A stretch of DNA of 30,680 nt from a virus: positions 1-30,680 of the IMG/VR virus record IMGVR_UViG_3300041409_000414, one strand, 5' to 3'. Position numbers and translations under genes: made by a program. The notes beneath the pieces were generated by a model, which saw nothing but the letters and a program-made list of their open reading frames with translations, was not told the origin of the DNA and searched no databases. Positions 1 through 30,680 of this stretch are shown in pieces; position 1 is the first letter of the stretch, and each line of letters opens with the position of its first letter.

Positions 1-23
1 TTGACGTCTCTGGAATACTGGAT

Positions 24-42
24 CGCCCGGTCAAGCCGGGCG
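24..42. repeat. REP-like palindrome
   Basis: CGCCCGG and CCGGGCG form a perfect 7-bp inverted repeat around TCAAG. Short palindromes of this form, set in a context like GGATCGCCCGGTCAAG, are dispersed between genes in Bradyrhizobium and relatives; that attribution is from memory of the genus. It marks ordinary chromosomal intergenic DNA outside the mobile element. Confidence 0.5.
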
Positions 43-84
43 ACGACAAACGGAAGCGATCTCGCCGCGTGTTTCGCGCGAGGT

Positions 85-505
85 TTGCTGTGAATCTCCG
101 CCCTCTCAATCAGAGGGCGCAGGGAATGCCGGGCGCCCAGTGCGCCCGCAGCCGCGCGTGTGGTGTAGAAAGCACGCGCGTTAGTCACCACGGTCACACC
201 GGAATCACCCGGCATTCCCCGCGCAATGGTTTTAACGGTTTCCTTCGTGCTCTCCCCGGTGACCGGGCTCTTTTGCCACCGTCATCCGCGAAAGTAGCCT
301 TCCGCGAACTTGACGCCAGCGTCGGGGCGTCAGGACCACACGACTTCACCGTCCGCGTCGGCACAATTCGTCAAACTGTGCCATCAGCGTCCACCGCATC
401 CCGTGCCGCGTTGATGACGTTGCGCAACGCCCCTCTGTGGCTCGAGACGCGCGACTCAGTGCCCCTGATTTGCCCGACATGTTAAGCGAAATATTTTTTC
501 GGAAG
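85..505. repeat. Dispersed intergenic repeat of Bradyrhizobiaceae type
   Basis: This stretch has no credible gene. It contains phrases I recognise from a long, highly repeated intergenic element of Bradyrhizobium and Rhodopseudomonas genomes, such as GGCGTCAGGACCACACGAC, GGTTTTAACGGTTT and two copies of TGATTTGCCCG near 467 and 524. Reading frames across it (for example 69-485) are Arg/Ser-rich and lack a convincing ribosome site. It is evidence for the host genus and shows that this end is chromosome. The boundaries are approximate. Confidence 0.5.
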
Positions 506-541
506 GGGCTGGACAGCCAAATGACTGATTTGCCCGCCGGG

Positions 542-961
542 CTACCTGACCGCCCTGCCCGGCCGCGACGGCGCGGCCTTGGCGGCCGCAGGCGGCGTGT
601 CGGGAGCGGCCGGCGAGGCATGGCACTTGCTGCGCTGCCAGGCCTCATCGGCAAACCTCGCCTGGCCACGGACCGAGACATACTCGTTGCGATAGGCGAG
701 CTCGGCCACGACAGGACCGGCGACGCCGGTGTCGGCCTTCGCCATCAGCCCCTGCAATTCCGCGGCGCGCGTGGCGAGGGTCTTGCGCTCGGTCTCCAGC
801 TGCTTGCAATCGTAGAGATCATATTTGGCGGGATCGGCGAAAGCCGTGGTCATGGTGTCGCTCATGTCGGCGCAGCCGGCGAGCGCGACGGCAAGCGCAA
901 GCAGCGCCATCGCCATGGCGGCGCGCAGCGGTGGCCGGGAAAGGGGTATGCGGGCGATCAT
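542..961 (-). CDS. Small outer-membrane-type lipoprotein, unknown function
   Basis: The 139-aa product starts with a short basic n-region, a hydrophobic stretch and the lipobox LAGC (about residues 26-29), so it should be exported, lipidated and cut before the cysteine. The mature part has a Tyr/Asp-rich segment (DPAKYDLYDCK), a helical region likely to be coiled coil (KQLETERKTLATRAAELQ), a second cysteine near the end and a Pro/Ala-rich tail. The reading frame is open to 1132, but the ATG at 961 is chosen because AAGG lies just upstream and it places the signal sequence at the N terminus. Proteins like this are conserved hypotheticals in Bradyrhizobium (from memory). It is chromosomal, outside the inserted element; the function is unknown. 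Confidence 0.75.
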   Translation of the reverse strand: MIARIPLSRPPLRAAMAMALLALAVALAGCADMSDTMTTAFADPAKYDLYDCKQLETERKTLATRAAELQGLMAKADTGVAGPVVAELAYRNEYVSVRGQARFADEAWQRSKCHASPAAPDTPPAAAKAAPSRPGRAVR

Positions 962-1218
962 GTGACCTTGGTAAACCGACAAAGCTTGCGGGAGCGTAAA
1001 ACAGGCGCAGATGTCCGCATTGAGGCTTTGCTTTAGCCCAAGGGCCCTAAATATCGAAACGGCCGATCGACCTTGCCGCCCAACCGCCGGCAGACCCCGG
1101 TTAACCCCAGGGCATGCTTTTTGGCGGATCATGCGCTAAGCAAGGGCGCGTTTCCTGCCGCGCAGGCCTCATTCCCTTGCCCAAGGAAACAAGCTAAGTA
1201 CCTGATCTCGTGACCAAA

Positions 1219-1260
1219 GCGGACGTGGCGGAACTGGTAGACGCAAGGGACTTAAAATTC
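1219..1260 (+). tRNA. tRNA-Leu(UAA) 5' fragment, truncated in the anticodon arm
   Basis: GCGGACG (acceptor), TGGCGGAACTGGTAGACGC (D arm) and AGGGA-CTTAAAA-TTC (anticodon stem and loop, anticodon TAA at 1253-1255) read as the 5' half of a bacterial tRNA-Leu. After 1260 the expected 3' anticodon strand, long variable arm, T arm and a CGTCCGC acceptor strand are all missing. The break lies at the anticodon loop, one of the known integration sublocations in tRNA genes for tyrosine recombinases. This copy cannot give a tRNA. The forward frame through it translates to VAELVDARDLKF, a common annotation artefact. It probably marks the left border of the inserted DNA. Confidence 0.75.
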
Positions 1261-1314
1261 GTCGCGGTATCGGAAACTACTAGCATTTTTTGGAAAACGC
1301 CGAGGCGCGACACG

Positions 1315-1620
1315 ATGGAAACCAATAGGACAAAACGAGATTTGGAAAACGCGGGCGTCAGGCCCCTAAGCGAGATCGCCGATGAAATTCGGGAGATCGC
1401 CGAGTGTCTTGGCGAGCCGTATGCTGGCAACGTCGCCAAAGAATTGAGGGTGTGTGCCGACGAGATCGAGGCCGTCGGAAAGGGCCAGCGACCCGTCTTG
1501 CACCATGCCGGTTTCAACCCGGCGAACCCCCTCGTCGTCCCGGGGCACTTCGCGGAAACCACGGTCGACGCCGACGGCAACGTGAACATCAAGAAACCGA
1601 ACGGAGAGCCTTGGAAATGA
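1315..1620 (+). CDS. Hypothetical protein, first gene of a small rightward operon
   Basis: A 101-aa hydrophilic protein beginning METNRTKRDLE, with a helical, acidic first half (DEIREIAECLGEPYAGNVAKELRVCADEIEAV) and a beta-like tail ending KKPNGEPWK. The longer frame from 1210 runs through the tRNA remnant and is not a real start; the ATG at 1315 has GAGG about 9 bases upstream. The stop overlaps the next start as ATGA, so translation is probably coupled. It is the first gene inside the left border and runs opposite to the phage-like operon. I do not recognise the family. Confidence 0.6.
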   Translation: METNRTKRDLENAGVRPLSEIADEIREIAECLGEPYAGNVAKELRVCADEIEAVGKGQRPVLHHAGFNPANPLVVPGHFAETTVDADGNVNIKKPNGEPWK

Positions 1621-1808
1621 CCGGCACTGTGACACTACCTGATTGGGTCGATGTCGGAGCGAAGTTCGAATGGGCCGGAAACCTGTGGCAAGTTCGGGCC
1701 ATCGTGGACGGCGGCCCGGTCTGCCGTTCATGGTCCGGAGGCTCATGGCGTTATGAGAGGTTCGAACCCGTGGTATTCATCGAACCAACTGGAGTGAAGC
1801 AACGATGA
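1617..1808 (+). CDS. Small hypothetical protein
   Basis: 63 aa, starting inside the stop of the preceding gene (ATGA) and itself ending in an ATGA overlap with the next. The sequence alternates hydrophobic and polar residues with several tryptophans (FEWAGNLWQVRAIVDGG, SWSGGSWRYERFEPVVFIEP), suggesting a small beta-rich, SH3-like or OB-like fold; that is inference from pattern only. The tight coupling on both sides is the main reason to accept it as a gene. Function unknown. Confidence 0.55.
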   Translation: MTGTVTLPDWVDVGAKFEWAGNLWQVRAIVDGGPVCRSWSGGSWRYERFEPVVFIEPTGVKQR

Positions 1809-1963
1809 CCGGCCTGACCTGGACCTTCCTGATTTTCTTTATGCTGGTGGTGCTGGCGATCGCCGGCTCGAAGTTGGCACGGCGGTCGCTCGTCGTTCTC
1901 GTAGGCATCGCGGCCTGCATCGCGGCGGTGCTGTGGTTCTTTTCGCCCGCGCCGCCGCTCTAA
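1805..1963 (+). CDS. Small two-helix membrane protein
   Basis: 52 aa, coupled to the gene before by ATGA. Two hydrophobic segments (about residues 6-21 and 29-46) are separated by a short basic turn, GSKLARR, and the protein ends in FSPAPPL. A hairpin with two membrane helices and a short charged loop is the layout of class II holins, and the lysis cassette on the other strand has no obvious holin, so a holin-like role is possible. Many small phage membrane proteins look the same, however, and this gene is transcribed away from the late genes. Treat the function as unknown. Confidence 0.5.
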   Translation: MTGLTWTFLIFFMLVVLAIAGSKLARRSLVVLVGIAACIAAVLWFFSPAPPL

Positions 1964-1973
1964 ATCCGGACAC

Positions 1974-2002
1974 AAAAAAAGCCCCGCGCCGAAGCGCGGG
2001 GC
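1974..2002 (-). terminator. Rho-independent terminator of the leftward operon
   Basis: GCCCCGCGC-CGAA-GCGCGGGGC is a perfect 9-bp stem with a 4-base loop. Read leftward it is followed by seven T residues, the classic intrinsic terminator form. On the + strand no T-run follows, so it mainly ends the long leftward transcript. It lies between that operon and the convergent small rightward operon. Confidence 0.85.
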
Positions 2003-2025
2003 AGTTTGCTCGTAGGATACGCCCC

Positions 2026-2139
2026 CTATGGCAAAGGGCGACCGGACGCGGAAGGCGATCCGCGTCGGTTACTTGAGACGCTCGCGCGCCTGAACCAATT
2101 CACAAGGGCGGGGATCGCCCAGAGTGCCAGCCGCAACAT
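2026..2139 (-). CDS. Possible 37-aa small protein
   Basis: A short frame beginning MLRLALWAIPALVNWFRRA, a hydrophobic or amphipathic N terminus followed by a Ser/Arg-rich tail, placed 23 bases after the stop of the gene upstream and before the operon terminator. No strong ribosome site is visible. The position at the end of the operon and the membrane-like N terminus make it plausible, but its length and composition would also fit chance. Confidence 0.25.
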   Translation of the reverse strand: MLRLALWAIPALVNWFRRASVSSNRRGSPSASGRPLP

Positions 2140-2162
2140 CGCGACACAGCACAGAACTCTTT

Positions 2163-2813
2163 TCAGCAAGTGACCAGTTCGCCGTGGCGCAGGAAGCCAT
2201 GCCACTTCGGCGTCACGATCGACCCGGCGCCGGCGGCACAGGTATCGCCGAGTTTGTCGACGTGCAGGGTACCGTCCTCCGGGCGGCCGTGCCGGACCCA
2301 GCAATGGTGCGTGTTGTCGGTCGGTCGCGTGCAGTTGCTGGCGCGCCCGTCAATCATCCAATCGTGGCCGTCCGGACATTTGACGATCAGGCAGCGGTGA
2401 TCGGGGCCGACGTGATAGCCGCAGCCGGTTGGACCGTTCTTTTTCCGCTCGGTGATCCACCACGCATCCCAACAAGCGCCAGGCGGCGCTTCCTCCAGTG
2501 TGCACCGAAAGCCGGTGTCCGGCCTCACGTAAACCTGTCGACCGAATACCTGAAACGCATCGTCGGAGGCGAACGGTACGCCGCATCTGGTGCACTTCGT
2601 CGGCCAGCGGGGATCCGTCGTCGGCGGTCCCTTGCGCGCGCCGTCGATGTAGCCGTCCTTGGTGTAGAGAATGTCCGCCTCGCCGAGCTCGAACATGGCG
2701 TTGCAGTACGATGCGGACACGCCGCATTTGCGCTTCTCGCTGCTTGAGAAGCGCCGCAGCCAGTGCCGCTCCCGATCGGTCGGCTCCAGCCAGAACACCT
2801 TGATGCCGCTCAT
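2163..2813 (-). CDS. Cysteine-rich hypothetical protein near the end of the late operon
   Basis: 216 aa from the ATG at 2813 (GAGG upstream); the reading frame extends to 3119, but that part is Arg-rich shadow of the next gene. The protein has many Cys, Trp and His residues: a CTRCG zinc-ribbon-like half-site near residue 76 and further cysteines at intervals (GFRCTLEE, GACWDAWW, NHRC-type, CPDGHDW, NCTRP, HHCW). These could hold one or more metal ions or disulfides. There is no signal peptide, so metal binding in the cytoplasm seems likelier. It lies downstream of the lysis genes, a usual place for accessory phage genes. Family not recognised. Confidence 0.6.
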   Translation of the reverse strand: MSGIKVFWLEPTDRERHWLRRFSSSEKRKCGVSASYCNAMFELGEADILYTKDGYIDGARKGPPTTDPRWPTKCTRCGVPFASDDAFQVFGRQVYVRPDTGFRCTLEEAPPGACWDAWWITERKKNGPTGCGYHVGPDHRCLIVKCPDGHDWMIDGRASNCTRPTDNTHHCWVRHGRPEDGTLHVDKLGDTCAAGAGSIVTPKWHGFLRHGELVTC

Positions 2814-2863
2814 GTGAACCTCGCGAATTGACAGGAATAGGCTCGATCCAATTGCCAGCGCGT

Positions 2864-3379
2864 TCAGACGCGCCGATAGGCGATGATGCCGCTCGTGGAA
2901 CGCTCGCGCTCGCGAACGGCGTGGCCGTCGTTTCCGGAGCGCAGGATGATGCGCCCGGGCCCGGGAACGGCGACGATCTCCCCGACGTGGTGACGCCACA
3001 CGGCGATGACGCCGGCGGCGGGTCCGCCAGCCCTCACACCGACACTCGCCCAGGCACGCGCCAGATTGAGCCGCCGATCCGCGATGCCCTTCTGCAGCCG
3101 CAGCCAACAGCCGCACCACGGGATGCCGCGACAGGCCGCAGGGCGTCCGCCGAGAACCCTCCCTCGACGGTGCGAGGGTGTAACAGCACCGCCAACGCCG
3201 CGGCCGATCTGCCTGAACACGGAACGGATCCCGTCGGTGAAGTAGAACGCGCAGGGACGCATGACGTCGACCGGGTTGGCGCAGACGGTCGGCACGTCGG
3301 TGGGCTTGTGACGGCGGGCTTCGGCCGGCGCGGAAAGGGCGACAAGCGCGAACGCTGCCGCGATCATGGTTCGCTTCAT
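2864..3379 (-). CDS. Secreted NlpC/P60- or CHAP-like protein (TIGR02594-type)
   Basis: 171 aa with a Sec signal peptide (MKRTMIAAAFALVALSAPAEA, cleavage likely after AEA). The C-terminal half carries the family pattern seen in small CHAP-like cysteine peptidases: a Cys in PWCGCW, then AxxWASVG, GVIAVWRHHVGEIV with the His, and SGNDGHAVRER near the end. The fold would cleave or bind peptidoglycan peptides. Similar secreted proteins with WRHHVG and SGNDG motifs occur in Bradyrhizobium phages (from memory). The middle section is Gly/Arg-rich and low in order. Its place beside endolysin and spanins fits a role at the wall during lysis, but activity is inferred, not shown. Confidence 0.65.
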   Translation of the reverse strand: MKRTMIAAAFALVALSAPAEARRHKPTDVPTVCANPVDVMRPCAFYFTDGIRSVFRQIGRGVGGAVTPSHRRGRVLGGRPAACRGIPWCGCWLRLQKGIADRRLNLARAWASVGVRAGGPAAGVIAVWRHHVGEIVAVPGPGRIILRSGNDGHAVRERERSTSGIIAYRRV

Positions 3380-3403
3380 TCGGGTGATGCTCCGATTGAG
3401 GGT

Positions 3404-3787
3404 TTAGGCGTGGTGGTCGCGGCCGATGTTCTCGATGCGGCTCGCCATTTTGTCGACGGCGGTTTCAATCTTGGTTGCCATCAACTCCATCGTCTTTTCC
3501 AGCCGTGCCACCACTGTGTCAAAGCTGCCTTTGCGGACAAACTCGTCTCGCGCCCAGATTTCGATTTGATAGACCTTCGCCGCCAACAGGGCATGTTTTT
3601 CGGTGAAGTCGGCACTGATAGAGGAGTGCTTGTCGGCGAAGTGGGCCGCCAATAGCGTGTGCTTCTCCGTGAAGTCTGATCGGAGTGCCAGCTCGATCCG
3701 CGACAGCTTCCAGACGATGCCGACGGCGCTGGTGAGAATGACCACCTCGAGGCTGATCGCGGCGATGATGATGGCCCACTCGCTCAT
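3404..3787 (-). CDS. Membrane-anchored coiled-coil protein in the lysis cassette
   Basis: 127 aa: one N-terminal membrane helix (about residues 4-26, WAIIIAAISLEVVILTSAVGIVW) followed by a long helical region with an internal repeat, DFTEKHTLLAAHF, ADKHSSISADF and DFTEKHALLAAKV. It ends in another amphipathic helix. The predicted shape is a membrane-tethered coiled coil. The start overlaps the Rz1 gene upstream by 4 bases (ATGA). Single-helix proteins in this place can be holin- or antiholin-like or accessory spanin subunits; the sequence does not decide between them. Confidence 0.65.
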   Translation of the reverse strand: MSEWAIIIAAISLEVVILTSAVGIVWKLSRIELALRSDFTEKHTLLAAHFADKHSSISADFTEKHALLAAKVYQIEIWARDEFVRKGSFDTVVARLEKTMELMATKIETAVDKMASRIENIGRDHHA

Positions 3788-4110
3788 TGTTGCTTGGCTC
3801 CGTAGTCCTGGCGCACGCTGTCATACCAACCCGCGCCGCCGGACAAGCGCGAGTTGGCTTCTTCGAGAGCATCCCGCGTCTTGGCGAGCGGGATCCGGGC
3901 GTCCTCACCTAGCTTTAACGGCGGGACCGCTACCGGCTGGAGCAAGCCATCGGGGGCCGACGGAAGGTCGCGGGCGAATGGGACGGGCGCGGGCGACTGG
4001 TGCGCGCATCCCCCGGAGATCAGCGGCAGTGAGAGCGCAAGGCTTCCCAACAGCAGGCTTGCCGTCCTTCGGCGGCGGCGCGGCGGCTGCTCGTTCGAGT
4101 TCGGCAACAT
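3784..4110 (-). CDS. Rz1: Rz1-like outer-membrane spanin lipoprotein
   Basis: 108 aa with a basic start (PPRRRRR), a hydrophobic stretch and a lipobox SGGC, with Cys35 as the likely lipidated residue. The mature part is Pro-rich (HQSPAPVPFARDLPSAPDG), typical of o-spanins. The gene starts inside the preceding Rz gene and overlaps it by about 206 bases in a different frame, the classic Rz/Rz1 arrangement. In the family the o-spanin sits in the outer membrane and joins the i-spanin across the periplasm to fuse inner and outer membranes in the last step of lysis. The architecture supports the call more than sequence similarity does. Confidence 0.75.
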   Translation of the reverse strand: MLPNSNEQPPRRRRRTASLLLGSLALSLPLISGGCAHQSPAPVPFARDLPSAPDGLLQPVAVPPLKLGEDARIPLAKTRDALEEANSRLSGGAGWYDSVRQDYGAKQQ

Positions 4111-4405
4111 AGGCTGATGTCCTTTCCTGATTTTCTGTGGACTGCTTCTCGATGGTGGCGAGACGGAGCGCGGCGTCGCCAGCCGCCCGCTTCGCGTTGT
4201 CGCGATCCGCTTTCAACGCGTCGATCTCGGACTGCAGCGCCGCCGCCTGGCACTTGCTATCGGCGGAGCGGTACCCCGCGTTGTAGAGCTTGAGGCTGTA
4301 GACGCCGAAGCCGCCTCCGATCAGGAGGGCGGCGATCGCGCCGGCCCAAAGCGGGGCCAGGCTCAAGCCGAACATGCCCGCGGCGCGGGTGATTAAAGCG
4401 ATCAT
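3905..4405 (-). CDS. Rz: Rz-like inner-membrane spanin
   Basis: 166 aa. An N-terminal membrane helix (about residues 15-38, PLWAGAIAALLIGGGFGVYSL) is followed by a periplasmic helical region (about residues 50-112, QSEIDALKADRDNAKRAAGDAAL...) expected to form a coiled coil, then a Pro/Arg-rich tail that overlaps the Rz1 start. This is the usual i-spanin layout. It begins 12 bases after the endolysin stop. With Rz1 it should form the complex that disrupts the outer membrane after the endolysin has cut the wall. The last ~60 residues are constrained by coding two proteins at once, which may explain their odd composition. Confidence 0.75.
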   Translation of the reverse strand: MIALITRAAGMFGLSLAPLWAGAIAALLIGGGFGVYSLKLYNAGYRSADSKCQAAALQSEIDALKADRDNAKRAAGDAALRLATIEKQSTENQERTSAYVAELERAAAAPPPKDGKPAVGKPCALTAADLRGMRAPVARARPIRPRPSVGPRWLAPAGSGPAVKAR

Positions 4406-4417
4406 GGTGTGTCTCCC

Positions 4418-5764
4418 CTAGAGAATGCGCGCGCTGCGGTGGTCCTGAACGCGCTTGGTGATGATGCGATTGCCGAGCACCCACGCGAGGAAGCCGACGC
4501 CGAGCGCGCCGATCCACCAATGCGAGGCCGCCCACGTCAGTACGTCGCCGGCGCTGTCGAGGATGGAGCGCGCGGTGTTGACCTGGTCGACGGCGCCCTT
4601 GACGTGATCGAGCGCGCCGGTCGCGTCCGCGGCTTTGCCGACGCCGAGGAAGGCGAGACCCTTGCCAATCAGGCCCACGTGCTGGCCGTCGCGCACCGTC
4701 TCCGAGCCTGCGGCCGCGAGATCGCCAGCCGTGGCGTTCGCTCGATCTTCCGCCACCGGCTTGTCCGGCATGTTCTGGAACGCGGCCCAAGTCGCGGGGT
4801 CGACCTCGCCGGTGAGCGGCAGGCCGTTGTCGGCCTGCGCGGCGAGGACGCAAGCCCGGGTTCCGGTCGAGAAGTCGCCGTCCATCCGGCCAGTGGTGTA
4901 GCCTTTGGAGGCGAGCAGCTCCTGCAGCGCCTTGACCTTGAAGTCCGGCTTGTCGTGGCCGCAGCCGTAGCGCAGCACGCCGTCGTCCTCCGGAACCGGC
5001 TCTTCGGCAGCTGGAGCCGTTCCAGGAGCGTCCGCAAGCGTCGGAGCGGCGTCCGCGTCGTCGTCGTTCACAGGCGGCGCCAGAAGGGCCACCGGCCGCG
5101 CTGCGGCGTCCATGCCCCTGAGCACCGGCCACCAGCGAGCAAACCACTCCTTGCGCCCGGCCAGCCCGTTGGTGCCGCCGTTCAAATGGTGAGTGACGCC
5201 GAGGATGTCGCCGAGCGGCAGGCCCGGGCGCGGCGAGCAATAAGGCAGACAGCCGCACATGATGAAGTCGGCCACCGCGAAGTCGAAGAACAGTTCCGGA
5301 TCGTTGAGGAGATCGGGGTTGCCGATCAGGTCGTGGCCCGAGGCGCGGCCGAGCTTGTCATAGGCAGAGCGGCCGGTGGTCTGGGATCCGCCGCGGCCGC
5401 GAAAATCGTAGCCGTCATTGGTCCCCGGGCGGTTGCCCATGCGCCCGTTGTAGACGTTGTTCGCCAGCTTCCGGGGATTGTGAAGGAAGGCGACCGTCGA
5501 GGAGACCGTCGGAAAGCGACGCGGCCATGCGGTCATCATCGCGCGCGGCGTGGTGTAGTTCAGGTTCTCGACCACTTCGGTGCCGCCGCCGCACTCGAGG
5601 CTGAGCTGCGCCATGATGTGAGCAAGCTGGAGCGCCGTGGTGATGTTGCGTTTCCGCAGCACCGCCTCCGACGATTGAGCGATGCCCTTGATGAGCCCGG
5701 GAATGTGGCTGTCGCCGTGCGGCCACATGCGACGGAGCAGCTGCTCCTCAATGCGAAGCGTCAT
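4418..5764 (-). CDS. GH19 endolysin with peptidoglycan-binding domain and C-terminal membrane helix
   Basis: 448 aa from the ATG at 5764; the frame extends six codons to a TTG, which has no better ribosome site. Residues ~1-220 are a glycoside hydrolase family 19 (chitinase/lysozyme-like) domain: AQLSLECGGG carries the likely catalytic Glu57, a second acid lies in VVENLNYT (Glu66), and YDFRGRGGSQTTGR and THHLNGG follow. GH19 phage enzymes cut the glycan chain of peptidoglycan. An Asp/Ala/Pro-rich linker leads to a peptidoglycan-binding domain at ~275-345 (FKVKALQELLASKGY, MDGDFSTGTR). Unusually, the protein ends in a membrane helix (about 415-435, WWIGALGVGFLAWVLGN) and a basic tail. It may be held at the membrane and may not need a separate holin. 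It heads the lysis cassette. Confidence 0.85.
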   Translation of the reverse strand: MTLRIEEQLLRRMWPHGDSHIPGLIKGIAQSSEAVLRKRNITTALQLAHIMAQLSLECGGGTEVVENLNYTTPRAMMTAWPRRFPTVSSTVAFLHNPRKLANNVYNGRMGNRPGTNDGYDFRGRGGSQTTGRSAYDKLGRASGHDLIGNPDLLNDPELFFDFAVADFIMCGCLPYCSPRPGLPLGDILGVTHHLNGGTNGLAGRKEWFARWWPVLRGMDAAARPVALLAPPVNDDDADAAPTLADAPGTAPAAEEPVPEDDGVLRYGCGHDKPDFKVKALQELLASKGYTTGRMDGDFSTGTRACVLAAQADNGLPLTGEVDPATWAAFQNMPDKPVAEDRANATAGDLAAAGSETVRDGQHVGLIGKGLAFLGVGKAADATGALDHVKGAVDQVNTARSILDSAGDVLTWAASHWWIGALGVGFLAWVLGNRIITKRVQDHRSARIL

Positions 5765-5789
5765 GAAATATGCCCCCGTCAAAATTGAA

Positions 5790-5814
5790 AAGGCCGCCCC
5801 GAAAGGGCGGCCTT
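5790..5814 (-). terminator. Intrinsic terminator between tail fibre and endolysin genes
   Basis: AAGGCCGCCC-CGAAA-GGGCGGCCTT is a perfect 10-bp stem. Leftward it runs into TTTTCAATTTT, giving a moderate U-tract. It would separate tail fibre transcription from the lysis genes. Its stem matches the one at 7372-7397. Confidence 0.7.
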
Positions 5815-5820
5815 AGATGC

Positions 5821-7338
5821 CTAGCCGCTGAACCGCGCCGTCGTGCCGCAGGTTGCATACTGAACGCTGCCGGCGTTGGCACCGCCTAGCATGGTGATGA
5901 AGTGAGCCCCTTCGGTAAGCCCGACCCCGGCTCCCGCTGCCGATACGGCGTTGTGGTTGGAGTTGGTGAAATACGGAACAGCGTAGCCGGGCAACAGCGC
6001 CGTGCCAGTGACGCCATCAAGCCCGATGCCAATCCCGTAGTTCGCCGCAGCGCCTGTCACCGCGGCATCTCCGGTCGCGGTCGCAGTGACCCAATTTTCA
6101 TCGGACCAAACCAGAAACGACAGCCGCATAGCGGCGGCCACTTCCTGCCAATAGGTCGTCGTGATCGTCCCCGAATTTGCCAGAGCCGATTGCATCTGCC
6201 GTTGGCGGCGATTGAACCACGAGATAACCCCGACCGTCGTAGCGGTGTTGTCCTGAAACTGGCTGCTGCCGTTGGTGTAGATCATGCCGATCAGCGATCG
6301 GGTGCCGTCGCCGTTCTTGACTTCGACGCCGGAGTTTCCTGCGGAAGTATCGGTGGCGTGTCCGACGGTGTTGGAAAAATCCGCCGTGATGACGCCGCCG
6401 TTGATGAACGCAAAGACATAATACAGCGTCGAGGCCGCCAGATTTTGCCCGGCTACTCCGTTGATGAAAATGCCGGTGTTGGCGAGGCCGGCGATGCCCG
6501 CTCCCGGGATGCGGTACACAAGGCCGTTAATTTTAATCAGGTCGCCGCGAAACGGGGCGAACTGGCAAGCCGTCGCGCTGGAGTACACAAAACGCCCGCA
6601 CTGCGGAACCTGCGAGAGGTTCGATAGCGCTTGCAGCTTTTGCGCGTCGGTCAGCGATTGCGATGCGGAATAAAGAATAGAGCCGGTAGTAATAACGTTG
6701 GTCAGCGCCGATCCGTCGACCGCCGGCATGTGCCCGGAACCGTCCAGCTGCACGACTTGGTTCGCGCCGGTGCCTACATTCAGCGCCGCTGCGGTGCCGA
6801 GCGTCGGCTTGCCGGACAAGTCCGCGTAGGCGCCGGACACCGCGACGACGGCAAGCCCGAGGTTGGCGACCGCCTGCGCCTTCTGCGGCGTCGTCAGTCC
6901 TTGCGCGGCGTCGACGCGGAGACGATTGCCCAGCGCGGTGAGCATGGTCGCGGAAAAGTTAGGATCGGCTCCGAGCGCGGCGGAGATTTCATTGAGCGTA
7001 TCGAGCGTGCCAGGCGCGGAAGCCACGAGGGCGCTGATCGCGTTTTGCACCGCCGCCATCGTCGCGATCTGATTGGTGAACACGCCGAGCGCGGCCGTCG
7101 GCGCCAGCGGGACGCCGGTGAAGTTCGGGGAAAACGACGGAGCAAGCGTCGACAGCAGTACAGTCGAGGGCTGCGCGGCGCCATCGAGCGTGATGATCGA
7201 ATTCGGTGCAGCAACCAGCGCGTCCAGCAGCGCGAGGAAGCCCGTCAAGACATGGTCGGCATCCCAATGCGACGGCTGGATTTCGGTGGGATCGCCGTTA
7301 TCCGGAGCGCCCGAATGATGATTGTGCTTGACGGGCAT
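5821..7338 (-). CDS. Phage tail fibre protein
   Basis: 505 aa. After a short N-terminal head rich in His and Asp (KHNHHSGAPDNGDPTEI) comes a fibre-like section typical of tail fibres: SPNFTGVPLAPTAA followed by TNQIATMAAVQNAISAL (the common 'SPxFTGxPxAPTA..TNQIATxAFV' pattern), then LDTLNEISAALGADPNF, LSGKPTLGTAA and LDGSGHMPAVDGS. The C-terminal ~250 residues are Gly/Ser/Thr/Asn-rich and beta-like and probably form the receptor-binding end. The gene is bracketed by two near-identical terminators and lies beyond the DUF4376 gene, so it looks like an exchangeable host-range cassette. Expression must rely on readthrough or its own promoter, which I cannot place. Confidence 0.75.
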   Translation of the reverse strand: MPVKHNHHSGAPDNGDPTEIQPSHWDADHVLTGFLALLDALVAAPNSIITLDGAAQPSTVLLSTLAPSFSPNFTGVPLAPTAALGVFTNQIATMAAVQNAISALVASAPGTLDTLNEISAALGADPNFSATMLTALGNRLRVDAAQGLTTPQKAQAVANLGLAVVAVSGAYADLSGKPTLGTAAALNVGTGANQVVQLDGSGHMPAVDGSALTNVITTGSILYSASQSLTDAQKLQALSNLSQVPQCGRFVYSSATACQFAPFRGDLIKINGLVYRIPGAGIAGLANTGIFINGVAGQNLAASTLYYVFAFINGGVITADFSNTVGHATDTSAGNSGVEVKNGDGTRSLIGMIYTNGSSQFQDNTATTVGVISWFNRRQRQMQSALANSGTITTTYWQEVAAAMRLSFLVWSDENWVTATATGDAAVTGAAANYGIGIGLDGVTGTALLPGYAVPYFTNSNHNAVSAAGAGVGLTEGAHFITMLGGANAGSVQYATCGTTARFSG

Positions 7339-7371
7339 GGTGATGCTTCTCGCTTCTCAATGACCAAATGA

Positions 7372-7397
7372 AAAGGCCGCCCGGTGGGGCGGCCTTT
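7372..7397 (-). terminator. Intrinsic terminator between DUF4376 and tail fibre genes
   Basis: AAAGGCCGCCC-GGTG-GGGCGGCCTTT is a perfect 11-bp stem; leftward it ends in TTT and TCATTTGG, so the U-tract is partly in the stem. It shares TGAAAAGGCCGCCC with the terminator at 5790-5814. The two lie on either side of one tail fibre gene. Confidence 0.65.
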
Positions 7398-7420
7398 GGC
7401 GATCTGAAACCCTTCGGAGG

Positions 7421-7963
7421 TCAGGCGAACAGAGCGTCGACCGCCGCCTTCGACTGTACGGTGTCCGCCGCGATCGCGGCCTTGACCGCAGCGAATTTAT
7501 CGAAGCAGGAGTTGACGTGAGCCAGCACCGCGTTCGATACCGCGATGATCTGATCTGCCGTCAGCGAGTAGACGTTGCCGTCCGAGCCCGCCCAATTCGC
7601 CTTGAACGCGGGATCCGCAGTCGCTGCGATCCGCGCGCCCATGAGCATCTGCTTTGAGCGGTCATCTGTGGCGATCGGGATGCCGTTGAAAACAATTCCG
7701 GCATTCTCTTTCGCGTACCGGGCCGTCGCCGCATAGGCAGCAAGTCCGGCCGGTGTGTGAACGACGATGTCCGGCGCGGCCTCCGCGAGAACGGCAATCA
7801 GGCTCGCCTCGCCGTCGATCAGTGTGGCGTGGCCGCCGCCGTCGAGCCACGCCTTGAACGTCGCATCGGTGAGATCGACATAACCGCCGGTCGCACTCGA
7901 AAAAACCTGTGTCGACCGTCCGAGGACAGCCCAGTACCAGTTTCGCGGATTGTAACTAATCAT
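7421..7963 (-). CDS. DUF4376 tail fibre-associated protein
   Basis: 180 aa. The C-terminal part (about 85-180) shows the DUF4376 pattern: a start like NAGIVFNGIPIATDDRSKQML, then a long helical section with FKANWAGSDGNVYSLTADQII and ending in VKAAIAADTVQSKAAVDALF. DUF4376 domains sit in small proteins next to tail fibre genes and are thought to help fibre assembly or form part of the tip. The N-terminal 80 residues (YNPRNWYWAVLGRSTQVFSS) look like the common small-fibre N terminus. It follows the tail spike gene by 14 bases, so it belongs to the same transcript; a terminator lies just downstream. Confidence 0.7.
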   Translation of the reverse strand: MISYNPRNWYWAVLGRSTQVFSSATGGYVDLTDATFKAWLDGGGHATLIDGEASLIAVLAEAAPDIVVHTPAGLAAYAATARYAKENAGIVFNGIPIATDDRSKQMLMGARIAATADPAFKANWAGSDGNVYSLTADQIIAVSNAVLAHVNSCFDKFAAVKAAIAADTVQSKAAVDALFA

Positions 7964-7977
7964 TGGTCCCTGCCCTG

Positions 7978-9369
7978 TTAGGTGTAACTGCCGAAGGTGG
8001 CGGAAGATGCGACGCCGGCGATCGTGCCGGGGTAGTAAGACGCGCCCCCGCCAGCGACGGAAATGTTAGAGTTGGTGTCCGACAGGAAGCGTCGACCGGT
8101 GACGTTGCCGCCGCCAGTCAACGATGCGTAGACCAACTGTGCGAAGGCCGAATAGTGTGCTTCGACGAACGATCCGGCCAGCGTGATCGGCCCTGGAACG
8201 TTGATCGCCGGGCCACCGGCCGAGTTGGTGATAAATTTCCCACCGTAGGTATATAGGAACGATCCGTCTTCGAGGGCGTTCCCGCTACAGCCACCGCTGA
8301 TTGTCCAGAGACAGCCTGCAGTGAGGTTCGACACGAGCGCATTTTGCGATGCCGAAATGTGAGCGCCGACGCAGGGGCCGAAGTCGATGGCCCCTAAAAC
8401 GAGCGTGTTGTTACCGGCACAGGAGAAGCCGCAAATGCCGTCGCCGGGGGCCGCGCCCGAGGCGGTCACTCGGAAGCCGTCCATTGTATGCTGGCCGGAC
8501 GCGCCAAGGCTGAACACGGACGACGAATTGGTCCCGGTTATGACACAGCTCGCGGGCGACGCGAGGTTGCCGATCCAGTTCACCTTGCCCGTACCGGAAA
8601 GGCCCGGGAGCGAAACGCTGGCATAGCCGCCGTTCGCGACGTGCATATTCAGATTGAAGCCATTCAAATTGAACCGCGAGATAAATTGCGCGGCGAAGGC
8701 CAGCGTCGCCCAAGGCGTGCCCGGCGTCAGGCCATCGTTGCTGTTCGAACCGGTGACGGAGTTGATGTAGTAGTCTCGCGTCGTGTTGAGGTAGATCGGC
8801 GCGCCCGGCTGCTTGATCCAGACGAGCTGGAAGTTAGCGCCGTCATAGGCGACCTGGATGATTTGACCGGCGACCCATTCGCCGCCACTCAGCGGCTGGT
8901 TCACGTTGTTGTAGACGTTGGCGTTACCCAAGGCGCTGGCGTTGAGCGTCGTCGGCCCGGTCGGCGCGGCGGCCGTCTTGATAAAAAAGCGAAGGCCGGG
9001 GGTGTACTCTGCCACGGCGGGCGTCGGAGCGATAACCATCGCGTTCGCAGCGCCAGTGTCGACCGCCCATTGCGGCTGTCCGCGCTGGATCAGGTGCTGG
9101 ACGGCCTTGAGCACCAGATTGTCGTCGGCGTTGTTCTGGGTGACGATGTCGATCGCACCCGCAGTCTGGCCGTTGCCGCGCGCCAGCGCGCGAAGGACCG
9201 CCAGGACTTGATTGTACCATGCGGCTTGGAATTCGGTGCCGTCGTCGAGCAGCGGCGAGCTGCAATCCTTGAAGAATGTGTCGACGGTGCCGAAGGCCCG
9301 CGTATCACCGGGGCGCGACGTGACTGCGCCCGGGGCGTTGGCGGGGCCAAGGAGATCAATACTAGACAT
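7978..9369 (-). CDS. Tail spike / fibre with beta-helix C-terminal part
   Basis: 463 aa. The N-terminal ~150 residues (PGDTRAFGTVDTFFKDCS..., AAWYNQVLAVLRALARG) match the tail-attachment part of Mu-like fibres in alphaproteobacterial prophages. From about residue 195 the phrase TRDYYINSVTGSNSNDGLTPGTPWATL marks the start of a right-handed beta-helix of the pectate-lyase-like tail spike type. After it come short Gly/Asn/Ser-rich rungs to the end. Such spikes bind and sometimes cleave surface polysaccharide; catalytic residues cannot be placed by eye. The start overlaps gp48 by 8 bases. It is the main host-recognition candidate beside the 505-aa fibre. Confidence 0.75.
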   Translation of the reverse strand: MSSIDLLGPANAPGAVTSRPGDTRAFGTVDTFFKDCSSPLLDDGTEFQAAWYNQVLAVLRALARGNGQTAGAIDIVTQNNADDNLVLKAVQHLIQRGQPQWAVDTGAANAMVIAPTPAVAEYTPGLRFFIKTAAAPTGPTTLNASALGNANVYNNVNQPLSGGEWVAGQIIQVAYDGANFQLVWIKQPGAPIYLNTTRDYYINSVTGSNSNDGLTPGTPWATLAFAAQFISRFNLNGFNLNMHVANGGYASVSLPGLSGTGKVNWIGNLASPASCVITGTNSSSVFSLGASGQHTMDGFRVTASGAAPGDGICGFSCAGNNTLVLGAIDFGPCVGAHISASQNALVSNLTAGCLWTISGGCSGNALEDGSFLYTYGGKFITNSAGGPAINVPGPITLAGSFVEAHYSAFAQLVYASLTGGGNVTGRRFLSDTNSNISVAGGGASYYPGTIAGVASSATFGSYT

Positions 9370-10060
9370 TGGTTGTCACCTCATAGACTTGAAGGATTTC
9401 AGCGTGGATCACGCGCGAAAGGATGCACTGCAACGGTAGGAGATCGGGTTGGCACGACAGCCGCCGGCCCGCTCGCATCCGGCCAGCACGCGAAGGCAGA
9501 TAGCGGGCGACAGGCTGATAGGCCGGACTGTTGGGAAGCGAGACGATGATGCGGAGGACGGAGAAGCCTAGCGTCGCACCAGCCTTTGCGCGGCCAGCCC
9601 TCGCGAAGCCGGCGTGGCTGCCGCAGCTTCGGAGAGCTTCGCCACACTGGATCGACCAGCCGGAGCGCGCCGCGACCTCCGCGTAGTATTCGCAGCGAGT
9701 GCCGCCGATCGCCGCGACCTTCGTGCAGAGATCAGGGAAGGGATCGCAGGCGTCCGGTAGGCCGTATTCGTTCATCCAGTCGGCGCGCGTCTCGGCGATG
9801 CTCTGACACCAGAACTCCAGCCGCAGCGCGCAAATGCGGTCGGAGAGGTATTGCATCACGATGGCGAACGCTCGCCAGTAGAGATAAAGGATGCTCGGAT
9901 TTTTGCGCGCTGCCGAGAACGCGGCGGGATTGAACGCGGTCGGATTGAAGGCCGCAACCATCCCAGGACGCGGCGATCCTTCGCGGGTTTGCCACGCTCG
10001 GCCGCGCGGGAGCAGCGCGAGCGTGGCCGTGGTGATGTCGTCAAGCGTTGGACAGCGCAT
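9362..10060 (-). CDS. Mu gp48-like tail protein (DUF2313/YmfQ family)
   Basis: 232 aa. The N terminus (CPTLDDITTATLALLPRGRAW) and the central RLEFWCQSIAETRADWMNEYGLPDACDPF are the hallmarks of the Mu gp48/YmfQ family, which joins the baseplate wedge to the tail fibres. The segment FNPTAFNPAAFSAA is a short repeat. The C-terminal part is rich in Arg and Cys and less typical, possibly the fibre-facing surface. It lies directly after gp47, as in Mu. Confidence 0.85.
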   Translation of the reverse strand: MRCPTLDDITTATLALLPRGRAWQTREGSPRPGMVAAFNPTAFNPAAFSAARKNPSILYLYWRAFAIVMQYLSDRICALRLEFWCQSIAETRADWMNEYGLPDACDPFPDLCTKVAAIGGTRCEYYAEVAARSGWSIQCGEALRSCGSHAGFARAGRAKAGATLGFSVLRIIVSLPNSPAYQPVARYLPSRAGRMRAGRRLSCQPDLLPLQCILSRVIHAEILQVYEVTTNV

Positions 10061-10081
10061 GGTGACGAAGGCCCTTTCTGT

Positions 10082-11218
10082 TTAGGTGAACGTCACCGTC
10101 CCGAGCGTCGCCATTTGTCCTGCGGTGAGAGCGACGTCAGCGACCGGCGACACGATCACGTGCCGCTGTTCGCCGGTCGCATTGGCGACGGCTTGCCAAA
10201 TCCACGAGAGGGAGAACGAGGTGGGATATGCCAGATACGGCATGCTGCCGAAGTTGCTGTCATTGCCTGCAACGCGAGACAGTCGGATGAATGTGTCGAG
10301 CAGCTCGGCCAGCACGGCGTTCTGCACGTCCAATGTATTCGGCTGCAGGCCCGAAATGGTGATGTTGACCGGCACAGCCTGCGGCGCGGCTACCGTAACC
10401 CTCGCGCCAGCGGGGCGGACGGTCTCGATGTAGTTCTGCACTCGCACCACGTCGGCGGGCGACGGGATGCCGTTGGCATAGAGATCATACATCAGCGGAA
10501 ACACGCGCACCGTGCCGGGGCCGTTCCACAGCCTCTCGACGTAGACGGTCGGCCGGTCGATATAGAACGACACGCCCGCGACCTGGCCCGCCCACTGGAC
10601 ATAGTCCGCGGCGCTGCCGCCGTGCGGTGGGTTGCGCTTCCGGAACAGGATGCGCGCGCGCCAGCTCTCGATGTCCTCGAGGTCGGCGCCGAGCGAGATC
10701 CCGTTGCTGTCGACTGCTGCCGTCGGCGCGGTCCCGGTCACGCCGGAGACGATGGAGAGATTGGTGCCGGGATTGCAGTTGGTGATTTTGCCGTCCACCG
10801 CCGCGATGACCGACACGCTGACGCTGCCAGCGGTCGCGATTGAGCCGCCAGTGGTGACAATGAACTGCACACCGTCGGTGCGCTGCAGGATCGCGCCGTT
10901 GGCGATGGAGACCGCGCCGGTATCGGTGACGATGACGACGCCTTCGGCGGGCGCGGCCGGGTTCTGCGGAATGTTAAATTCGATCCCGTGATTTCCCAGG
11001 CTCTCGATGTCCGGCGCGCTGAAAGCGAACATTTGTTTCTGGACGTAGGCGAGGAAGCCCATCGCCTCGAACACCATTGCGCCGATGACCTTGGCGCTGA
11101 CGTAGACGTTATTCGGCCACAGCCAGGCATCGCTCCCCTTGAGGACGGAACGAAACGCCGAGCGCGACCGCTCCACGAGATCGTTGATCGACGGCAGCTT
11201 GTAGGATGACAGGAACAT
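10082..11218 (-). CDS. Mu gp47-like baseplate wedge protein (baseplate J family)
   Basis: 378 aa, near the usual length. It starts LPSINDLVERSRSAFRS and continues AWLWPNNVYVSAKVIGAMVFEAMGF, then GIEFNIPQNPAAPAEGVVIVTDTGAVSIANGAILQRTDG, the conserved beta-rich core of baseplate J/gp47 proteins. ESWRARILFRKRNPPHGGSAADYVQWA is the typical motif before the C-terminal VxVxP-like repeats. The protein forms the wedges around the hub of a contractile-tail baseplate. It follows gp46 by 10 bases and precedes gp48. Confidence 0.9.
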   Translation of the reverse strand: MFLSSYKLPSINDLVERSRSAFRSVLKGSDAWLWPNNVYVSAKVIGAMVFEAMGFLAYVQKQMFAFSAPDIESLGNHGIEFNIPQNPAAPAEGVVIVTDTGAVSIANGAILQRTDGVQFIVTTGGSIATAGSVSVSVIAAVDGKITNCNPGTNLSIVSGVTGTAPTAAVDSNGISLGADLEDIESWRARILFRKRNPPHGGSAADYVQWAGQVAGVSFYIDRPTVYVERLWNGPGTVRVFPLMYDLYANGIPSPADVVRVQNYIETVRPAGARVTVAAPQAVPVNITISGLQPNTLDVQNAVLAELLDTFIRLSRVAGNDSNFGSMPYLAYPTSFSLSWIWQAVANATGEQRHVIVSPVADVALTAGQMATLGTVTFT

Positions 11219-11228
11219 TCGGCAGGCC

Positions 11229-11813
11229 TCACGTCGGGAATTGCGGGAAGGGCTTCGGCGCCGGCGACGTCACCGACTGCTGCCAGATGTCGTCAAAGCG
11301 GTGGCTGTAGGACCGCGTGCCGTCGCGGCCGTAAAGATCGATGAGGAGATCGCAGCGGTCCTCCGCGAATTCCGCAAAGGCCTGAGTGTCGATGCGGGTG
11401 ACGGCGCCTTGTTTGACAAGCGGCGTGAGCGCGTCGAGCGCGATCGCCTCGACCCAACGCCGAATATCTTCGGTGAGGGGTGCGCGCTCGAATACCCAGA
11501 GCAGCGATCCCATTTCAGTCTCACCGAGATCGCTCTGCACGTCGGCGCCATCGCCCCACCAGCCGCGAGGATCACCGTCGCCCACCAGGTAGCGCAGCGG
11601 GTGGTCGTCCTGAATTCGCTTGTCGGTGAAAAGCGCAATGATGACAGAGGTATGCAGTGCGGCTTTGGCACGTAGCCCGCCTTGGTTCTGCGGCTCGTCG
11701 GGGCCCGCCATCGCCCAGTCGGCCATACCTTCGGACGGCGACCACACGCTGTCCCAGAGCAGGATCGGTTGCTTGTCCTCGCCCTCGTTGATCCGGATGC
11801 GGAGAGAAGCCAT
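11229..11813 (-). CDS. Mu gp46-like baseplate protein
   Basis: 194 aa. The motif DPRGWWGDG with the following LGSLLW-type segment (TEMGSLLWVFERAPLTEDIRRWVEAIALDAL) identifies the Mu gp46 family, the small baseplate protein with a gpW/gp25-like role that connects hub and wedges. The start codon lies directly beside the stop of gp45, with no gap. Order and length agree with Mu. Confidence 0.9.
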   Translation of the reverse strand: MASLRIRINEGEDKQPILLWDSVWSPSEGMADWAMAGPDEPQNQGGLRAKAALHTSVIIALFTDKRIQDDHPLRYLVGDGDPRGWWGDGADVQSDLGETEMGSLLWVFERAPLTEDIRRWVEAIALDALTPLVKQGAVTRIDTQAFAEFAEDRCDLLIDLYGRDGTRSYSHRFDDIWQQSVTSPAPKPFPQFPT

Positions 11814-12425
11814 TTAGACCGCCTTAACTTTCGTGGCGCATCCGCCGCCGCACAGCCCGACGAGCGTTCCGCCCAAGCCGCCCAGGTTCACGTCGGGACT
11901 GTCGACGATGACCGTCGGCGCTTTCACCGTGGCCTTGCCGCTTTCCAGTTTGAACGAGGCATCGTTGAAAGTGATCGTCACCGAGTTGCTGTCCGCGACG
12001 ATGGAGATCGTCGGGCCGCTGTAATTTGCGGCATCCTTGGCGTCGTAGCCCTTGCCGATCTGCAGGTTGATCTTCTTGGCGTGCGTGACGCCGAAGTGAT
12101 CCTTATCGGTCTGCAGCAAGTTGCCGTATTGATCGAACAGGCCCGCCGAGCCGGCCGGCCGGTTCCTCGGCCGATAGTCCTTGTGGCCGCCGTCGAGGTA
12201 GAGCGTGCGATCGGAGCGAGATCCCATCTGCACAACGACGCCGTCGGTGTCGTTCGGTGGCACGGAGAAGTAGCCGAAGTCCATCGGCCGCCAGACCTTC
12301 TTCGGCAATTCGTTCTTGAGTATCTTGAGGTCCACCAGCTGCTGAGTGCCGCTGTCGTCCACCTTCGTGATGCGGCCGCGACGCGTCGTCACCCGGATGC
12401 CGTCGTCGTGCTCCCAGCTGGACAT
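11814..12425 (-). CDS. Mu gp45-like baseplate spike protein (gpV family)
   Basis: 203 aa. It opens with DDGIRVTTRRGRITKVDDSGTQQLVDLKIL (an OB-like domain), continues with a beta-rich part containing GVVVQMGSRSDRTLYLDGGHKDYRPR, and ends with a repetitive beta segment (SVTITFNDASFKLESGKATVKAPTVIVDSPDVNLGG) as in the membrane-piercing spike of contractile tails. The C-terminal CGGGCATK contains two cysteines; many spikes hold a metal at the tip, but the usual HxH motif is absent. It is placed between hub gp44 and gp46. Confidence 0.88.
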   Translation of the reverse strand: MSSWEHDDGIRVTTRRGRITKVDDSGTQQLVDLKILKNELPKKVWRPMDFGYFSVPPNDTDGVVVQMGSRSDRTLYLDGGHKDYRPRNRPAGSAGLFDQYGNLLQTDKDHFGVTHAKKINLQIGKGYDAKDAANYSGPTISIVADSNSVTITFNDASFKLESGKATVKAPTVIVDSPDVNLGGLGGTLVGLCGGGCATKVKAV

Positions 12426-12429
12426 TCGA

Positions 12430-13476
12430 TTATTCCCCCATGTCCCATTCGCCGCCGGATTGGTTGCCCTTACCGCCGCCCGCCCCCTCGCCGCCGTAGG
12501 CGCGAGGGTCGGTGAGGTTCAGCGTGGTGATGCTGCCTTTTTCCGATTGGTGGTAATCGACGCTCTCGATCAGCATGTCTTGCGCGATGTCGAGGAACGG
12601 GCTCTCGGTCCAGACCAGATTGCCCGGCTCCCACAGCTGGCCGCTGTCATCGTGGAAGCCCTGCACCGTGATAGTCGCCTTGAGCGAGTTGCCCGCGGTG
12701 CGGTCCTTGCGGTTTTTCGCCCGCTTCTTCGCCCGCTTTTTGTCGGTGTCGCTGTCCTGCACGATGATGAGCGCGCGGTGCCGTTTTACGGCGCTGTCTT
12801 TCTCCGTCTCCTCGATCCACAGGTTGTCGTCATCGTGGCCACTCGGGCGCTGGCCGCGCACGGTGATTTCAGAATGGCGATTAGCCGAGTTGTGATGCGC
12901 CACGCCGATCTTGATCGACACGCCTTCGATGAGCGATCCGCCCTGGCGGTCGCTTCCCGCCTTCGTGATCTTGGCGTTGCCTTCCTTCGTGCCGGTGATC
13001 GTCATGCCCTGATCGCGGGCCATCTTCTCGACGCAGCGGAAGCAGCTTTCGCCTTGCTGCAATTTATATTGGTCGATCTTCTCCAGCTGCTGATCGCTCT
13101 CCCACTTCGGGCCGTATTTGCTGGAAACTTCCTGCGCGATTTCGAGCGGCGTCTTGTTCTCGAAATAGCCGGTGTCGTGCTCGGCGCTGCCGTCGACCAG
13201 GTCGGCCGACTTCGACCGCCCGCTGATCTCGATGTAGGCCTCGGTCGCGGAGAGGTGCGGCTCCTTTTGGTCGACGTGGCCGGTGAACAGGAGCTCGCCG
13301 TTGGTGGTGATCGTCACGTCGGTGCCAACGTCGAAGATGCGGTTGACGGTGGAGGCGCCCAGCTCGGCCGCGAGCGTGGCTGAGAATGAGCGCGCCGCCT
13401 CGTTGAAGGCGGCGTGCACGGTGACTTCCTCAAAGGCGGTCCAGCCGTTGATGCTGATCGTTTCAATGCTCGCCAT
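12430..13476 (-). CDS. Mu gp44 (P)-like baseplate hub protein
   Basis: 348 aa from the ATG at 13476, whose A is shared with the TAA of the preceding gene (TAATG overlap); the longer frame to 13581 is out-of-frame shadow. The order of segments (TISINGWTAFEEVTVHAAFNEAARSF, DVTITTNGELLFTGHVD, YIEISGRSKSADLVDGSAEH, FENKTPLEIAQEVSSKYG, ESCFRCVEKMARDQGMTIT) is the classic tail hub fold of Mu P/gp44, related to gpD of P2. A Lys/Arg-rich stretch near residues 260-275 (KKRAKKRAKNRKDR) follows. It forms the central ring that holds the spike. Confidence 0.88.
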   Translation of the reverse strand: MASIETISINGWTAFEEVTVHAAFNEAARSFSATLAAELGASTVNRIFDVGTDVTITTNGELLFTGHVDQKEPHLSATEAYIEISGRSKSADLVDGSAEHDTGYFENKTPLEIAQEVSSKYGPKWESDQQLEKIDQYKLQQGESCFRCVEKMARDQGMTITGTKEGNAKITKAGSDRQGGSLIEGVSIKIGVAHHNSANRHSEITVRGQRPSGHDDDNLWIEETEKDSAVKRHRALIIVQDSDTDKKRAKKRAKNRKDRTAGNSLKATITVQGFHDDSGQLWEPGNLVWTESPFLDIAQDMLIESVDYHQSEKGSITTLNLTDPRAYGGEGAGGGKGNQSGGEWDMGE

Positions 13477-14747
13477 TACCGCGACAACGCCTCGAACGAG
13501 ATCGGAAAGAACGACGGATGCGGGAGGCGATTGCGGGCGACCAGCTCGGGGGAGCGCGTCGGGTCGGCGTAGAGCCGCCATGCCCAGAACAGGCTCGGCA
13601 TTGACAGGTTCGCCTCGACCGTGACCACCGGAGCAAGGTCAATGATCGTGCGCGACAGATACGTGACGACCTTGTCCCGAAGCAGGGAGATCGCGTGCAC
13701 GAGATCAATGCTGCCCGAAGGCAGATCGTCGGTCTGTTGCGCGAAATACTCCACGACATTGGCGCGCAGCGTGATCGCGGCCGGCCGGTCGGGGAGCGAC
13801 ATGCGGGCGATCGCCTCCGCATAGGCCGTCGCCGCCGCGAGCCGGAGCATCTGGTAGGCGGCGTTGGCATTGTCGTCCGCGGTGCGCCTCGAGGGCGTCG
13901 GATAAGCGGACTTGACGGCAAGCGAGGCCAGCGAGGGATCGGTAAGGATTTGCTCGAACGCCGAGACCGCCGCGCTGGCGGGCATGGCATCGCCCAGCGC
14001 CCGGGCGACCGCGACGATGCGCTGCGGGAGCGTGGCGATCGCGGCAGGGTCCGCGAGCAGAGCGGGCACGTCGGAGAACAAGGACTGGATTTCGTTCCGC
14101 TGTGCCGAGCTGACGACCGGATCGACCGGCTGCGAGGTCCGCACCGCTTCCATCACGGCCACGGCGTCGAGCGTGCGGTCGCTGACTGCGGCGACCACGT
14201 AGTCCGCCTGGCGGGTGACTTGGACGCTCTTCACGAAGGCGTTGGCGATCGCCAGCGACGTGGCGTCGGCCTGCACGAAAACGAGGTTCGCCAGCGAGCC
14301 GATGGAGGCCAGCGCCGAGGACGCGCCTTCGCGGGCGAAGCGCAGTTCCAGCGCGATATAACCGTGCTTGTCCTTCTGCCGGTTCCGCTTGAAGGTCAGC
14401 GCGCGGACGATGATAGGACCGTGAGACGGCAGGACGAGCGCGCCAGCGCCTCGCGTGGCGCATACCGCGATCACCGAAGCCGCATCGCCGTCCGCGCTGT
14501 CGGATGCCACGTAGGCGTCGCAGCGGTAATGCCGGACGCCTTCCCCGAGGTCCTCAAGGAACGGATCGTCCCGCATCGGGAATTCGTGCTCCACGATGCG
14601 GCGCGAGCCCTCCTCCTCGTCCCACTCCACCTTGAACGGCACGCCTTTGTAGGAGGCGGGCCACAGCGTATGCAGCCAGTCGCGCGCGCGCACGGCTTGC
14701 GGCCGCACCGGCGGGGCCGGGGCGGTGTTGGGAGGGAACGTCGCCAT
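13476..14747 (-). CDS. Mu N-like DNA circularisation / tail protein
   Basis: 423 aa. The N-terminal ~100 residues (RDWLHTLWPASYKGVPFKVEWDEEEGSRRIVEHEFPMRDDPFLEDLGEGVRHYRCDAYV) are the diagnostic domain of the Mu N family, whose product in Mu enters with the DNA, protects and circularises it, and also behaves as a baseplate/tail protein. The rest is long, Ala-rich and helical, with a beta-like insert. Its start is two bases before the tape-measure stop codon's end, so the genes are tightly linked. Its presence without head genes is notable (see findings). Confidence 0.9.
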   Translation of the reverse strand: MATFPPNTAPAPPVRPQAVRARDWLHTLWPASYKGVPFKVEWDEEEGSRRIVEHEFPMRDDPFLEDLGEGVRHYRCDAYVASDSADGDAASVIAVCATRGAGALVLPSHGPIIVRALTFKRNRQKDKHGYIALELRFAREGASSALASIGSLANLVFVQADATSLAIANAFVKSVQVTRQADYVVAAVSDRTLDAVAVMEAVRTSQPVDPVVSSAQRNEIQSLFSDVPALLADPAAIATLPQRIVAVARALGDAMPASAAVSAFEQILTDPSLASLAVKSAYPTPSRRTADDNANAAYQMLRLAAATAYAEAIARMSLPDRPAAITLRANVVEYFAQQTDDLPSGSIDLVHAISLLRDKVVTYLSRTIIDLAPVVTVEANLSMPSLFWAWRLYADPTRSPELVARNRLPHPSFFPISFEALSR

Positions 14748-16796
14748 TTATGGAACCCCGTTGAAGCCTACCGCTGGCGCCGCAGCGTCCGGACTGCTCT
14801 TGCCGGTCGAGCCGGGACCGTTCGCCGTGAGCGAGCCGATCAGCTTGATGCCGTTTTCCATCTTCTGAACCAGCGCCTTGAGATACTCGCTGGCCTCCAC
14901 CACGATGGTCTGTTTCACCTCGCCGTGGACTTCAGCCGATCCGGACAACGTCGCCTGCACGTTCGCGCCTTCGAGCGATTGCACCGGAGGCATCCCGCCC
15001 GCGCCCGCTTCCGCAGGACGCGGCGTCGGAGTGGGGATGGTCGGAGCGCCTGGCCGTGAGCCGTAGTTGCCGCGGTTATGCTCGCGAGCGCGCTCCTGCC
15101 ACTGCTCCATCTCGGCGTCGGAATAGATCGAAGGCATGGTCGCGGCGTTGTTCGATTGATCGATGCCGGACTGCAGGTCGAACCGGCGCAAGCGCAGCTT
15201 GCGGGCGGTGGCGTCGTCCAGATAGCCGCCGGCGAGCTTGCCGTCGATCTCGCGCGCCTGAGCCGCGAGGTTCTCGCGGTTGGTTCGCTCGTTGAGAGCC
15301 TCGACCGGAGTTCCCAGTTCTTTCAGCCAGCGACCGCCGCGCGTGTCCTCTCCGACCTTGCCGCTGTTGACCGCCTTGGTGAAGTTGCCCAGCGCCTTGG
15401 CCGCGCTGTTCAAGGCGTCGATCACCGGGCCGATCTTCGCCACTGCGGTGCTGGCGTCGAGGAGCTGTTTCTTGACACCTTCAAAGGCGAGCCCTGCATC
15501 CTTGCGTTGGAGGTCGTCCATCTTCTCGAGGCCGACCGTGTGGCGGCTCCTCGCGCGCTCGACCAGCGGCTGATCCAGAAGATTGGTCAGCACCAGGTCC
15601 GCGGCATTCTTTGCCGAAAAGTGGGCCGAGGTGAACTTGACCGCCTTGGCCTTGTCCTCCTCGCTCATGTCCTCGCCGAATTTCACTCCCTGCTTTTCGA
15701 GCAACGGCCGAATGTGGTGCTGGGTCCAGTCGAAATTGTTGGAGATCCAGCCCTCTTGGTCGATCAGCTTGCCGTCCTTGAACAGCCCGTCCTCGGTGAG
15801 CGCCTTGCGCGCACGCGCCGTCATGCGGTTGCCCACCATTGCGGAGAGGCCGGTGGAGAGCTTGTTGCCAAAGCCCGACGTGTGAGAGGCGAGGATCGGA
15901 AACACGTTCTCCATGTAGTCCTGGCTCATGGCGTATTTGGCCGAGCTCGCCGCCGCCATGTCGGTGCGGAATTGCTCCCCGGTGTAATCCGGGTTAGCCG
16001 CCTTCGCCTTTGAGAAGGCGTTCAGGCCTCGCACCAGCTGCTCAGAGCTGTTCGCCTTGCCCATGCCTTCGAGCGCGCGAACCACCTGCTCCATTTCGTG
16101 TTCGTCGCCGCCGTTCAGCTTGTTGGCGATCATGGCGCGCGCGAACGGCTCAGCGACTTCCTTCGAGCGGTCCCAGGAGCCGAGCCGCGAGGCGTTGCTG
16201 CGGAGATAGTCCAGCACTTCGGTGCGCGAGATTGAGGGGAACTTGGAGGAGATACTGTCCGCGATCACGTTGCCTTCGCCGAGCTGGCCGTCGCTCAAGC
16301 CCATCTGCTCGTAGCGGACCCCAGCGCGGTTACGCGCACTGGCCGCGACGGCGCCGGCGCGGATCGCGTGGCCGGTGGCGTAGGCGGCTCCGCCGATGCC
16401 TGCGGCGTGGAGCGCGAAGTTGCCTGCGCCCTTAAAGAATTTCTTATGCGACTTGTCGGCGTCCTCCGCTGCGGCCTTGACGTTGCGCCAGTGATCGACG
16501 GTCTTGCCCTGCCAGTCGTTCATGGCGCGGAAATAATGCTCCGCCTTCGGCCGATGCTCTTTCAGCATCTGCTCGTATTGGCCGAAGGATTTGCGGACGC
16601 CCTGCAGCTCCTTCTCACTGAGCTTGAGCCGCTCCAGCTCCTTGAACATATCGCCGGTAAACTTCGGGGCCTTGATGCCCTCCAGCGATTTGCCCGCTTT
16701 CTCGATGCCCTTGAACTTCTTGGCGATGGCGTCAAAGACGTTGCCGGTTTTGTCGGCGGCCGAGATAACGGCGCGGGCCTCTATGATCTTAGACAT
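14748..16796 (-). CDS. Tail tape-measure protein, copy A
   Basis: 682 aa. The N-terminal ~120 residues are charged and helical (FDAIAKKFKGIEKAGKSLEGIKAPKFTGDMFKELERL), and a hydrophobic segment follows (about 130-155, NFALHAAGIGGAAYATGHAIRAGAVAAS). The rest is Ala-rich and helical with a Pro-rich part near the C-terminal end (PTIPTPTPRPAEAGAGGMPP). This is the layout of Mu-type tape measures, which set tail length and reach the cell membrane during DNA entry. It lies just before the N gene, as in Mu. A nearly identical copy of its C-terminal half is at 29587-30680. The two copies differ strongly over about 15236-15412. Confidence 0.85.
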   Translation of the reverse strand: MSKIIEARAVISAADKTGNVFDAIAKKFKGIEKAGKSLEGIKAPKFTGDMFKELERLKLSEKELQGVRKSFGQYEQMLKEHRPKAEHYFRAMNDWQGKTVDHWRNVKAAAEDADKSHKKFFKGAGNFALHAAGIGGAAYATGHAIRAGAVAASARNRAGVRYEQMGLSDGQLGEGNVIADSISSKFPSISRTEVLDYLRSNASRLGSWDRSKEVAEPFARAMIANKLNGGDEHEMEQVVRALEGMGKANSSEQLVRGLNAFSKAKAANPDYTGEQFRTDMAAASSAKYAMSQDYMENVFPILASHTSGFGNKLSTGLSAMVGNRMTARARKALTEDGLFKDGKLIDQEGWISNNFDWTQHHIRPLLEKQGVKFGEDMSEEDKAKAVKFTSAHFSAKNAADLVLTNLLDQPLVERARSRHTVGLEKMDDLQRKDAGLAFEGVKKQLLDASTAVAKIGPVIDALNSAAKALGNFTKAVNSGKVGEDTRGGRWLKELGTPVEALNERTNRENLAAQAREIDGKLAGGYLDDATARKLRLRRFDLQSGIDQSNNAATMPSIYSDAEMEQWQERAREHNRGNYGSRPGAPTIPTPTPRPAEAGAGGMPPVQSLEGANVQATLSGSAEVHGEVKQTIVVEASEYLKALVQKMENGIKLIGSLTANGPGSTGKSSPDAAAPAVGFNGVP

Positions 16797-17118
16797 TGCT
16801 CGCCTTTCCTGGTTCGCTGTTGTCGCTCACCACTCGAAACGTCTTGCGCAAGCTCTCAGAGTAATTTGCCGCGAACGGATATGTCGCAATGAAGTTGGTA
16901 GCGTTTTCCACGGTGGTTTCGCCATGAACCGCCAGGGCAATCATCGCTTTCTCGAGCCCGGGACGCGGGCTGAGCTCCAGAATGGCGCGGATCCTCTCTC
17001 GCTCGAACTCAATGCCAGCTCGAACTGCTCGCTCGACGGCGCCTTCGAGCGAGCGGTCGCGATCATCGAAAACTGCCAGTATCACTTCGGACCGAACATC
17101 CGCCTCAGTTCGCATCAT
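16789..17118 (-). CDS. Small protein with a motif shared with the S49 protease C-terminus
   Basis: 109 aa from the ATG at 17118 (AAGG upstream; a second ATG follows directly); the frame runs to 17235, but that part crosses a hairpin. The helical section IEFERERIRAILELSPRPGLEKAMIALAVHGETTVENATNF resembles the tail of the neighbouring S49 gene (RLAAILALPEAVDREDYARNMAERDTSVEVC), a pattern common in phage head-protease C-termini. It may be a scaffold-like or regulatory segment that was once part of a larger gene. It overlaps the tape-measure start by 8 bases. In Mu-like phages the capsid, sheath and tube genes would stand here. Confidence 0.6.
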   Translation of the reverse strand: MMRTEADVRSEVILAVFDDRDRSLEGAVERAVRAGIEFERERIRAILELSPRPGLEKAMIALAVHGETTVENATNFIATYPFAANYSESLRKTFRVVSDNSEPGKASNV

Positions 17119-17137
17119 TGCACCTTTCGCATATTCC

Positions 17138-17170
17138 GCGCCGCCTGAGGCGCAATGCCTCAGGCGGCGC
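17138..17170. other. Perfect 13-bp inverted repeat (hairpin)
   Basis: GCGCCGCCTGAGG and its exact complement surround the 7-base loop CGCAATG. There is no T-run on either side, so it is not a standard terminator. It lies between the S49 protease and the small gene before the tape measure, exactly where head and tail-shaft genes are missing. Confidence 0.8.
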
Positions 17171-17215
17171 ATTCCCGACATGACCTGACTGCCAAGGGCC
17201 AGCCGGGGAAGTTCA

Positions 17216-18484
17216 TCATCGCCGCATTGGGGCATTGACCTTATCGACCACCTCCGCCCATGACTGCGTAATCTGCTGGCTGCGCTCGCGCTCCGCCGCT
17301 TCCGCTACAGCCCTCTTAGCCGCAGCATCGCGCGCGGCGCGCTCTGCCTTCGTCGGCATATTCCTCAACGCGGCCTTGCATACTTCCACCGAAGTGTCCC
17401 GTTCGGCCATATTGCGCGCGTAGTCCTCTCGGTCGACAGCTTCCGGCAGAGCCAGGATGGCGGCGAGGCGCGCAGCATCCAGGCCGGACGCCGGGGCTGT
17501 TGGAGCCGGTACCGTTCCTGCCAATGCACTGGCCGGCCGCGTGCCATACAAGCCGTCTGTAGTTGCTTGTAGTGGCGTCGCCGATCTCAACTCAGCCAGC
17601 GCCTTCTCGATGTCGCCGATCTCGTCAGCCAGGCCGGCGTCGACTGCCGCCTGGCCAATGAACATCGCGGCTTCGGTTCCCCGGATGACGGCCGGAGTGA
17701 GTGTCGGCCGGTTCAGCGAAACGGTTTCAACGAACATGCCGTAGAACTTGTCAACCTCAGCCTGCAGGTTGCTCTGCACACCTCCGGGTAGCGGTTGAAA
17801 GGGATTGGCATCGATCTTTCTCGCACCGGCGTGGACCAAGGTCGGTCTTATTCCGGCCTTGTCCAATCGCGCGCTGTGGTCAAAGTGCGCGAGGACCACG
17901 CCGATCGAGCCCACCCCACCGCTCGGCGTGATAACGATCTTCGTTGCGGCACTTGCGATCGCGAACGCCGCGCTCGCCGCCATGTCGTTGACTACCGCAA
18001 TGACGGACTTCGATGCGCGGAGCTCGCGCACTACCGAGGCAAGCTCGAAAGCTCCGGAGGCTTGGCCGCCAGCGCTGTCGACGTCGAGAACGACGGACTT
18101 CACGTCGTCATCCGCAGCCGCATCACGAAACTGCCGCCGCAAACCTTCATAGGACGTTAGGCCGCTGAATGGTCCGATCCAGCCGCCGCGGTTCACGAGC
18201 GTTCCGTGCACGGCGATGATCGCGCTCCCAGCCTCGACCGGATACAGCTTGCCCGTCGAATTCGGTGAGCGGTCGCGAGCCGGCCCGCGCATCGTCTTTC
18301 GCGCTCCGGCCGGAAGCCGGTCGATCCGGCTATTCGCGCGATCCATCTCAGCCGGGTCAAAGGCGATGCCGGTCCGGTCAGCGATGCTGTCGATCAGCAC
18401 GGCGAGCCTATCGGCGTCAACCATCAGCGCCTTGTTGAAAATTTGCGCTCTGAGGTGCTCGAACGTGACGGCGGTGTTGCTCAT
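17216..18484 (-). CDS. S49-family (SppA/ClpP-like) phage protease
   Basis: 422 aa. The core at ~85-290 has the S49 pattern: SAIIAVHGTLVNRGG, then VVLDVDSAGGQASGAFELA (oxyanion-type GG), then NDMAASAAFAIASAA with the likely nucleophile Ser171, and GGVGSIGVVLAHFDHS. The section AMFIGQAAVDAGLADEIG closes the fold. In phages this family processes capsid and scaffold proteins during head assembly. The C-terminal ~90 residues are helical with RLAAILALPEA and ERERSQQI, as in many phage S49 proteins. It is intact, yet no capsid gene follows and no portal or terminase precedes it, so its substrate here is unclear. Confidence 0.85.
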   Translation of the reverse strand: MSNTAVTFEHLRAQIFNKALMVDADRLAVLIDSIADRTGIAFDPAEMDRANSRIDRLPAGARKTMRGPARDRSPNSTGKLYPVEAGSAIIAVHGTLVNRGGWIGPFSGLTSYEGLRRQFRDAAADDDVKSVVLDVDSAGGQASGAFELASVVRELRASKSVIAVVNDMAASAAFAIASAATKIVITPSGGVGSIGVVLAHFDHSARLDKAGIRPTLVHAGARKIDANPFQPLPGGVQSNLQAEVDKFYGMFVETVSLNRPTLTPAVIRGTEAAMFIGQAAVDAGLADEIGDIEKALAELRSATPLQATTDGLYGTRPASALAGTVPAPTAPASGLDAARLAAILALPEAVDREDYARNMAERDTSVEVCKAALRNMPTKAERAARDAAAKRAVAEAAERERSQQITQSWAEVVDKVNAPMRR

Positions 18485-18495
18485 GGCCGATCTCG

Positions 18496-19467
18496 TTAAT
18501 CCCGCTCGGGTGCCGGCATCGAGCCGGCAAGCTGGAGCACGGCACGCGGATCAATATCTGCGCGAGGCAGCAAACCAGCGAGTTCTGCGAAAGCGGCTTC
18601 TTCGCGCTCAGATGCGAGAAGGTCGCCGTCGATCCGTGCGAGGCGTTCAGCTCGCTCTTCGGGGGACAGCGCGATCTCGTCATCGCTGACCGCGTCGATC
18701 TCTCTGTCGATCGCGGCGCGAACTTCGGTCGGGAAGATCCACCCCAAAGTCCCAATGGGGTCGTTGGCGTAAACATCCTGCGAACCGCCGTGCTGTTCGA
18801 TGGATGCGCGGTTCGCCGGAAACTTGATCTGCTCGCACCTGTCGATCAGGCCGGTGACGTCGGGCTTTGCCGCTTCGATGCGCCCCTCCATCTGCTTCCA
18901 CGCGAGCTTCTTTGCCAGTGACGACGGGAACGGCGCCGCAAGGACTTCTCGGCGGTCCGCAAGGAGTGTCCGAGTGCGGCGTGCGGCACGATCGAGCCCA
19001 TCCAGAGCCCTCTCGCCGTCCCTGAGCTGCGGCGTCTCACCCGCATGCAAGGCGATGCCGCCGGCGGCGTGCGCACGGACATAGCCCTCAAGCTGCTGGC
19101 ATAGCCTGTGCGCCCATTCCCAACCTGGACGCAGCTTCTCGACCCGTTCTCTGAACTTAGCTACGGCCCGCTCGCCGCGAGCAACTTTTTCTCGCGTCTC
19201 AACGACCGAGGGATGATTGTCTTTCAGGCCGTCGCGCTCCAGCACCCGCATGCGCGCCTGCGCGCTTTGGACATCATGGAGGGCTGTGCGCATCTCCTCC
19301 GAACTGCCGCGCTGCGCAGCATTGCGCTCACTGCTGATGTCGCGAAAAGTCGCGAGCTTATCTTCGACGGTGGTTGGAACGGTCGGCCGGTCGATCAGGT
19401 CTGCGTTGGTCACGTCTTTCCTCCAAAAGGGATGATCGAGACCATCCTGACGCGGCATATTGGTCAC
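18496..19467 (-). CDS. Hypothetical helical protein
   Basis: 323 aa starting at a GTG (19467) that overlaps the upstream stop as GTGA; an ATG three codons later (19458) is the alternative. The protein is strongly charged and helical. A likely coiled coil covers about residues 50-120 (QSAQARMRVLERDG..., REKVARGERAVAKFRERVEKL), and an acidic helical C-terminal part (DDEIALSPEERAERLARIDGDLLASEREE) follows. No catalytic motif is visible. It lies 11 bases before the protease gene. The position where portal or terminase genes would be expected suggests a structural or packaging accessory, but this is only context. Confidence 0.65.
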   Translation of the reverse strand: MTNMPRQDGLDHPFWRKDVTNADLIDRPTVPTTVEDKLATFRDISSERNAAQRGSSEEMRTALHDVQSAQARMRVLERDGLKDNHPSVVETREKVARGERAVAKFRERVEKLRPGWEWAHRLCQQLEGYVRAHAAGGIALHAGETPQLRDGERALDGLDRAARRTRTLLADRREVLAAPFPSSLAKKLAWKQMEGRIEAAKPDVTGLIDRCEQIKFPANRASIEQHGGSQDVYANDPIGTLGWIFPTEVRAAIDREIDAVSDDEIALSPEERAERLARIDGDLLASEREEAAFAELAGLLPRADIDPRAVLQLAGSMPAPERD

Positions 19468-19847
19468 TTCAAATGACCAACTATTCTTCTGATCCGCTCG
19501 GCACTTAGCACCCGGGGAGAGATCCGCATGATCGCCCAGAGCGCCCCCCGGGTCGTTCCGACGTTACGCGCGGGACATGTTTCAGAGGATCGTTCGCGCC
19601 GCCAACCGGCGGCCGCGTAGCGCCGCCATTCCGTGGCGATTTGGTGGGCAGCATCGTGGTCGGTGCGGCTCGGAAAGAATTGACGTCGGCATTCGACGAT
19701 CAGCGCGTCCCGCTCGGCGAAGATGGTCGCAGGCAGCATCAGCGCCTGGCGCAGTGCCGCCGCGGCCACGCGGCGCTGCTCCGCCGACAGCTCGCCTCCA
19801 GCTTCGACAACCTCGGCGATGCTCTGGAGGCTGCCGCCGTCAGCCAT
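19464..19847 (-). CDS. Hypothetical protein
   Basis: 127 aa from the ATG at 19847 (GGGGGT upstream). The frame runs further to 20048, but that part is a shadow of the next gene. The sequence is Ala/Arg-rich and helical (SIAEVVEAGGELSAEQRRVAAAALRQALMLPA), followed by FFPSRTDHDAAHQIATEWRRYAAAGWRRE and a small C-terminal helix (ISPRVLSAERIRRIVGHL) that could bind DNA. It overlaps both neighbours by a few bases, so it is part of a coupled set. Family not recognised. Confidence 0.6.
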   Translation of the reverse strand: MADGGSLQSIAEVVEAGGELSAEQRRVAAAALRQALMLPATIFAERDALIVECRRQFFPSRTDHDAAHQIATEWRRYAAAGWRRERSSETCPARNVGTTRGALWAIMRISPRVLSAERIRRIVGHLK

Positions 19848-20157
19848 CGAGTACCCCCACGTCGAGCGGTGGGAACGCCGTGCGGCCGGTAAGCGCGAAA
19901 AGCCGGTGCCGTCGACAGTAGCCGACCACATCAACGCGCCCGTTAGCCAATAGGCGGCGCAGGGCCCGCCGCGTCGAAGCGAGCTGCGCCGGTGAGCACG
20001 ATGGCGTTCGAGATCGGCAGACCCGTCCTGAGAAGGCAAATGCGGCAAGCTCGGTAGCGGTCAGGTTGTCGGCCTTCCCCAAGACAGCGAGCAGCTCGCG
20101 CCTCAGCGCGAGCGGCCTACCGGCGAACCCAGTTCGGCGGCGCGGCCCGTTAGCCAT
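19840..20157 (-). CDS. Small protein with winged-helix-like pattern
   Basis: 105 aa from the ATG at 20157. The pattern LRRELLAVLGKADNLTATELAAFAF ... SPAQLASTRRALRRLLANGRVDVVGYCRRHRLFALT reads as helix, helix-turn-helix and a beta hairpin ('wing'), as in winged-helix DNA-binding proteins. It may regulate the downstream genes. It is the first gene after the terminator at 20262-20299 and so probably starts a new transcript. Its stop overlaps the next gene by 8 bases. The fold is inferred from pattern only. Confidence 0.55.
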   Translation of the reverse strand: MANGPRRRTGFAGRPLALRRELLAVLGKADNLTATELAAFAFSGRVCRSRTPSCSPAQLASTRRALRRLLANGRVDVVGYCRRHRLFALTGRTAFPPLDVGVLDG

Positions 20158-20261
20158 CGACCGCTCGGAAGGAAAGGAAACTGAGTTTTTTGAAAAGCCG
20201 AATACGCAGAAACGTCGCGCGGGTCGCGCTCGCATGGAAAAAAACGGGCCAACAGATACTT

Positions 20262-20299
20262 AAAAAAACCCTGCGAGATGCGCGCGGGACGACGCAGGG
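20262..20299 (-). terminator. Intrinsic terminator after the replication region
   Basis: CCCTGCG and CGCAGGG pair around a 17-base, GC-rich loop; leftward the stem is followed directly by TTTTTTT. It separates the integrase-to-RepA transcript from the structural genes and argues against the long frame 20150-20887 being a gene. Confidence 0.7.
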
Positions 20300-20772
20300 A
20301 ACGCGTGTGGTGCGTCCGTTCCCGTCCGCGTCTGGAAAGACTGTCCGATAATCGACGCGCACCAGCGCACGCCGTAGGCGTGCGCGTCCCGTTGATTGGG
20401 TGGACGGTGACGCGTCCCCGCGTCCCGCGCATAGATCATGCGGAGGACGGTGGGACCGAGCCAGCGATAAAGGCGCGCGATATGCGCGCGCAACGATCGC
20501 ACGCTGTGCATCATGTTCGCAGTGAAAGTACGGTGGCGGCGGCGTGGCGCCGGTGCGGCGGCTACAGCGTTTGCAATGTGGGGGCTGTGGTCGAGAGGGG
20601 GTAGTGCAGGGCGAGCGGCGCGTCAGCGTCCGCTCAGACCTTGTGGAGAACGCGCGCTGACCCGAGCGCGCCTGGCGGCGCTTGGCCGCGCGAACTGAAC
20701 GTTTCAACGCGCCGCGAAGCCTCAGCGAAGCGGTCGTTGGAACGACGCTTCCAACGCCGGGGGGTATGGGGG
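20300..20772. other. Non-coding stretch beside the iteron array (origin candidate)
   Basis: No supported gene. Frames here are Arg-rich with no ribosome site. It contains a hairpin GCGCACGCC-GTA-GGCGTGCGC at 20365-20385 and several GCGCGC tracts (near 20280 and 20477-20493). Together with the GTTGG array that follows, it resembles a replication control region located just downstream of the helicase gene. Confidence 0.5.
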
Positions 20773-20882
20773 GTTGGAAGCACACGGTTGGCACCCCTGT
20801 TGGAAGCTGTTGGAAGTCCGTTGGTAGGGGTGTTGGCAGTAGCGTTGGAAGGCCGAAATCGCGTTGGTACCCCTGTTGGAAG
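20773..20882. repeat. Iteron-like GTTGG array
   Basis: GTTGG occurs at 20773, 20787, 20799, 20809, 20820, 20832, 20844, 20863 and 20875, spaced mostly 10-12 bases apart, about one helical turn. A 20-bp double unit of the form GTTGGNANNNNTGTTGGNAG occurs at 20787, 20820 and 20863; the first and third differ at a single base. The array ends at the stop codon of the RepA-like gene. Direct repeats on one face of the helix, next to a replication ATPase, are typical of iteron origins or of a regulator site. Confidence 0.8.
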
Positions 20883-20883
20883 G

Positions 20884-22092
20884 TCATTCCGGCGCTCTGT
20901 CGATGTGCTCTCGGCGGCGCGACGGCGGTCCGACTTCCACGGTGACGACCTTGCCAGCGGAGAACAGGCGCTCCATAGCAAGCCGGAACGCGTCAGCGGT
21001 CACGCCGTTGGCTTCGGGATCGAGGGCGAACTCTGCCGGTGCGCTTCCCTTGGCACTCTTGGCGTGCACCGGCCGGCCTTGGGCGAGGCGCTTGTCGAGC
21101 AGCCGCAGGAAGAGGTCATCAACGGCGCGTTCGGCTGCAGCGCGCTGCGGCGAAGCAGCGGTCTCAGTCTCGGTGGTGAACGTCAGCCCAGTCCAGCGCA
21201 GAGCCACTTTCTCGCCTGATCGGCCTCGGTTGCTTTTCTTGAGTTCGAGCGTGCGGGCGTCCTGGTCGTTCTTGTCCGGGCTCATCAGGTGCAGCATCGA
21301 CCGCACGGAGTTCCGCCAATCGACGGAATTTGCCGTTCCGCTGCCATCGGCCATACCGCGCACCGATGGATGGTCGAGCAACAGAATGGCGACGTCGTAC
21401 TGTCGGGCGATCTTGCGCAACATCGCCAGGAAGGCGCGGACTTGGCGACGTGCGATCGCCTCACCATCAAATACCGCCGCGACGCTGTCGATCACCACCA
21501 ACCGGGGCTCATGTTCGGCGATCCAGACCTCCAGCCAATTCATAAGCTGGGCTTTGCTCAGCCTACCATCCCTGTCGGCGTGAACGAGCCACGTCGCGTC
21601 CAAGTCGGGAAATAGGAGGTGTAGGTCGACGAGACTGTGAAGATCTATGTCACGATGCTTCGAGATGCGCTCGACGCGATCTCGGATGTTGTGTTCTGGA
21701 TCTTCGCAACTGATGAACAGCGCTGGCCCATCTTTTACCACAGAGCCCAACCAGTCGCCGAGGCCGCCCGCAACGCAGATCAGGAGCTGCACGGCGATCT
21801 CGGTTTTTCCGCTGCCGCCATCGCCAGTCAGGATAGTCACGTCGTTGTTGGGTACTCGACCATCGGCCAGCCACCGTTGCGGAGACGGCAGCGTGCCCTT
21901 CCAAATCTCTGGCGTAATTGGGCTGTATCTGTCGTCATCGAACGGAATGTCGTCCAAACCGTCGTCGTCGAATTCGATCTCGTCGGCCGAACTCGACAGT
22001 GCGGTGGCTTCCTGCGCTTCATCAAATTGTTCCGCCACCCCGCTGGCAGCGTCCACATGCGCGCCATCGTTGAGGTTCACAGGAACGCTCAT
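20884..22092 (-). CDS. RepA-type RecA-fold hexameric ATPase/helicase
   Basis: 402 aa from the ATG at 22092, which overlaps the upstream stop (ATGA). An acidic N-terminal region (EIEFDDDGLDDIPFDDD) leads to a RecA-like AAA_25 domain: Walker A TGDGGSGKT (89-97), FISCEDPEHNIRDRV, Walker B LVVID (198-202), and AILLLDHPSVRG (about 236-246) with NSVRSMLHL and ELKKSNRG. This is the family of the RSF1010 RepA helicase and of phage or island replicative ATPases, which unwind DNA at an iteron origin. A GTTGG array lies directly downstream, as expected. The C-terminal ~90 residues (AERAVDDLFLRLLDKRLAQGRPVHAK) are common in proteins of this group in alphaproteobacteria. It likely drives replication after excision. 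Confidence 0.82.
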   Translation of the reverse strand: MSVPVNLNDGAHVDAASGVAEQFDEAQEATALSSSADEIEFDDDGLDDIPFDDDRYSPITPEIWKGTLPSPQRWLADGRVPNNDVTILTGDGGSGKTEIAVQLLICVAGGLGDWLGSVVKDGPALFISCEDPEHNIRDRVERISKHRDIDLHSLVDLHLLFPDLDATWLVHADRDGRLSKAQLMNWLEVWIAEHEPRLVVIDSVAAVFDGEAIARRQVRAFLAMLRKIARQYDVAILLLDHPSVRGMADGSGTANSVDWRNSVRSMLHLMSPDKNDQDARTLELKKSNRGRSGEKVALRWTGLTFTTETETAASPQRAAAERAVDDLFLRLLDKRLAQGRPVHAKSAKGSAPAEFALDPEANGVTADAFRLAMERLFSAGKVVTVEVGPPSRRREHIDRAPE

Positions 22093-22496
22093 GCTGCGCC
22101 TCCCGGTCGATGCTGTTGCGTGGCGGGCTTGCCGAGCACCGGCTTGCCCGTCCACCAGAAGTACGGCTCTTGGAAAGCAATGACCTTGTCGGTGCGCAGC
22201 CGCTTGGTAGATCGCGACCATCGGCTCTTGACGGTGTTGTCCGAGACTGGTTGCGAGCCTTCTGCGAAGCTGATGCGATAGGCCTTGCTCACAATCACAC
22301 GGTGCACGACGCGCGTTCCGCGAGGCAAGTTCAATTCGGGTGGAGCTTCTGCGCCGTGTTCGTGTAGCTGTTTCCAGAACACGTCAAAGAACAAGTTCTC
22401 GATTTCGGTCAGAAGGACGCCGCCAGGCGCACCTGTCCGGTTCGGCTCGGTCACCCCGCATCGCAGCGTGGGCCGAAACTGTATAATTTCACCCAT
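22089..22496 (-). CDS. Hypothetical protein coupled to the RepA-like gene
   Basis: 135 aa with a strong ribosome site (AGGAGG nine bases upstream). The sequence has a compact helical section (LLTEIENLFFDVFWKQLHEHG) and a basic beta/helix part (VVHRVIVSKAYRISFAEGSQPVSDNTVKSRWSRSTKRLRTDK) that looks able to bind nucleic acid: TVKSRWSRSTKRL may be a recognition helix. It ends in an ATGA overlap with RepA, so the two should be made together. A role as replication accessory or primer factor is possible but not shown. Confidence 0.6.
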   Translation of the reverse strand: MGEIIQFRPTLRCGVTEPNRTGAPGGVLLTEIENLFFDVFWKQLHEHGAEAPPELNLPRGTRVVHRVIVSKAYRISFAEGSQPVSDNTVKSRWSRSTKRLRTDKVIAFQEPYFWWTGKPVLGKPATQQHRPGGAA

Positions 22497-22551
22497 AAAT
22501 TCTACCTCCTGTGGCTGTTGGGCTGATGCGCGGCGCGGTGGTGAAGTTGGG

Positions 22552-22659
22552 GGTGCCGCCCAGGCCCGGAGACCTGGGCGGCACCGTGGGGCGCGCCGCG
22601 AGCGTACGTCCGGCTCGCGGCGCTCCTGCGCCCGCCGACGGAGACTGCCTCGTCGGCGG
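22552..22659. other. Cluster of three perfect hairpins in a leader region
   Basis: Three consecutive perfect inverted repeats fill most of the 177-base gap between two genes. The first is a 13-bp stem at 22552-22585 (GGTGCCGCCCAGG, loop CCCGGAGA). The second is an 11-bp stem at 22593-22623 (GCGCCGCGAGC, loop GTACGTCCG). The third is a 9-bp stem at 22632-22659 (CCGCCGACG, loop GAGACTGCCT). CGGAGAC overlaps the loop edge in the first and third. No T-run follows, so they are not ordinary terminators. They could form a structured RNA leader of the replication genes or single-strand DNA signals. Confidence 0.8.
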
Positions 22660-22673
22660 CTGCAACACAGGAA

Positions 22674-22997
22674 TTATGCTGCGCGGGAGCGCACCACCGC
22701 GATCAGCGTCCTGTAATATTCGTGAAGGTTTTTGGCTGCGACGTTTCGCCGGCTGCCATTTGGGACCAGCACAAATACCCCCTCCGCCACGAGTTCGTAG
22801 AACCTCGTCATGCCGACGTTCGCAACGCGGCAGGCTGTCTTGATGTCGTTGAGCGGAGCGAGGCTGTGCGCCTTGACGAAGTCCTCGTAGCTCATGTCCA
22901 GATCGTGATCTGGCTCAATTTGCTGTTCGATGCTCAGAGGATTGGTGCCGGTCGTCGCGTCTTGCACCCGACCACCGCTTTTCGTGTTCTTCCGCAT
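22674..22997 (-). CDS. AlpA/excisionase-like helix-turn-helix protein
   Basis: 107 aa from the ATG at 22997; the frame begins at 23045 but that ATG has no ribosome site and lies in a likely promoter. The C-terminal half (LNDIKTACRVANVGMTRFYELVAEGVFVLVPNGSRRNVAAKNLHEYYRTL) is the usual MerR-like HTH of AlpA and excisionase proteins: a helix-turn-helix followed by a small wing and a helix. In P4-like satellites and islands such proteins control integrase expression and excision. It lies downstream of the integrase, before the hairpin leader and RepA. Confidence 0.65.
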   Translation of the reverse strand: MRKNTKSGGRVQDATTGTNPLSIEQQIEPDHDLDMSYEDFVKAHSLAPLNDIKTACRVANVGMTRFYELVAEGVFVLVPNGSRRNVAAKNLHEYYRTLIAVVRSRAA

Positions 22998-23010
22998 TGG
23001 CCCGTCCACG

Positions 23011-23047
23011 TTCGTTGTGTGTACGAAATCGGACCTACAGAACATTG
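23011..23047. promoter_or_regulatory. Possible operator upstream of the HTH gene
   Basis: TTCGT-N7-ACGAA (23011-23027) is a short inverted repeat just upstream of the HTH gene. It is followed by CTACAGAACATTG (23035-23047), which matches 11 of 13 bases of the reverse complement of the palindrome at 28549-28561. This may be an operator or promoter region; it is short and untested. Confidence 0.3.
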
Positions 23048-23075
23048 GAGCATTCGATAAGGACGCACCCCCCAG

Positions 23076-23945
23076 CTATTTCGGGAGAGGGTGCGTCTGG
23101 ACCTGCCAGACCTCGCCCTTGCGCTTGATAGCCGTCCTGATCGAGCTCTCCCATCGCCACTCTCGCGGCGCAGGCTCCTCGAGACTGTTCCACGCTGCCT
23201 CTATAAATTCAGCGAAGGCTCCTTGCGCAGTCGGCTTCTCCCCGACCAACCAAATCCATGTATCTCCAAGCCGGGAGACAAATTCAACGCGCCAAGCGTT
23301 CTGTGCATCCTCCGCGTTCTTCACCTCTTGCGAGAGCGTCAAGTGAAGCTCGGTCACTTCTGCTTTCGCTGAAGGGAGATGCTGGTCCAGTTCTTCGAGC
23401 AGCTCGGCGACGCGCATCGACGCGCGTAGACCGGAAAAGTCGGGCTCTAGCATTTTGTTGTGGGCAACTCGTAGAGACGCCAACTTAGCGACGTGCGCTA
23501 TATCGGTGGCATACTCAGCCGCGACGCCAGCGAATTTGTCGAGGTTGCGCATACGCTCACTTGCGGCGCTCAAGGGCGACCGGATTGTCTTTGCCACGGC
23601 CTCTGCTTTGCGCTGCTCGCTGCACGCGCGAGATAGTGCATAAACGGTGGAGCGGCGAGCGATCTCATAGGGACAGTGATCGCCGAAAGCCTGCGCGTCC
23701 CGCACTTTCATTATACGGTTGCGGCCGCGGACCTTCCCCTGAATTAGGCCAGTGACGAAGTCGTCGATTGGGATTGGCTTCTTCGGCTCCTGCCAAGCGA
23801 TCCAGTCCGGTGGCGGAGCTGGAATATAATCTGGTGGCGCGACCTTCGACCCCCAAAGCCTCCGTTCGATCCTGCTGAGAGACCATCGCATCTTGCGATC
23901 GCCGAATGTCGCTGGTGCTTCGCTCCCGAGATGCACCATGTTCAT
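23076..23945 (-). CDS. Hypothetical protein coupled to the integrase
   Basis: 290 aa from the ATG at 23945, which overlaps the integrase stop (ATGA); an ATG two codons on is an alternative. The N terminus has a Pro/Trp-rich segment (PDYIPAPPPDWIAWQEPKKPIPIDDFV). The centre is helical and charged (SEQRKAEAVAKTIRSPLSAASERMRNLDKFAGVAAEYATDIAHVAKLASLRVAHNKML), and the C-terminal part reads as alpha/beta (NAWRVEFVSRLGDTWIWLVGEKP). No motif or membrane segment is recognised. As the gene directly behind int it may be a cargo or regulatory gene of the element; function unknown. Confidence 0.65.
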   Translation of the reverse strand: MNMVHLGSEAPATFGDRKMRWSLSRIERRLWGSKVAPPDYIPAPPPDWIAWQEPKKPIPIDDFVTGLIQGKVRGRNRIMKVRDAQAFGDHCPYEIARRSTVYALSRACSEQRKAEAVAKTIRSPLSAASERMRNLDKFAGVAAEYATDIAHVAKLASLRVAHNKMLEPDFSGLRASMRVAELLEELDQHLPSAKAEVTELHLTLSQEVKNAEDAQNAWRVEFVSRLGDTWIWLVGEKPTAQGAFAEFIEAAWNSLEEPAPREWRWESSIRTAIKRKGEVWQVQTHPLPK

Positions 23946-25306
23946 GCTCTCAACTGAACCACGCGGCCGAGCCCTCGGAGATCGTCGAGATAGTCGGCCC
24001 ACCATTGAGACAGTCGGCGTCGCTGCTCGTGGTACGCCGCATCGTTGTACGTGCCGCGCACAGCATCCTCATCCATATGGTTCAACGCGGTTTCAATGAC
24101 GTCGGCGCGCGCGGCGTGGGCTTCGTTCGCCAACGTGGAGAACGCGCTGCGGAAGCCGTGACCTACGTGGTCGCTGTTCGCGTAGCCGAGCCGGCGCAGC
24201 GCCGAATTCATCGCGCTTTCCGATAGCGTGCGATAGCGGGAGCGCTTGACCGGCTGCCCATCCTTTCCGACCGTGCGGCGCGGTTGCTGGCAGGGGAAAA
24301 GGAAATCAGCGCCGGCAGCCGCGCGCTCGGCATCTGCCGTCCATCCGGTCAGTTGTCGAAGCTCCTCCAGCAACGCCACTGCTTGCCTGCTGAGGTAAAC
24401 CGTGTGGCTCTTGCGCATCTTCATGAGGGAAGGTGGCAATGTGATAACCGGCTCCTCGCCGTCGGCGTCGACCCAAGACCAGCGCAGCCGCCGCAGTTCG
24501 CCTGGCCGAAGTCCGGTCAGCGTGAGCAATTCGAGTGCGATGCGGGTTTGCGCAGCGCCGTGGTAGCCGCGCACGTCGCGGAGGAGCTTTCCAAACCGGC
24601 GCGCGGCGTCCCCGTCGCGGTCACCTTCGCGCGCATCCGTGACGCTGGCGTGGTGCTGTACGGCCTTGGCACCCCTAATCGCAATGTCGCCGTTTCTGGT
24701 ATCGCCTAGCGGGTTGATCGGGATGGCGCCGCGCCGGGCCGCACGGGCAAGCACGCGGCTGACGGTCGCGCGGCAGCGGTGGGCTGTGTCACGTTGGCCG
24801 CGGGCGCCTATGCGGTCGAGCGCGTCAACAATCTGCGCTGTCGTCAACGTGCGCGCGTCCAGCTTGCCGAGCTGGGGCCTAACCAGCGATAGCAACCATT
24901 CCAGTTTTCCGAGTGTCTCTGGGGACCGCCTGCGCTGATCTTTGGGCGCGTCCAGTCCGCCGGTGAGGCTGCGTTGATCTTCGAGCCAATCCTTAGCGAT
25001 GCGGTCGAATGTCGTCAGATGCGCTACGGTCGCGGCGTGCTTATCCGCCTTCCGTTTTTCAGATGGATCGATCCCTGCCGCCAGGATCCGCTTGTTTGCG
25101 TCGCGCGCGTCGCGCGCGGCCGCGAGGCTGACGTGCGGATAGACGCCCAAAGCGATTGTCTTTTGCTTGCCGCCGAAGCGGTACGCCTGCCGCCAGAGCC
25201 GCGATCCTGCCGTCTCAACGAGCAAATAGAGGCCGCCGCCATCGCTCGATTTGTATGGCTTTTCAGCTTTCTTGGCAGCTCGACAGACTACGTCCGTCAA
25301 CGCCAT
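23942..25306 (-). CDS. int: P4-type tyrosine integrase
   Basis: 454 aa, slightly longer than the family's ~400-430. The N-terminal DUF4102 arm-binding domain (YKSSDGGGLYLLVETAGSRLWRQAYRFGGKQKTIALGVYPHVSLAAAR) occupies residues ~18-90. A SAM-like core-binding domain follows (~100-200), then the catalytic domain with Arg267 (TGLRPGELR), His383 and Arg386 (GHGFR), His410 and Tyr420 (RGTYNDAAYHEQRRRLSQWWADYL). All key residues are present, so it should be active. It catalyses site-specific insertion and excision. It reads into the element from the right, with the likely attachment region in the 422 bp upstream. Such integrases usually target tRNA genes. Confidence 0.93.
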   Translation of the reverse strand: MALTDVVCRAAKKAEKPYKSSDGGGLYLLVETAGSRLWRQAYRFGGKQKTIALGVYPHVSLAAARDARDANKRILAAGIDPSEKRKADKHAATVAHLTTFDRIAKDWLEDQRSLTGGLDAPKDQRRRSPETLGKLEWLLSLVRPQLGKLDARTLTTAQIVDALDRIGARGQRDTAHRCRATVSRVLARAARRGAIPINPLGDTRNGDIAIRGAKAVQHHASVTDAREGDRDGDAARRFGKLLRDVRGYHGAAQTRIALELLTLTGLRPGELRRLRWSWVDADGEEPVITLPPSLMKMRKSHTVYLSRQAVALLEELRQLTGWTADAERAAAGADFLFPCQQPRRTVGKDGQPVKRSRYRTLSESAMNSALRRLGYANSDHVGHGFRSAFSTLANEAHAARADVIETALNHMDEDAVRGTYNDAAYHEQRRRLSQWWADYLDDLRGLGRVVQLRA

Positions 25307-25372
25307 CTGACTGTCTCCCTGTTTTTGCTTTTCCCGAACCGTTGTTGGTACCGCTTCAGCCGGGTCTCGGTC

Positions 25373-25392
25373 ATACCAACGGAGATACCAAC
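25373..25392. repeat. Paired ATACCAAC repeat upstream of int
   Basis: ATACCAAC-GGAG-ATACCAAC: two 8-bp copies 12 bases apart. The same spacing and the CCAAC core appear in the iteron array at 20773-20882 when read on the minus strand. An inverted single copy, GTTGGTAC, lies at 25344-25351. These may be integrase arm sites or binding sites for a shared regulator. Confidence 0.75.
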
Positions 25393-25403
25393 AAAAAACG
25401 CGA

Positions 25404-25425
25404 TGGCGGGCGAAGGGGAGCGAAC
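25404..25425 (-). other. Attachment-core candidate resembling a tRNA-Gly 3' end
   Basis: On the minus strand this reads GTTCGCTCCCC followed by TTCGCCCGCCA. The usual alphaproteobacterial tRNA-Gly(GCC) 3' end is GTTCGAATCCC followed by TTCGCCCGCTCCA (from memory); CCCTTCGCCCGC is shared exactly. It lies about 100 bases upstream of int, where P4-type integrases have their attachment core. No tRNA body precedes it, so it is at most a core or remnant. Confidence 0.35.
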
Positions 25426-25582
25426 ACTGACGAAGGAAAAACGTCTATATTTCAGCGACTTTTGTCACTCAAACGGAGACTAGCGAAAGCTGGTGAATAG
25501 TCAAATGGTGCCGGTTGAGAGGACCGCTAAACGTACATAACCTATTGATAAGTATGGTATATTCTCCGAATAACTCGGCGTG

Positions 25583-25602
25583 ATACCAACCCAAATACCA
25601 AC
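25583..25602. repeat. Second paired ATACCAAC repeat
   Basis: ATACCAAC-CCAA-ATACCAAC, with the same length and 12-base period as the pair at 25373-25392, about 210 bases away and in the same direction. The region between the two pairs is lower in GC than its surroundings and has no gene. The two pairs lie on either side of the attachment-core candidate. Confidence 0.75.
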
Positions 25603-25728
25603 AGCGCGCGAAGGCGGGCGGAGTTTTGCCGGGAAAACGAAAGCATTCTAGGGCATACCTGCTTTTGATCAATTGCGCCGCGCCCAAAAGTTGCAGCATC
25701 ATCCGGGCAGGTCGGGGGGATTGCAAAC

Positions 25729-27186
25729 ATGGCTGGCGCTGATTGGACAACGAGACGCGTGAGCGTCGCGAGCCTTCATCTTGATCCGAAGAATCCGCGC
25801 TTGGGGCGCGAGACGCTGGCGCAGGCGCCACGTGAAATCATTCAGTACCTTTTTGAGCACGATAAGGCCCTAGAAGTGGCCGAAAGCATCGCGACCCGAG
25901 GCTTCTTTCCCAACGAACCTCTTTTGGCCGTCAGCGAAAACGACCGTCTAGTCGTCGTCGAAGGCAACCGGCGGCTGGCAGCGCTCAAAGCATTGCGAGA
26001 ACCCGGGCTCCTCGATGGGGCACAGCAGCGCCAGATCGAAAAGATCGCCCGGAAAATCATAGACCCTCAATCGCTAGCCTCCGTACCTGTAACTATCGCG
26101 CCCGATCGCCGTGCCACCGATCGGCAGATCGCTGGCCGGCATATCGGAACGCCGGTGCTCGCTTGGCAGGCTGAGAACAGAGCAAGCTTCATTCTCGAAA
26201 AGTTAACCGAGGGGTACGATAACGACGAATTACGCGATGAACTCGGGTTTTCAATCGCTGACATCCAGAGCGCGCGACAGACCAGAGCAATTGCCGACAT
26301 GGCCAGGTCGCTGCCGCTGCCGGAGGAGATCAAGGCCAAGCTGGACAGCCCGCGGGCGAAAATCTTCACAACGCTCGGCAGAGTGATCGACAGTTCCGTC
26401 GGACGCCAACATTTGCATGTCGAGAAGGACGGCGATCACGGCATTCGGATCACAACCGCGAAGCCAGAATTCGTCAAAGCCTTCAGCAAGCTTGTTTCGG
26501 ACGTCGCGCTAGGCACACAATCGTCCCGCACCCTGAATACAAGTGAAGATATCGAAAACTACTTCAAGAGTTGGAAGCCAAGCGAGAGGCCGGCGAAGAA
26601 GAAGGCCACATTTGTTCCCGCCGACATCATCGAAGGGAAGTCGGTCGCATCGCCGGCCAAAGCGGCCCCGGCGCGCCCTGCAGCGAAGAAAGCGAAATCG
26701 GTCTCAACAACCGTGTTGCCTCGCGACTTCAAGGTTCGGCATGGGTCAGAGCGCCTTGTCGACATCCGGTCCGAACTTGTGCGCTTGAAGCGCAGCGAAT
26801 TTCCGAATGCTGGCGCCGTGCTGATGCGTGTCTTCTTTGAGCTTGCCGTAACCAGCTATCTCGACAGAACGGGGCAGATGAAGTCGTTGATCGAAAGGCT
26901 CGGCGGCAAGGGCAAGTTGCCTTACGGCGTACCGCAGATGAAGCAAATGGCTCCAGCGATCACCAAGATCGCGAAGGAAAAGCTGGACGCATCGGACGCA
27001 AACAAGGTGGAGAAGGCGCTGCGCTACGACGCAGCCGCGCCATTCTCCTTGAGTGAACTTCACGCGTTCATTCATCAGTCGGGGGACTTGCCTAGCGAAC
27101 GCGATATCTGGCAATTCTGGTTGCGAACCGAACCACTATTCCGGTTGATGTTAGAAGCCGATGACGAAGAAGATCTAGGCAAATGA
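25729..27186 (+). CDS. ParB-like domain protein coupled to a DNA methyltransferase
   Basis: 485 aa, ribosome site GGGGGA upstream. The N-terminal ParB/sulfiredoxin-like domain (about 8-110) has RRVSVASLHLDPKNPRLG, VAESIATRGFFPNEPLLAV and the signature VVVEGNRRLAALKAL (GNRR at 79-82, in place of the GERR/GHRR of classical ParB). A helical DNA-binding-like region follows (about 150-215: YDNDELRDELGFSIADIQSAR). Then come a Lys/Ala-rich linker (~290-330) and a C-terminal helical domain (ELVRLKRSEFPNAGAVLMRVFFELAVTSYL, HAFIHQSGDLPSERDIWQFW) that I do not recognise. There is no ParA and no parS, so plasmid partition is unlikely. Its stop overlaps the Dam gene (ATGA), suggesting the pair works together, for instance in modification or defence. 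Confidence 0.75.
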   Translation: MAGADWTTRRVSVASLHLDPKNPRLGRETLAQAPREIIQYLFEHDKALEVAESIATRGFFPNEPLLAVSENDRLVVVEGNRRLAALKALREPGLLDGAQQRQIEKIARKIIDPQSLASVPVTIAPDRRATDRQIAGRHIGTPVLAWQAENRASFILEKLTEGYDNDELRDELGFSIADIQSARQTRAIADMARSLPLPEEIKAKLDSPRAKIFTTLGRVIDSSVGRQHLHVEKDGDHGIRITTAKPEFVKAFSKLVSDVALGTQSSRTLNTSEDIENYFKSWKPSERPAKKKATFVPADIIEGKSVASPAKAAPARPAAKKAKSVSTTVLPRDFKVRHGSERLVDIRSELVRLKRSEFPNAGAVLMRVFFELAVTSYLDRTGQMKSLIERLGGKGKLPYGVPQMKQMAPAITKIAKEKLDASDANKVEKALRYDAAAPFSLSELHAFIHQSGDLPSERDIWQFWLRTEPLFRLMLEADDEEDLGK

Positions 27187-28043
27187 GCCAAGCGAGCCCA
27201 CTTCGATACCCCGGCGGCAAGGCGGCCATGGCCGGGCTTCTGGGCCAAATCCGCAAACTGAACGGCCTTGGTTCACACTCGGTTGCAGAGCCCTTCGCCG
27301 GCGGCGCCGGCGCGTCGCTCTCACTTCTTTTCCGAGAGGAAACGTCCGAAATCCACATCAACGACGCTGACGTGTCAATCTACGATTTCTGGTGGTCGCT
27401 GACGAACCGACCGGAGCAGTTCTCCAAGCTGTTGAAGAAAACGCGCGTTAGCATGGCTGAGTGGCGCCGCCAGCGCGACACCTATCGATCGAACGATGGC
27501 CGATTGTCTCGACTTACCCGCGGGTTTTCCGCCTTTTACCTAAATCGCTGCAATCGATCCGGCATCATCATGAACGGTGGACCAATCGGCGGCATAAATC
27601 AAACGGGCGATTGGTTGATCAATGCTCGCTTCAACAAGGAAGAACTTCACCGCCGCTGTCGAAAGATCGCAGAGTATCGCGACCGAATATTCGTCACCGA
27701 CAAAGACGGCATTGATTTCGTGAAAGGTCAGGACGCTTCGCGCACATTTTATTTCATCGACCCGCCCTATTTCGATAAGGGCAAAACGCTCTACCTCAAC
27801 GCCCTCGATAAGGAATACCATAAGCGTCTTGCGGATCAGCTGCGTTCAATGGTCAACGATGCTTGGGTGCTGACCTACGACGATTGCAGAGAGATCAGGC
27901 AACTCTATCGAGGATGGGCCACCATAAGGCCGTTCGGGTTGCGCTATGCGGCTTCCGAGAGACGCAGCGGCAGCGAAATCATGATCGTTCCGAAGTGGAT
28001 GAAGCTACCTCAGACGCAGAGCTCTGAAGCTATCGACTGGTGA
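27183..28043 (+). CDS. DNA adenine N6-methyltransferase, D12 (Dam) class
   Basis: 286 aa, close to Dam length. The SAM-binding motifs are present: PLRYPGGKAAM (6-16), VAEPFAGGAGASLSLLF (34-50), HINDADVSIYDFWWSL (58-73). The D12 signature FSAFYLNRCNRSGIIMNGGPIGG (115-137) and the catalytic DPPY (193-196) are complete. The enzyme should add a methyl group to the N6 of adenine in a short DNA site; the site cannot be read from sequence. There is no restriction endonuclease beside it. The 4-base overlap with the ParB-like gene implies coupled translation. It could act as cargo modifying DNA to avoid restriction, or as part of a ParB-Dam defence pair. Confidence 0.88.
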   Translation: MSQASPLRYPGGKAAMAGLLGQIRKLNGLGSHSVAEPFAGGAGASLSLLFREETSEIHINDADVSIYDFWWSLTNRPEQFSKLLKKTRVSMAEWRRQRDTYRSNDGRLSRLTRGFSAFYLNRCNRSGIIMNGGPIGGINQTGDWLINARFNKEELHRRCRKIAEYRDRIFVTDKDGIDFVKGQDASRTFYFIDPPYFDKGKTLYLNALDKEYHKRLADQLRSMVNDAWVLTYDDCREIRQLYRGWATIRPFGLRYAASERRSGSEIMIVPKWMKLPQTQSSEAIDW

Positions 28044-28065
28044 TGAAAACGGCCTGAAGGCAATT

Positions 28066-28091
28066 GGGGCGGCGGTTCTCACCGCCGCCCC
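28066..28091. terminator. Strong hairpin between convergent genes
   Basis: GGGGCGGCGGT-TCTC-ACCGCCGCCCC is a perfect 11-bp stem with a 4-base loop, 22 bases after the methyltransferase stop and ahead of a convergent gene. A T-rich run (CTCCTTTTCGTTTCTT) follows only at a distance on the + strand. It is probably a terminator, perhaps for both directions. Confidence 0.6.
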
Positions 28092-28126
28092 CCTGTTGGC
28101 TTGATCTCCTTTTCGTTTCTTGAAGT

Positions 28127-28453
28127 CTACTGCTCGCGGTGTTCGCTATACCGCTGCATCTGCTCGCGCGCGATTGCCGCGCAGCGATTGCCAAATTCGA
28201 CCGTATCGAAATCGGCCGTCGTGCTGTCGGCCGCCGCGGAAAGTCCAAAGGCAGCCTTTGCAATATGCGCATAGGCAAGTGTTGGCACCACATCGGCGAT
28301 GCTGCGGCCGGCCTCTCTACCGTAGACCTCCATCACGTGAGCATCTAGCTCGACTGCAACTGCGCTCCATGTTTCGACCATTTCCCTGAGTTCGCCTAGC
28401 AGCACATCGTCATGCTCTCCCCTAGGAAGGTTCAGTGGCTTTAGCTTATTCAT
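28127..28453 (-). CDS. Hypothetical small helical protein
   Basis: 108 aa from the ATG at 28453, which has AAGGA nine bases upstream; an earlier ATG seven codons before lacks a ribosome site. The product is acidic and helical (DDVLLGELREMVETWSAVAVELDAHVMEVYG, IADVVPTLAYAHIAKAAFGLSAAADS) with no motif I recognise. It lies between the methyltransferase and ASCH genes, downstream of the CTACGTT palindromes, which may regulate it. Confidence 0.6.
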   Translation of the reverse strand: MNKLKPLNLPRGEHDDVLLGELREMVETWSAVAVELDAHVMEVYGREAGRSIADVVPTLAYAHIAKAAFGLSAAADSTTADFDTVEFGNRCAAIAREQMQRYSEHREQ

Positions 28454-28525
28454 CGACGATTTCCTTACTTTCATTGACAGTGACTGCTTAGTGGAAGGCC
28501 TGCCGATGCCAAAGCAAAAAGCCTC

Positions 28526-28649
28526 CTACGATTTGAAGCTGTGGAATACTACGTTCTGTAGGCGCGCAGGTGATTGCGATGAACACCGCTGGCAATGACA
28601 AGCCAAATCCTTCGCTAATGATCTCAGCGCGAAGAACTACGTTATGTAG
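28526..28649. promoter_or_regulatory. Palindromic CTACGTT-type sites
   Basis: CTACGTTCTGTAG (28549-28561) and CTACGTTATGTAG (28637-28649) differ at a single base and are palindromes with CTAC/GTAG arms. A partial copy, CTACGATTTGAAG, lies at 28526-28538. They fill the gap between the ASCH gene and the small gene at 28127-28453, a good place for operators controlling the latter. The binding protein is unknown. Confidence 0.55.
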
Positions 28650-28661
28650 GTTAGAGTTATT

Positions 28662-29087
28662 CTAGAGACCTTCGGCCGCATCAGCTTCTGCGAAAGCGTT
28701 TTGCGGACCCGCATGATCGAGGATCAGCTCTAGCAAGTCCGAAGGCGCGGTCCGCAGCGAGAGCGCGCCCTTCCAACGGACGAAAGGTAGCGGCCGAGCG
28801 TTCGCGAGCACAAAGCCATAGCAGCCAGGGGCGTACCATTTGCTGGTGTGCGGCCGCACGCAGTCCACGAGCTCCACGACGCCGACGATACCGCCGAGCT
28901 GTCGCTCCGCTGGCAGATGCACTTCAAAGCGGCGCTCGATCTCCTCCGCAGTTACCGCGTCCGCCCTCAACGATGCGTGGACAAGCACAGGACCGCGATA
29001 GCGCGTCAGCCAGGTGCGGTTCTCGACGTCCTTAAAGCCCTGCACAATGAGAGAGGCCCAGGGCTGACGGATGGAGATGATCTTCAT
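28662..29087 (-). CDS. ASCH-domain protein
   Basis: 141 aa. The N-terminal pattern ISIRQPWASLIVQGFKDVENRTWLTRYRGPVLVHAS is the clear ASCH signature (RQPWA, G.KDVENR, RYRGP..VHAS). It is followed by GGIVGVVELVDCVRPHTSKWYAPGCYGFVLANARPLPFV, the second half of the beta-barrel. ASCH proteins are small PUA-like domains that bind RNA or modified nucleic acids; one member, E. coli YqfB, hydrolyses N4-acetylcytidine. They are frequent in phages and islands. Next to a DNA methyltransferase, reading or processing modified bases is possible. It sits between the two phage-like regions. Confidence 0.85.
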   Translation of the reverse strand: MKIISIRQPWASLIVQGFKDVENRTWLTRYRGPVLVHASLRADAVTAEEIERRFEVHLPAERQLGGIVGVVELVDCVRPHTSKWYAPGCYGFVLANARPLPFVRWKGALSLRTAPSDLLELILDHAGPQNAFAEADAAEGL

Positions 29088-29281
29088 TGCGCAATCAGAC
29101 TAACGGGAAGCCCTGGAAAGCCAACTGATAAACCGGCGGTTGTGCACAAAAACCCTCGAATTTCGACAACTTTAGACCGTCGTCGATAGGATATTACACG
29201 CATTGCTGAGGTTAAATTGGGTGCGGCGGGATCAGATGCTCACAATAGGAACATCGGGCGTCGGATACACGTCAATAATCT

Positions 29282-29590
29282 TTAGGAAAGCTCGTGCCTT
29301 GCAAAGCGCTCGATCTGATCCAGCAGCTGCGCCGCAGCCTCCTCCATCTCAAGCGCCATCAATTCGGCCTTCGCTGGATTTGCAAAACTCTCGGCCTTTA
29401 CCGATATGCTCTTCCGCAATTCTTCCAACAACTGAGCCCGGAGATCGTCGTTAGCCGATCGAAGAACGAACCCGACGGTGGTCGCAAAAATCACTTCACT
29501 GACCAGCTGACGCACCGCGAGACGGTCATAGCGGTCTTGCAAATTTTGGAGCGGGTCCGACGCCGTGCTCGCGGGGACGGCTGTCATCAT
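29282..29590 (-). CDS. Hypothetical helical protein downstream of the second tape measure
   Basis: 102 aa, starting inside the stop of the tape-measure gene (ATGA). A long helical section (LQNLQDRYDRLAVRQLVSEVIFATTVGFVLRSANDDLRAQLLEELRKSISVKAESF) and a C-terminal helix (MALEMEEAAAQLLDQIERFARHEL) suggest a bundle or coiled coil. In the first phage region the DNA circularisation gene stands in this place, so gene content differs right after the shared tape-measure end. Family not recognised. Confidence 0.6.
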   Translation of the reverse strand: MMTAVPASTASDPLQNLQDRYDRLAVRQLVSEVIFATTVGFVLRSANDDLRAQLLEELRKSISVKAESFANPAKAELMALEMEEAAAQLLDQIERFARHELS

Positions 29591-30680
29591 GGCACCCCGT
29601 TAAAGCCTACCGCCGGCGCGGAGGCGTCAGGCGACGATTTCCCGGTCGACCCAGGGCCGTTGTTGCTGAGAGAGCCGATCAGCTTGATGCCGTTTTCCAT
29701 CTTCTGCACAAGTGCCTTGAGATACTCGCCTGCTTCTACCACAAGCGTCTGCTTCAGCTCGCCGTGCACTTCGCCGGTCACGTTGGCCTGAACCGTTGCG
29801 CCCTCGAGCGTCTGCACAGGCGGCATTCCGCCTGCGCCGGCTTCCGCAGGACGCGGCGTCGGCGTGGGGATGCTCGGAGCGTTTGGCCGCGAGCCGTAGT
29901 TGCCGCGATTATGCTCGCGAGCGCGCTCCTGCCACTGCTCCATTTCGGCGTCGGAATAGATCGAAGGCATGGTCGCGGCGTTGTTCGATTGGTCGATGCC
30001 GGACTGCAGGTCGAACCGGCGCAAGCGCAGCTTGCGGGCGGTCGCGTCGTCAAGATAACCGGGGGTGCCCAGCTTGCCGTCGATTTCATCGGCCTGGGCG
30101 CCCAGATTGTCACGGTAGTTCAATTCAGTCTGGTCTACCCCCGAGCCGGTCTTGCTGAGCTTGTCCCGCCAGCGGCCGAACGGGCTGTCTTTCGGCAATT
30201 CGCCCTTTTCGAGAGAGTTCGTGAAGCGGCCTAGTTGAGATGCGACATTGTTCATGGCGTCGACCACCGGGCCGATTTTCGCCACTGCGGTGCTGGCGTC
30301 GAGGAGCTGCTTCTTGACGCCTTCGAAGGCGAGCCCTGCATCCTTGCGCTGGAGCTCGTCCATCTTCTCGAGGCCGACTGTGTGGCGGCTCCTCGCGCGC
30401 TCCACCAGCGGCTGATCCAGAAGATTGGTCAGCACCAGGTCCGCGGCGTTCTTTGCCGAAAAGTGGGCCGAGGTGAACTTGACCGCCTTGGCCTTGTCCT
30501 CCTCGCTCATGTCCTCGCCGAATTTCACTCCCTGCTTTTCGAGCAACGGTCGAATGTGGTGCTGGGTCCAGTCGAAATTGTTGGAGATCCAGCCCTCTTG
30601 GTCGATCAGTTTGCCGTCCTTGAACAGCCCGTCCTCGGTGAGCGCCTTGCGCGCACGCGCCGTCATGCGGTTGCCCACCA
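29587..30680 (-). CDS. Tail tape-measure protein, copy B (C-terminal part; runs off the window)
   Basis: The last ~364 aa of a tape-measure protein; the N-terminal half lies beyond the right edge. From the edge to about 30285 it is almost identical at DNA level to copy A (in the outer ~300 bp I count four differences). It then diverges for about 65 residues (NNVASQLGRFTNSLEKGELPKDSPFG... against NSAAKALGNFTKAVNSGKVGEDTRGG...). It is nearly the same again to the end, including FDLQSGIDQSNNAATM and the PTPTPRPAEAGAGGMPP region. No frameshift is seen. It indicates a second related prophage to the right. Confidence 0.85.
   Translation of the reverse strand, partial: VGNRMTARARKALTEDGLFKDGKLIDQEGWISNNFDWTQHHIRPLLEKQGVKFGEDMSEEDKAKAVKFTSAHFSAKNAADLVLTNLLDQPLVERARSRHTVGLEKMDELQRKDAGLAFEGVKKQLLDASTAVAKIGPVVDAMNNVASQLGRFTNSLEKGELPKDSPFGRWRDKLSKTGSGVDQTELNYRDNLGAQADEIDGKLGTPGYLDDATARKLRLRRFDLQSGIDQSNNAATMPSIYSDAEMEQWQERAREHNRGNYGSRPNAPSIPTPTPRPAEAGAGGMPPVQTLEGATVQANVTGEVHGELKQTLVVEAGEYLKALVQKMENGIKLIGSLSNNGPGSTGKSSPDASAPAVGFNGVP

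Follow-up and report, generated by a model that had tools for sequence, protein, structure and literature searches.

What does a gene for a ParB-like protein do beside an adenine methylase gene in a phage? The question is raised by a stretch of viral DNA of 30,680 nucleotides (IMG/VR record IMGVR_UViG_3300041409_000414; hereafter the window), in which an initial annotation had described a 485-aa ParB-like protein with a GNRR motif whose gene overlaps that of a complete D12 adenine methyltransferase by four bases. Both descriptions are borne out, the former (gene A) by its ORF and by ParB-like profile matches, the latter (gene B) by the ORFs, by a match to Pfam PF02086 (MethyltransfD12) above the family cut-off (2.5e-13) and by its DPPY motif (Table 1).

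Table 1. Features in and around the A-B pair; domains of A are given in residues of the protein.
Feature	Position	Strand	Evidence
Tyrosine integrase (Arm-DNA-bind_3 + Phage_integrase), divergent from A	23942..25306	-	Pfam
att-like region, two repeat copies of GTCATACCAAC..ATACCAACA type	25370..25603 (copies 25370-25393, 25580-25603)		repeat search
Mobile cassette, ~250 bp 5' flank + A + B	25475..28045	+	blastn vs Bradyrhizobium sacchari locus
Gene A, PD-λ-5 A, ParB-like	25729..27186	+	ATG-started ORF, 485 aa
A: ParB/Srx-like NTPase-type (ParB CTPase-like) domain with GNRR	residues ~1-142		AlphaFold2 model
A: HTH-containing middle	residues ~148-286		AlphaFold2 model
A: linker, low confidence	residues ~300-325		AlphaFold2 model
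A: C-terminal HEPN-like helical domain with H449	residues ~337-483		AlphaFold2 model, structural matches
A stop/B start overlap, 4 bp ATGA	27183..27186	+	ORF coordinates, sequence
Gene B, PD-λ-5 B, D12-class N6-adenine DNA methyltransferase	27183..28043	+	complete ORF, 286 aa
Small ORF, no family match in profile searches	28127..28474	-	ORF
ASCH-domain gene	28662..29087	-	PF04266 3.1e-5 (above cut-off); phrog_3193 9.2e-43

The A-B pair matches the PD-λ-5 defence system

Pfam profile searches did not recognise A at all, the NCBIfam parB_part model gave only a sub-threshold match (5e-5), and PHROG 9592 matched at 1.6e-34; the GNRR motif occupies residues 79-82, inside the ParB-like N-terminal domain. 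The PADLOC models gave the pair its name, with PD-Lambda-5_A matching residues 5-478 of the 485 in A (4.2e-47, 159 bits) and PD-Lambda-5_B matching residues 3-281 of B (3.3e-96). Because the E-values to named families are very low and the arrangement recurs in dozens of genomes, the observation is not one of chance. Judged by its sequence, the pair is a well-supported further example of PD-λ-5 and no novel type of system. Membership was assigned by the PADLOC profiles and not by direct alignment because searches of the collections did not turn up the reference E. coli proteins. When the E. coli collection was searched at the DNA level with six related pairs, no full-length A-B match to the original PD-λ-5 was retrieved, and the only matches covered parts of a related adenine methylase whose neighbour is an ATP-dependent nuclease or an AAA ATPase.

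PD-λ-5 was discovered experimentally in P2-like prophages of E. coli and protected E. coli against most of the phages tested; it was assayed in an mrr-deleted host, and its discoverers, who left the mechanism open, described it as a compacted RM+Abi system (Vassallo et al. 2022, PMC9519451). The system is frequently carried by prophages.

Gene B retains its SAM-binding and DPPY motifs, both invariant across the alignment of relatives. The ATGA overlap probably reflects translational coupling of the two genes, and a spacing of -4 is also the commonest one between A and B among relatives (25/86).

Conserved pairing among relatives

Full-length relatives of A numbered 92 and came from viruses, plasmids and bacteria of many phyla; on viral contigs, a single-sequence scan with A matched nothing and an alignment scan succeeded. 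The neighbourhood of ParB-like and Dam genes, which the initial annotation had singled out for counting in other genomes, proved to be conserved: B lies directly downstream of A on the same strand (-250..+150 bp) in 84 of the 92 and tail-to-tail directly downstream in another 3. All 88 pairs carry GNRR in A together with DPPY in B. The divergence of A is correlated with that of B (r=0.88; 2000 permutations yielded at most 0.10), and the distance correlation is r=0.52 with close pairs removed. Conserved adjacency and correlated divergence thus speak for the suggested partnership of the ParB-like protein with the methylase as such, not for a particular mechanism. Close relatives of the pair adjoin other methylase, helicase and nuclease genes.

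The absence of ParA, parS and a restriction enzyme, noted at the outset, also held. ORF and parS scans found neither a ParA-type P-loop ORF nor a canonical parS in the window, and profile searches recognised no cognate restriction endonuclease of a classical type II RM system in A or in the neighbouring ORFs scanned. Nor is the ParB-like gene a regular companion of parA elsewhere, a ParA-type P-loop ORF lying near it in only 1 of ~175 loci, that of a short-type relative.

A HEPN-like domain at the C-terminus of A

The AlphaFold2 model of A (pLDDT 90.6) resembles KorB over residues 7-286 (Z 10.1) and ParB-CTPγS over 94 residues (Z 9.1, rmsd 2.3). The C-terminal domain, initially described as unrecognised, became recognisable as HEPN-like once modelled, with residues 337-483 matching known HEPN domains, that of AbiA at Z 7.7 and that of Csm6 at Z 6.6. 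Aligned alone with VIA-align, this domain retrieved HEPN-type proteins as all eight of its best solved structures (Z 6.7-8.3), after which Z falls to 5.6 and 3.7; for a helical domain, Z values of 7-8 are moderate. Foldseek with the C-terminal domain returned no significant match (best E 3.7), and a PDB sequence search with its alignment returned chance matches only.

H449 is invariant across 82 A sequences. By end-anchored counting from the alignment ranges, it falls within about five residues of H377 of EiCsm6 (motif taken from PMC7101355) and, likewise, within about five residues of H107 of a HEPN/MNT toxin. E349 is also conserved as invariant in this domain. The canonical HEPN R-x4-6-H motif is absent, as positions H-5 to H-7 relative to H449 lack a conserved Arg; position H-4 is N/H/D, and the nearly invariant R367 sits in a different helix. 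RNase activity of A is therefore uncertain, since the canonical Arg is missing and only the His is invariant. The HEPN-like domain is the likely effector of the pair, and for this reason the idea that the pair lacks an effector is not supported.

A mobile cassette beside a phage integrase

Phage genes lie to the left of the integrase, and the window's right end, which holds a tail-gene fragment, may derive from a second related phage; the pair is placed between integrase and phage genes, as had been described. The att-like region between integrase and A is probably the integrase-binding or attP region, judging by its repeats and its position upstream of the integrase. The 2.57-kb cassette is also present in Bradyrhizobium sacchari at 82.6% DNA identity (blastn), in a locus that does not carry the integrase of the phage studied here, and the match stops at the stop codon of B. 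The GC content of A (57%) and B (55%) is lower than that of the window (62.5%), in keeping with mobility. A scan for promoters and terminators gave nothing beyond chance. In this phage, whose hosts are probably Bradyrhizobium-like bacteria, PD-λ-5 travels as mobile lysogenic cargo adjacent to the integrase gene.

The nearby ASCH-domain gene and small gene, which the initial annotation had placed close to the pair, were considered as parts of the system and rejected, no homologue of either being present in any of the relatives' loci.

Proposed mechanism and alternatives

The explanation we favour, and regard as probable, is that the locus is a PD-λ-5 anti-phage cassette consisting of a self-marking methylase, a ParB/HTH sensor and a HEPN-like toxic effector. 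B would methylate adenine at a specific DNA site, marking host and prophage DNA as self, and the N-terminal nucleotide-binding domain and HTH of A would load on DNA. Loaded A would then report unmarked or otherwise foreign DNA, and sensing would switch on the C-terminal HEPN-like domain, most likely acting on RNA, with the infected cell being halted. The overall output would be that of an RM-like sensor coupled to abortive infection. Profile family membership, conserved pairing and domain anatomy are the computed basis of this explanation; methyl-mark sensing, nucleotide gating, the RNase output, toxicity and activity of the phage copy are what we infer.

A restriction-like two-gene RM system, in which A is a ParB-like nuclease that nicks or cleaves unmethylated DNA, its C-terminal domain is structural and B protects self, appears unlikely. 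B is an intact methylase, DNA-nicking ParB-type proteins are described in the literature, DNA-binding or cleavage components occur in systems of Vassallo et al. (PMC9519451), one of them with a methylase, and a separate nuclease-like protein accompanies the methylases in sister three-gene systems. However, no PD-(D/E)XK or HNH domain was recognised in A, and the conserved E349, R367 and H449 suggest a catalytic or effector role for the very domain that this explanation treats as structural.

Orphan adenine methylases are common on phages, and A does possess a DNA-binding HTH, as might be expected if B methylated phage DNA against host restriction and A regulated or targeted B. We consider such anti-restriction cargo improbable, as the pair has spread outside phages to plasmids and chromosomes of many phyla and its close relatives adjoin the other methylase, helicase and nuclease genes. 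Defence by PD-λ-5 has, moreover, been demonstrated experimentally (PMC9519451). From the original proposal of defence or anti-restriction cargo, it is thus defence that is favoured, by the PD-λ-5 match, the conserved pairing and the location, flanked by the integrase/att-like region on one side and by phage genes on the other. A partition or plasmid-maintenance ParB with a hitch-hiking methylase is highly improbable and was rejected despite the ParB N-domain and HTH fold of the A model, given a conserved neighbour that is B and not ParA and a window with neither a ParA-type ORF nor a canonical parS.

Comparison with known systems

Like PD-λ-5 as first described, the phage pair has two components matching near full length, the A-B order with a methylase partner and a prophage location. 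It differs in its sequence, which resembles the PADLOC models only distantly (159 bits for A), and in its host group, which, from a 90% identical relative, appears to be Bradyrhizobium-like alphaproteobacteria and not enterics. The residue-level anatomy of A (GNRR pocket, HTH, and HEPN-like domain with an invariant His) makes the PD-λ-5 mechanism directly testable.

The ParB/KorB/Noc CTPase clamps share with A an N-terminal nucleotide-binding fold with a G-x-R-R motif followed by an HTH. Unlike them, A has GNRR in place of GERR, has a HEPN-like domain in place of their C-terminal dimerisation domain, and is encoded at a locus lacking ParA and parS. HEPN domains such as those of AbiA (C-terminal), Csm6 and the HEPN/MNT toxins share the helical fold and an invariant His in the expected region, whereas A misses the Arg of R-x4-6-H and its activating module is different. 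SspE/DUF262-type modification sensors also couple a ParB-like N-domain to DNA-modification status (SspE Z 4.4), but with a different effector domain, and the modification in the pair is by an N6-adenine methylase and not phosphorothioation.

A sister family of three-gene operons encodes a short ParB-like protein, a nuclease-like protein and a C5 or D12 methylase (e.g., phage Wphi gp98-gp96-Mth), with B-family D12 methylases in 21 records. These operons resemble the pair in their related ParB-like N-domain and methylase neighbour; they differ in that the short A lacks the HEPN-like domain, the middle protein is separate, and the methylase is often C5 and usually convergent. Profile comparison detected no relation between the C-terminal domain of A and the middle protein. 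The comparison suggests a common sensor with exchanged effectors and methylases. Tentatively, such a ParB-type sensor reading methylation as a self mark could define a general methyl-gated immune class, in which the effector would be either a fused HEPN-like domain (PD-λ-5) or a separate nuclease-like protein (sister operons), and the methylase either N6-adenine D12 or cytosine C5.

The ParB-like and methylase genes match PD-λ-5

ORF calling recovered every ORF of the initial annotation, as tabulated below, and the remainder of the window holds contractile-tail phage genes (baseplate, tail fibre, head protease, primase/helicase). The ParB-like gene (A) and the methylase gene (B) overlap by ATGA.

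Features at and around the A-B pair
Feature	Position	Strand	Description
Integrase	23942-25306	-	Arm-DNA-bind_3 and Phage_integrase domains
ATACCAAC-form repeats	25370-25393 and 25580-25603		Beside integrase, between integrase and A; repeat search
A	25729-27186	+	ORF, 485 aa
B	27183-28043	+	286 aa; D12 adenine methylase, Pfam above cut-off
Small ORF	28127-28474	-	
ASCH gene	28662-29087	-	

B retains its DPPY motif and N-terminal SAM-binding region in an alignment of relatives, while A is not recognized by Pfam and matches the ParB profile weakly. Against the PADLOC models, A matched more than 20 PD-Lambda-5_A entries (best 4.2e-47, residues 5-478) and B matched PD-Lambda-5_B (3.3e-96). We did not find the original E. 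coli PD-λ-5 proteins in the sequence collections searched, so the identification rests on the PADLOC profiles. That A-B is a real defence cassette of a known kind is well supported. PD-λ-5 was isolated by functionally screening E. coli (PMC9519451), and surveys report it frequently in prophages (PMC10482375) and also in Pseudomonas islands (PMC12629846) and Vibrio (PMC12824646); the PD-Lambda-5_A label is already attached to one Vibrio phage record.

At the right end of the window, 29587-30678 (-) is a partial second copy of the large gene at 14748-16796: it covers the C-terminal portion and is 86% identical to 14751-15836 (-). A contig of 61.5 kb (L268) matches window 6751-15895 at 100% identity. 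A second related phage may account for the right end, through tandem prophages or an assembly join.

A and B are conserved as a pair

Related loci were drawn from phages and plasmids, viral contigs, and one-genome-per-species bacterial contigs. Among 92 full-length A relatives (at least 425 aa) with downstream sequence, from incompletely dereplicated records, 84 have a B homologue on the same strand within -250 to +150 bp and three have one tail-to-tail; in four of the other five, B lies at another position within the locus, and in one (L169) the stretch covered contains no B. The commonest spacing is the -4 overlap (25/86), and every one of the 88 analysed pairs retains the GNRR motif of A and the DPPY motif of B. 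With near-identical pairs removed beforehand, the pairwise A distances are correlated with those of B, r being 0.88 (0.52 when close pairs are excluded; the highest value among 2000 permutations was 0.10). Neither of the two findings that the initial annotation named as refuting, a lack of conserved pairing in other genomes and a regular association with parA, is thus borne out.

The ASCH gene and small ORF do lie beside the pair, but were rejected as parts of the system, as no relative's locus carried a homologue of either; no viral relative of the ASCH gene was found.

Mobility of the A-B cassette

A Bradyrhizobium sacchari contig carries a 2.57-kb block with 82.6% DNA identity to window 25475-28045, starting within the integrase-A intergenic region and running to the stop codon of B. 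Since no relative of the window phage's integrase occurs in that genome, the cassette moves independently of the phage. A relatives occur in only 3 of 147 sampled Bradyrhizobium genomes, and the G+C contents of A (57%) and B (55%) lie below that of the window (62.5%). The ATACCAAC repeats (within 25370-25603) probably mark an integrase arm/att-site region.

B. sacchari also has a decayed second A-gene fragment (L095:552-874; G001:C8:270998-271339), ~5 kb upstream of its intact pair, with 85% DNA identity to window 25996-26318.

Near the closest A-B relatives lie further DNA methylase genes as well as genes for UvrD-like helicases and PD-(D/E)XK nucleases, consistent with a defence-island context. 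At three loci (L097, L103, L106), close relatives come right after a protein of 920-1100 aa with an N6/N4 methylase domain, and a UvrD-like helicase is next in L097 and L103 and probably also in L106, where it would be a 713-aa gene, possibly forming a larger composite system.

A joins a ParB-like region to a HEPN-like domain

An AlphaFold2 model of A (82 sequences; mean pLDDT 90.6) was used for a structure search, in which residues 7-286 matched KorB/ParB/Noc (KorB, Z 10.1 over 200 residues, rmsd 4.5; ParB-CTPγS, Z 9.1 over 94 residues, rmsd 2.3) and residues 337-483 matched HEPN domains (AbiA, Z 7.7; Csm6, Z 6.6). Modelled separately (pLDDT 90.4), the C-terminal domain, left unrecognized by the initial annotation, gave eight best rows that are all HEPN-type, including HEPN/MNT toxins 7ae2/7ae6, YutE and Csm6, at Z 6.7-8.3, followed by a drop to 5.6 and 3.7; in a helical domain, Z values of 7-8 count as moderate, and Foldseek alone gave no significant match. 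Here we take YutE, 2q00, 1wwp, 5yep and 7bxo to be HEPN-type. Invariant or nearly invariant residues of A are N22, R24, E78, G79-R82, A85, H138, W146, R218, E349, R367, E371 and H449. Unlike the canonical R-x4-6-H HEPN motif, that of A lacks the arginine in the conservation analysis, so catalysis by this domain is plausible, not established. ParB-HEPN fusions had been pointed out in a 2013 review, along with HEPN genes that share operons with genes for ParB and DNA methylases (PMC3710099).

Proposed mechanism and related systems

A-B most likely follows a restriction-modification-like logic with an abortive output, in which B would mark self DNA, the ParB/HTH part of A would sense unmarked DNA or a different cue of invasion, with the HEPN-like domain as the toxin; that A senses a mark, is gated by nucleotide and cleaves RNA is an inference. 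Because Mrr attacks methylated DNA, an mrr-deleted host would fit active adenine methylation. The discoverers' host was mrr-deleted (PMC9519451). Rival readings are that A instead cleaves DNA or that the pair serves anti-restriction. A partition role for A is contradicted, since the window yielded neither a ParA-type P-loop ORF nor a canonical parS, as the initial annotation had noted.

Short ParB-like relatives (~355-425 aa) that lack the HEPN-like domain precede a protein of 300-370 aa, after which comes a methylase, usually in convergent orientation (C5 type in ~36 records, D12 in 21). This three-gene family comprises L002, L041, L022, L140 and ~60 other loci, and phage Wphi gp98-gp96-Mth belongs to it. 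The middle proteins scanned gave no Pfam or PADLOC match; they conserve D203, Q226 and K236, a motif that may be read as nuclease-like. The family is possibly an undescribed sister defence system. At two E. coli loci (L273:1930-4579 and L274:1924-4636), within an integrative conjugative element and next to an integrase, a B-related D12 methylase directly follows an "ATP-dependent nuclease"/"AAA family ATPase" gene, another effector-methylase pair. Together with the three-gene family, these neighbours hint at a family of methylases whose effectors are swapped.

The interest of A-B lies in a mechanism made testable, not in novelty.
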